Source: an uncultured Arenicella sp.
Lineage (GTDB): Bacteria; Pseudomonadota; Gammaproteobacteria; Arenicellales; Arenicellaceae
DNA length: 41,342 bases
Assembly: GCA_937922925.1 (NCBI GenBank)
Contig: CALAKU010000059.1
Location: forward strand, 1-41,342
Reading direction: 5' to 3'
Position numbers and translations under genes: made by a program. This document shows, in pieces, positions 1-41,342 of the stretch. How positions within the stretch are numbered: the first letter of the stretch is position 1; every line of letters starts with the position of its first letter. The notes under the pieces were generated by a model that worked only from the letters and a program-made list of their open reading frames with translations, searched no databases and was not told the DNA's origin.

Positions 1-34
1 AACCCCGCTTTTAGACTTGACCAAATAAATCACT

Positions 35-51
35 GCGCGTATCTTACGCGC
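35..51. repeat. Short perfect hairpin before tRNA-Ala
   Basis: GCGCGTA (35-41) and TACGCGC (45-51) form a perfect 7-bp stem with a 3-nt loop, 13 nt before the tRNA-Ala. A similar perfect hairpin precedes tRNA-Glu. It may be a leader structure or an upstream terminator, but no T-run follows on the plus strand. Confidence 0.4.
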
Positions 52-64
52 TCCTTCGAGGTCA

Positions 65-140
65 GGGGCTATAGCTCAGCTGGGAGAGCGCTACACTGGC
101 AGTGTAGAGGTCGGCGGTTCGATCCCGCCTAGCTCCACCA
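65..140 (+). tRNA. tRNA-Ala (anticodon GGC)
   Basis: The 76-nt cloverleaf is complete. The acceptor arms GGGGCTA and TAGCTCC pair through a G3-U70 wobble, which is the alanine identity element. The anticodon stem CTACA/TGTAG encloses the loop CTGGCAG with anticodon GGC, which reads GCC codons. The T-arm has GGTTCGATCC, and the 3' CCA is encoded. No terminator follows directly; a tandem repeat separates it from tRNA-Glu, so the two may be cotranscribed. Confidence 0.97.
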
Positions 141-147
141 AGAGCTT

Positions 148-287
148 TTTATCCGAGGCGAACTTGTTCGCCCGCGCTCAAGGCGTTTTAAGCAGCTCAA
201 GGCTGTTTATCCGAGGCGAACTTGTTCGCCCGCGCTCAAGGCGTTTTAAGCGGCTCAAGGCTGTTTATCCAAGGCGAACTTGTTCGC
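148..287. repeat. 58-bp tandem repeat (2.4 copies) between the tRNAs
   Basis: Units start at TTTATCC at 148, 206 and 264, an exact 58-bp period. Copies 1 and 2 are nearly identical (an A/G change near 194/252). The third stops after about 24 bp. Each unit carries the perfect palindrome GCGAAC-TT-GTTCGC (158-171, 216-229, 274-287). No open frame runs through the unit. It may be a tRNA-spacer duplication or a processing-related hairpin array. Confidence 0.85.
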
Positions 288-348
288 TAAAGCTTAGAGC
301 CATTAGTGCGGATAAAACAAACTGACCACAGGTGAAAGTGAAGGGCCT

Positions 349-366
349 GATACTTTACAAAGTATC
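349..366. repeat. Perfect hairpin just before tRNA-Glu
   Basis: GATACTTT (349-356) and AAAGTATC (359-366) form an 8-bp stem closed by a 2-nt turn, 6 nt before the tRNA 5' end. The position suggests a role in processing the precursor, but this is inference. Confidence 0.5.
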
Positions 367-372
367 AAAGAC

Positions 373-448
373 GTCCCCATCGTCTAGAGGCCTAGGACAC
401 CGCCCTTTCACGGCGGTAACAGGGGTTCGAATCCCCTTGGGGACGCCA
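373..448 (+). tRNA. tRNA-Glu (anticodon UUC)
   Basis: The 76-nt cloverleaf has acceptor GTCCCCA paired with TGGGGAC, discriminator G and encoded CCA. The anticodon stem CCGCC/GGCGG encloses the loop CTTTCAC, giving anticodon TTC (UUC). The T-loop is GGTTCGAATCC. A strong intrinsic terminator starts 3 nt downstream. Confidence 0.97.
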
Positions 449-450
449 AT

Positions 451-489
451 AAAAAAGCCTTAGCGCCAAAGCGCTAGGGCTTTTTTATT
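451..489 (+). terminator. Rho-independent terminator of the tRNA unit
   Basis: Positions 451-465 pair with 472-486 (one G-T wobble) around a 6-nt loop, giving an A-tract/GC stem/T-tract hairpin that ends in TTTTTTATT directly after tRNA-Glu. The right arm and its flank are copied again at 630-694 and, degenerately, at 968-1016. Confidence 0.85.
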
Positions 490-530
490 GGCGTTCATTA
501 AGTGACTTGGTTAGAACCCCATGGTTCGAC
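465..530. repeat. tRNA-Glu 3'-flank repeat, copy 1
   Basis: This segment holds the terminator right arm (GCGCTAGGGC plus T-tract), then TATTGGCGT, then AAGTGACTTGGTTAGAACCCC and GGTTCGAC. It is the reference copy because it sits directly behind a functional tRNA. Confidence 0.8.
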
Positions 531-593
531 TTATGCGTCAGGAACGCATAAGCACGGTCGAAGACCGCCCGAAGGGTGAGTCCCCGGATGGGG
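530..593. repeat. Four-hairpin structured element, copy A
   Basis: Four helices follow one another. A 9-bp stem CTTATGCGT/ACGCATAAG (530-552) has loop CAGGA. CGGTC/GACCG (555-567) has loop GAA. CCC-GAA-GGG spans 568-576. CCCC/GGGG (582-593) has loop GGAT. The same order recurs at 696-761 with different stem bases, which suggests that structure rather than sequence is kept. A 96-aa open frame crosses it but resembles nothing and reads through the hairpins. Confidence 0.6.
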
Positions 594-629
594 CGAATGC
601 ATCCCCTGAGTTCCAACAAAAATACTCCA

Positions 630-694
630 GCCAAAGCGCTAGGGCTTTTTTATTGGCGTCCCCAAGTGATTTGATAAGAACCCCACGGTTCGAC
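630..694. repeat. tRNA-Glu 3'-flank repeat, copy 2
   Basis: It matches 465-530 closely: the first 30 bases are identical, then there are a few substitutions and a one-base gap, ending in the same AGAACCCC...GGTTCGAC. It keeps the T-tract but lacks the left arm and the tRNA, so it is probably a scar of an ancestral tRNA-Glu duplication. Confidence 0.8.
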
Positions 695-695
695 A

Positions 696-761
696 CAAAA
701 GTGTCTGGAACACTTTTGAACTCTCCCAAGAGAGCCCGCAGGGCGAGTATTAGGACAATAC
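696..761. repeat. Four-hairpin structured element, copy B
   Basis: The helices keep the order of copy A. CAAAAGTGT/ACACTTTTG (696-718) has loop CTGGA. CTCTC/GAGAG (721-734) has loop CCAA. CCC-GCA-GGG spans 735-743. GTATT/AATAC (747-761) has loop AGGAC. A fifth hairpin ATTTC/GAAAT (767-781) follows. Stem sequences differ from copy A while pairing is kept and the loops stay similar. Confidence 0.6.
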
Positions 762-791
762 GAGTAATTTCGTCAGGAAATATTTTGGACA

Positions 792-829
792 GCCGCAGGC
801 TGGTCGCGTAGCCGCAGGCTGGTCGCGTA
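792..829. repeat. 19-bp perfect tandem duplication
   Basis: GCCGCAGGCTGGTCGCGTA occurs at 792-810 and again at 811-829 without a mismatch, each containing the mini-palindrome GCC-GCA-GGC. It appears recent, since the copies are identical inside a decayed intergenic region. Confidence 0.9.
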
Positions 830-1020
830 GCGATTCGTGTCGGGAAGATACGAACAATCCCCTACTCTATCTAATTCTCAATGTTCGATAAGTACCAACA
901 TATTTCAGCAGGGCTTTTTTGATGAGACGAGCAATCCCTTTTCGTCTCAGACCACACTGATAGATAAGCACTAGGGCTCTTTTATTGGTGTGTTAACGTG
1001 ATTTGCTTAACCCCCCTCCG
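830..1020. other. Intergenic stretch, no gene seen
   Basis: No convincing gene is present. It holds a hairpin TGAGACGA/TCGTCTCA (923-949, 11-nt loop) without a flanking T-run in the direction needed for either neighbour. A third, eroded copy of the tRNA 3'-flank repeat (968-1016) follows and abuts the stop codon of the minus-strand nucleotidyltransferase-like gene. Confidence 0.6.
968..1016. repeat. tRNA-Glu 3'-flank repeat, degenerate copy 3
   Basis: GCACTAGGGCTCTTTTATTGG, then a GTGATTTG segment and an AACCCC-like end, align with copies 1 and 2 with several substitutions. It is the most eroded of the three copies. Confidence 0.6.
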
Positions 1021-1905
1021 TTAATTCTCACCGCTTCGAACAATACCAACAACACCAAACTCGCCAATAACCGAGTTCTTAAACTGTGAGTCTCGACGTA
1101 CTCTGGTGTTGGGCAGCACAATACAGTTTTTCATAGATACCCCCGGTTCAATAAAGCAATTCTTATTGAGAATCACATCGTGCAGAACGCCACCTCGTTG
1201 CACCACGGTATCGCCCTCAATAAACAACTGGCCTTGGCGTTTGACCGAGTGATGTAAATGGGAATGGCGATGCTGTATTAACGTCGATATCTTATTATCC
1301 CTTGCTTTAATCCTGGGTAACAAACCTCTGAATTTTCCGTTAAGCACCTCAAAGTTTGTTTTATGAAAAGCAGTGACGGACGTTTGCTTGGCGGTACGAA
1401 CACCATCTAATTCGATTTGATTCAAATTTTCTTTCGTCGCGTTAGGTACTTTAACTAAAGTTAGCCCTACTCTTTCGCCATTGGCAACCGCTTCAATTAG
1501 TCCGTTTTGCTCTTGATAAGCTCTATTTAAGAACGCTTGAATGGAGTGGCTTCGAAGGCGATGTGATTCAATAATCAGCAAACCACTCTCAGCGGCTAAG
1601 CCTGCAAAATTCATTAGCACTTCGTCTTTAGTCAATTGATAGTTAAATGCCTCTATGGTCATTCGCGTGTCCCAACGAAAGACATTTAATAACGACTTAT
1701 AAAGAAAGGGCGCTTTATCATCGCTAAGCAGCAATACTGTCTGAGTTCCAATGCTGGCTAATTCATCGACAATATGATTCACCATGGGTTTGCCCGCATA
1801 GAGCCAGTTCAGCTGCCCGCCCGCATCGATGAGGCTTGCACCTTCATCAAATGTCATCGAATCAAGAATGATGACATTGGGCGCTTTTAGTTGAGTTTCT
1901 TTCAT
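1021..1905 (-). CDS. Nucleotidyltransferase-like protein with left-handed beta-helix end
   Basis: The 294-aa product resembles NDP-sugar pyrophosphorylases. An N-terminal Rossmann-type region carries LYAGKPMVNHIVDELASIG, matching the usual 'aGkPmi-hiid-l-x-G' segment. The C-terminal 70 residues have hexapeptide-like turns (VVQRGGVLHDVILNKNCFIE, then an IVLPNTRV stretch). The usual GxGTR nucleotide-binding signature is not recognisable at the N-terminus, so activity is uncertain. I chose the ATG at 1905: the longer frame to 2169 would overlap the upstream gene by about 240 bp and encodes an unconvincing extension. It lies 25 bp behind the WecG/sugar-transferase fusion on the same strand, so an activated-sugar supply role for the same polymer is likely. 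A regulatory or inactive paralogue is also possible. Confidence 0.7.
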   Translation of the reverse strand: MKETQLKAPNVIILDSMTFDEGASLIDAGGQLNWLYAGKPMVNHIVDELASIGTQTVLLLSDDKAPFLYKSLLNVFRWDTRMTIEAFNYQLTKDEVLMNFAGLAAESGLLIIESHRLRSHSIQAFLNRAYQEQNGLIEAVANGERVGLTLVKVPNATKENLNQIELDGVRTAKQTSVTAFHKTNFEVLNGKFRGLLPRIKARDNKISTLIQHRHSHLHHSVKRQGQLFIEGDTVVQRGGVLHDVILNKNCFIEPGVSMKNCIVLPNTRVRRDSQFKNSVIGEFGVVGIVRSGEN

Positions 1906-1930
1906 TTTAATGACCGGTTTAGAATAAGGT

Positions 1931-3394
1931 TTAGTAAGCACCGCGAGCGAAAATAACCGCCGGGATGGTCTTGAGGAGAATCCTAATATCCTTGAAAAGG
2001 GATTTTTGGCGAATGTAATCAATATCCAATTCGACTTGTTTCTCAAAAGGGATATCAGAGCGCCCAGACACTTGCCATATACAGGTGATCCCGGGCCGAC
2101 TTTGAAGTCGGTAGTTGTGCCGAGCATGGTATTGTGCGATCTCGCTCGGCAATGGTGGCCGCGGCCCAACTAAACTCATATCGCCCTTAACCACGTTCCA
2201 TAATTGTGGTAATTCGTCGATTGAAAACGTACGAATAAAACGGCCAATTGGCGTGATTCTTGGATCTCTTTTTATTTTAAAAATCACTCCGTCTCCCGAT
2301 TCGTTTTGCGCGGTTAGCGCCGCCCTACGCTGTTCTGCATCGATGTACATGGATCGGAACTTATACATCGTAAATGGCTTACCGTTTTTGCCAACTCTGG
2401 TTTGATGAAACAAGACAGCACCCGGTGACTCCAGCCTGATCAAGGCTGCAACACAAACCAGAAAAGGTGAAATCACAAGCAGAATTGAACTCGAAACGAA
2501 ACAATCAAAGACCCGTTTCACGTAGGCAGAGAGCCGACAACGATGCGACCAATATAGCGTTTTTAAGGAGCGTTTTAGTGCAACCACTTTGTTTAAAGGT
2601 TGGCGCTTACCGTGCCTGAGAGCTCGTATCAAAAACAAAGGATTCCCAACAAGGTAGCGCCTGGCTTTATCTTTGGGTTGCACCAGTAAGCGCCACACCC
2701 ATTCCAATGACCGGTCACGCATCCATTTTGGGGCTCGCGACACCTTGCCTGAATAAAAGTCGAATAAGCCACCAACACCAACAATCAGTTTAGGATTAAG
2801 TTGATTTGCGTATTGCGCAATCCATTTCTCTTGCATAGGAGCGCCAAACGCAACAAAAAGTATATTAGCTTGGCTTTTGTTTATCTGATCAATAATGCTT
2901 TGCGCTTGATCCGAATTAAAATAGCCATGCTGTGCGCCGACCACACTTAAGGCGGGATTTTGTCGCTCAAGGCGATCGGCAACGTTTTGGGCAACCCCCG
3001 GCTTACCTCCTAATAAAAAGACCCGACTCTCTTCTTGCGCCATTCGCTGTATTAACAGTGGGAATAGATCGGTCCCATTGACATTGTCAATGAACTCCTC
3101 GTCTTGAAAATGCGCCGCAATGCGCATCCCCACTCCATCTGCGTATTTAAATTCGAAGTTATCCAACGCCAATCGATATTCGACATCCTCGAAAAGCCGG
3201 TTGACACAGTCAGCGTTCAAAAACGCCACTCGTCTTTGAACCTGTCCGAGGTTGTTCATTAGCGAGTCAACAGCTTGGGCTTTAGTTTGATTGAGCAAAG
3301 ATTGACCAAACAGAGTGATGTTTTGTCTAGCACCAAAGCAGATGCGCGGATCAAAAAAATCGCGAGCAGAGGAGTTAACCATTTCTTTTATCAC
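1931..3394 (-). CDS. WecG/TagA glycosyltransferase fused to undecaprenyl-P sugar phosphotransferase
   Basis: This 487-aa protein combines two steps of polysaccharide initiation. Residues about 25-260 are a WecG/TagA/CpsF glycosyltransferase: NADCVN (60-65), ADGVGM (85-90), NGTDLFP (106-112), FVAFGAPMQEKW (180-191), and the GLFDFYSGKVSRAPKWMRD region (209-227). Residues about 290-480 are a bacterial sugar transferase: KRVFD, a single hydrophobic segment (about 299-319), YKFRSMY (344-350), then the SIDELPQLWNV (391-401) and SLVGPRPPLP (407-416) motifs. The C-terminal half should load the first sugar phosphate onto undecaprenyl phosphate at the inner membrane, and the N-terminal half should add the next sugar. 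The start is a GTG with AGGAG seven bases upstream. It diverges from wza across an AT-rich regulatory region. Confidence 0.93.
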   Translation of the reverse strand: MIKEMVNSSARDFFDPRICFGARQNITLFGQSLLNQTKAQAVDSLMNNLGQVQRRVAFLNADCVNRLFEDVEYRLALDNFEFKYADGVGMRIAAHFQDEEFIDNVNGTDLFPLLIQRMAQEESRVFLLGGKPGVAQNVADRLERQNPALSVVGAQHGYFNSDQAQSIIDQINKSQANILFVAFGAPMQEKWIAQYANQLNPKLIVGVGGLFDFYSGKVSRAPKWMRDRSLEWVWRLLVQPKDKARRYLVGNPLFLIRALRHGKRQPLNKVVALKRSLKTLYWSHRCRLSAYVKRVFDCFVSSSILLVISPFLVCVAALIRLESPGAVLFHQTRVGKNGKPFTMYKFRSMYIDAEQRRAALTAQNESGDGVIFKIKRDPRITPIGRFIRTFSIDELPQLWNVVKGDMSLVGPRPPLPSEIAQYHARHNYRLQSRPGITCIWQVSGRSDIPFEKQVELDIDYIRQKSLFKDIRILLKTIPAVIFARGAY

Positions 3395-3609
3395 TTGTGA
3401 GCTCCTAGTAATTTGTGTTCATGTATCAGTTTCAAAAATTATATTGATAATAATGATATTTTCAATAGATTTTTCACTCAATGAAGAGAATTAATGATAA
3501 TAAATGTTAAATTAGGAGATTTTATTGATAATTATGGAAATTAATAGTGGAACTCCATTAACGACATCATTATTATATTGATAATTATGATAATTAGTGA
3601 GTGACCGCA
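3395..3609. promoter_or_regulatory. Divergent promoter region with TGATAAT direct repeats
   Basis: Five exact TGATAAT heptamers on the plus strand start at 3445, 3495, 3526, 3579 and 3588. The last two are 9 bp apart. Those at 3445 and 3526 are followed exactly 9 bp later by variants (TGATATT at 3454, TGGAAAT at 3535). The same motif, again with 9-bp spacing, precedes the HTH-receiver gene at 13728. The array separates the wza transcription unit from the WecG-fusion unit, so a protein bound there could control both. The motif resembles a -10 box, so some copies may be promoter elements instead. Confidence 0.6.
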
Positions 3610-4797
3610 ATGAAACGTATTTGCATCTTCTTGAGCATTATTTTTATATCGGCTTGCCAAGTTGTTCCGAAACACCTGGATGACCGCGGCCAAGACTTGA
3701 ACGGCGCATTTACGCGCATTGTTGTTGCTGAAGATCAAGAGCGCCGGCTCGTTGGTCAAACGCATAAGCTGCTTCGCCGCTGGTGGGCCGACGCCCCCAT
3801 TCAGCCCATCAGCGCATTATTTGAAGAATCTGTTTTACAAGCTGGCGATTTACTAGAACTCAAAAGCGCGGCACTCAAAGTGCTCAACGGTCGATATCAG
3901 GTCAATCAAAGCGGCGCGATTGAGGTTCCCTATCTTGGCGCCATCAAAGTCTCAGAATTTTCCTTAAGTCAAGCAAAGCACTATTTATTAGCCCAATTGA
4001 CTCATCAGGGTTGGCTGAATGAAGCATCGAGCCATTTACACCTAAGTGTGGTCGAAAAAGGCTCTATTCGCGTGCATGTGGCGGGCGCGATATTCAACCA
4101 AGGCGATGTTGTGCTCGGCCTTAAACCAACCCAATTACCCGCCCCAACAGTACGTCAAGACTATGGCACTTTTGATCGACAAAGAAGCTTTGCCACGGCC
4201 ATTCAAAGCGCTGGTGGAGTGCGGCCAGATGCAGACCTTTCCGAAGTTTATTTAAAGCGCAATGAACAGGTTTTTAAGGTCAATTTAAGCGCCTATCTCT
4301 CGGGACATGCGAAACACGCCATACCGGATTTGCTTGATGGAGATCATATCTATGTCGGTTCAACTGGTTTCCAACAAAGCGACCTTATTCGCCCGACGCC
4401 CCTGACGCCGCCCGGCATTCGAGTTTTTATGTCTAACCTCACGGCACCGGCTCTAAATAATTCATTGTCAGCGGTGGGTAGTGACTCAACACGCCTGCCT
4501 TATGGAGTGAGTTTAATTGATGTCGCCATATCTGCGAATTGCATTGGTGGCACGCAAATGGCTAATGCGTCTCGCAGCATTCTTTTGATTACTAAGAACT
4601 TTGGCTCGCAAAGACAACTTGTTGTTAGCCGAAGAATCGATGACCTATTGGCCCAGTCGTCGAATTCTTTAGTCAACCCGTTCATCATGCCTAACGACGC
4701 AATCGCCTGTTACGACTCGCGTTTCACCAACTTCAGAGATGTCGCTCGAGGCCTAGGCGAGCTCATTAGCCCGTTCATCCTTGGTCGTTTACTCTAA
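3610..4797 (+). CDS. wza: Wza-type polysaccharide export outer-membrane lipoprotein
   Basis: The 395-aa lipoprotein has an N-terminal signal ending in lipobox I-S-A-C (Cys16), which places it in the outer membrane. Residues about 70-145 form the polysaccharide export domain, with VLQAGDLLELK and later GAIEVPYLGAIKVSEFS. An SLBB-type segment follows (about 150-250, SIRVHVAGAIFNQGDV to DGDHIYVG). The family makes the octameric pore through which capsule or exopolysaccharide leaves the cell. I prefer the ATG at 3610 over the GTG at 3601 because it puts the charged KR directly before the signal core. It heads a four-gene plus-strand unit with the Wzz-like gene 18 bp downstream. The closest TGATAAT site ends only 15 bp before the start. 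Confidence 0.92.
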   Translation: MKRICIFLSIIFISACQVVPKHLDDRGQDLNGAFTRIVVAEDQERRLVGQTHKLLRRWWADAPIQPISALFEESVLQAGDLLELKSAALKVLNGRYQVNQSGAIEVPYLGAIKVSEFSLSQAKHYLLAQLTHQGWLNEASSHLHLSVVEKGSIRVHVAGAIFNQGDVVLGLKPTQLPAPTVRQDYGTFDRQRSFATAIQSAGGVRPDADLSEVYLKRNEQVFKVNLSAYLSGHAKHAIPDLLDGDHIYVGSTGFQQSDLIRPTPLTPPGIRVFMSNLTAPALNNSLSAVGSDSTRLPYGVSLIDVAISANCIGGTQMANASRSILLITKNFGSQRQLVVSRRIDDLLAQSSNSLVNPFIMPNDAIACYDSRFTNFRDVARGLGELISPFILGRLL

Positions 4798-4815
4798 CGC
4801 CGGTGGAGCATCAAC

Positions 4816-6225
4816 ATGATTTCATTCACTCAAATGCGCCACTTGTTTAAAGAGGCGTTATTACAAACATGGCGCCGCGCGCTACTCAGCGCAACCTGTA
4901 CGCTGATTGTTTTCGCGCTCATAATTTGGCAAACGCCAACGATGTATAAAACGTCGTGGGTCTTATTATTGCCCGGCACAGAACGCAGCGCGACAGTCAG
5001 CCTAGACGAGATCGGAGAAGCGAGAACCACAAGTCGCAATGCCTACGGCAATGTCTCGATTAGCCCAAAGCACACCTACAAAGAAATCGCGCTTAGCTCA
5101 AAAGTACTCAATCAAGCGGCAATCGATTTCGGTGTACCCAAAGGCAGTTTCAGCAAACCAACGATCAAATTGGTGCAGCAAACGCCCGCCATGCGCTTTT
5201 CGCTCAAGGGCGACAGCATCGACGAATTACGCACTCGGGCACAGTTATTTCACAGCACATTCATGACCGCCTTGGATGAACTACGCCGCAATGAAATCGA
5301 TCGCCAAGAACAGGGCGTTCAAACGCAACTTAAGTCAGCCAAACAACGGTTAGCAACCACTCAAAAAGCAATCGTTCGCTTTCAAACCAGCAGCCAGGTA
5401 CTCAGCAAAGAAGACGTCAAAGTTAGGAGTGCGAATTTGCAACACTTACACCATGACCTTGCTCTTACCAAAGTAAAGCACGCACAGGCTTTGGCTCAGT
5501 ATGAGCATTTGTCAAATTTACTTGGCCTCAATTCAGAGCAAGCATCCATTATCAACGCGATGAGCTATCACCCAGAAATTCGCAGTTTGCTTAGCCATCT
5601 AGAAGAAAGTCATGCGCAACTCCTTGAACTTGAGGCCACCACTGGCCCCAACTACCCTGAACATCAACTGGCAAGGCAAACTTATACAGCTCTGAATTCA
5701 AACTTAAAAGAGCAAATTAGCGCACGCCCAAAACTCAAGACCGTTTCGAGCACTCGATTAGTCGATTTACTGAGCGCTCAGAATGTCATGACAATCAACA
5801 AACTCATTGATCAATCAACCTCCATTGAAGGATACAAGTCGTTGATCGATACACAAAAGGAGCAAATAGACATTTTGCAACAGGCGCTCAACACGCATCG
5901 CGAGCAGACCATGAAACTCGCTGAGCTGACTCGCGATCATCAAATTGCTGAAGCGATATTCAGCTCAGCATTGACAAAACTGGACAGTAATCGTTTTGAT
6001 ATTTACGCCTCGTATCCGCTTACACAACTGCTTTCTTTGCCAGGATCGAATATTCGCAAAGACCGATTTGCACTCAAGTTGCTCGTTGTCTGTGGCATTG
6101 CATTGAGCGCAATGACGGCGATATTAATCGTGCTTGTTCGCGTCCGTCATCTACAACTCAGACGGGTATCACAAGACCGGCCTTGCGAGCCATCCGATGA
6201 TAATGGAGGACGTAATGGCAAGTAA
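4816..6225 (+). CDS. Wzz-type chain-length/co-polymerase protein, no kinase domain
   Basis: The 469-aa inner-membrane protein has the typical polysaccharide co-polymerase layout: transmembrane segments near residues 21-40 and 422-441, and between them a large periplasmic region rich in predicted coiled coil (about 165-400, many K/E/Q heptads). The cytoplasmic tail is only about 28 residues, ending in GRNGK. It carries no Walker motifs and no tyrosine cluster, so it lacks the fused BY-kinase of many exopolysaccharide systems. It would set chain length and bridge the polymerase to Wza. A good ribosome site (GGTGGAG) lies 7 bp before the ATG. Its last 11 bases overlap the next gene. Confidence 0.82.
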   Translation: MISFTQMRHLFKEALLQTWRRALLSATCTLIVFALIIWQTPTMYKTSWVLLLPGTERSATVSLDEIGEARTTSRNAYGNVSISPKHTYKEIALSSKVLNQAAIDFGVPKGSFSKPTIKLVQQTPAMRFSLKGDSIDELRTRAQLFHSTFMTALDELRRNEIDRQEQGVQTQLKSAKQRLATTQKAIVRFQTSSQVLSKEDVKVRSANLQHLHHDLALTKVKHAQALAQYEHLSNLLGLNSEQASIINAMSYHPEIRSLLSHLEESHAQLLELEATTGPNYPEHQLARQTYTALNSNLKEQISARPKLKTVSSTRLVDLLSAQNVMTINKLIDQSTSIEGYKSLIDTQKEQIDILQQALNTHREQTMKLAELTRDHQIAEAIFSSALTKLDSNRFDIYASYPLTQLLSLPGSNIRKDRFALKLLVVCGIALSAMTAILIVLVRVRHLQLRRVSQDRPCEPSDDNGGRNGK

Positions 6226-7525
6226 AAACAAACTTGAGGTTGGTGAGTTAATGCAGTCAGGCTATGGCACCGAATCAAATTGGGTCTTCTGGGCAATATC
6301 GATGACGTTTCCAGCTTACTTTTTGGGCGCACTGTATTTGATCGCACCGATTCTTGGCTGGCTAGTTGCGCTTGCCCTAGTTCAGCGTTGTTTCTTTGAA
6401 CCACATCGACTGCAAGCTCCTCAATCGATGTGGGCAAACAGTCTCTTACTTTTATGGGTCTTTGGCTCTCTCGGGCTTTTGGTCGCCTTAATTGTTGGCC
6501 ATGCTCATTTTGATCTTGGGTTAGGTAAAACCATCAAATCCATTATAGGCTGGGCCAAAGGCTGGGCACTCATTGGAGTTTTTATTCTCATTGGGGTTTT
6601 CAGCCACATACCGATTAGAGCGATCGTGCGAGCGGCTTGTATTGTTGGTACTTGTGCGCTCGCGTTGAGCCCCTTGTTAATTGTGGCCTATCTACTTGGC
6701 TTACCGGGCGACCTCTATGTTTCGCCACTCAAAGCCTTTGGCGGCTCGGGCCCAGAATTTTTTACGGTTATCTTGTACGAAATTGACCCCGGAAACGGCA
6801 ACCCTCGATGGCGTTTTTTCGCCCCGTGGGCGCCCGCCGTTGGCTTTGTTGCTAACCTCTACTTTATATGCTGCCTATACGAGCACGACAACCGCTGGAA
6901 ATGGCTGGGCTTAACTGGCAATGCTCTGATGATTGTTTTATCGGCGTCTCGAATGGGGCTCATCGTCTTAACACTAATCCCTTGCATCGTCTTTTTTACC
7001 GGGCGACTCAGTCGCGTCTCCACATGGCTCTTGGCCATTGTGTTAACCATTGTCTTTGCTTTATTTCACGATGTAATACTCGATAGCGCTGATCAACTGA
7101 TCACTCAAATAAAAGAATCAAGAACCGACTCCACTCGCGTGCGAGCCGCACTGAATGATATGGCCTTCTCACGCTGGCAAACCGAGGCCTATTGGTTTGG
7201 CCACGGCGTAGTCGAAAATGGCAGTCACTTCGTTGAATTTATGCCCATTGGCTCACATCACAATTGGTATGGCCTGCTCTTTGTTAAGGGTTTGGTTGGC
7301 TTGCTCTCGTTCGCCCTTCCGTTTTTGATCACGGGATGGGTTTTGTTCATCGGCTCCAATTTAAGTATCACGGCAAAAATCGCCTTTGGCCATTTTCTGG
7401 TACTCAGTTGTTTTTCTCTCAGTGAAAACATCGAAGCCTTGGCTTATTTGACTTGGCCAGCCTGGCTAATGATCGGCATTGCCGTTCGAAAACTCTCGCT
7501 GTCAAACCCAACCCAATTGCGCTAG
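6215..7525 (+). CDS. O-antigen polymerase/ligase family membrane protein (Wzy/WaaL-like)
   Basis: The 436-aa protein is almost entirely hydrophobic, with about ten membrane segments. A large loop near its C-terminal third contains GHGVVENGS and then HHNWYG. A histidine-asparagine pair before a glycine-rich helix is typical of the O-antigen ligase/polymerase superfamily. In a cluster with Wza, Wzz-like and Wzx-like proteins, a Wzy role (periplasmic joining of repeat units) is more likely than lipid A ligation, but sequence alone does not decide. I chose the ATG at 6215 because GGAGGA lies 4 bp before it; upstream in-frame starts lie deeper in the preceding gene. The 11-bp overlap suggests translational coupling. 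Confidence 0.8.
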   Translation: MASKNKLEVGELMQSGYGTESNWVFWAISMTFPAYFLGALYLIAPILGWLVALALVQRCFFEPHRLQAPQSMWANSLLLLWVFGSLGLLVALIVGHAHFDLGLGKTIKSIIGWAKGWALIGVFILIGVFSHIPIRAIVRAACIVGTCALALSPLLIVAYLLGLPGDLYVSPLKAFGGSGPEFFTVILYEIDPGNGNPRWRFFAPWAPAVGFVANLYFICCLYEHDNRWKWLGLTGNALMIVLSASRMGLIVLTLIPCIVFFTGRLSRVSTWLLAIVLTIVFALFHDVILDSADQLITQIKESRTDSTRVRAALNDMAFSRWQTEAYWFGHGVVENGSHFVEFMPIGSHHNWYGLLFVKGLVGLLSFALPFLITGWVLFIGSNLSITAKIAFGHFLVLSCFSLSENIEALAYLTWPAWLMIGIAVRKLSLSNPTQLR

Positions 7526-7542
7526 TTAAACGGTTAAGTGCT

Positions 7543-8469
7543 ATGAAAATCAGTGTTGTTATTCCGATGTACAACAAAGCATCGACCATCCATCGCGCTA
7601 TTGAATCGGTGTTAGAACAAAGCCTGAAACCGCATCAACTTATTGTTATCGATGATGGTTCTACTGATCACGGCGCAGAGCTTGTCGCAACCCTTTTTGC
7701 AGGCTTATCAGCGCATATAAGGGCTCGATGCCAACTCGTTAAAACCCGGAACCAAGGCGTGTCGGCTGCCCGCAATACAGGGATTGGTCTGTCGCAGTCC
7801 GATCATATTGCCTTACTTGATGCCGACGACCGCTGGCAAACCGGGCACCTTGCGTCACTGGCTACACTGATTGAGCGCCATCCATTTTCTAGTGCATGGG
7901 TCACCGCCTATCGCTTTGTCGACGCCGATGGTCATTTAGTTCGCAATGCCCGTTGGGCAAGCACACTTAAAGACCAAAGCATGGGCACGTTTGATTGCTA
8001 TTTCAAATATGCAGCACGCGGAGACTTACCGATCAGCGCCTCTTCAATTTGCTTAAACAAAGCCATCTTCGAACAGTGCGGCGGGTTCCCCATTGAGCAA
8101 GCCATGGGCGAAGACCAATGGCTTTGGTCGAAACTCGCTTTGCACGGCAATATCGCCTACGTCAATTCAGTAACCAGCGAGTACTTTTTGCACAGCGACA
8201 ACTCATTGATGGATGGCCCTGCTCCAGGTCATGAACTTCCCTATAGCGTGATGTTACAGAAGCTAATCGATTCAAATTACATTCAAGATGGGCGCAAACC
8301 GGCCGTGCGTCATTATATTCGCACCCATCTCTATGACTTAGTTCGACGTAATTTTCAACAGGGAAAGACAGACACCGTGGCTCGGCTTCTTAGCGATTCA
8401 AGGCTCCACTTTGGCCAGCTTAAATTTACTTACTGGCATTTGCGCTTGCTGCTCGCTCGGTTGAATTAA
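7543..8469 (+). CDS. Family 2 glycosyltransferase
   Basis: The 308-aa cytoplasmic enzyme has a GT-A fold: SVVIPMYNKASTI at the N-terminus, IDDGSTD (36-42), NQGVSAARNTGIG (70-82) and the metal-binding D-A-D (93-95). The later GEDQWLW matches the acceptor-side ED motif. It would add one sugar to the lipid-linked repeat unit. The ATG at 7543 begins the conserved fold exactly; an upstream frame adds 30 residues that overlap the preceding gene. It is the last gene of the wza unit and faces the convergent GT2 gene 122 bp away. No clear terminator lies in that gap, only an imperfect hairpin near 8554-8577. Confidence 0.9.
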   Translation: MKISVVIPMYNKASTIHRAIESVLEQSLKPHQLIVIDDGSTDHGAELVATLFAGLSAHIRARCQLVKTRNQGVSAARNTGIGLSQSDHIALLDADDRWQTGHLASLATLIERHPFSSAWVTAYRFVDADGHLVRNARWASTLKDQSMGTFDCYFKYAARGDLPISASSICLNKAIFEQCGGFPIEQAMGEDQWLWSKLALHGNIAYVNSVTSEYFLHSDNSLMDGPAPGHELPYSVMLQKLIDSNYIQDGRKPAVRHYIRTHLYDLVRRNFQQGKTDTVARLLSDSRLHFGQLKFTYWHLRLLLARLN

Positions 8470-8591
8470 ATCGCAAGAAAACTCTCTAGTATTAAAAACC
8501 TGAGTCGATGTTCCTAGTCGAACTCATTCGCTTTCATGGTTGCAATAAAAAGAAGAGTAAGCGGGCCTTGCTCACTCAGACAGATAGCGTC

Positions 8592-9575
8592 TCAGATAAA
8601 GGTCTGAATAATACGTTGTTGGATTTTACTTGGTAGCACACAAAGCGAGAGTGTCGCGATTAATGTTGATATTGATCGCGCTGGCTCGCGCCAGATAATG
8701 CTCCAATCGGCTTTAAATGCTTTCTTTAGTAAATCCAATGCATTGAGCGCATTGCCCTCGAGCAATAGTCTGCGCGCTAAATATCGGTATTGATAAGCCT
8801 TAGCCAATTCGCCATAGCGCTTGGCAAAATCCGGATGAGCTGACGCCACTTTTTCATAGACCCTTAGCCAGCTGTTGAATTGCTTTTCAACATTGGCCGA
8901 CAAGCCCCCGCTATTTAGGCGATAGTAAGTTAAGCCTTGATCAAGATAGGCAAAACGGCAGTCGGTTTGAAGCACGAGTCGTATCCAGCAATCAATGTCT
9001 TCTGACTGACGCAAAGACTCATCAAAATATTGCAACCACGGCTTGCCGTCGCTTTGAAAGGCTATTTGATCCAGCACAGACCGCCGTATGACCGGGGTTG
9101 ATCCGTTACCGATTGGGTTTCGACAAAAAATTCGAGGTGCCGAAAAGTCGACCTTATTAATTGGCTCCTGACGCCGATTGAGCCGCTGACCTAGTTCATC
9201 AATCAGCTCGGAAGCTGAAAAACTCAAGCCAATTTCAGGATCATTTACTAATTGTTGAACGTGTCGTTCAAGCTTTTCGGGATGCCAAAAATCGTCTGAA
9301 TCCAAGAACGCCAGTATTTCCCCTTTAGCATGCCGAATGCCCGTATTTCGCGCACCAGAAAGGCCGCGATTCTCTTGCGTCACCACTTTTATTCGCGCGT
9401 CATTAAATTCTTTGACTCGGTTAATGGAATCATCAGGGCTCTGATCATCCACAACAATGACTTCAAATCGCGAATAGGACTGTTTGAGCACCGAATCAAT
9501 ACACACCTGAATATAAGGCTCCACGTTGTAGACCGGAATGATAACGCTGACCAAGTACGGCATCGGATCGTTCAT
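8592..9575 (-). CDS. Family 2 glycosyltransferase
   Basis: The 327-aa enzyme has SVIIPVYNVEPYI, VVDDQSPDDS (41-50), ENRGLSGARNTGI (68-80) and the D-S-D metal site (92-94). SEDIDCWIRL fits the downstream ED motif. The C-terminal 100 residues are helical, with LARRLLLEGNALNALDLLKKA resembling a TPR-like helix pair seen in some exopolysaccharide GT2 proteins. It closes the minus-strand operon that begins with the HTH-receiver regulator, 12 bp behind the flippase. It probably transfers a sugar of the same polymer whose export genes lie to the left. Confidence 0.9.
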   Translation of the reverse strand: MNDPMPYLVSVIIPVYNVEPYIQVCIDSVLKQSYSRFEVIVVDDQSPDDSINRVKEFNDARIKVVTQENRGLSGARNTGIRHAKGEILAFLDSDDFWHPEKLERHVQQLVNDPEIGLSFSASELIDELGQRLNRRQEPINKVDFSAPRIFCRNPIGNGSTPVIRRSVLDQIAFQSDGKPWLQYFDESLRQSEDIDCWIRLVLQTDCRFAYLDQGLTYYRLNSGGLSANVEKQFNSWLRVYEKVASAHPDFAKRYGELAKAYQYRYLARRLLLEGNALNALDLLKKAFKADWSIIWREPARSISTLIATLSLCVLPSKIQQRIIQTFI

Positions 9576-9587
9576 CTATCTAACCAC

Positions 9588-10883
9588 CTAATGCGCAAGC
9601 GCCTTCGAACCTGCAGGCTTAGCTTGGTCAAATTCGCCTGGTTTTAGATCGGTGGCCATGTTTGCAAACACTTGACGATACATAAAAGTGGCATACATTG
9701 GTTGTGCTACGGAATAAATCAATACAACGGCGATCGCAACGCCTAGGAGGCTCCAGTGAGCACCAAGAACCACCGCCACTATGAACAATAAAGTGAATAA
9801 ACTATTCCAAATTAAGTCGCTGCGAATATGGCCAGTTGCGTGCGCCAGAGTGGACGAGCACTCTCCAAGCGGCCTTAATAAAGCCGATAGACAAAGCAAA
9901 GATAAAACCGGTATTGCACTCTCCCATTGCTCGCCAAATACGAGCGGCACATACCAAGGCGCTAACAGCGCTTGAGCTAAAATCAAGGGCGCGGTGATCA
10001 TGCTGGCTTTGAGTAAATTCGAATTAAAACGGGCTTTGAGCCCCACCAAATTATCTTTGACTCGGCACAAATTAGGATACATGGCACTGGTCACTGCGTT
10101 CACCAAACTCAAACTAAAACCAAGGCCGGCATTACGAGCGAAGTAATACAAACCTAAGGCTTCGACGCCAAGTAAGGAGGCAATCAGCAAATTGTCGACG
10201 TTCAAACGAGCGGTTTTGAGTAATTCGATGCCAAGATAGAACCGGCTAAAATCGAATACCTCTCTAAATTTATTAAATGACCAGAGTGGTCTAATTGACT
10301 CCCAGTGAACAGCGCGCCGATACCCTATTACCCAAATCGGAGCCACCAATAATTTTGGCAATACAATTGCCCACGCACCTAGGCCACCGATGGCGAGCGC
10401 TGCAGTTAGGAGATTATCCACACCCACTTGCGAGCCTTCGATCAAGGCCTTGGTTTTAAAGTCTTCATTGCGTTGCACTAAAGCACTTTGCACAAAAGCA
10501 AATGGCATAATCAAGTAAACCAAGGCCAGAGTTTGCAACATTACTGCGAGCTCAGGGTTGTTGTAAAACTGAGCGATCGGGTTGGCCAAGGCCACTTGTG
10601 CCGCAAATAAAATCCCACAGACCAAAAAGCCAACTCGATAAGAGGTTTCTAGCACGTCTTCGAGCTCATCCTCAGAACATTGCACAATTTTGGCGGCAAC
10701 CCCATTGCGATTAAAGACATGAACAAGCTCGTTAATGGTTAGTACCAGCGCCGCGATACCAAAAGTCAGTGGATCAAGAACCCGGGCAAGCACGACCGCA
10801 GTCAATAAGCGAGTAAGTCTTACAAAGGCTTCGCTACCTCCGAGCCACGCCACGTTCCGCAAAAAGAGATGTTTCGCTGTCAT
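9588..10883 (-). CDS. Wzx-type lipid-linked oligosaccharide flippase
   Basis: The 431-aa polytopic protein of the MOP (MATE/polysaccharide flippase) superfamily has about twelve membrane helices. The N-terminal signature FLRNVAWLGGSEAFVRLTRL and VLARVLDPLTFGIAAL match the WzxC/exopolysaccharide flippase group. It would move undecaprenyl-linked repeat units across the inner membrane, after the WecG/PNPT fusion and GT2 enzymes build them. Its ATG shares one base with the stop codon of the histidine kinase (TAATG). The flippase is thus translationally coupled to the sensor operon, direct evidence that signalling and polymer assembly are expressed together. Confidence 0.92.
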   Translation of the reverse strand: MTAKHLFLRNVAWLGGSEAFVRLTRLLTAVVLARVLDPLTFGIAALVLTINELVHVFNRNGVAAKIVQCSEDELEDVLETSYRVGFLVCGILFAAQVALANPIAQFYNNPELAVMLQTLALVYLIMPFAFVQSALVQRNEDFKTKALIEGSQVGVDNLLTAALAIGGLGAWAIVLPKLLVAPIWVIGYRRAVHWESIRPLWSFNKFREVFDFSRFYLGIELLKTARLNVDNLLIASLLGVEALGLYYFARNAGLGFSLSLVNAVTSAMYPNLCRVKDNLVGLKARFNSNLLKASMITAPLILAQALLAPWYVPLVFGEQWESAIPVLSLLCLSALLRPLGECSSTLAHATGHIRSDLIWNSLFTLLFIVAVVLGAHWSLLGVAIAVVLIYSVAQPMYATFMYRQVFANMATDLKPGEFDQAKPAGSKALAH

Positions 10884-12583
10884 TATTCACCCAGCGCGAG
10901 GTCGAATTCATTTTTAAGCTCGCTGAATCTGGCGTTGATTGACGCTAATGCATCGTACGCAGTCTCTGGTGCAAGCTCGATGTCCGCAAAGCAATCAGCC
11001 AAGCGTGCTAACCCCATGCTTGCACAGGCCCCTTTTAACGAATGACTTAATTTTTTGATCGTGTGAAATTCATCTGCTTTAGCCGCTTCGCCAAGGCGTT
11101 GAATTTCCGACGCACTGTGGTCAAGAAAAACGGGCGCCATTTGCGCAAAAACTGTTTTAGCAGAATCCCCAAACTGGCTCGAGAAGAAAGACCAATCCAA
11201 CTCATTGGTCTGCTCGGTTTTGATCGACACCTGGCCTCGCACAAAGTCTTTGCTCGCCACGATCATTTCTAGTGCGTTACGCAAATCATCGAGTAACAAC
11301 GGCTTACTCAAAAATTGGTCGAAACCCAATTCAAGCAATTGCTCGCGTTTCTGATAATAGCTGGTGGCCGTAATGGCAACGCATGGCAAATCATCCCGAA
11401 TTTTGCTTGACTGGCGAATAGCTAGCAGAGTTTGTTCTCCATCTAAGACCGGCATTTGAATGTCAAGCAACACCGCATCGTAATGGTCGCCAGCCGTCAA
11501 TGTGTCGAGCGCCAACTGGCCGTTATCAACAATCTCTGGATGCAATCCAAGTTGTGAAAATTGAGCCAAGAGCACATTTTGATTAACGGGGTTATCCTCA
11601 GCAATCAAAACCTTGAGACCACTCAAATCAACACGATCACTTACCTTATTCACGGCTGCAGGGGCTTCAGCGGTGGCCAAAGGAAGTTCGAACACAAATT
11701 CACTGCCTTGCTTTACACCAGCAGCACAATAAATTACCCCGCCCATGGCCGCACAAAGTTGTTTACAAATCGCCAGGCCTAAGCCAACACCCTGACTTAA
11801 ATTTCCAAATTGTTCATAGGCCTTAAAAATTTTAGAGATTTGATCTTCTTTGATCCCGCACCCAGTATCGATTACAGATGTCTTAAGCACGCCGTTGGCG
11901 TATTCGAGGCGCACTTTAATAAAGCCTTGTTGTGTGTTCTTAAACGCATTACCAATCAAATTGGTTAGAATTTGCGCATAGCGCGCTTCGTCCATCTCAA
12001 GATATTCAGGCACGTTGTTTGCGAGGTGCACTTGCAGCTCTAGGTCTTTTTGTTTTGATTCATGCCAAAACATATTAATTTGCCTTTCGATGACCTTATC
12101 TACTCGGACTGGGGTTGGGGCAATACTGATTTTCCCAGCCTCCATTTTGGAAATATCAAGCACGCTATTTATCAACTTAGCTAAGGAACTGGCACTAGAA
12201 AAGATCGTTTCTATGTGTGCTCGTTGCGCCGAAGGCAGTTGTGAATCAAGCAACAATTCAGATAAACCGATCACCGCGTTCAACGGCGTTCTGATTTCAT
12301 GGCTCACAGCACCGATAAACGTCGATTTTTCTTCCAACGCTTTCTTGAGTCGGCGATTGGAGGCTTGCAGCTCATAAGTAGCTTGATCAATTTCTGTGCG
12401 AAGATGATCACGGCTCGCTTGGAGCGCTTGATTGGAAGCATAAAGCTCGTTAGCTTTTTCCTCGAGTAAACGTTCTGCGGTGTCTCGTGCTTTTTTAAAA
12501 CGCTGCGCTCTTTGCTCAGCTAGGCTTAGCTTGCGCTCGAACTCTTGTTGCGTACCACCATCTTTTTTTGCCCCCTCAGACAT
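10883..12583 (-). CDS. Soluble hybrid histidine kinase (HisKA-HATPase-REC-Hpt)
   Basis: The 566-aa protein lacks any membrane segment or recognisable input domain. Residues about 12-90 are coiled coil. HisKA follows with SHEIRTPLN (phospho-His95). Next comes the ATPase domain, with N box near NLIGNAFKNT (208-217), G1 DTGCGI (239-244) and G2 GVGLGL (265-270). The receiver (about 322-440) has phospho-acceptor D374 in LLDIQMP and K427. The C-terminal Hpt has HSLKGACASMG (His514). This is a complete internal phosphorelay that could pass phosphate to the HTH-receiver protein two genes upstream. With no sensor of its own and an H-NOX gene 3 bp upstream, it fits H-NOX-associated kinases whose activity is set by binding heme protein. 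Confidence 0.93.
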   Translation of the reverse strand: MSEGAKKDGGTQQEFERKLSLAEQRAQRFKKARDTAERLLEEKANELYASNQALQASRDHLRTEIDQATYELQASNRRLKKALEEKSTFIGAVSHEIRTPLNAVIGLSELLLDSQLPSAQRAHIETIFSSASSLAKLINSVLDISKMEAGKISIAPTPVRVDKVIERQINMFWHESKQKDLELQVHLANNVPEYLEMDEARYAQILTNLIGNAFKNTQQGFIKVRLEYANGVLKTSVIDTGCGIKEDQISKIFKAYEQFGNLSQGVGLGLAICKQLCAAMGGVIYCAAGVKQGSEFVFELPLATAEAPAAVNKVSDRVDLSGLKVLIAEDNPVNQNVLLAQFSQLGLHPEIVDNGQLALDTLTAGDHYDAVLLDIQMPVLDGEQTLLAIRQSSKIRDDLPCVAITATSYYQKREQLLELGFDQFLSKPLLLDDLRNALEMIVASKDFVRGQVSIKTEQTNELDWSFFSSQFGDSAKTVFAQMAPVFLDHSASEIQRLGEAAKADEFHTIKKLSHSLKGACASMGLARLADCFADIELAPETAYDALASINARFSELKNEFDLALGE

Positions 12584-12586
12584 ACG

Positions 12587-13123
12587 CTAACTCATTCTAA
12601 TTTTGAAGTTAGCTGAACATTGGTCGTCCGCAACGGTGGTTTCTATCAAGGTTTCACCACGGCCAAAATGTTTGATACAAGCTTTCGTTAACGCCAGGGC
12701 AACACCCGCTAAAGGGCGCGGCGAGCTATACTCCAAGGTTAACAACTTATCGTCGCTCACCGCTGTGAACTTAGGCAGCTCTGCGTCTGGGTAGAGCTTT
12801 TTAACTTCAACGTGGATGTGAGAGTCGAGATTTAGAAGCATGTCGGCCGCGCAATCAGCCGACTCGAAAAAGCCGGCGTAATTTTCAGAAAACATACTCA
12901 TCAGATGATCCGCAAATCCATCCAGCAGTTCTTCGGCTGGTGTATTCAATGACGATGCCGATTCAATCAATAAAGAGATTAATTCTTGATAGTCGTATAA
13001 CCCTACTCTTGAGTAGGCTCCCTGCGATTCTAAGTTAGCGCGATTTATAATTTCTTGAGTCTGATCAGGCGACCCCTGTGACTCTAAATAATCAATAAAC
13101 TCGACAAATAAAATACCTTTCAT
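12587..13123 (-). CDS. H-NOX family heme gas sensor (NO/O2)
   Basis: The 178-aa protein matches the length of stand-alone H-NOX domains. It starts with the family's MKGILFVEFI. It has GAYSRVGLYDYQEL (35-48), a proximal heme histidine candidate H104 in IHVEVKKLYP (H102 is adjacent), and the Y-x-S-x-R heme-propionate motif at Y132, S134 and R136. Stand-alone bacterial H-NOX proteins bind NO through heme and inhibit or release a partner histidine kinase. Its ATG overlaps the regulator's stop by 4 bp and the kinase starts 3 bp after its stop, so the three are coupled. Whether it also binds O2 depends on a distal-pocket tyrosine that I cannot place with certainty. Confidence 0.9.
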   Translation of the reverse strand: MKGILFVEFIDYLESQGSPDQTQEIINRANLESQGAYSRVGLYDYQELISLLIESASSLNTPAEELLDGFADHLMSMFSENYAGFFESADCAADMLLNLDSHIHVEVKKLYPDAELPKFTAVSDDKLLTLEYSSPRPLAGVALALTKACIKHFGRGETLIETTVADDQCSANFKIRMS

Positions 13124-13728
13124 TGCGATGCGCCCCCCGCGCCATGCAGATTTAACTTATCCAGCACGAGCGATTTCAATTGTTGCACATCGACAGGCTT
13201 GTTGAAAAAAGTAACGCCCGCCGGAATGCCACCTCGATCATTAATTTCTTGCTCATCCAGACCACTGATCACAATCAATTTTGCGGCTTCGATCAAATTC
13301 CCTTTGTACAGGGACTGAATCATTTGCAGCCCATCCATGCCCGGCATGTAGATGTCCGATATGATCAGATCCGGCTTTTGCTCTCCAATCATAACCAACC
13401 CCTGAAACCCATCCTCGGCGGAGACCACGTCGATATCCAAGGCCCAAGAATCGATGGCCGCCTTATAGAAAAGACTTACCGTTGGATTGTCTTCAACCAC
13501 CAGTATTCGATGGCCTTTTGACTTGGTTGCGTGACTAGGCGGCAAGTAATCGGGGTTTTGCTCTTGCATCTTAGCGTGCACAGACTCAGCGCGGATACGT
13601 CGATGTCCCCCAGCCGTTTTCCAAGCGTCTAATGCGCCATTTTCAACCCAAAGCTGAATAGTTCTGACCGAGGTTCCCAATAACTTTGCAGCCTCAACTG
13701 TCGTAAAAAAGGATTTGTCTTGACCCAT
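13120..13728 (-). CDS. BldC/MerR-type HTH fused to a C-terminal receiver domain
   Basis: The 202-aa regulator has reversed order compared with usual response regulators. Residues 8-50 are a MerR/BldC-like winged helix: TVEAAKLLGTSVRTIQLWV, then AGGHRRI (39-45). A short linker leads to a receiver (about 74-193) with E79/D80, phospho-acceptor D125 in ISDIYMPGMDG, S155 and K177. The single-domain helix-turn-helix type binds AT-rich direct repeats as head-to-tail oligomers in Streptomyces BldC. It heads the operon containing H-NOX, kinase, flippase and GT2, so it is the natural phosphorelay output. Its own promoter contains the 9-bp-spaced TGATAAT repeats, which suggests autoregulation. No strong ribosome site is visible before the ATG. 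Confidence 0.88.
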   Translation of the reverse strand: MGQDKSFFTTVEAAKLLGTSVRTIQLWVENGALDAWKTAGGHRRIRAESVHAKMQEQNPDYLPPSHATKSKGHRILVVEDNPTVSLFYKAAIDSWALDIDVVSAEDGFQGLVMIGEQKPDLIISDIYMPGMDGLQMIQSLYKGNLIEAAKLIVISGLDEQEINDRGGIPAGVTFFNKPVDVQQLKSLVLDKLNLHGAGGASQ

Positions 13729-13752
13729 AATATGATTTCGTTTTCTTAGAAT

Positions 13753-13783
13753 ATTATCAATATTATCATAATATAATGATAAT
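13753..13783. promoter_or_regulatory. TGATAAT repeats upstream of the regulator operon
   Basis: ATTATCA (TGATAAT on the minus strand) occurs at 13753-13759 and 13762-13768, exactly 9 bp apart. One TGATAAT in the opposite sense lies at 13777-13783. Together with the second copy it gives an inverted repeat ATTATCAT/ATGATAAT around AATATA. The array ends about 25 bp before the regulator's start codon. It shares both heptamer and spacing with the wza/WecG promoter region. Confidence 0.6.
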
Positions 13784-13942
13784 TAATGTAAAAATGAACC
13801 TTGATAAGGCTTCTTTTATCGATGACCGTAAACGGGCTTAGGATTCTAGATCAGCAATGGATTTGGACGTCATCTCGGACATGCATGTGCCATTAAGTAA
13901 AGCTGGATTGATCGATCGGGATTTCTTTGGTGGCTCAAATGA

Positions 13943-14398
13943 TGTTGTACAAAGAGTCTGTTCGGGCTCAACAGAACACTATCTTCCAGTTCTTTTGATG
14001 AAGAAAACTTCGGTCGATCTGTTGCCCTCATCGGTGATCTATTGTTTGTTGGCGCATCAGACTTTGACCGTTTATCCGATGGACAAGACTGCGTAGCTAC
14101 CGCAAGTTGTGGCCGAGTTTATGTGTTTCAGTTAAGAGAAGGCGAGTGGCAACAGATAACTATTTTGGAGCGCCCGAACCTCGACCAAGAACAAGTATCG
14201 TCATTTGGCCAAAGCCTGGCGGTGGATGAAGACACACTGATGGTTGGCGCGCCGCGCGATTCGTTTTTCTCCCCTGATGGAATAGAGTTCGGGCGTGCGT
14301 TTTCTTACGATGTTGAAGCGAATGCACCCGATCTAATCGAGCAATCGTGCTTTGTGGTAAAAGTCGCTAGTGGCTCAGTGGTGAGCTTCTGTTTGTGA
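13943..14398 (+). pseudogene. Remnant of an FG-GAP (integrin-like) repeat protein
   Basis: The open frame from 13943 encodes two blade-like FG-GAP repeats. One is ENFGRSVALIGDLLFVGASD (about 14003-14062) and the second, SFGQSLAVDEDTLMVGAPRD, lies near 14198-14260. No in-frame ATG precedes the first repeat: the frame opens right after a TGA at 13940. The protein stops after about 150 residues, whereas such beta-propellers normally have seven repeats and a signal peptide. An ATG frame at 13857-14096 is in another register and may be the broken 5' part. This is therefore a decayed surface or adhesin-type gene, lying just outside the regulator operon. Confidence 0.6.
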
Positions 14399-14746
14399 CG
14401 GTTTCTTGCTTATATTCGTCGTTGTATGGGTTTCCTTTACCCTCGGCTTAGCCCTCATAGTTCAGTTACACTATTTACTATGAAAAGTGTCTGGCAAACT
14501 CAGGCCTTACCAGTCCATACTACAAAAGGTGACATTGATTGCTGTTGAACGGGTTGTATTTTAGGGCTTTTTAAAGGATTGGTTCGGTGCTAAAAAATCA
14601 CATCCAAAGCGCAAGAGCGCCCTTCTGCTGAAAATTGATCAACGCCAGTAAGCGCCGATACTGATTGAGCGCAATCTTCAGCGTTGTTATATTTAACCCA
14701 CTAAGAATTACAAAACTTGGCAATTCCGCCGCACCAGAGGAACTCA
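14399..14746. other. Non-coding gap before nhaB
   Basis: About 350 bp with no open frame that looks like a gene. It presumably carries the nhaB promoter and leader. I looked for a sodium-type riboswitch or a terminator hairpin and saw neither. The final bases CAGAGGAACTCA form the nhaB ribosome site. Confidence 0.5.
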
Positions 14747-16252
14747 ATGTCGTCAAAAATGGTTTTCAGTTCTTTTCGAGATAACTTTCTCGGAAGTTCA
14801 GCCGATTGGTATAAAAACACCATCATCGCTTTTTTAATTATTAACCCGATTTTGTGGTTCTCAGGGCTTCATTTCTTGACCGGTTGGGTTCTGGTGTTGG
14901 AATTCATCTTCACTTTGGCTATGGCGCTTAAATGCTATCCGTTACAACCGGGCGGGCTCCTGGCTTTGCAGGCTGTGATTATCGGCATGGCGTCACCTGA
15001 ATCGGTGTATCACGAAATCGAAGCCAATCTTAAAGTGATCTTGCTGTTGGTGTTTATGGTTGCGGGGATTCACTACATGCGTGAATTGCTGCTGTACACC
15101 TTCACCAAAATTTTGATCAAAATCAAAAACAAAGTGTTCTTGTCGTTTTTGTTCTCTATCTCAGGGGCGGTGCTGTCCGCGTTCTTAGATGCGCTTACTG
15201 TAACCGCGGTATTGATCAGCGTGGGCGTGGGTTTTTATGGGGTCTACCATCGTGTGGCGTCGGGTAAGTCGTTTCACGATGATCACGATCATTCTGGCGA
15301 CGAACATGTGCATGAATATAAGCGCGAATACCTTGATCAATTTAGAGCCTTTCTGCGTAGTTTGATTATGCACGGCGCAGTTGGCACGGCCTTAGGCGGC
15401 GTCTGCACGGTGGTCGGCGAGCCTCAAAACTTATTGATTGCCGAAAAAGCCGGTTGGGAATTCATTGAATTTTTCTTGCGTATGGCACCGGTCACGATGC
15501 CGGTGTTAGCCGCAGGCTTGCTAACCTGTATGTTGCTGGAAGTGGTCGGCAAGTTTGGTTATGGCGGAAAGCTGCCAGACGAAGTGCGGTCGGTCTTGGA
15601 AGACTTCGATGCCGAACAAGAAGCGAAACTGGACGGCCGTGACAAAGCGAAATTAGTGGTTCAAGCTACTGTCGGTCTGATCTTAGTTTTATCTTTGGCC
15701 TTTCATGTTGCCGAGGTCGGCTTAATCGGCCTGATGATCATTGTGCTTCTCACTGCGTTTAACGGCATTACTGAAGAAGGCGAGATTGGCCATGCTTTTG
15801 AGGAGGCGCTGCCCTTCACCGCACTACTGGTTGTATTCTTCGCGGTTGTCGCTGTAATCCATCAGCAACACCTATTTCAACCGGTGACGGATTTCGTGTT
15901 TAGCATGTCAATTGAATCTCAACCCCTCGTGATGTTCGCGGCAAATGGCATCTTGTCTATGATCAGCGATAACGTGTTTGTTGCAACGGTCTACATCAAT
16001 GAGATGGTCACAGCACTCAATAATGGCACCATCACTCGTGAGCATTTTGATGTGATGGCGATTGCGATTAACACCGGCACTAACTTACCCAGTGTCGCCA
16101 CACCAAATGGTCAAGCCGCGTTTCTGTTCTTGTTAACCTCGGCTTTGGCACCCTTAATTCGTTTGTCTTATATGAAGATGGTGGTTATGGCCTTACCGTA
16201 TACGATTGTTTTATCAATCGTCGGCGGCATTGCGATTTGGGTTAACTTTTAA
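14747..16252 (+). CDS. nhaB: Na+/H+ antiporter NhaB
   Basis: The 501-aa inner-membrane antiporter exchanges internal Na+ for external H+. Long stretches match E. coli Nha[12 protein letters not shown] near the start, [20 protein letters not shown] (51-70), SAFLDALTV with the essential aspartate at 148, [17 protein letters not shown], and [20 protein letters not shown] near the end. E. coli NhaB is 513 aa, so this one has a slightly shorter C-terminus. A cytoplasmic loop at 177-189 carries five histidines among acidic residues, richer than in E. coli. I chose the ATG at 14747 (AGAGGAA before it) over 14717, which has no homologous sequence. It stands alone and ends at a strong terminator. Confidence 0.97.
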
Positions 16253-16280
16253 GCCTAAGCCTCGCAAAGCGTAAGCCATA

Positions 16281-16310
16281 AAAAAACCCAGCCGCTGAGC
16301 TGGGTTTTTT
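16281..16310. terminator. Bidirectional intrinsic terminator
   Basis: AAACCCAGC (16284-16292) pairs with GCTGGGTTT (16299-16307) around CGCTGA. The stem is extended by an A6 on the left and T6 on the right, so it can end nhaB on the plus strand and the pentapeptide gene on the minus strand. Confidence 0.9.
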
Positions 16311-16375
16311 GTTTCGAATCGAACTCTTTATTTACAAACGCTAACTTATTTACAAGCGCTAATTTATTCCTAGTG

Positions 16376-17377
16376 TTAACTAAAAAGGCGGGAAAAGAAA
16401 CTCTTCTTCTTGGCTTCTTTTTCGATGGTTTGAGCATGCGAAACCGAAATTTTATTGCGCCGATAATGCTCTTGATCCCATGTTGTTTTATCTGAGAACT
16501 TTAAATCTGGGAACTCGCTGAGCGCGAATTTTTTATTTAGACCTGTCGCGATCAGGTTAGCCGCCTTAACGTTAGCCTGAGTAAATTGGCTGCCCGAAAC
16601 AAACGCCGACGAAAGATTGCACGCCTCAAGGCTCGAATGACTGAGGTCAGCACGGCTCAAGCGACTATTTGATAAATTTGCACCGTTAAAATCCGCGTTG
16701 CTAAGCTGAGCCCCTGCCATAATGCTTGACCGCAAATTAGCGGTTTCAAAATTGCTTTCGCGCAAATCGGCCTGGCTTAAATCGGCGCTAAACAAACTGG
16801 CAGATTTTAGATCGGCATTGCGCAGTTTGGCATTACGCAAACGCGCTGCTCCCAGATCGGTTGATCGCAAATTCGCCCCATTTAGATTCACGCTTTGCAA
16901 CTTAGCACCAAAGAGTTTGGCGCCTACAAATTTCGCATGGCTTAAATTCGCCTTAGCGAACATTGCTCCGGTCAAGATGGCCTCGCTAAAGTCAGCTTCG
17001 GTCAAGTCGCAATCACTGAAGTCAACGCCGACGAGGTTTGCCTTGGTAAATACGCATTGAGAAAGAGTCGATGAGGTTAAATCGGCGGCGGAAACAATGG
17101 CGTCTCGAAAATCAGCGCCAGATGCATCGACATGCGATAAAGTCGCCCCTGTTAATCTGGCACCTGCCAATTTGGCTTTGTATAAATCCGCACCGGAAAG
17201 ATTAGCACCAGAGAGATCCGCTTCGCTCAGGTCGGCACCAGACAAATCAGCCCCGGCTAGATTCGCACCACGTAATTTCGCTTGAGAAAGCTGCGCGCCC
17301 GCTAAATCGCTGCCCATCAAACTATAGCCTGATAGATCGTAACCGGACAATTTTTTTACCGAATTGGCCTTACTCAT
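16376..17377 (-). CDS. Pentapeptide-repeat protein
   Basis: The 333-aa protein is made of about 50 tandem pentapeptides of the A(D/N)LxX type from residue 10 to 280 (for example GANLAGADLSGADLSEADLS), which fold as a right-handed quadrilateral beta-helix. There is no signal peptide or membrane segment. The C-terminal 50 residues are outside the repeat, charged, and end in KSFFSRLFS. Some pentapeptide proteins mimic DNA and protect gyrase (Qnr, MfpA); others have no known role. Here neither context nor sequence supports a specific function. It is a single-gene minus-strand unit. The strong codon repetition creates long antisense frames that are not genes. Confidence 0.88.
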   Translation of the reverse strand: MSKANSVKKLSGYDLSGYSLMGSDLAGAQLSQAKLRGANLAGADLSGADLSEADLSGANLSGADLYKAKLAGARLTGATLSHVDASGADFRDAIVSAADLTSSTLSQCVFTKANLVGVDFSDCDLTEADFSEAILTGAMFAKANLSHAKFVGAKLFGAKLQSVNLNGANLRSTDLGAARLRNAKLRNADLKSASLFSADLSQADLRESNFETANLRSSIMAGAQLSNADFNGANLSNSRLSRADLSHSSLEACNLSSAFVSGSQFTQANVKAANLIATGLNKKFALSEFPDLKFSDKTTWDQEHYRRNKISVSHAQTIEKEAKKKSFFSRLFS

Positions 17378-17526
17378 GATTACCGAGAATGATTTCTTTG
17401 CAAAATTTTGGCGTTCAGCAAACGCCTGAGTCGTAAGCGAGAGAAGAAAGACTGCCTTGGCGGTATTGGCGGTATCAAGGACAGCTCAATAGTGGGCTTC
17501 GTCTCGAGTCTATTAATTACAGTCTT

Positions 17527-18267
17527 CTAGACCGATTGTGTGTTTCGTTTGTTTAGCTTCGACCAAACACACTCCCCGCCGACCTCTTCGTCTAGTCTAG
17601 CCAGCCATTCTACATGATTCTGTGTCTCAAGCGAGCTCACATGCGCCGTCGGAAGATCCAATTGTGACAAATCGACCTTAGTGGACGCCACGCCTGCATG
17701 TTGAGCACTGCTTTGGGCTTCCAGAGATAAGCTTGACTGACCTCCGGTCATGACCAAATAAACATCGGCAAGAATTTCGGCGTCAAGCAATGCACCGTGT
17801 AACTCGCGATGACTATTGTTTATCTCGAAGCGCTTACACAATGAATCTAAGTCGTTACGTTGGCCGGGGAACTGCTTTCGAGCTTGCAGGAGAGTGTCGT
17901 GTACCCCGCAAATCTCATCAATTGCGGGAAGGCTTTGCTCAAGTTTGGCAAATTCCGCATCTAAGAACCCGACGTCAAAAGCCGCATTGTGAATGACGAG
18001 TTCCGCACCTTGTAAATACTCTAGCAAGGAGTCAAAAATATCCTTAAATCTGGGCTTATCTGCCAAAAATTCATTGGTAATTCCGTGAACTTCAATGGCT
18101 CCCTGATCGATCTCTCGATCCGGGTTTAAGTATTGATGAAAATTATTACCGGTTAGCTTGCGGTTCACCATCTCGACGCACCCTATTTCGATGATTCGAT
18201 GGCCCTGTCGATGCTCCAAACCGGTGGTTTCAGTATCCAAAATTATTTGCCGTTGGTAGTCACTCAT
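17527..18267 (-). CDS. dnaQ: DNA polymerase III epsilon subunit (3'-5' proofreading exonuclease)
   Basis: The 246-aa product has the DEDDh exonuclease motifs: ILDTETTGLE near the start (Exo I), HNAAFDVGFLDAEF (Exo II) and HGALLDAEILADVYLVMTGGQ (Exo III, with the catalytic His and Asp). It proofreads the replicative polymerase. The C-terminal tail after about residue 180 should bind the alpha subunit. The length is close to E. coli DnaQ (243 aa). The ATG at 18267 shares one base with the rnhA stop (TGATG); a TTG just upstream is an unlikely alternative. Methyltransferase, rnhA and dnaQ form one overlapping operon, an order common in gammaproteobacteria. Confidence 0.96.
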   Translation of the reverse strand: MSDYQRQIILDTETTGLEHRQGHRIIEIGCVEMVNRKLTGNNFHQYLNPDREIDQGAIEVHGITNEFLADKPRFKDIFDSLLEYLQGAELVIHNAAFDVGFLDAEFAKLEQSLPAIDEICGVHDTLLQARKQFPGQRNDLDSLCKRFEINNSHRELHGALLDAEILADVYLVMTGGQSSLSLEAQSSAQHAGVASTKVDLSQLDLPTAHVSSLETQNHVEWLARLDEEVGGECVWSKLNKRNTQSV

Positions 18268-18710
18268 CAATTATCACTCATCTCATCTATTCCGCGATTT
18301 GCCAATTGATCGGCAAGTTCATTGCCTGCATTGCCAGCATGGCCTTTAACCCAGACCCAGTTTATCGAGTGGCGTTGCGCTTGTTGATCAAGTTCTTGCC
18401 ATAAGTCTGCATTCTTGACTGGCTTTTTGGCGGCTGTCTTCCAGCCACGTTTTTTCCAGTTTGTTATCCATTCAGTGATGCCTTGGCGTACATATTGAGA
18501 ATCGGTGTACAGAGTAATATCGCAGCCACGTTTGAGTGCTTTTAGGCCTTCGATTGCGGCCTGCAATTCCATACGATTATTGGTGGTGTTTTCAGCCCCG
18601 CCAAACAATTCTTTTTGGGTATCACCGTACATTAAAACGGCGCCCCATCCGCCAGGGCCGGGATTACCTCGGCATGCGCCGTCGGTATAAATACTAAGGT
18701 CAGTGGTCAC
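18267..18710 (-). CDS. rnhA: Ribonuclease HI
   Basis: The 147-aa enzyme degrades the RNA strand of RNA-DNA hybrids. It has [17 protein letters not shown] (first catalytic Asp), [13 protein letters not shown] (Glu), [12 protein letters not shown] (Asp) and the C-terminal [16 protein letters not shown] segment (His loop and last Asp). The length is near the 155 aa of E. coli RNase HI. It overlaps the methyltransferase by 4 bp and dnaQ by 1 bp, so it is translationally coupled on both sides. Confidence 0.97.
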
Positions 18711-19435
18711 TTGCTTGATTTGGAGTGCCGGGCTGTCGCCGCAACTAGTTTGGGTTTGGCGCGTTTTAATATAGGCTTGCCAATAAAGGTATTACCAGCA
18801 ACACGCTTCTTGGCACAAATCATATAGGCACCCCCAGTCATCGGCAACCAACGATTTCCTACGGGTTCCAAAAAGGCAAGGCTTCGACGAACTCGATCGC
18901 GCTTACTTAACGGTGCGTAATGGAAAATGGAACTTGCGGTCACTTCAAAACCCAGTAACTGTAGCCAATCAACGACACGACGAACCGTATAATAACGCCC
19001 CGGCGGTGCGGCATTTTTTGACAACAAACGCTGCATGCCTAACAGGCTCAACGGGTTAAACCCGGTGAGCAAAATGTGCCCATCAGGTTGAAGTACTCGC
19101 AAAGCTTCGCGTAGGACCTGATGCGGCAAGTCATGGATTTCAATGACGTGAGGCAACAGGACTGTCGAAAACGTGTCTACATCAAACGGTAGAAACGCGG
19201 GATCAGCAACTAAATCGCCTTTTTGGTCGAATTGGCTCTGCCCATCATCTATCCATTCACATCGTGAGCGTACGACCTGAGGCAGGTCTAACTCGTCGAC
19301 AACCTGGGCATCCAGCATATCGCCTATCTGAAGCACGCTTGGCCCGATTGCCTGACGCAAGCCCTGCTGCAAAAAGGTACGCTCAGCCGCGAAGTAAGGC
19401 CCGGCATATTCTGACGTTTGCCAGCTTATTTTCAT
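18707..19435 (-). CDS. Class I SAM-dependent methyltransferase (YafS-like)
   Basis: The 242-aa protein has a degenerate SAM-binding motif ([11 protein letters not shown]), then [49 protein letters not shown] split over residues 81-130. That is the typical order of motif II (aspartate-rich loop), motif III and post-motif helices in Methyltransf_11 proteins. The neighbour order methyltransferase-rnhA-dnaQ with mltD divergent matches the E. coli yafS/rnhA/dnaQ/mltD neighbourhood, though gloB is missing from between. The substrate is unknown. The glycine-rich motif I is weak (QIGD rather than DxGxGxG). Confidence 0.85.
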
Positions 19436-19536
19436 CCAAAACCGCAGGATAATTAGATTGGTTATAAAGTCTTATATTACATGATTTTACCTAGCTGCTC
19501 ATTGACGATAAATGACAGCATCATTACTATGCGCGC

Positions 19537-21099
19537 ATGAACCTGAAACTCATTTTGCTCGCAGTTTGCGTGGCCTTTTTAAGCGCATGCAGCAACCGGC
19601 AAGCGCCTGACATCGACTCACCAAAGTCGAGCCGCTCTGAGGAGCTGTCACAACACAAAGCCGATGAACTTGAACAAAATGACGTAAGCTTGAACAGCCC
19701 TGAGCGGGTAGACAGCCCTGAGCGAGTAAACAGCCCTGAGCCGATAAACAGCCCTGAGCTAATAGACGAACTCGAGCAAGATCAAAGCAGCAAAGAAACG
19801 GCTAAACAAGGTGAGGTAAAAAAACTCATTCTAAGGCCCAATACGCAACAACCTACCGACACTGACGTTCAAGGCGAGCAAATTCAAAGCCAAAAAAGCC
19901 TCACCACCATCGCTCAGCCAGAAACCGTGTTTGACCGTCTGAGAACTGGCTTTGCCTTACCCGAGCTCGATTCGATTTATGTTGACGATTACCTGCGCTG
20001 GAAAACTGGGCATCCCACTTATTTGGCGAATCTGTTCAAAAGAGCACAGCCCTTTTTGCCGCATTTAGTTAAGGAAGTACAAGCGCGCGGCATGCCAATG
20101 GAAATCGTTTTGTTACCCGCGGTAGAGAGCGCGTTCAAACCGCGCGCGATTTCCCGATCAAAGGCCGCCGGCTTGTGGCAATTTATACCCTCGACAGGCC
20201 GTAGTTTTGGCTTGGAACAGAATTGGTGGTACGACGGGCGACGCGATGCCTTGCGTGCAACCACCGCAGCTCTGGACTATTTGGCTCAGCTAAATGCCAT
20301 GTTTGATGGTGATTGGTGGCTAACATTAGCCGCCTATAATGCCGGCCCCGGAACGGTGAAACGTGCCATCAAGAGTAATCGCCGCAAAGGTAAACCACTT
20401 AAGTATCAAGACTTGTCGCTGCGTTCTGAAACACGGCGATATGTACCTAAGCTCATTGCTCTGCGTGAGATTATTAGATCGCCAGAAAAGTTTGGCGTTG
20501 AACTGCCGGATATTCGTCTTGACGCCGCGTTTGTTGCAATACCCATTAATCATCAGATTGATCTGCGTAAGTTTGCCGAGGCCAGCCAAACCGATCTTGA
20601 CGAGCTTAGACATCTAAACGCGAGTTTCAAACGTTGGTCGACGCCACCTACCGGCGAGTACACATTACTGGTGCCACTACCACACCGTATCCCCCTAGAG
20701 CGTCTGACCGAGATAGCACTCACGGAATCCGGCGTTGAATTTATACCCGTCGTTGTGGAGCGTGGTGATAGCTTGAGTACCTTGGCGGAGCAATACAAAG
20801 CGTCAGTTGCGTCGATTCGCCAAGCGAATAATATGACTGGGTCAGCGCTTCGTGCTGGGCAAACTCTATTAATACCTGTCGTTGATGGTGTCGCCACCTC
20901 AACCTCATCAACACAGAGCTCAGCAAATTCAAACGCCAGCCTAAGTAACAAAGTGATTCACACTGTGAAACGAGGCGATACTCTGTGGTCGATTTCAAGA
21001 AAATATAAGGTAGGTGTTAGCCAGCTTGCGGAATGGAATCAATTAGCCATTGGCCAAATTTTACGACTTAACCAACAGTTGCTGGTATTGCTCAAGTAA
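19537..21099 (+). CDS. mltD: Membrane-bound lytic murein transglycosylase D
   Basis: The 520-aa lipoprotein (lipobox L-S-A-C, Cys18) cleaves peptidoglycan glycan strands. Residues about 50-75 hold four copies of an S-P-E-x-(V/I)-(D/N) hexapeptide inside a low-complexity acidic linker. The SLT domain (about 175-290) has catalytic Glu197 in LLPAVESAFKP, KAAGLWQFIPSTGR, and AAYNAGPGTV. Two LysM domains follow: VVVERGDSLSTLAEQY and HTVKRGDTLWSISRKY. E. coli MltD has two LysM domains and 452 aa; the extra length here is the linker. It is divergent from the methyltransferase operon. No clear ribosome site precedes the ATG. Confidence 0.95.
   Translation: MNLKLILLAVCVAFLSACSNRQAPDIDSPKSSRSEELSQHKADELEQNDVSLNSPERVDSPERVNSPEPINSPELIDELEQDQSSKETAKQGEVKKLILRPNTQQPTDTDVQGEQIQSQKSLTTIAQPETVFDRLRTGFALPELDSIYVDDYLRWKTGHPTYLANLFKRAQPFLPHLVKEVQARGMPMEIVLLPAVESAFKPRAISRSKAAGLWQFIPSTGRSFGLEQNWWYDGRRDALRATTAALDYLAQLNAMFDGDWWLTLAAYNAGPGTVKRAIKSNRRKGKPLKYQDLSLRSETRRYVPKLIALREIIRSPEKFGVELPDIRLDAAFVAIPINHQIDLRKFAEASQTDLDELRHLNASFKRWSTPPTGEYTLLVPLPHRIPLERLTEIALTESGVEFIPVVVERGDSLSTLAEQYKASVASIRQANNMTGSALRAGQTLLIPVVDGVATSTSSTQSSANSNASLSNKVIHTVKRGDTLWSISRKYKVGVSQLAEWNQLAIGQILRLNQQLLVLLK
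19693..19764 (+). repeat. Four 18-bp tandem repeats inside mltD
   Basis: The unit AACAGCCCTGAGCGGGTAG-like is repeated four times with period 18 from 19693, AACAGCCCTGAG being almost invariant. It encodes the hexapeptide repeats of the MltD linker. In-frame length changes here would alter only the linker. Confidence 0.85.
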
Positions 21100-21125
21100 A
21101 AATCTTGTCAGACTTGCTCTACTAT

Positions 21126-21159
21126 TTATTCGGATAGGCGACTTATTCAGATAGGCGTC
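21126..21159. repeat. 17-bp tandem duplication at the rimI 3' end
   Basis: TTATTCGGATAGGCGAC (21126-21142) and TTATTCAGATAGGCGTC (21143-21159) differ at two bases. The boundary falls on the rimI stop codon (TTA at 21143-21145), so the last codons and the stop are repeated just beyond the gene. Confidence 0.75.
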
Positions 21160-21598
21160 GGCACATAATCGACGCGTCTTCACGTTCTGCATCTTTGCTC
21201 AGCGCTTGATAGTAACGCTTGCGAACATAAATGCGCTCGAAGCCCCAGCGCTCATAAAGTTGCTGAGCGACCGCATTACTCACTCGCACTTCCAAAAATA
21301 TGGCCGACACGTCTTGGCTTTGGGCAAAATCGAAAACGTCTTGCATCAGATAATGACTATTGCCTTTACCCTGGTGAGGTTGGGCGACGACGATATTAAG
21401 CACGTGCAATTCATCAGCTACATCACAAACAATGGAATAGCCGATAATTTGATCGCTCTGCTCTAGCACCCGACAGCGATGCTCTCGATTTAAGGATTCT
21501 TCGAAGGAGAGCCGCGACCACGGGCTTAGTTGAGCGTTTCGCTCGATACCCATCACGGCATTGAGATCTTGCGAGCGCATAAAACGCAATTGCGCCAT
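21143..21598 (-). CDS. rimI: Ribosomal protein S18 alanine N-acetyltransferase
   Basis: The 151-aa GNAT enzyme acetylates the N-terminal alanine of ribosomal protein S18. It has the RimI hallmarks: NAQLSPWSRLSFEESL near residues 21-36, VADELHVLNIVVAQPHQGKGNSHYL split around 60-84 (acetyl-CoA binding, motif A), and FLEVRVSNAVAQQLYERWGF near 100-119. AAAGG sits 6 bp before the ATG. It follows the UDG-like gene by 9 bp, the place where rimI sits behind holD in E. coli. Confidence 0.95.
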   Translation of the reverse strand: MAQLRFMRSQDLNAVMGIERNAQLSPWSRLSFEESLNREHRCRVLEQSDQIIGYSIVCDVADELHVLNIVVAQPHQGKGNSHYLMQDVFDFAQSQDVSAIFLEVRVSNAVAQQLYERWGFERIYVRKRYYQALSKDAEREDASIMCRRLSE

Positions 21599-21607
21599 AG
21601 AAAACCT

Positions 21608-22468
21608 TTAGATGTTGGCCGGCTGCGAACGAAGGGCGATCTTCAGAGACTCCCAAAGCCTCGCTTTGAGGGCCGTATTTTGCAACACCTCAGGTAAGGA
21701 ATAAGTCGAGATCAATGGAATCGTTAATGGCAGATACATGTTCTGCGCTGTTTCCAATTGAGCCAGTGAATCATTGCTTCTCAGCAGTGTTTGCGATGCA
21801 AATTCACCAAAACAAACAATGAAACTTGGGCGAAGCAAGGTAATTTCATCTCGAAGTAAGTCTTGGCAGCGACTCACAATACTAAGATCGTCGGACGGTG
21901 CGCACTTAAAAATGCTGCTTAGATAAATGTCATCTGGCGCGAGTTGCAATGCGCGCAATATAGAATCAAATAGTTGACGATTTCGGCCTGTTAGTAATTT
22001 TTGCTCGGCCACTGAAGCCGCACTCGGCGCGTCAACCACAAAGAGCCATCGCCCGCTTTTATTACCTTCATGCAACACATTGGATTGATGCTGGCATACG
22101 GGGCAGTCAGTCTGCTCAAACCGGGCCTCGAGACTCTCCCACGTGAGTGGCTCAGGAGCTTGCTCTGAGGCAGAGCCATTTGATAGCGACGCATGAGGTG
22201 CTGTCGAAACTGGCGAGGCCTTGGGGTTGTTTCCAACCTTTCGTTCTCCGCTCTCGCTATCACCGCTATCACTGGCTTCCTGACTCGCTTTTTGACTGGT
22301 CTCAGGGCGATCAATAGTGTCTTGCTGACCGGTGGTCTGCTGCGGCTCTGGCTCTTCGTCCGAGCCAGATCGCGATTCAAGCGCCGAATCTTGATTGTCT
22401 ATCTTGCCCACACGAAAATCATCGCGCATGCGCCAATGAGTCAGTTCTAAAGCAGAATAAATATCCAT
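21608..22468 (-). CDS. UDG-superfamily-like protein at the holD position
   Basis: This 286-aa protein has a short N-terminal helix (MDIYSALELTHW), a disordered acidic linker (about 25-105) and a C-terminal uracil-DNA-glycosylase-like domain. Family-4 UDG features are seen: C-P-V-C near residue 124, YLSSIFKCAP (191), a further Cys at about 203, then LRPSFIVCFGEFASQTLL (residue numbers count from the TTG at 22474, two codons upstream of the ATG used). The four cysteines are spaced like the [4Fe-4S] ligands, but the catalytic GEAPG motif is VDAPS here, so glycosylase activity is doubtful. E. coli holD (Pol III psi) also lies directly before rimI and has a UDG-like fold, and pseudomonads have a long cryptic psi. 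A psi-like role is thus plausible. I chose the ATG at 22468 over the TTG. Confidence 0.65.
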   Translation of the reverse strand: MDIYSALELTHWRMRDDFRVGKIDNQDSALESRSGSDEEPEPQQTTGQQDTIDRPETSQKASQEASDSGDSESGERKVGNNPKASPVSTAPHASLSNGSASEQAPEPLTWESLEARFEQTDCPVCQHQSNVLHEGNKSGRWLFVVDAPSAASVAEQKLLTGRNRQLFDSILRALQLAPDDIYLSSIFKCAPSDDLSIVSRCQDLLRDEITLLRPSFIVCFGEFASQTLLRSNDSLAQLETAQNMYLPLTIPLISTYSLPEVLQNTALKARLWESLKIALRSQPANI

Positions 22469-22525
22469 TATCAATGCACGTTAGCTCGCAAACATAGATT
22501 AATCATCTCAAAACCAATCGGCAAT

Positions 22526-23023
22526 TCAAAACAATAAAACAATCGGCGTTAATAAAATCAAACCAATTAGCCCGAATAAAAACACAATTGACAGCACCAA
22601 GAACACCGGGCTAATTAACAGCCCAATACCCTTGATAGCATCAAAAACGGTCTCCAAACCATCATGCTGACGAAACTGTTGAACGGTCGCCGCAAGGCCA
22701 CGCAAGCCATTAGGCTGGCTGACACTTATTTCGCCCAAATTGGCCAAGGCACCGTCTTGATCTTTCATTAGGTCGGCCGCCAAATCGGGGGCGTCGCACA
22801 ACTGCCCAAGCACATACCAAATAAAAACCCATACCAACAAAGGAAGCCCGATTGTGAGCCCCACAAAAACATTCCACCAAACGCTGTGCTCCGCCGAAAT
22901 CAACTTAAATGCCAGAACGGCAACACAAACAACGGCCAGCAACAAAAACCAAGCAAGTTTTTTCTGGATTGATTGAGCGATGTCGGCAACTTGCTCAAAT
23001 AAGTTGGCTAATCGTTCTAACAT
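22526..23023 (-). CDS. Hypothetical membrane protein, 3-4 helices
   Basis: I do not recognise this 165-aa protein. It has an amphipathic N-terminus (LERLANLFEQVADIAQSIQKK), two adjacent hydrophobic segments (LAWFLLLAVVCVAVLAF and VFVGLTIGLPLLVWVFIWYVL), a soluble middle of about 55 residues, and a hydrophobic C-terminal hairpin that ends the protein (LVLSIVFLFGLIGLILLTP). I chose the ATG at 23023 because the longer frame to 23062 would overlap the upstream ArsC-like gene. It lies 17 bp behind that gene and may be cotranscribed. No ribosome site stands out. Confidence 0.65.
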   Translation of the reverse strand: MLERLANLFEQVADIAQSIQKKLAWFLLLAVVCVAVLAFKLISAEHSVWWNVFVGLTIGLPLLVWVFIWYVLGQLCDAPDLAADLMKDQDGALANLGEISVSQPNGLRGLAATVQQFRQHDGLETVFDAIKGIGLLISPVFLVLSIVFLFGLIGLILLTPIVLLF

Positions 23024-23040
23024 GGTAGTCGTTGTGCTAA

Positions 23041-23391
23041 TTAAGTAAGCGCCGTTTGCCAAAGCTCTTCTTTGAAACCAACTAAACCAGTGTCGGCAAA
23101 CAATAAGAACGGGCGTTTAACCAGCATACCATTATCCGATAGCAAGGCGAGCGCATCGGCCTCACTCATGCTCGGCAATTTGTCTTTCAGATTAAGTTCG
23201 CGATAAACACCACCAGAGGTATTAAATAATTTGCGAATTTGCCCATCATAGGCAGCCAACATCGTCTTTAGCTCGACTAAATCTGGCGCCTGCTCTGCAA
23301 TATTAATCATTTGCGGTTTTTGACCTAGCGCATCCAAAAATTTAATCGCTTTGCGGCAACTGCTACAGTTCGGATAGTAATAGAGTTTCAT
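23041..23391 (-). CDS. ArsC/Spx-family thioredoxin-fold protein
   Basis: The 116-aa protein begins KLYYYPNCSSCRKAIKFL with a C-x-x-C at Cys9 and Cys12, then shows the ArsC-family LFNTSGGVYREL and the cis-proline motif near NGMLVKRPFLLF. The size and C-x-x-C place it with Spx/YffB-like proteins rather than with single-cysteine arsenate reductases (no ars genes nearby). The substrate is unknown; a glutathione- or stress-linked reductase role would fit the family. Confidence 0.85.
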   Translation of the reverse strand: MKLYYYPNCSSCRKAIKFLDALGQKPQMINIAEQAPDLVELKTMLAAYDGQIRKLFNTSGGVYRELNLKDKLPSMSEADALALLSDNGMLVKRPFLLFADTGLVGFKEELWQTALT

Positions 23392-23487
23392 GTCTTGGCC
23401 GGAAAATAGGTAGTGCGTTAACAGATAAGGTATTCGCTATTAGAGCGATTATAGCGCTCTAACATTCACCGATGATTTTTTTAGGAC

Positions 23488-23515
23488 AAAAAAAAGCCCG
23501 GCTGATTACCGGGCT
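23488..23515 (-). terminator. Intrinsic terminator of the carbonic anhydrase gene
   Basis: AGCCCGG (23495-23501) pairs with CCGGGCT (23509-23515) around a 7-nt loop. The A8 run at 23488-23495 becomes a U-tract on the minus strand, 22 bp after the stop codon at 23538. Confidence 0.88.
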
Positions 23516-23537
23516 CTTCGCGCAGATTAATGCCGTT

Positions 23538-24371
23538 TTACTTAATTGGCGATAACAAGCGCTTGTCTGTGACCAGTTTACGAACTCCGTGGGCGTGATC
23601 TTCGTCAAAACTATTGCCCTCGCACCACTTACCGAGTGAGTTGATGTCGAGCTTCGCGCATTGAGGTCGAACGCTCCAGCTAACTTGTAACGGCGAGCAA
23701 GCCTGTTCGGTGTAGCTAGGGCCTGTGGTTGATCCTAAAAATTCAACCGCGTTACCGGTGTTGTTAGGAATAAAGTTGGCTTGGTGATAACCGTTTACTT
23801 GATCGCCTTGGTAATCCATATCTGCAAAGTTCAACGCATCTGGATCATTAACCAAAGTAAATACCTGCGTTTCTACCCGAAGGTTAGGATTGGCACAACT
23901 GTCAGACAAACAAGAACCCAAGCCCGGGCCAGGCGCCACATCGCAACTCGTGTGAACCCAGTGCACCTCAACCGTATCGCCGGGCTTTAAGCCTTTGCAT
24001 ACTTCGCCAGCTGGAGCGGCTAGCTCTGCTTCGCTCAAGCTTTCGGAGATACCGCATTGATATCCTCCGCCAACACCGTTATTGCCTTCGCCTGCATACA
24101 CCGCAAAAGCTTTCGCTTTGTGTTCGGCGTTTTGGTGAAAATGAATATTACATAGATTCATCTGATCACTTGGTGGCGCCAGACTAAAGACCACTTTATT
24201 AGTGCCAACGAGTGAGTCAATGTCTCGTGGGGTTTGGGGTCCGTAGCCACTGCAAACATCAGCTTTGGCTTTTTCAACACTATGACCACCAGCGTGATCA
24301 CTGGCAGTGACACAGCCAGAGATGGCCAAGGCCGAGGAAAAAACTAAAAGAGAGAAGAAGGGTTTTAACAT
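23538..24371 (-). CDS. Delta-class carbonic anhydrase, lipoprotein
   Basis: The 277-aa protein has a signal peptide ending in lipobox I-S-G-C (Cys20), so it should sit in the periplasm, anchored to a membrane. The mature part matches bacterial delta-class carbonic anhydrases: CSGYGPQTPRDID (40-52), NIHFHQNAEHKAK (75-87), VHWVHTSCD (136-144), LGSTTGPSYTEQACSPLQVSW split across 212-232, and HAHGVRKLV near the end. Histidines in the NIHFH/AEHK and VHWVH stretches are the likely zinc ligands, and many cysteines suggest disulfides. It would hydrate CO2 outside the cytoplasm. I chose the ATG at 24371, with GAGGA five bases before it, over a longer frame to 24461 that hides the signal peptide. Confidence 0.88.
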   Translation of the reverse strand: MLKPFFSLLVFSSALAISGCVTASDHAGGHSVEKAKADVCSGYGPQTPRDIDSLVGTNKVVFSLAPPSDQMNLCNIHFHQNAEHKAKAFAVYAGEGNNGVGGGYQCGISESLSEAELAAPAGEVCKGLKPGDTVEVHWVHTSCDVAPGPGLGSCLSDSCANPNLRVETQVFTLVNDPDALNFADMDYQGDQVNGYHQANFIPNNTGNAVEFLGSTTGPSYTEQACSPLQVSWSVRPQCAKLDINSLGKWCEGNSFDEDHAHGVRKLVTDKRLLSPIK

Positions 24372-24500
24372 CTGAGTCCTCAAAAAGTTAATTGAAGTTA
24401 GAAAGTCTGGATTTTTGCGGATTTTATAGCGATGCTTGTGAGAACCTTGTTGATATATCAATCTGTGTTTTGGGTTCAGCTAACCTAGATTAGACTCAAT

Positions 24501-25139
24501 TTACAACCAATTGGGCCCAGCCAAGACGGCTGAGAAAAAGTGGCCGATGAGCCTAGGCTCAATCAAACACGGAAAGATAAGCCCCCAAATAGCCCCGGTG
24601 AAATGCGTTAAGTGGCCTACATTGTCGTTGGCTGCTTTGTCTTTTCGCCATGAATAAACTAAATAGGCGATACCCGCCAATATTTGCGGTATCGCGATTA
24701 CTCCGTAGAGATACAAATTACTCCATGGAGCAAACAAAATCACTGCAAACACGACTGCCGAGACACCGCCTGAAGCACCTAGCGCGGCGTAACTTGGGTC
24801 GGTTCTATTGCGCAAAAACGCCGGAATCGACGCGATAATTACGCCGCTGACGTATAAAACAACCAAAGTTAGATGCGCACCGCCACCTAAAAAGCTCGGG
24901 AAGAATACCCGCTCCAACGCATTACCAAACGACCACAGCACGAACATGTTAATTGCTAAATGCACGCCGTCTGCGTGAACCAAAGCCGAGCTTACAAACC
25001 GGTACCATTGCTTGTAGCGCAGAATGTAAACCGGATGCAGTAACCAGTCTGCGCGGTTTTGCGACTGATTCATCAACGCCATGGATGTCAAACAAGTCAA
25101 TGCGACTATGATATTCGTCGCCGTAAAAAGGTCGTTCAT
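24501..25139 (-). CDS. Rhomboid-family intramembrane serine protease
   Basis: The 212-aa polytopic protein has the compact six-helix rhomboid layout. Marks include WYRFVSSALVHADGVHLAINM with the H-x-x-x-N pair (60-64), the catalytic Ser123 in G-A-S-G-G, and the catalytic histidine, probably H179, in HFTGAIWG. GASGG is usually G-x-S-G, so it is intact. It would cleave membrane-protein substrates within the bilayer. It stands alone, divergent from fghA and 129 bp upstream of the carbonic anhydrase gene. The substrate is unknown. Confidence 0.87.
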   Translation of the reverse strand: MNDLFTATNIIVALTCLTSMALMNQSQNRADWLLHPVYILRYKQWYRFVSSALVHADGVHLAINMFVLWSFGNALERVFFPSFLGGGAHLTLVVLYVSGVIIASIPAFLRNRTDPSYAALGASGGVSAVVFAVILFAPWSNLYLYGVIAIPQILAGIAYLVYSWRKDKAANDNVGHLTHFTGAIWGLIFPCLIEPRLIGHFFSAVLAGPNWL

Positions 25140-25272
25140 GTAGGACTCGATGCTTGGGTAGCGAAACCATGATTACTCAATAGCCTCGCTCGCTCTTGAA
25201 ATGATATGAACCTACTATATCAAGGTGTACACTTAACACTCTACTTATTCGAACGCCCTTATCGTGACCGTG

Positions 25273-26109
25273 ATGGAACAAATCTCAAACAATAAAATTT
25301 TCGGCGGCCAACAACAGCAGTTTTCTCACCACTCAGATTCGTTAAATTGCGATATGGTGTTTTCGATCTATTTGCCAGAGCAAGCTCAAACAAAAAGAGT
25401 GCCAGTGCTTTATTGGCTGTCTGGATTAACCTGCACCGATCAAAACTTTGTCACTAAAGCCGGAGCCCAGCAATTTGCGGCTCAGTACGGTATTGCGATT
25501 GTTTGCCCAGACACCAGCCCAAGAGGCGACAATGTGCCGGATGACGCAGACGGTGCTTGGGATTTTGGTCTAGGCGCAGGGTTCTATGTGAATGCAACAC
25601 AAGCACCATGGAATCAACACTATCAAATGTTCGATTACGTTAGCCAAGAACTCCCCGCGCTCGTTGAGAACTCGCTGCCGCTAGACGGCGATCGGCGTGC
25701 AATTTCCGGGCATTCTATGGGCGGGCATGGCGCATTGACAATTGCATTAAACCAACCCTCGAGGTTTGCAAGCGCCTCAGCATTCTCGCCCATCGTGTCA
25801 CCTCTCAATTGCCCATGGGGCCATAAGGCGCTTGGCTTGTATTTGGGCGAGGACCGCGAGCAATGGGCGGCTCACGATGCATGTTCATTAGTTCTTAGAG
25901 CGGAAGAAAGATTGCCTATTTTGGTAGACCAAGGCCGCGCAGATAATTTTTTAGAAGAGCAACTGAAAACCGAGCTATTGGTTCAGGCGGCGGATCAAGC
26001 CGACTACCCAATTAAAATTCGTTATCAAGAAGGCTACGATCATTCCTACTTTTTTATCGCCAGCTTTATTGGCGAGCATATGGCGTTTCACGCCGAACAT
26101 GTGTGTTGA
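25273..26109 (+). CDS. fghA: S-formylglutathione hydrolase
   Basis: The 278-aa alpha/beta hydrolase of the esterase D family releases formate and glutathione in formaldehyde detoxification. It has the canonical start MEQISNNKIFGG, YWLSGLTCTDQNFV (48-61), catalytic Ser148 in SGHSMGGHGAL, Asp224 in DQGRADNF and His257 in GYDHSYFF. I chose the ATG at 25273 because family members begin at MEQIS; a GTG at 25264 adds three residues. The glutathione-dependent formaldehyde dehydrogenase usually next to it is not in the window. Demethylation chemistry elsewhere (dmdA) uses tetrahydrofolate rather than free formaldehyde, so any link is indirect. Confidence 0.93.
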   Translation: MEQISNNKIFGGQQQQFSHHSDSLNCDMVFSIYLPEQAQTKRVPVLYWLSGLTCTDQNFVTKAGAQQFAAQYGIAIVCPDTSPRGDNVPDDADGAWDFGLGAGFYVNATQAPWNQHYQMFDYVSQELPALVENSLPLDGDRRAISGHSMGGHGALTIALNQPSRFASASAFSPIVSPLNCPWGHKALGLYLGEDREQWAAHDACSLVLRAEERLPILVDQGRADNFLEEQLKTELLVQAADQADYPIKIRYQEGYDHSYFFIASFIGEHMAFHAEHVC

Positions 26110-26131
26110 TCAAAGGCCTTATCAGTTCGTT

Positions 26132-27256
26132 CTATTGAACCCCTGCCTGTTGATTTATGATAGATCGCAGCATTTCTAATCGATCTATGGCCGTCTCATT
26201 GAGGTATTCTTCTTGGCTATAGTCTGAAAACGATGCTCCTTGTACGTCATAGAATTCAGATAAACTATTTCCAATTTGATCGCCTTCATCAGGCTCAAAA
26301 GTAGCTCGCCTGAGATGGTCTATTCTCAACAAGTAAGGCCCTTCTGAGCCTTTATGCTTTAGTGCCGAATAATCGGCTTTTAAATCTAAATAGCCATTTC
26401 CTATTTCAAGTTGACCAACCGTTTGCAGCCTAAGTAGCGGTTCCTTGTTGCTACTATTAAAAAGAACACCCGTAATTTCATAGTTCCCTTCTTTTTCTGC
26501 GCTAACTTCTACAGGTATCACCAAGTTCGAGCCATCAACCTTACTCAATGCAACACCCGTTACCGTAGCAATAGCTCGATCTACCCTGAATGCCACTAGC
26601 TCTTCAACTTGCTCAGTTTGCTTCGCCACTGAGACTCTTGCATAAAATTGATTAGACTTAAATTTGCTCAGAAGAGTACTGGCATACACCTCAGAAAAAT
26701 AAGCACCCGGCTTATTCTGTAAAGGATGAAACTCAACTTTTTGGGTTGTTTCATGATCGTCCGAGGTGAAAATTTCAGCGTTTAACTCTACGTAATCTGT
26801 AGATGGATCGACTCCGAGTATCTTGGCTCTAAAACCAATAATGTCTTGCTCATAATATTGATAACGATCAGTTGCAAACGAAAATCTAAGCGTTGTGTGG
26901 TCTTTGTCAGTGATATCAGGATGACTGCTGACTGAGGTTTCCTCGTAAGGTTCGAAGGTTTGGACTTCTTCTGGATGTTGCACGGGACGCGAACTTACAG
27001 GGAACCGCGAGGTGTTCGCATATATGTCTAAGACTTGATCAATACTTTGTTGAACAATCTCGTCATTACTTTTTTGCTTGTTGGAATCAACAACATCTTG
27101 CTGAGCTAAATTCGGCGATAACCGATCTTTTACTTGTTTTTCCGATTTAGTCACATTGGCCGTTGATGCTGGCTCTTTAAAGCTCAAGATCATCAGACTT
27201 AGCGCCGCACAAAAAAATAAGATGGTGAGGCCTATTTTGGTTCTTATATCGTTCAT
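26132..27256 (-). CDS. Membrane-anchored periplasmic protein, partner of the lipase-like gene
   Basis: I do not recognise this 374-aa protein with certainty. One N-terminal transmembrane segment (about residues 8-26, GLTILFFCAALSLMILSF) precedes a low-complexity region (30-90) and then a beta-rich region with DRYQYYEQDIIGFRAKILG and LEIGNGYLDLKADYSALK, resembling Ig-like or macroglobulin-like sandwich domains. It would face the periplasm. The ATG at 27256 has GGAA at a good distance; a GTG four codons upstream is possible. It lies 75 bp behind a secreted hydrolase on the same strand. The topology resembles lipase foldase Lif (N-terminal anchor, periplasmic part), but I see no Lif sequence motif. 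Confidence 0.6.
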   Translation of the reverse strand: MNDIRTKIGLTILFFCAALSLMILSFKEPASTANVTKSEKQVKDRLSPNLAQQDVVDSNKQKSNDEIVQQSIDQVLDIYANTSRFPVSSRPVQHPEEVQTFEPYEETSVSSHPDITDKDHTTLRFSFATDRYQYYEQDIIGFRAKILGVDPSTDYVELNAEIFTSDDHETTQKVEFHPLQNKPGAYFSEVYASTLLSKFKSNQFYARVSVAKQTEQVEELVAFRVDRAIATVTGVALSKVDGSNLVIPVEVSAEKEGNYEITGVLFNSSNKEPLLRLQTVGQLEIGNGYLDLKADYSALKHKGSEGPYLLRIDHLRRATFEPDEGDQIGNSLSEFYDVQGASFSDYSQEEYLNETAIDRLEMLRSIINQQAGVQ

Positions 27257-27331
27257 TGTTTCCAGCACACCTGGTTGTTATTCAGAGTAAGGCGAAGTGC
27301 CAACTATGGCACTTCGCGTTTTGTAAATCGC

Positions 27332-28486
27332 TTATCGATTCCAGACGAAGGTTCTTGAACGTACAAGCTCGCTCATATGTGCGTAACTCTGATAGTTTTT
27401 AATCGCTACTTTGTTTCGACCTTCAGATTGTTCTAGCGGCGTAAATGTAAATTCTTGATCGGGCCTTTTTTTGTGCGCAAATGACAGTGCTGGCACTAGT
27501 AACTTCTTTATCTTGGGGTCGTCCTTACCCACGAGTGGACCATAGGGGTTTCCGATACCCTGACCGTGTTCCAACCTCGGCCCCATAATTACCGGAAAGT
27601 GGTTAGGATGAAGTTCCCATGATTCAATTCCATTACCCACTGTTTTTTTGTTTCCCCAACGATCAATATTGGTTACGCATGACCAATAACTATTCGCTTT
27701 TTTAGCTCCACAAGCACTATGAGCAGCGACGATGCCGTCGTCCATTCCTGGCAGCCTATCTTCAGCCCATTGGTTTGCGATCGCTCCCGTGGCAAAAAAA
27801 GTGAGCCCGTTAAAAAACGATTTCCAGAACTTCTCATTTTCCCGGCGTGTATAGTTTAGTTCGCCGCCTCCGACAAATCGTAAACGAGGAACGTCATGGG
27901 CTCTGGAATAATTTTGCCTTGCCGTAGTAGGTACTAAGTCTTCCAAAATTCCCGTTGCTTTTTTCCCTTTTCTTCTATTAAAAGATATGCGGCCAATTTC
28001 AGAGCCACCCCCAGCACCAGCAAAATCAATCGTTGCCAGCAGCTTAAAATTTTGGCTCCAAGTTGACTGCTTTATATCGGTCTTAAACTGACTATTCGCG
28101 CTTCCATCCATAAGAACATTGAGCAAATCTTGCATCACCAAATCGCCCGTGGAATGTGTGACAAAAAAACAGCCTTCGGCACACTTTTTACTGTTGTAAA
28201 TTTCCGCGAATTGATCCCAGACTTGCTTTCTAACGTTTCCTTTGAGGCGTCCTGCCGAATCCCAGCTGATTATGGCCTCAGCATGCCTCTGCCAATAATT
28301 TCTCCAATAATGTTCACCATCTCTTTTGAAATCATAGTGGATATTTCTATCTGTGTTCTCAAGTTGATGCAGCTGAAATCCATGGATCAAAACCACATTT
28401 TTACCTGCGATTTTCGCCGATACCGAATCAGGTAAAAGCGCGCTAGTTAAAGCAAGGCACAACGTTATAAATAATAATCTAGTCAT
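27332..28486 (-). CDS. Secreted lipase-like alpha/beta hydrolase
   Basis: The 384-aa protein has a Sec signal peptide with likely cleavage after V-S-A (about residue 24). The hydrolase fold shows VVLIHGFQ (31-38), a nucleophile elbow THSTGD with Ser112 (T replaces the usual first G), and DDGIVAAHSACG as a candidate Asp region. A late histidine near HPNHFP completes a possible triad. Paired cysteines fit an exported protein. A strong GAGGT precedes the ATG. Its companion gene 75 bp downstream encodes a membrane-anchored periplasmic protein. The substrate is unknown; triacylglycerol or polyester hydrolysis is a guess. Confidence 0.78.
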   Translation of the reverse strand: MTRLLFITLCLALTSALLPDSVSAKIAGKNVVLIHGFQLHQLENTDRNIHYDFKRDGEHYWRNYWQRHAEAIISWDSAGRLKGNVRKQVWDQFAEIYNSKKCAEGCFFVTHSTGDLVMQDLLNVLMDGSANSQFKTDIKQSTWSQNFKLLATIDFAGAGGGSEIGRISFNRRKGKKATGILEDLVPTTARQNYSRAHDVPRLRFVGGGELNYTRRENEKFWKSFFNGLTFFATGAIANQWAEDRLPGMDDGIVAAHSACGAKKANSYWSCVTNIDRWGNKKTVGNGIESWELHPNHFPVIMGPRLEHGQGIGNPYGPLVGKDDPKIKKLLVPALSFAHKKRPDQEFTFTPLEQSEGRNKVAIKNYQSYAHMSELVRSRTFVWNR

Positions 28487-28865
28487 TTTAGTTACCTCAG
28501 TGTTTATTTATTTCTTCATTAGCTACCCTACCCCTAACAACATAGTTTGAAATGATCTGAATCGTTTTAGATGCAAACAAAGTAAGTAAAAACTCTCAAA
28601 TCTGAAGATTACCAACTACGATCAATTTAAAAGATCTTTTGCTATCTGAATGACTTATATCTTATATAAGATTTAAAATGCTCACACAACCCCATACCAT
28701 ATGGTTCGGAGCACCCAGAATAAGATGGTAAAATTAGCTGAGAAAACGCCTAGAACATAAGCAGATAGGCTAGTTTAGTTGATATAAGTAGCCGATGACT
28801 TGCGCGTATTTAGCCAATTCTAGGAAAGTTACGATTTCGTTACGGCGTAGTTTTACTCGACTAAT
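28487..28865. other. Intergenic gap with a 14-bp palindrome
   Basis: 379 bp without a gene, lying between the acyl-CoA ligase stop and the start of the lipase-like gene, both on the minus strand. It probably holds the promoter of the lipase gene. A perfect palindrome ATCTTATATAAGAT lies at 28659-28672 in an AT-rich stretch, a candidate operator. No terminator hairpin is obvious behind the ligase gene. Confidence 0.5.
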
Positions 28866-30509
28866 CTAAACACTTTGAACAATATCTCTTACTTTCTCGC
28901 GTAAGACTGTTTTTTGGATTTTTCCTGTGGCTGTTTTCGGCAAGGCACCAAACACCACTTTTTTAGGGCGTTTAAAGCGCGCCATATTGTCGGCACAAAA
29001 ACTCATTAGCTCGGTATCAGTGCATTGGTGATCGGCCTTTAATTCGACGAATGCGCAAGGTACTTCGCCCCATGTTTCGTCCGGCATCGCCACCACGGCG
29101 GCTTCGCCGACGGCTGGATGTTTGTATAGGGTGTTCTCCACTTCAACCGATGAGATATTTTCACCACCGGAAATAATAATGTCTTTAGCGCGATCCTTTA
29201 CTTGGATGTAGCCATCAGAATGTACGACCGCCAAATCGCCGCTGGCAAAGTAATCACCAACAAAGGCTTCGTCGGTGGCCTCTTTATTTTTGAGATAGCC
29301 CTTCATAACGGTATTGCCGCGAATGCGAATCTCGCCAATGGTTTCACCGTCGGCTGGCACTTGTTGGCCACTGTCTTGATCAAACACTTTAACGGCTTCG
29401 GTCATGGCAAAACGCACGCCTTGTCTTGACTTTAACTCCGCTTGTTCAGCCTCACTTTTGCCCTGCCACGACGCTTGCGGTGCCGCTTGCAATATGTGCC
29501 CATAAGTTTCCGTTAATCCGTAGACATGCATTACTTCAAAGCCAAATCGAGACATGCTTTCCAATACCGCTGCTGGTGGCGGCGCGCCCGCGGTCATGAC
29601 CTGAATCTTGGGATCAAAGGTTTTCTGCTGTTCTTTGGGTACGCCAGCGAGCATATTGAGTACGATTGGCGCGCCTCCAAAATGCGTAATGTGGTGCTGC
29701 TCAAGTAGGTCAAAAAAGGCGCTTGGCTCGAAAGCCCGTAGGCACACTACGGTGCCGGCCTTGGCGGCCATCGTCCAAGCGTGGCCCCATCCATTGCAAT
29801 GGAACATTGGCACCGAATAGAGATAGCGCGGTCGATGCGGGATATTCCACGATGCAATCGTGCCCATCGTCATAAGGTAAGAACCGCGATGATGATACAC
29901 CACGCCTTTTGGCCGACCAGTAGTACCAGAAGTGTAGTTAAGCGAGATCGCTTGCCATTCATCGGTGGGCAAAGCCCAAGCGTAGTCAGGATTGCCGCTC
30001 GCAACTAAATCTTCGTACGGCGTGACCTTTCGTGTTACTTCATATTGCTCTTCACCGGCGGCGAACGCATCGTCGATTAAGACTATTTCGGGCTGCTGAC
30101 TACACGACTTAAGCGCCTCATCAATCACGGGCCAAAGGCCTCTGTCGACGATGACCATTTTGGATTCAGCGTGATCGAGGATATAAGCCACGGTGTCGGC
30201 ATCCAAGCGCGTGTTAATGGTGTTGAGCACTGCACCTGCCATGGGCACCGAAAAATGGCTTTCAAACATCTCTGGCGTATTGAAGGCGAATACCGATACG
30301 GTATCGTTTGGGCCGATTCCGCGCTCACTCAAGCTGTGCGCCACTCGGATACATCGTTCTCGCACTTGCGACCAGGTCCACGAATTCGATTGATAAACCA
30401 AGGCCGTGTGATGGCCATAGACATCCGCGGTTCGATCCAAAAACGACACCGGAGACAACGGCACATGGTTCGCACCACTTCGGGGGAGTTGTTGGTATTC
30501 AATCGGCAT
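28866..30509 (-). CDS. Acyl-CoA ligase, DmdB-like candidate
   Basis: The 547-aa ANL-family enzyme makes an acyl-adenylate and then an acyl-CoA. It has the AMP-binding P-loop YTSGTTGRPKGV (about 192-203), YGLTETYG, GEIRIRGNTVMKGY, the hinge motif DGYIQVKDRAKDIIISGGEN (about 442-461), and the catalytic lysine in KTATGKIQK near the end. It belongs to the short/medium acyl-CoA synthetase group that includes methylmercaptopropionyl-CoA ligases. As the last gene of the dmdA operon, 44 bp behind the HCDH/ECH gene and with AGGAG seven bases before its ATG, it is the natural candidate to activate MMPA, the DmdA product. A general short-chain role cannot be excluded from sequence. Confidence 0.88.
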   Translation of the reverse strand: MPIEYQQLPRSGANHVPLSPVSFLDRTADVYGHHTALVYQSNSWTWSQVRERCIRVAHSLSERGIGPNDTVSVFAFNTPEMFESHFSVPMAGAVLNTINTRLDADTVAYILDHAESKMVIVDRGLWPVIDEALKSCSQQPEIVLIDDAFAAGEEQYEVTRKVTPYEDLVASGNPDYAWALPTDEWQAISLNYTSGTTGRPKGVVYHHRGSYLMTMGTIASWNIPHRPRYLYSVPMFHCNGWGHAWTMAAKAGTVVCLRAFEPSAFFDLLEQHHITHFGGAPIVLNMLAGVPKEQQKTFDPKIQVMTAGAPPPAAVLESMSRFGFEVMHVYGLTETYGHILQAAPQASWQGKSEAEQAELKSRQGVRFAMTEAVKVFDQDSGQQVPADGETIGEIRIRGNTVMKGYLKNKEATDEAFVGDYFASGDLAVVHSDGYIQVKDRAKDIIISGGENISSVEVENTLYKHPAVGEAAVVAMPDETWGEVPCAFVELKADHQCTDTELMSFCADNMARFKRPKKVVFGALPKTATGKIQKTVLREKVRDIVQSV

Positions 30510-30553
30510 GCGTGTTCTCCTCTTGTTGTTGTTTTAGTTGGGTCTCTGCGAAT

Positions 30554-32845
30554 TTAATTTTGCACAGCTGCGCCAAAATCCAGCATGGATGTTATCCGCT
30601 CTCGAGTTGCTGGGGTTGAGACCAATCTCAAAAATGCCGCTCTCTCAGCATCGTATAAATCTTGCTCGCTGAGCATCGTGCCCGCATCGATATCACCACC
30701 GGTAACAATCCGCGCCAACTCAGTGGCGACAACAACATTGTGCGGCGTTAACTTGCCCTTAGCCTGGGCGCGCTCTAGCCAGCCCTGCATTTTCGCAAAC
30801 GCATCACGACCAACCATTGCCAGTGAACCGCGTTCAAGCTTACGTTGATCGCCTTGATCTAGCGCCTTGAGTGCAGCCGGTAGCAGTCGATCACGGTTAT
30901 TTAGATAACTATCATTGTCGCGCAACATCGCTTGCTCGCGCGCCAAGGTTGGTGAGCTACAGGTGCGGCCGTAGCCCAAATTCATAAAGGCGTTCCAAGC
31001 CGCATCGTCCATATCTCCCGTTTTCTCAAACCAGCGGTACAGCGTTTCTTTGCATCCCCCGCCCGCGGGCACTACACCAACGCCGGATTCAACCAAGCCC
31101 ATGGTCGAATTGGCATGACAGATAACTTGTTTTGCATGCAATACCACCTCGAAACCGCCGCCCAGCGATAAACCCACTGGCGCGCACACCACGGGAAAAT
31201 CAGCAGTGGCCATCGAATGCACGGTTTGCTGGAAGTGATCCAAAAAAGCATCTAGGCCATCTAAATCGTCACGCTCAAAATAAGAGCGTACGGCCATTAG
31301 GTTCACCCCACACGAAAAATGCTGTGCGTCGTTGTGCACCACTAAACCACGTAAACCTTGTTTTGAGACCTGCTCGAGTGCATCGGCCAAAATACGCATA
31401 GAATCGCCATCCAACGCGTTGGCTTTGCTGTGAAATTCAACCAACGCCGCGCCATCTACTTCAAACCAAGAGGCAACTTCGCAGGTGTTTTGAGGTGTGA
31501 GTGTGCGCCTTGTTTCGTTAAATCGTTGCACGCCTTTGGCGCGCTCAAGTGTTCGCCAATCGCCGGCAAAGGTGCGAACTTGCAATGCACCATTATCGAC
31601 GCGATAAAAACTGGAGCCTCTGGCGGCTTGTAAAAAGGCAGGTACATCACGGCCTTCGGATTCAAGACGTTGCGCAAATACTTCTGCACCGATCTCGTCG
31701 ATCAATTCAAATGGCCCTTTGATCCAGTTGTAGCCAAGCTTCATGGCGTCATCCACACCAACTGGGTCGTCGCCCACTTCTGGAACGAGAGATGCGGCAT
31801 AACTTAAGGTGCGCGAAAGCACTCGCCAAGCAAACTGACCGTAGATCGAATCGTCGTTTAATAGGTGATGCACACCTTCTTTTTCAGCCTTGAGTGCCAG
31901 CGGCAAACTAAGCCGCTCGGCGTTTTGATACTCGCCGGTTTGCAAATTCACCACTTGACGTTGACCGTCTTTATTTCGATAGAAGCCCTGCCCTTGTTTA
32001 TTGCCGGTTTGGCCGTTAGCGATCATCTCAATCATCAACGGTTGCTTAGCCGCCTCGAGATGGAAAGCGTCTTCATCTGGCAATGTATTGACCAAGCTTT
32101 GCGCCACGTCGGACATTAAGTCAATGCCGATCAAATCGTACAAACCGAATACGCCGGTTTTTGGAATCCCCATGGGCCGCCCAAAAATGGCGTCGGCCTG
32201 CACTGGGCTTAAACCCATTTCAAACGCGGCTTGCAGCGCCGCTTGAATGGCATAGCAACCAACACGATTACCCAAAAATCCTGGCGTATCTAAACAATCA
32301 ATCACGCCTTTGCCAAGCTGTTGATCGCAAAAATCACCGAGGGTTTGCATAACGTCGTCGCGAGTTTCCACTCCACGAACCAACTCTAGCAACGGCATAA
32401 ACCGTACTGGATTGAAAAAGTGCGTGATCGCAAAACGCTGTCGAAACTCAGTGGGCATTTTTTCGACCAATAAGCGAATTGGGATGGTCGATGTATTAGA
32501 ACTAATCAAGGCATCGTCGCGACAAACCTCGCTGATTTGCTGATATAAGGCTTGCTTGATGTCTAAACGCTCAACCACCGCTTCAGCGATCCAATCGCAA
32601 TCGGCCAGTTGATGAAAGTCGTCGCGAGTGTTACCCAGATGAATGTGTTTTTCTAAGCTTTCGCTCATTAAACCACCGCCTTCGCGCAAACGTTCTAGAC
32701 CACGCTCTGCCAATGCATTGGGCGTGTCTTGACCCGGTAGGTCTAGCAGCCAGACATCAATGCCTGCGTTTGCGACCTGCCCAGCAATACCTGAGCCCAT
32801 AGTGCCTGCGCCGATCACGGCGACCTTTTTAATTTGATTAGTCAT
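30554..32845 (-). CDS. 3-hydroxyacyl-CoA dehydrogenase / enoyl-CoA hydratase fusion (HCDH first)
   Basis: The 763-aa beta-oxidation enzyme has reversed order compared with FadB/FadJ. Residues about 5-300 are a 3-hydroxyacyl-CoA dehydrogenase: Rossmann GAGTMGSGIA (12-21), VERLDIKQALYQ, and catalytic His142 in HFFNP. The C-terminal part (about 460-700) is a crotonase: FSCGVNLM (oxyanion hole), LSLGGGFEVVLHA and GLVESGVGVVPAGGG with catalytic Glu residues kept. This HCDH-ECH order resembles Bacillus FadN. In a dmdA operon it could hydrate methylthioacryloyl-CoA (the DmdD step) and oxidise the hydroxyacyl product. It overlaps the hydrolase gene by 8 bp. Confidence 0.92.
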   Translation of the reverse strand: MTNQIKKVAVIGAGTMGSGIAGQVANAGIDVWLLDLPGQDTPNALAERGLERLREGGGLMSESLEKHIHLGNTRDDFHQLADCDWIAEAVVERLDIKQALYQQISEVCRDDALISSNTSTIPIRLLVEKMPTEFRQRFAITHFFNPVRFMPLLELVRGVETRDDVMQTLGDFCDQQLGKGVIDCLDTPGFLGNRVGCYAIQAALQAAFEMGLSPVQADAIFGRPMGIPKTGVFGLYDLIGIDLMSDVAQSLVNTLPDEDAFHLEAAKQPLMIEMIANGQTGNKQGQGFYRNKDGQRQVVNLQTGEYQNAERLSLPLALKAEKEGVHHLLNDDSIYGQFAWRVLSRTLSYAASLVPEVGDDPVGVDDAMKLGYNWIKGPFELIDEIGAEVFAQRLESEGRDVPAFLQAARGSSFYRVDNGALQVRTFAGDWRTLERAKGVQRFNETRRTLTPQNTCEVASWFEVDGAALVEFHSKANALDGDSMRILADALEQVSKQGLRGLVVHNDAQHFSCGVNLMAVRSYFERDDLDGLDAFLDHFQQTVHSMATADFPVVCAPVGLSLGGGFEVVLHAKQVICHANSTMGLVESGVGVVPAGGGCKETLYRWFEKTGDMDDAAWNAFMNLGYGRTCSSPTLAREQAMLRDNDSYLNNRDRLLPAALKALDQGDQRKLERGSLAMVGRDAFAKMQGWLERAQAKGKLTPHNVVVATELARIVTGGDIDAGTMLSEQDLYDAERAAFLRLVSTPATRERITSMLDFGAAVQN

Positions 32846-33638
32846 GCTCTTTTTCTATCGCAACAATAAATTCTTTAAGGGCGGCCAATACTTGTTTGGG
32901 CGCTTCGATGGGCAACATATGGCCGAAGTTATTAAATTCGATCACGCGCGCTTTGAGTCTTGCCGCCGCCGCTTTACCTGCTTTGATAGGCGTCATTTTA
33001 TCTTGGCCGGCCAACAACATCGCGGTTGGGCATTGAATCTGCTCTGAAGCCTGCGCCCCATTTTGATAGGCCGCGCAAGATCGCAAATCCGCGGCAAGCG
33101 GATTCGCGCGCATGATTTGGCGGCCAATTGCGATCGGCTGCATGCCGGGCGTGGGGCTATGGCCCATGTGAGTTTGCTCTCCAAAACCCCATTGCAACAT
33201 CATTTCAGCTGCCTGAGTGGGGTTAGAAGATGCCGTTTCAATCAAGGCTGGATTCACCGGTATTGCATCGGCTGTGCCAATGCCTGCCAATGAGCGAAGC
33301 TTTTCAGGATAATGACGACCAAATTCCAAGGCCGTCAGAAACCCTTGAGAATGACCTATGATATGGGCCTGCTCGACCTTGAGTGCTAATAGAAGATCGT
33401 TTAACCAAGCTGCTGAGTCTTCTATTGATTCACACGCAGCGCCATGCGACAAAGAATGGCCCGGGAAACTCGGCGCAAGCACACTAAAACCATTGAAAGC
33501 AAACCAACGAGTCTGTAAGGCAAAGGCGCGATGATCCATGCCGCTGCCATGCAAAAAAACGACGGTCGGCTTAGTGGCATCAAACTCTTTGCCACCCGTA
33601 GCCAAATGCACACTGGCGCCATTTACATCAATTTTCAT
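32838..33638 (-). CDS. Alpha/beta hydrolase
   Basis: The 266-aa cytoplasmic hydrolase has VVFLHGSGMDHRAF (26-39), nucleophile Ser97 in GHSQG, Asp213 in GQDKMTP and His240 in FGHMLPIEAP, a complete catalytic triad. No signal peptide is present. The substrate is not evident: thioester hydrolysis of a CoA intermediate, or cleavage of an acyl or dicarbonyl product, would fit its place between metY and the HCDH/ECH fusion. It overlaps metY by 4 bp and the fusion gene by 8 bp, so it is a coupled member of the operon rather than a passenger. Confidence 0.85.
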   Translation of the reverse strand: MKIDVNGASVHLATGGKEFDATKPTVVFLHGSGMDHRAFALQTRWFAFNGFSVLAPSFPGHSLSHGAACESIEDSAAWLNDLLLALKVEQAHIIGHSQGFLTALEFGRHYPEKLRSLAGIGTADAIPVNPALIETASSNPTQAAEMMLQWGFGEQTHMGHSPTPGMQPIAIGRQIMRANPLAADLRSCAAYQNGAQASEQIQCPTAMLLAGQDKMTPIKAGKAAAARLKARVIEFNNFGHMLPIEAPKQVLAALKEFIVAIEKEHD

Positions 33639-34963
33639 TTGGCCTCCGGTTTCGATGCCGCTGCGTCGGCCAGACGTAAGGCGGCTTTCAACCCCTTTTT
33701 GAAATCGTTTTTGATATCGCTAATGTGTTCAATACCAACCGAGACTCGAATCATGTCTTCGCTGATACCCGCCGCGTGCATGGCGTCGGCACTTAAACGC
33801 GAGTGCGTGGTGCTGCCCGGATGCAAAACCAAGGTACGAGAATCACCAACATTGGCAAGATTACTGGCAATACTCAAAGCGTTCATAAACGCGGCTCCGC
33901 CTGCGCGGCCACCAACCACACCAAAGGTAAGGACTGAGCCAGCACCTTTTTCAAATAGGGTTTTACTCAGTTCATGAGTCGGATGCGACTCAAGGCCAGG
34001 GTAACTAACCCACAGCACTTGATCTTGCTCAGTTAACCAATTGGCTAAGGCTTGGGTATTGGATAAATGTTTGTCCATGCGAACGTTCAAGGTTTCCAAG
34101 CCCTGCAGCAAAAGAAACGCATTGTTCGGGCTCATGCATGCACCGAGATCACGCATTGATTCAGCGCGAATTTTCATGGCCAACGCATTTGGCCCGAATT
34201 CATCCCAAAAGCAGATTCCGTGGAATGGCTCATATGGCTCGGTCAGCTCAGGAAAGCGACCACTGGCTTGCCAATCAAAATTGCCACCATCAATCACGAC
34301 ACCACCGACCGCAGCGCCATGACCACCAATCCACTTAGTCACCGAATGCACGACCACGTTGGCACCAAGTTCGACTGATTTAGTTAAGCCCGGTGGCGCA
34401 AACGTGGCATCCACAACGAGAGGCAAGCCTTTGGCCTGACAAACAGCACTGATAGCGGGAAGATCTGCGATTTCCAAACCTGGGTTACCAATCGATTCAC
34501 AAAACACGAGCTTGGTATTGTCTTTGATGGCCGCGTCAAGTTCAGAGCTATTATTAATAGACACAAAGGTGGTTTCAATCCCTAAGCGCTTTAAGGTGTG
34601 CCTTAACAAGGTGGCAGTTGAACCGTAGATCTGTGCCGACGCGACAATGTGATCTCCGGCAGAACAGAGCGTAATAAAGGTCGTGAACAAGGCGCTCATG
34701 CCGCTGGCCGTGCAAATAGCACCGCTGCCGCCTTCCATGGCCGCCAATCGTTGCTCTAAAACTGCAACAGTTGGATTCGAGATTCGGCTATAAATATGGC
34801 CGCCTTGTTCAACATTGAACAGCGATGAAGCGTCATCAACGCTGTCGAACACATAAGACGTGGTTTGATAGATCGGCACCGCACGCGAGCCATGATCGCT
34901 TTCAGGCAAGTAGCCGCTGTGCAGTGCGATGGTGTCTGGATGTAAAAAAGAGGAACGACTCAT
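33635..34963 (-). CDS. metY: O-acetylhomoserine sulfhydrylase (direct methanethiol/sulfide route to methionine or homocysteine)
   Basis: The 442-aa PLP enzyme of the Cys/Met metabolism family has YSRISNPTVAVLEQRLAAMEGG (58-79, split), a PLP lysine K210 in VVHSVTKWIGGHG, and the long insertion and C-terminal HPGSTTHSRLS typical of MetY. It joins O-acetylhomoserine with sulfide or methanethiol. Next to dmdA this suggests capture of the CH3SH released from DMSP directly as methionine. Its ATG directly follows the dmdA stop with no gap, and its end overlaps the hydrolase gene by 4 bp. No SAM riboswitch or Met box is visible upstream of the operon. Confidence 0.93.
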   Translation of the reverse strand: MSRSSFLHPDTIALHSGYLPESDHGSRAVPIYQTTSYVFDSVDDASSLFNVEQGGHIYSRISNPTVAVLEQRLAAMEGGSGAICTASGMSALFTTFITLCSAGDHIVASAQIYGSTATLLRHTLKRLGIETTFVSINNSSELDAAIKDNTKLVFCESIGNPGLEIADLPAISAVCQAKGLPLVVDATFAPPGLTKSVELGANVVVHSVTKWIGGHGAAVGGVVIDGGNFDWQASGRFPELTEPYEPFHGICFWDEFGPNALAMKIRAESMRDLGACMSPNNAFLLLQGLETLNVRMDKHLSNTQALANWLTEQDQVLWVSYPGLESHPTHELSKTLFEKGAGSVLTFGVVGGRAGGAAFMNALSIASNLANVGDSRTLVLHPGSTTHSRLSADAMHAAGISEDMIRVSVGIEHISDIKNDFKKGLKAALRLADAAASKPEAK

Positions 34964-36124
34964 TTAGCTTAATCGGGTTGTGTCGAATGGCACTGGATGG
35001 AACTCACTCATTTGGCCAGCGACCTTAATTGAATCAGCTTGATCTAGAAAATCGCTATTGAGCATCGCCAAGCCTAAATGTTTTTTGTATCGCGGAGACC
35101 ACGCATGCGAGCGCAATTCACCGATCGACTGACCCTTATTATATAGATCGTAGCCGCCAATGGTGTTAGCGTCGCCAAAATCCGGTGTTTCAGTAAAGGC
35201 CAATCCCACGAGCCTGCGTGTTTGCTGGCCTTGCTTTTCTCTGAGCGCTTGAATGCTCAGGCTTTCGATATCGGCATCTAGATTGAGGTATGAATCCAAA
35301 CCGCACTCAAATGGCGTATCGAATTCATCCATATCATTACCGAAACTCAGTAAACCAGACTCAATGCGCTCTATCCCATTGGGGCAGCCGGCTCGCACAT
35401 TTAAATCGGCACCGGCTTCAAAACAGGCATCCCATAAAGCTTCGCCAAGTGAAGAATCGTTCAAGTAAATTTCGAAACCACCTTGTTTACTCCAACCGGA
35501 TCGGGCTACGTAAATATCTTGGCCTTCAAAGGGCAACATGGCGCCGTAGAAAAAACGAATATCGCGCACTGGCTCGCCAAATACTCTAGCCATTAACTCT
35601 TCTGCTTTGGGGCCTTGCACTGCCAAAGGTGAGACATCAGGTTCAAAAACCTCGACATCCAGCCCCATACCTATGACTAGACCCTGCGCGAAAAATTTAA
35701 CGTCGCTGTCGGCAATAGAGATCCAAAACCGATCGTCGGCAAGCTTAATAATAATAGGATCATTTAGTATAAGCCCGTCGGTATTGCATATTGGCCCATA
35801 CTTGCCTTGCAACACATTTTGCTTACTCAAATCTCTCGGTGTCATCAATTGAGCTAGGCGTGCGGCATCGGGCCCCTTTAGTTCGACTTGACGCTCTGCA
35901 GCCACGTCCCACACTTGAACATGCTCGCAAAGATGCCAATAGTCAGCCTCGGGCGATTCAAACACCGTTGGCAGCAACATGTGGTTATAGCTGGTATAGG
36001 CGCTAACTCCAGCGGCCTCAACTCGACGACTGTATGGCGTAGACCGAACGCGACGGCTTTTACTGATCAACGGTGGCGTTTTTAACTGTGGCGTTTTTGA
36101 CTCTGATTTTTTCAACTGTGACAT
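34964..36124 (-). CDS. dmdA: Dimethylsulfoniopropionate demethylase DmdA
   Basis: The 386-aa GcvT-superfamily protein is not a glycine cleavage T-protein. It carries long segments typical of DMSP demethylase: AGVSAYTSYNHMLLPTVFES (39-58), EHVQVWDVAAERQVELKGP, DVSPLAVQGPKAEELMARVF, then VARSGWSKQGGFEIYL and LNVRAGCPNGIERIESGLLSFGNDM (split). The family moves a methyl group from DMSP to tetrahydrofolate, giving methylmercaptopropionate. An N-terminal extension of about 25 basic residues (KSESKTPQLKTPP) is longer than in alphaproteobacterial DmdA. AGGAG sits six bases before the ATG. It heads a five-gene minus-strand operon and faces malonyl-CoA decarboxylase across 231 bp. Confidence 0.92.
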   Translation of the reverse strand: MSQLKKSESKTPQLKTPPLISKSRRVRSTPYSRRVEAAGVSAYTSYNHMLLPTVFESPEADYWHLCEHVQVWDVAAERQVELKGPDAARLAQLMTPRDLSKQNVLQGKYGPICNTDGLILNDPIIIKLADDRFWISIADSDVKFFAQGLVIGMGLDVEVFEPDVSPLAVQGPKAEELMARVFGEPVRDIRFFYGAMLPFEGQDIYVARSGWSKQGGFEIYLNDSSLGEALWDACFEAGADLNVRAGCPNGIERIESGLLSFGNDMDEFDTPFECGLDSYLNLDADIESLSIQALREKQGQQTRRLVGLAFTETPDFGDANTIGGYDLYNKGQSIGELRSHAWSPRYKKHLGLAMLNSDFLDQADSIKVAGQMSEFHPVPFDTTRLS

Positions 36125-36254
36125 GGGGCGCTCCTCTCATATCATTTTGTTTATTCTTTTTATTACTTTTTTTTGGCGGTATTAATAATCCCTAAGTATT
36201 GCTTTGTGCGGCAACCCTGCCTACTAGCGCACTTTAGCAATAACTGAGTTTATT

Positions 36255-36275
36255 GGCCCTAAAAATTTAGGGGCC
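36255..36275. promoter_or_regulatory. Imperfect inverted repeat between dmdA and malonyl-CoA decarboxylase
   Basis: GGCCCTAAA and TTTAGGGGCC pair as an inverted repeat with one bulged G, in the 231-bp divergent region. Symmetry and position suggest an operator for the LysR-type or another regulator. No -35/-10 pair is clear on either side. Confidence 0.4.
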
Positions 36276-36355
36276 TGAGGGCAAACTTTTGTTGCAACGG
36301 AAATCAAATTTTCGGTGTTAGGGTTTGTGCATGGTCATACAGAGTAGTTAAAACG

Positions 36356-37603
36356 ATGAAATTTCTAGAACGTAATTGGACAATTGGATTGCAATCCTTT
36401 GATTTTCAGCGATGGTTTAACAAGGCTAATGACACGTCATCGCTGAATCAAATCAAACAGCTATGCCAAGACATTTTGGATTCTGACGGGGAATACTCAA
36501 CGATGTTGCTAGCCAAGGAATTTCAAGGCCTTTATGCGGCCTTGAATGAACTAGAACAAAGCGAATTTTTTGCCTTTCTTGATGCTCAATTTGACATCGA
36601 ACTCGATCACTTAGATCTGGCCGTACAAGCGTTCAAACACAATGGCGATGCCCACCAATTGCATAGGCTAATAAATTTGACGCAGAGCGCACGCCGACAC
36701 TTGTTTAGCCGCTTAAATCTAGCGCCCAGAGCGACACAAGAACTGGTGAAGCTGCGTGCCGATGTCCTCAAATGCAGAAAGCAAAACATCGGGAAAAGCG
36801 CTGCTTTAGACAAACTCGACTTAGATTTGCTTTTGCTATTTCGTGATTGGTTCAATCGCGGTTTTCTCGAAATGCGCCAGATCGACTGGCACAGCTCCGC
36901 AGACGTTTTAGAAAAAATTATCGCTTACGAAGCCGTGCACACGATTAACACATGGGGCGAGTTGCGCCGACGCCTGGTACCCGAAGATCGTTTGTGTTTT
37001 GGCTTTTTTCATCCTTCGATGCCCGACGAGCCATTGGTGTTTATTGAACTGGCGCTGACTAAAGAGTTGCCAAGTAAGATGACCGAGATATTAGAAGAAC
37101 GAGAGAACCCCATTGCCGCTGCGCAGGCAAAGTGTGCGGTTTTTTATTCAATATCGAATTGTCATCGAGGTCTAAGCGGTGTGTCTTTCGGCAACTATCT
37201 GATCAAACACGTGGTGGCCTACTTACGAATTCAGTATCCACACATCGAACAGTTCGCGACGATCTCACCGCTGCCCAGTTTCACTAAATGGTTGGCGCAA
37301 CACAACATGAAAGCGCATAGTGACATCGAGGCTCAAGCTGCGCACTATTTAGTCAACGCGAAAAACGAACGCGGCTTTCCTTTTGATCCGGTCGCCCGTT
37401 TTCATTTACGCAATGGCGCTCAGCTGTTCAGAGTTCTCGCAAACGCCAATGCGAGCGATGGAGGCCAAGCGCAATCTCTAGGCACCATGGTTAACTATGT
37501 ATACGATCTAGATAGCCTCGCGAACAATCACGAGGATTACGTTAAGAATCAACACTTGGCGGTGTCTGACACAGTGAAAAAACTTGCGGCGCGACTCGAC
37601 TAA
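36356..37603 (+). CDS. Malonyl-CoA decarboxylase
   Basis: The 415-aa enzyme converts malonyl-CoA to acetyl-CoA and CO2. The N-terminal helical domain is followed by the catalytic domain: WGELRRRLVPEDRLCFGFFHP (about 201-221, split), LVFIELALTKELP, then FYSISNCHRGLSGVSFGNYLIK and FATISPLPSFTKWL, which carry the Ser/His active-site residues. The family is widespread in bacteria growing on malonate or C3 acids. It diverges from dmdA, so it may take malonyl-CoA formed from malonate semialdehyde, a product of C3 breakdown of DMSP-derived carbon. It could equally serve unrelated malonate use. The ribosome site (AGAGTAG) is weak. It ends 12 bp from the convergent LysR gene. Confidence 0.93.
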   Translation: MKFLERNWTIGLQSFDFQRWFNKANDTSSLNQIKQLCQDILDSDGEYSTMLLAKEFQGLYAALNELEQSEFFAFLDAQFDIELDHLDLAVQAFKHNGDAHQLHRLINLTQSARRHLFSRLNLAPRATQELVKLRADVLKCRKQNIGKSAALDKLDLDLLLLFRDWFNRGFLEMRQIDWHSSADVLEKIIAYEAVHTINTWGELRRRLVPEDRLCFGFFHPSMPDEPLVFIELALTKELPSKMTEILEERENPIAAAQAKCAVFYSISNCHRGLSGVSFGNYLIKHVVAYLRIQYPHIEQFATISPLPSFTKWLAQHNMKAHSDIEAQAAHYLVNAKNERGFPFDPVARFHLRNGAQLFRVLANANASDGGQAQSLGTMVNYVYDLDSLANNHEDYVKNQHLAVSDTVKKLAARLD

Positions 37604-37615
37604 ATGTTTATCTCT

Positions 37616-38479
37616 TTAGATATCTAGCAGCCAATCTTTAAACATCGCGGCAGGAGAGTCTGTAGGGCAATCGTTTGAATGCACTAAATAAAAGGCTTCG
37701 CTTGATTTGAGCTGATAATCAAATGGCGCGACCAAACGGCCCTCGGATAATGCCTGCTCGACCAACGAACTGCGCCCTAATGCCACGCCATGTTGCATTT
37801 CTGCCATTTGAAAGGCTGAGATCAAGGTATCAAAATGGCGGTGACCTTTGGGCTTTAAACCACTAAAACCCGCCGCTTGTAACCAATGTTCCCAACCCTC
37901 TGCATAGCCAACACAATGAAGTAAATATTGATCGCTTAGATCTTCTACCCTGCCCAGCTCAGCCTTGGGGCTCGCCACGGGTAAAAGAGAGTCATCATGA
38001 ATTTGATTGGCTATTAGATTATCCCAGTCGCCTCTCCCGTAGCGCACTTCCAGATCAATCCCCGGCTCAAGGCCGCCGTTATCAACCCAGATGAAACTGG
38101 AGAAATTAATTTCAATGTCAGGGTACTTTTGATAAAACTCCGAGATTCGATGCGCTAAGCAACAATTGTAATAAACCAAGGAAGTTCGGACGTTTAACTG
38201 CAAGCGCTTTTTAGAATCGAAGAGGTCTTGAGTTGCGTTACTCAATCGATCTAGGGCATCGCGAACTGCGGGTAAATAGGCTGCGCCATCATGTGTTAGC
38301 TCCAAGCCGTGAGGTAGGCGCGTAAACAGGGTTCTTCCTAAATTGTACTCAAGGCTTTTAACGTGCTTGCTCACTGCGGCCTGAGTAAGGCACAACTCTT
38401 GCGCTGCATGAGTAAAACTCAATGCTCTGGCCGAGGCTTCAAACGACCGTAGCCAATTTAATGGAGGTAAACGCCTCAT
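37616..38479 (-). CDS. LysR-type transcriptional regulator (GcvA-like)
   Basis: The 287-aa protein has an N-terminal winged helix (PPLNWLRSFEASARALSFTHAAQELCLTQAAVSKHVKSLE split over 5-44) with the GcvA-group feature of a PPLN/WLRSFE start. A periplasmic-binding-protein-like effector domain follows (about 93-287). It lies just downstream of the aldehyde dehydrogenase gene, 69 bp away, with its end facing malonyl-CoA decarboxylase. It could control either of these or the dmdA operon. DMSP genes in other bacteria are often under LysR control (DddR), but the effector here is unknown. Confidence 0.92.
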   Translation of the reverse strand: MRRLPPLNWLRSFEASARALSFTHAAQELCLTQAAVSKHVKSLEYNLGRTLFTRLPHGLELTHDGAAYLPAVRDALDRLSNATQDLFDSKKRLQLNVRTSLVYYNCCLAHRISEFYQKYPDIEINFSSFIWVDNGGLEPGIDLEVRYGRGDWDNLIANQIHDDSLLPVASPKAELGRVEDLSDQYLLHCVGYAEGWEHWLQAAGFSGLKPKGHRHFDTLISAFQMAEMQHGVALGRSSLVEQALSEGRLVAPFDYQLKSSEAFYLVHSNDCPTDSPAAMFKDWLLDI

Positions 38480-38548
38480 CGAGTTCCTAATGCTCTGCGT
38501 AATCCAAGTAAAACTGTCCCAAACGAATTGAAAATATAGAAGTGCATG

Positions 38549-39985
38549 CTAAACAGAAAAGCCCCCGAGCTTAGTTTCTAAGTATTCAGCCATGCCTTCG
38601 CGCGCACCTTCGCGCCCAAGACCGCTTTCTTTCATACCGCCAAAAGGTGCGGCGGCGCTAGTGGGGTTGATATCGTTGATGCCTACAATGCCAAAGTTTA
38701 GTGCTTCAAAGGTGCGCATGGCACGCGATAAGTTTTGAGTGTAAATATAGGCGGCTAAACCATAGTGAGTATCGTTGGCTTTCTCTATAACCTCGTCTTG
38801 ATCATCAAACGGAATAACGGCGGCAATTGGGCCAAAGGTTTCCTCTCGATAAATCAACATATCTTCGGTCACCTTATTCAACAATGTTGGTGCGTAAAAG
38901 TGACCACCGGCAAACTCGCCGTCGTTTAAAGCATGACCCCCAGTCACCAACTCGGCTCCTTTAGAGAGCGCATCATCAACCTGATTTGCGACTTTACTCA
39001 CGGCAGCTTGATTCACTAGCGGGCCAATTGAATTGCTCGGGTCTAAACCGTTACCCGTCCTCATAGACGCGATTCGTTGCGCCAGCGTTTCGATAAAAGG
39101 GTCTAGCATCTTGCGCTGCACAAAAATTCGATTCGGGCTAATACAGGCTTGGCCTGTATTTAAAAATTTAACTAATGATGCGCCTTTCGCAGCATGAACC
39201 GGGTCGGCATCATCAAACACAATAAAGGGCGCATGGCCTCCTAACTCCATCGACACTCGCTTTAAATACGGCGCTGCGTCTTGGGCCAATTTCTTACCGA
39301 CTGCGGTAGAGCCAGTAAATGTGATTTTACGAATCGCGGGATGCGAACAAAACACCTCGCCAATTGGCTTTGGTTTAGAAAAAGTTACGAGGTTGATCAC
39401 ACCTTTTGGCACGCCCGCCTCTATCAATATTTTAAAGACTTCTATTGCACACAATGGGGTTGCTTCCGCTGGCTTTAAGACTACTGTGCACCCTGCGGCC
39501 AATGCTGGTGCCAGCTTGCGAGTTAGCATAGAGATTGGATAATTCCACGGAGTTATGGCAGCAACGACACCAACCGGCTCATGACGCACAATAAAACGTT
39601 GATCAGCTCGGGCCGATGGAATTGTTTCGCCATAGTTGCGCACGGCTTCTTCGGCAAACCATCGAAGAAAATCAGCCGCGTATTGCACTTCGTTGTTCGC
39701 AGCTTTAAGCGGCTTGCCTTGCTCTCGAGTCATCAAGTTGGCAAGTTCCTCTTTACGCTCAAGCATTAAGCCGTAGGCTTTGTTTAAAATAGCGGCGCGA
39801 GCATAAGCAGTGCTTTGAGACCATGACTTAAACGCCGCCGAGGCAGCTTGAATCGCGTATTCAGCATGAGCCTGATTGCCGTCACTAACGGTTGCGATCA
39901 CCTCGCCAGACGCTGGATTAGTGACTTCAAATTCGCGGTCTGCCTCACGCCAAGCCCCATCGATATATAAACCTGAAATTGCCAT
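38549..39985 (-). CDS. Aldehyde dehydrogenase (succinate/malonate-semialdehyde type)
   Basis: The 478-aa NAD(P)-dependent enzyme has ITPWNYPISM (144-153), KPAEATPL (171-178), FTGSTAVGKKL (223-233), general base Glu247 in MELGG, and catalytic Cys281 in NTGQACISPNR. PFGGMKESGLGREGAREGMAEYLETK split near the C-terminus fits the succinate-semialdehyde dehydrogenase (GabD) group. No gabT is adjacent. With malonyl-CoA decarboxylase and the dmdA operon nearby, oxidation of malonate semialdehyde or of acetaldehyde released from DMSP is possible, but the substrate cannot be read from sequence. It diverges from the MFS gene across about 120 bp. Confidence 0.92.
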   Translation of the reverse strand: MAISGLYIDGAWREADREFEVTNPASGEVIATVSDGNQAHAEYAIQAASAAFKSWSQSTAYARAAILNKAYGLMLERKEELANLMTREQGKPLKAANNEVQYAADFLRWFAEEAVRNYGETIPSARADQRFIVRHEPVGVVAAITPWNYPISMLTRKLAPALAAGCTVVLKPAEATPLCAIEVFKILIEAGVPKGVINLVTFSKPKPIGEVFCSHPAIRKITFTGSTAVGKKLAQDAAPYLKRVSMELGGHAPFIVFDDADPVHAAKGASLVKFLNTGQACISPNRIFVQRKMLDPFIETLAQRIASMRTGNGLDPSNSIGPLVNQAAVSKVANQVDDALSKGAELVTGGHALNDGEFAGGHFYAPTLLNKVTEDMLIYREETFGPIAAVIPFDDQDEVIEKANDTHYGLAAYIYTQNLSRAMRTFEALNFGIVGINDINPTSAAAPFGGMKESGLGREGAREGMAEYLETKLGGFSV

Positions 39986-40104
39986 CTTACTTGTGCTCTC
40001 TTGCTTGCGCTCTTAGTGGTTGACATTCAAAGCTGGCTCGTCGAAAGTCCACACTTTAAGGCCAACGGTATTGGCGTACTCTAGTTGCGTTTCGAGAGGC
40101 TAGC

Positions 40105-41342
40105 ATCAAATCGTTTTCAGCACTAATTAGAAAAGACTGGCGCTTGCTCCTGTTCGGCTTCGGATTGATGTTTTGCTCGAGCCCAGGGCAGACCTACTTT
40201 ATCTCTTTGTTTAATGGAGAAATAAGGCAAGCACTTAGTTTATCGCACGGCGAACTTGGAACCATATACAGCCTCGCGACCTTGGGCAGTGCCTTTCTCT
40301 TATTGCGCACAGGAAGCTTGATTGACCGCTTCCCGTTGCATCAAGTGGCTCTGTGTATTGCGGTGCTTTTAGCTGGGGCCGGTCTTTTACTCGCAAACAG
40401 TTATCACTGGCCAACGCTCTTCATCGCCTTTTTACTATTGAGGCAACTAGGCCAAGGCTTAACCTCGATGACGGCGTCGACGGCAATGATGCGTTATTTG
40501 CCTGAAGATAAAGCCAAAGCAAATGCCATTTCAAATATGGGATATTCCTTTGCCGAGGCAACCATGCCAAGCGTTATCGTGCTTCTAATTGCGACCGTTT
40601 CTTGGCGACCCAGTTGGGCTTACATCGGCCTAGCTGTGATTGTAGTGATGACCGCCTTAGTGACTCTGCTCAAGCATAGCCATCAAACTCAGGGCTGCGG
40701 CGATGCTGAGATACAAAATCAATCGAGAACTCAAGATGCCACCAGACAGAGTCCTCAAAAGCAATGGACTCGCCCTGAAGTGCTAAGAGACCCATTTTTT
40801 TACCTGTTTATTCCCGGATTAATGTCTAACTCAATGCTTTATACGGGCTTTATGTTTCATCAAATCCATTTGGTGGAATCAAAACAGTGGTCATTACCGT
40901 TCTGGGGCAGCATGTATGCGCTGTTTTCAGTCACATCCATTGTGTCGATGCTGTTCATTGGCGGCCTCGCTGACAAAATTGGAGCGGTGAGACTCGCACC
41001 TTGGGCAAGCTTGCCTGTGGGCATTGGCCTATTGGTTTTAAGCTTCGGTAACTCAACATGGGTAGCGGCGCTGTTTATGATGTTGATGGCGATATCGACA
41101 GGCGCTCAAGGCGCACTGAGCGCGCCGTTTTTCTCCGAACGCTACGGTGTTAAACATTTTGCGTCGATCAAATCGCTAGGGGCATTCGCCATGATGATTA
41201 TGACCGCCAGCTCGCCAATCGTCCTTGGCTTATTTTTCGATGCAGGCGTCTCGCTAGAGAGCTTGGCTGTCGCAGGCTCAATTTACGCCGCAACAGCCAC
41301 TCTCATTTCCTATTTAGCGTACCGTTTGAGTACAAAAACGAA
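40105..41342 (+). CDS. MFS transporter, 3' end beyond the window
   Basis: The open frame encodes at least 412 residues and has no stop before the window end. It starts RKDWRLLLFGFGLMFCSSPGQ and continues with about 11 hydrophobic helices, a cytoplasmic central loop rich in Q/S, and typical MFS loop motifs (GGLADKIGAVRLAP). The most natural start is not ATG: an ATC at 40105 follows AGAGG by five bases and gives I-K-S-F-S-A-L-I-R-K-D-W, the length expected before the first helix. The next in-frame ATG (40168) would remove most of helix 1. It may import or export an organic acid linked to the neighbouring aldehyde dehydrogenase, but this is inference. Confidence 0.85.
   Translation, partial: MKSFSALIRKDWRLLLFGFGLMFCSSPGQTYFISLFNGEIRQALSLSHGELGTIYSLATLGSAFLLLRTGSLIDRFPLHQVALCIAVLLAGAGLLLANSYHWPTLFIAFLLLRQLGQGLTSMTASTAMMRYLPEDKAKANAISNMGYSFAEATMPSVIVLLIATVSWRPSWAYIGLAVIVVMTALVTLLKHSHQTQGCGDAEIQNQSRTQDATRQSPQKQWTRPEVLRDPFFYLFIPGLMSNSMLYTGFMFHQIHLVESKQWSLPFWGSMYALFSVTSIVSMLFIGGLADKIGAVRLAPWASLPVGIGLLVLSFGNSTWVAALFMMLMAISTGAQGALSAPFFSERYGVKHFASIKSLGAFAMMIMTASSPIVLGLFFDAGVSLESLAVAGSIYAATATLISYLAYRLSTKT

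Follow-up and report, generated by a model that had tools for sequence, protein, structure and literature searches.

The control of biofilms by H-NOX (heme-NO/O2 binding) proteins is usually attributed largely to c-di-GMP enzymes. Several described systems come close to the locus that we present here. First, the hno network of Shewanella oneidensis (HnoK, HnoB, HnoC, and HnoD) is an H-NOX pathway with a transcription factor as a response regulator: HnoC is described as a repressor that is relieved by phosphorylation (PMC8738867). The output of this network also runs through an EAL protein (HnoB) and a degenerate HD-GYP protein (HnoD), and NO is reported to raise biofilm formation (PMC6335343). 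Second, in Vibrio fischeri, HnoX is reported to inhibit the kinase HahK, which acts on transcription of a polysaccharide locus via an Hpt step; the signal runs via separate proteins (SypF or LuxU, and then SypG) to syp, and NO lowers biofilm formation via HnoX (PMC12369376). Third, in Vibrio harveyi and V. parahaemolyticus (HqsK), an H-NOX-regulated kinase is described as feeding the phosphotransfer protein LuxU (PMC8738867), with quorum sensing rather than a linked polymer locus as the output. BldC from Streptomyces is also relevant: its subunits are reported to bind head-to-tail on 9-bp direct repeats with the consensus AATTXXXX(C) (PMC5859096).

A predicted H-NOX phosphorelay among polymer genes

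The window that we analysed is a stretch of 41,342 nucleotides from a draft genome of an uncultured Arenicella sp. (87.6% complete), in the order that we take to be named Arenicellales. On the minus strand, five ORFs are closely packed (gaps of -4, +3, -1, and +12 bp). They encode, in this order, a response regulator with an N-terminal helix-turn-helix (HTH) and a C-terminal receiver (REC) (13120..13728); an H-NOX protein (12587..13123); a hybrid histidine kinase (HisKA-HATPase_c-REC-Hpt by Pfam; 10883..12583); a Wzx-type flippase (9588..10883); and a GT2 glycosyltransferase (8592..9575). The ORF gaps and Pfam domains confirm what a sequence-only reading of this DNA had reported, namely five minus-strand genes that overlap or lie 3-12 bp apart. 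A consensus scan found one terminator-like hairpin 3' of the GT2 gene (8555..8577, minus strand), which is a weak result (0.3 expected).

That reading proposed a search for the same gene order in other gammaproteobacteria, and we found it again both within the genus Arenicella and in a single genome of another family. Because the order is kept at 38-63% protein identity among relatives, it is more than chance. The reading also held that the flippase is translationally coupled to the kinase. The two genes do overlap by 1 base here, but this overlap is specific to this genome: in relatives, the gap ranges from -7 to +52 bp (with estimated starts). Tight packing is thus kept but strict translational coupling is not, and we rejected the overlap as the conserved feature.

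The regulator matches HTH_17, MerR, and Response_reg in Pfam. The best PDB sequence match for its BldC/MerR-type winged HTH is BldC (6amk, E = 1.4e-4; 6ama, E = 2.6e-4). BldC is described as a protein of 68 residues that lacks a receiver, whereas the regulator has one. Across 14 aligned sequences, the receiver's Asp125 and the HTH segment T38-A-G-G-H-R-R-I45 are invariant. As in HnoC-type pathways, a DNA-binding response regulator is encoded together with an H-NOX and a kinase, so we call it HnoC; we presume the likeness to the S. oneidensis protein from descriptions of the latter.

The H-NOX protein scores 97.4 bits against the HNOB profile (E = 1.1e-27), where the family cut-off is 25.5. His102, Pro117, Tyr132, Ser134, and Arg136 are invariant in 14 sequences; we take His102 to be the proximal heme histidine and Y132-x-S134-x-R136 to be the characteristic motif. 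The PDB matches include 6ocv and 4u99, which are both titled heme-NO binding by their depositors, while the top match (6bdd, E = 1.7e-30) carries a different depositor name. In the hybrid kinase, His95, Asp374, and His514 are invariant in 13 sequences. A Pfam search of the kinase shows no sensor domain, and hydropathy shows no membrane segment (one hydrophobic stretch falls within the ATPase domain).

The flippase (Polysacc_synt_3, E = 2.3e-52; the NCBIfam MOP flippase match is under its cut-off) and the GT2 protein (Glycos_transf_2, E = 9.8e-39) are accompanied by further polymer genes to the left, whose names (Wza, Wzx, Wzy, Wzz) are presumably the appropriate ones. Four of these lie on the plus strand (3601-8469), convergent with the five-gene run. 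They encode a Wza-type outer-membrane polysaccharide exporter (3601..4797; Poly_export, E = 1.4e-7, above cut-off; SLBB_2 under cut-off); a putative Wzz/Wzc-type chain-length co-polymerase without a kinase domain (4816..6225; no Pfam match, two predicted transmembrane segments); a putative Wzy-type polymerase (6203..7525; no Pfam match, seven predicted transmembrane segments); and a second GT2 glycosyltransferase, GT2a (7543..8469, with the start set from an alignment; Glycos_transf_2, E = 7.4e-29). Divergently from wza, the minus strand encodes a WecG/TagA glycosyltransferase fused to a polyprenyl-phosphate sugar transferase (PNPT) (1931..3394; Glyco_tran_WecG, E = 1.2e-58; Bac_transf, E = 7.6e-67). 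WecG and PNPT are separate ORFs in the seven relatives listed. A left-handed beta-helix protein with an uncertain start codon is also encoded on the minus strand (1021..2169; LbH_EIF2B, E = 1.1e-6, under cut-off), and its homologues adjoin the sugar transferase gene in relatives.

With PNPT, Wzx, Wzy, a co-polymerase, and Wza all found, we predict a Wzx/Wzy-dependent exopolysaccharide pathway. Wzy and the co-polymerase are assigned by topology, conservation, and weak fold matches. For the co-polymerase, the top fold match is Wzc in the Wza-Wzc complex (E = 1.6e-4, with a TM-score of only 0.34 and among coiled-coil proteins). For Wzy, the top fold match to a low-confidence model (mean pLDDT of 62) is the O-antigen ligase WaaL (7tpg; probability 1.00, E = 6.7e-3). 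The identities of the polymer genes are as the sequence-only reading had named them. It gave no orientation for the left-hand genes; their convergent and divergent strands imply at least three transcription units and not a single operon.

That reading saw no GGDEF or EAL protein near these genes, and a search of the draft genome as a whole found no match to either. Of 18 Arenicella genomes, two have GGDEF, one has EAL, and 16 have neither. Among 43 genomes from the rest of the order, 19 likewise show no EAL match, so its absence is not peculiar to Arenicella.

Direct repeats upstream of hnoC and the polymer genes

Upstream of hnoC, each of the 14 genomes compared has a 9-bp direct repeat (TGATAAnnATGATA-like), and all 13 genomes examined for the wza-wecG interval have one there too. 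We propose that these repeats are operators for HnoC. In this genome, the candidate upstream of hnoC is ATGATAATATTGATAATA, with a period of 9 (13752..13769, minus strand). Its score is 23.8 with a position weight matrix (PWM) in which it is one of the 14 training sites. Direct repeats with a period of 9, the length reported for BldC sites, are present both at hnoC and at wza/wecG; their sequence differs from the reported BldC consensus.

We scored each region with a PWM built from the hnoC-upstream sites, leaving out the region's own genome, and compared the result to 200 dinucleotide shuffles of the region. The hnoC-upstream site then scores 21-22 (22.1 here). In each of the 13 wza/wecG regions, the best site exceeds all 200 shuffles. 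In this genome's wecG/wza gap, the margin is small (19.6, with the shuffles reaching at most 19.0). The predicted sites are at 3444..3461 in the divergent gap (plus strand, PWM 19.5) and, adjoining the start of wza, at 3569..3595 (plus strand; two overlapping sites, PWM 13.0 and 18.3). Most of the wza/wecG sites (45/50) are outside ORFs of at least 150 amino acids, and every region has at least one such site. The repeats occur in several copies per region and in both orientations.

Across 18 whole genomes of the genus, the exact motif has 69 matches, as compared to 8 for a reversed control. As the repeats exceed shuffles of the same regions and are far above this control genome-wide, we ruled out that they are mere AT-rich sequence. 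Inside cluster gaps, there are 38 of the 69 matches (including the wza contig of genome G010); the other 31 lie outside. We examined 19 of these, and 13 are within an ORF and 6 are outside ORFs. A recurrent match among the 13 falls in a gene that looks, by eye, DUF423-like. Two of the 31 precede one and the same oxidoreductase-like gene, once in G007 and once in G012, a genome without hnoC. Given this site in G012 and the 13 matches in ORFs, we do not claim a wider HnoC regulon. Separately, G034 has one extra copy of the repeat upstream of a phage-baseplate-like gene.

Similar sites accompany related regulators. A site with a PWM score of at least 12 is present upstream of 17 of 65 HTH-REC homologues from elsewhere, versus 6 of 1,173 other upstream stretches. 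(When the 65 upstream stretches were shuffled, a mean of 1.3 and a maximum of 5 reached this score.) The other 48 homologues lack a site at this score, and in 6 of the 17 cases the site points away from the gene.

A predicted NO-responsive circuit

We consider it likely that this locus combines a Wzx/Wzy exopolysaccharide system with a built-in phosphorelay that responds to NO, in which an HnoC-like repressor acts on direct repeats and NO lowers polymer production. Without NO, the soluble hybrid kinase would autophosphorylate at His95, and the phosphate would pass to Asp374, to His514 of the Hpt domain, and then to Asp125 of HnoC. We infer that unphosphorylated HnoC would bind the TGATAAnnATGATA-like repeats and repress the core promoters that they are predicted to overlap, which are those of hnoC-hnoX-kinase-wzx-GT2, wza-wzz-wzy-GT2, and wecG/PNPT. 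Phosphorylation would release HnoC from the DNA, so control of exopolysaccharide transcription is probably direct, by derepression. NO-bound H-NOX would contact and inhibit the kinase, and NO would therefore switch polymer synthesis off. The sequence-only reading had inferred a circuit from H-NOX to kinase to DNA-binding regulator to polysaccharide genes, without c-di-GMP. The repeats, the co-occurrence of regulator and polymer locus (see below), and the near-absence of GGDEF and EAL from the genus support it at the level of sequence.

The same wiring might have the opposite sign, with phosphorylated HnoC as an activator or with NO stimulating the output, so that NO would raise polymer as a shield. 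Activation from a position inside the promoter spacer is common among MerR-type proteins, and the several repeat copies in both directions would permit HnoC to activate one side. However, in 7 of 14 hnoC regions and 7 of 13 wza regions, a -35-like TTGA immediately precedes the repeat on its 5' side, and this placement, in about half of the promoters, fits repression. In some species, S. oneidensis included, NO is reported to induce biofilm (PMC6335343), but S. oneidensis HnoC is described as a repressor (PMC8738867) that lowers biofilm moderately (PMC6335343), and NO acting with HnoX lowers biofilm in V. fischeri (PMC12369376). We view the opposite sign as possible but doubtful.

Linkage of regulator and polymer locus across genomes

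Among 109 genomes of the order, 15 encode HnoC: 14 of the 18 Arenicella genomes and G034. (These are draft genomes, and for G034 completeness is 75% and contamination 4%.) The polymer locus is in 13 of the 14 Arenicella with hnoC and in none of the 4 without it (Fisher test, P = 0.0016, ignoring relatedness). Shared presence and absence is likely to be expected from physical linkage alone. In a tree of a FadB-like protein from just 8 genomes of the genus, hnoC-less G012 groups with the locus-bearing G007 and G008, and this is the only grouping that the tree resolves. We ruled out a true absence of H-NOX in G010, where contigs stop inside the kinase and inside hnoC.

HnoC might instead control its own operon only, with the wza-wecG repeats serving another regulator and the linkage to polymer genes being passive. 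This would suit G013, which keeps hnoC-hnoX-kinase and two repeats without the polymer locus, as well as the HTH-REC homologues from elsewhere, as none of the 66 loci has such polymer genes in the stretches examined. But a PWM from hnoC promoters alone finds sites in all 13 wza/wecG regions, and wzx and a glycosyltransferase gene sit within the hnoC run. Also, although the presence of Wzx/Wzy homologues of this type without H-NOX or HnoC in G018, from a sister genus, speaks against the main reading, the strict motif has no matches in the G018 genome. Control of its own operon only is thus improbable, and we retain HnoC as the candidate regulator of the polymer promoters.

The heme ligand and YxSxR motif alone do not reveal an H-NOX protein's ligand, but NO sensing is described for H-NOX proteins that adjoin histidine kinases (PMC8738867), so it is unlikely that this one senses something else (O2, CO, redox, or heme supply) and that the locus answers to that rather than to NO.

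The cluster's Wzy family is in 7 of 369 sampled genomes of the class, with an H-NOX nearby in all 7. Some of these genomes carry other response regulators beside the H-NOX: a REC-sigma54 activator adjoins it in G230 (where a scan for sigma-54 promoters found only two near matches), and single REC and Hpt proteins accompany it in G303 and G398.

What is new in Arenicella

The sequence-only reading knew of no described H-NOX system with this arrangement of flippase and kinase. The built-in arrangement does appear to be new, and c-di-GMP is apparently not involved, but the parts are known: S. oneidensis HnoC (PMC8738867) and the path from HnoX-HahK to syp in V. fischeri (PMC12369376) limit the claim. 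As compared to S. oneidensis, the Arenicella locus has no EAL or GGDEF protein that we could find, its kinase includes REC and Hpt domains, and there are predicted sites at polymer promoters. SypG is a sigma-54 activator, and the V. fischeri relay of SypF or LuxU to SypG is not matched here: the Hpt domain is part of the kinase itself, and a BldC-type HTH-REC (HTH_17-REC) protein is the regulator. Unlike in V. fischeri, the sensor, the Hpt-bearing kinase, and the regulator are in one run with wzx and a glycosyltransferase gene. We found no such arrangement described in titles and abstract beginnings among the H-NOX papers listed as matches, which is weak evidence as these were open-access papers only; the papers listed for Arenicella were all on ecology.

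A broader reading, which we hold with even confidence for and against, is that Gammaproteobacteria possess a dedicated NO-to-exopolysaccharide module. One set of Wzy, Wzz, and Wza would travel with H-NOX phosphorelays across families while the response regulator is swapped (BldC-type HTH-REC in Arenicella, REC-sigma54 in G230, and, for G303 and G398, single REC and Hpt proteins). The Arenicella module would replace c-di-GMP: the gas signal would reach the polymer promoters in one phosphorelay via 9-bp direct repeats, an operator code that would be common to HTH-REC proteins in Betaproteobacteria.

With H-NOX and matrix genes in one run and with most genomes showing no GGDEF or EAL protein, Arenicella isolates the direct transcriptional branch of H-NOX signaling and opens it to testing. 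With the predicted operator come a concrete regulon, a means of assay in vitro, and a candidate code for DNA binding by BldC-type HTH-REC response regulators. The locus points, too, to a way in which marine bacteria that live on surfaces could use NO to decide on matrix production.

Layout of the sensor and polymer genes

The window is one entire contig (C59) of a 2.69-Mb draft genome that is 87.6% complete. The sequence-only reading had described a run of five minus-strand genes (hnoC at 13120-13728, H-NOX, the hybrid kinase, wzx, and a GT2 gene), and we confirmed this run, with spacings of -4, +3, -1, and +12 bp. The remaining polymer genes do lie to the left, as it had claimed, but their strands and orientations place them in further units, not in the same run. 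wza-wzz-wzy-GT2a is read from the plus strand and converges on the five-gene run; wecG-PNPT and a gene for a beta-helix protein are read from the minus strand and diverge from wza. The WecG-type glycosyltransferase and the PNPT sugar transferase form a single fused ORF (1931-3394, minus strand). PNPT is a separate gene next to the WecG gene in the 7 relatives compared (224 amino acids in six of them). (The WecG gene of another genome from the genus, G010, has an additional PNPT-like stretch.)

A Pfam search gave no match for the Wzz-like or Wzy-like proteins. The top fold match for the predicted model of the Wzz-like protein is Wzc (E = 1.6e-4, TM-score 0.34), and the low-confidence model of the Wzy-like protein (mean pLDDT 62) best matches the WaaL ligase (probability 1.00, E = 6.7e-3). 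Sulfotransferases are present in the polymer clusters of G015, G008, and G009, which suggests a sulfated polymer in some species; Pfam identified none among the polymer genes of the window.

Three other genes of the window deserve mention. A short ORF between hnoC and nhaB (14042-14398, plus strand) looks by eye like a beta-propeller/FG-GAP-type remnant. A pentapeptide-repeat protein of 333 amino acids is encoded at 16376-17377 (minus strand), and a delta-class carbonic anhydrase at 23538-24461 (minus strand; CA_like, E = 4.5e-75). The delta-class family is known mainly from algae.

Conservation of the run and of the relay residues

We found HnoC in 15 of 109 genomes from the order, namely 14 of the 18 in the genus and G034, from another family. 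For H-NOX the counts are 13 of 18 in the genus, 0 of 3 in the rest of the family, and 3 of 40 elsewhere in the order. (We rejected a true absence of H-NOX from G010, whose assembly breaks inside the kinase and inside hnoC.) Wherever the polymer locus is present, the order HnoC-HNOX-HK-Wzx-GT2 is kept, to the extent that contigs allow, and the gaps range from -17 to +52 bp (from estimated starts). G013 has only the first three genes, with a gap of 158 bp downstream of hnoC. Wzy is present in 13 of the 18 genomes of the genus, all of which have hnoC; one genome has hnoC only, none has the polymer only, and four have neither (Fisher's exact test, P = 0.0016, ignoring relatedness). In G018, from a sister genus, we found homologues of Wzx and Wzy (42% identity) and neither HnoC nor H-NOX.

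We then examined the relay residues. There is no variation at H102, P117, Y132, S134, or R136 of H-NOX (14 sequences), at H95, D374, or H514 of the kinase (13 sequences), or at D125 and most of the HTH of HnoC (14 sequences). Every site of a four-step relay is therefore in place. Pfam shows no sensor domain in the kinase, nor is there a membrane segment, since the stretch of highest hydrophobicity belongs to the ATPase domain. This would be expected if H-NOX is its sensor.

A candidate operator at hnoC and between wza and wecG

TGATA-N4-TGATA, with at most one mismatch, lies upstream of hnoC in 14 of 14 genomes (13 from the genus and G034), and the nearest copy is about 40 to 80 bp ahead of the first aligned codon. 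An exact-pattern search led to the fifteenth hnoC, in G010. The same repeat lies between wza and wecG in all 12 regions first checked and, later, in G010. (In G016 the region is absent from the contig, and the contig of G014 stops before wecG.) Copies are oriented toward wza in 12 of 12 regions, with further copies toward wecG in 10. These regions were delimited by tblastn matches and hence contain part of the N-terminus of wecG in the relatives; nevertheless, 45 of the 50 sites with at most one mismatch in 13 regions are outside any ORF of at least 150 amino acids, with at least one such site per region.

To score sites, we used a matrix trained on hnoC sites only, with the genome's own site left out, and 200 dinucleotide shuffles per region. 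The best site beats 200 of 200 shuffles in each of the 13 wza/wecG regions; the narrowest margin is in the window (19.6 versus 19.0). In G034 this site falls inside an ORF, if the ORF is taken to begin at its first start codon. The cluster loci scanned add up to 327,846 bases, with some overlap, and sites scoring at least 14 are almost confined to the hnoC-upstream and wza/wecG regions. The exceptions are one within wza of G002; one in G034 upstream of a phage-baseplate-like gene (locus L018, 5029-6819, minus strand; phage-baseplate/T6SS OB domain); two weak ones in G010, about 65-200 bp farther upstream of hnoC; and four in a gap of G011 upstream of PNPT, again a polymer gene.

Whole-genome searches across the genus gave 69 exact matches to TGATAAWWNTGATA and 8 to the reversed control pattern. 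Of the 69, 38 fall in gaps of the cluster: 14 upstream of hnoC, 20 between wza and wecG, 2 in the G011 gap, and 2 more between wza and wecG in G010. With the stricter TGATAAWWATGATA, the 14 genomes of the genus that have hnoC contain 39 matches and the 4 that lack it contain 2; there are 2 in G034 and 10 in the other 42 genomes (none in G018), and the control yields 5 over all 61. Separately, TGATAAATATGATA lies upstream of the same oxidoreductase-like gene (identified by eye) in G007 (L065) and G012 (L184). G012 lacks hnoC; a different regulator that recognizes a similar site may be at work.

As to the direction of control, TTGA lies 5' of the repeat, starting 7 to 12 bases away, at 7 of 14 hnoC and 7 of 13 wza promoters (shuffles, about 1.1 and 0.6), so at roughly half of these promoters the repeat lies where a core promoter would be expected. 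Scans of the window for promoters gave overlapping promoter-like matches, little above chance. The apparent placement over the core promoter favours repression. The HnoC of S. oneidensis is likewise a repressor (PMC8738867). NO raises biofilm in S. oneidensis (PMC6335343) and lowers it in V. fischeri (PMC12369376).

The repeat accompanies the regulator

Outside the genus and G034, we collected 66 loci with HTH-REC homologues (best 80 of 394 kept; 37-49% identity), mostly from Betaproteobacteria by record title. In these loci, of 4-21 kb each, tblastn at 1e-8 found the cluster's Wzx, glycosyltransferases, Wza, Wzz, Wzy, and PNPT-WecG in 0 of 66; H-NOX matched in 3. Yet the Arenicella matrix reaches at least 12 upstream of 17 of 65 homologues, 11 oriented toward the gene and 6 away. 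(L108 was excluded because its match starts at the contig edge.) Among 1173 stretches preceding other ORFs of these loci, only 6 score as high. As such stretches often overlap coding sequence, shuffles are a fairer control, and they reach a mean of 1.3 and a maximum of 5 of 65. The repeat therefore accompanies the protein, not the polymer genes. In six loci from non-Arenicella Beta- and Gammaproteobacteria (L094, L096, L099, L104, L122, and L153), near-identical TGATAAAAATGATA-type repeats lie upstream of HTH-REC genes. The closest solved relative of the HTH of HnoC is BldC, whose subunits bind head-to-tail to 9-bp sites arranged as direct repeats (PMC5859096).

H-NOX beside the same polymer type in other genera

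Among 369 sampled genomes of the class (in the GTDB sense), H-NOX is present in 26, which include all 7 genomes with the Wzy family (hypergeometric P = 3.8e-9; by genus, with 3 of 3 genera, P = 4e-4). At most 4 Wzy candidates were scored per genome. By coordinates, no more than about 8 kb separates Wzy from H-NOX in any of the 7. In G230 (L206, 4690-10775), H-NOX is followed by a REC-sigma54-Fis regulator and is divergent from wza-wzz-wzy of the same polymer type. The neighbours of wza-wzz-wzy in G303 (L217) and G398 (L216) are two pairs of H-NOX and hybrid kinase, one single REC, and separate Hpt genes, of which Pfam identified one and the others were recognized by eye. (Both also have a small STAS-like protein, identified by eye, and Wza is OmpA-fused in G398.) The regulator thus appears to have been swapped while the sensor and this polymer type remained together. 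The other H-NOX loci fetched, outside the genus, G034, G230, G303, and G398, did not match any of the cluster's polymer profiles. In one of the fetched genomes, G147, two sulfotransferases and a Wzx-like protein are encoded a few kb away from H-NOX and its neighbouring hybrid kinase (L208, 2377-11766). Horizontal transfer of a block is a possible source of the association; we read it as a probable functional linkage.

A background nearly free of c-di-GMP enzymes

The absence of GGDEF and EAL proteins had been noted from the contig; a search of the whole draft genome matched neither. In the genus, 16 of 18 genomes have no match to either domain. GGDEF was found in two (three matches in G011 and a weak one in G015) and EAL in G011 only (two matches). 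In 14 control genomes, the same searches detected GGDEF in 8 and EAL in 6. Elsewhere in the order, EAL was found in 24 of 43 genomes, with up to 21 matches, and in none of the other 19; G034 has one match.

Overall, the five-gene run and its polymer genes had been observed correctly, and the proposal that an H-NOX relay directly controls the polymer genes stands up better than a single sequence would have led one to expect. H-NOX signalling here is a variation on a known scheme and not a new kind, because both a regulator of the HnoC type and a polysaccharide locus under H-NOX control had already been described. In our searches of the open-access literature, we found no precedent for the two united in one run with the polymer genes, sharing predicted operators, in a setting nearly free of c-di-GMP enzymes.
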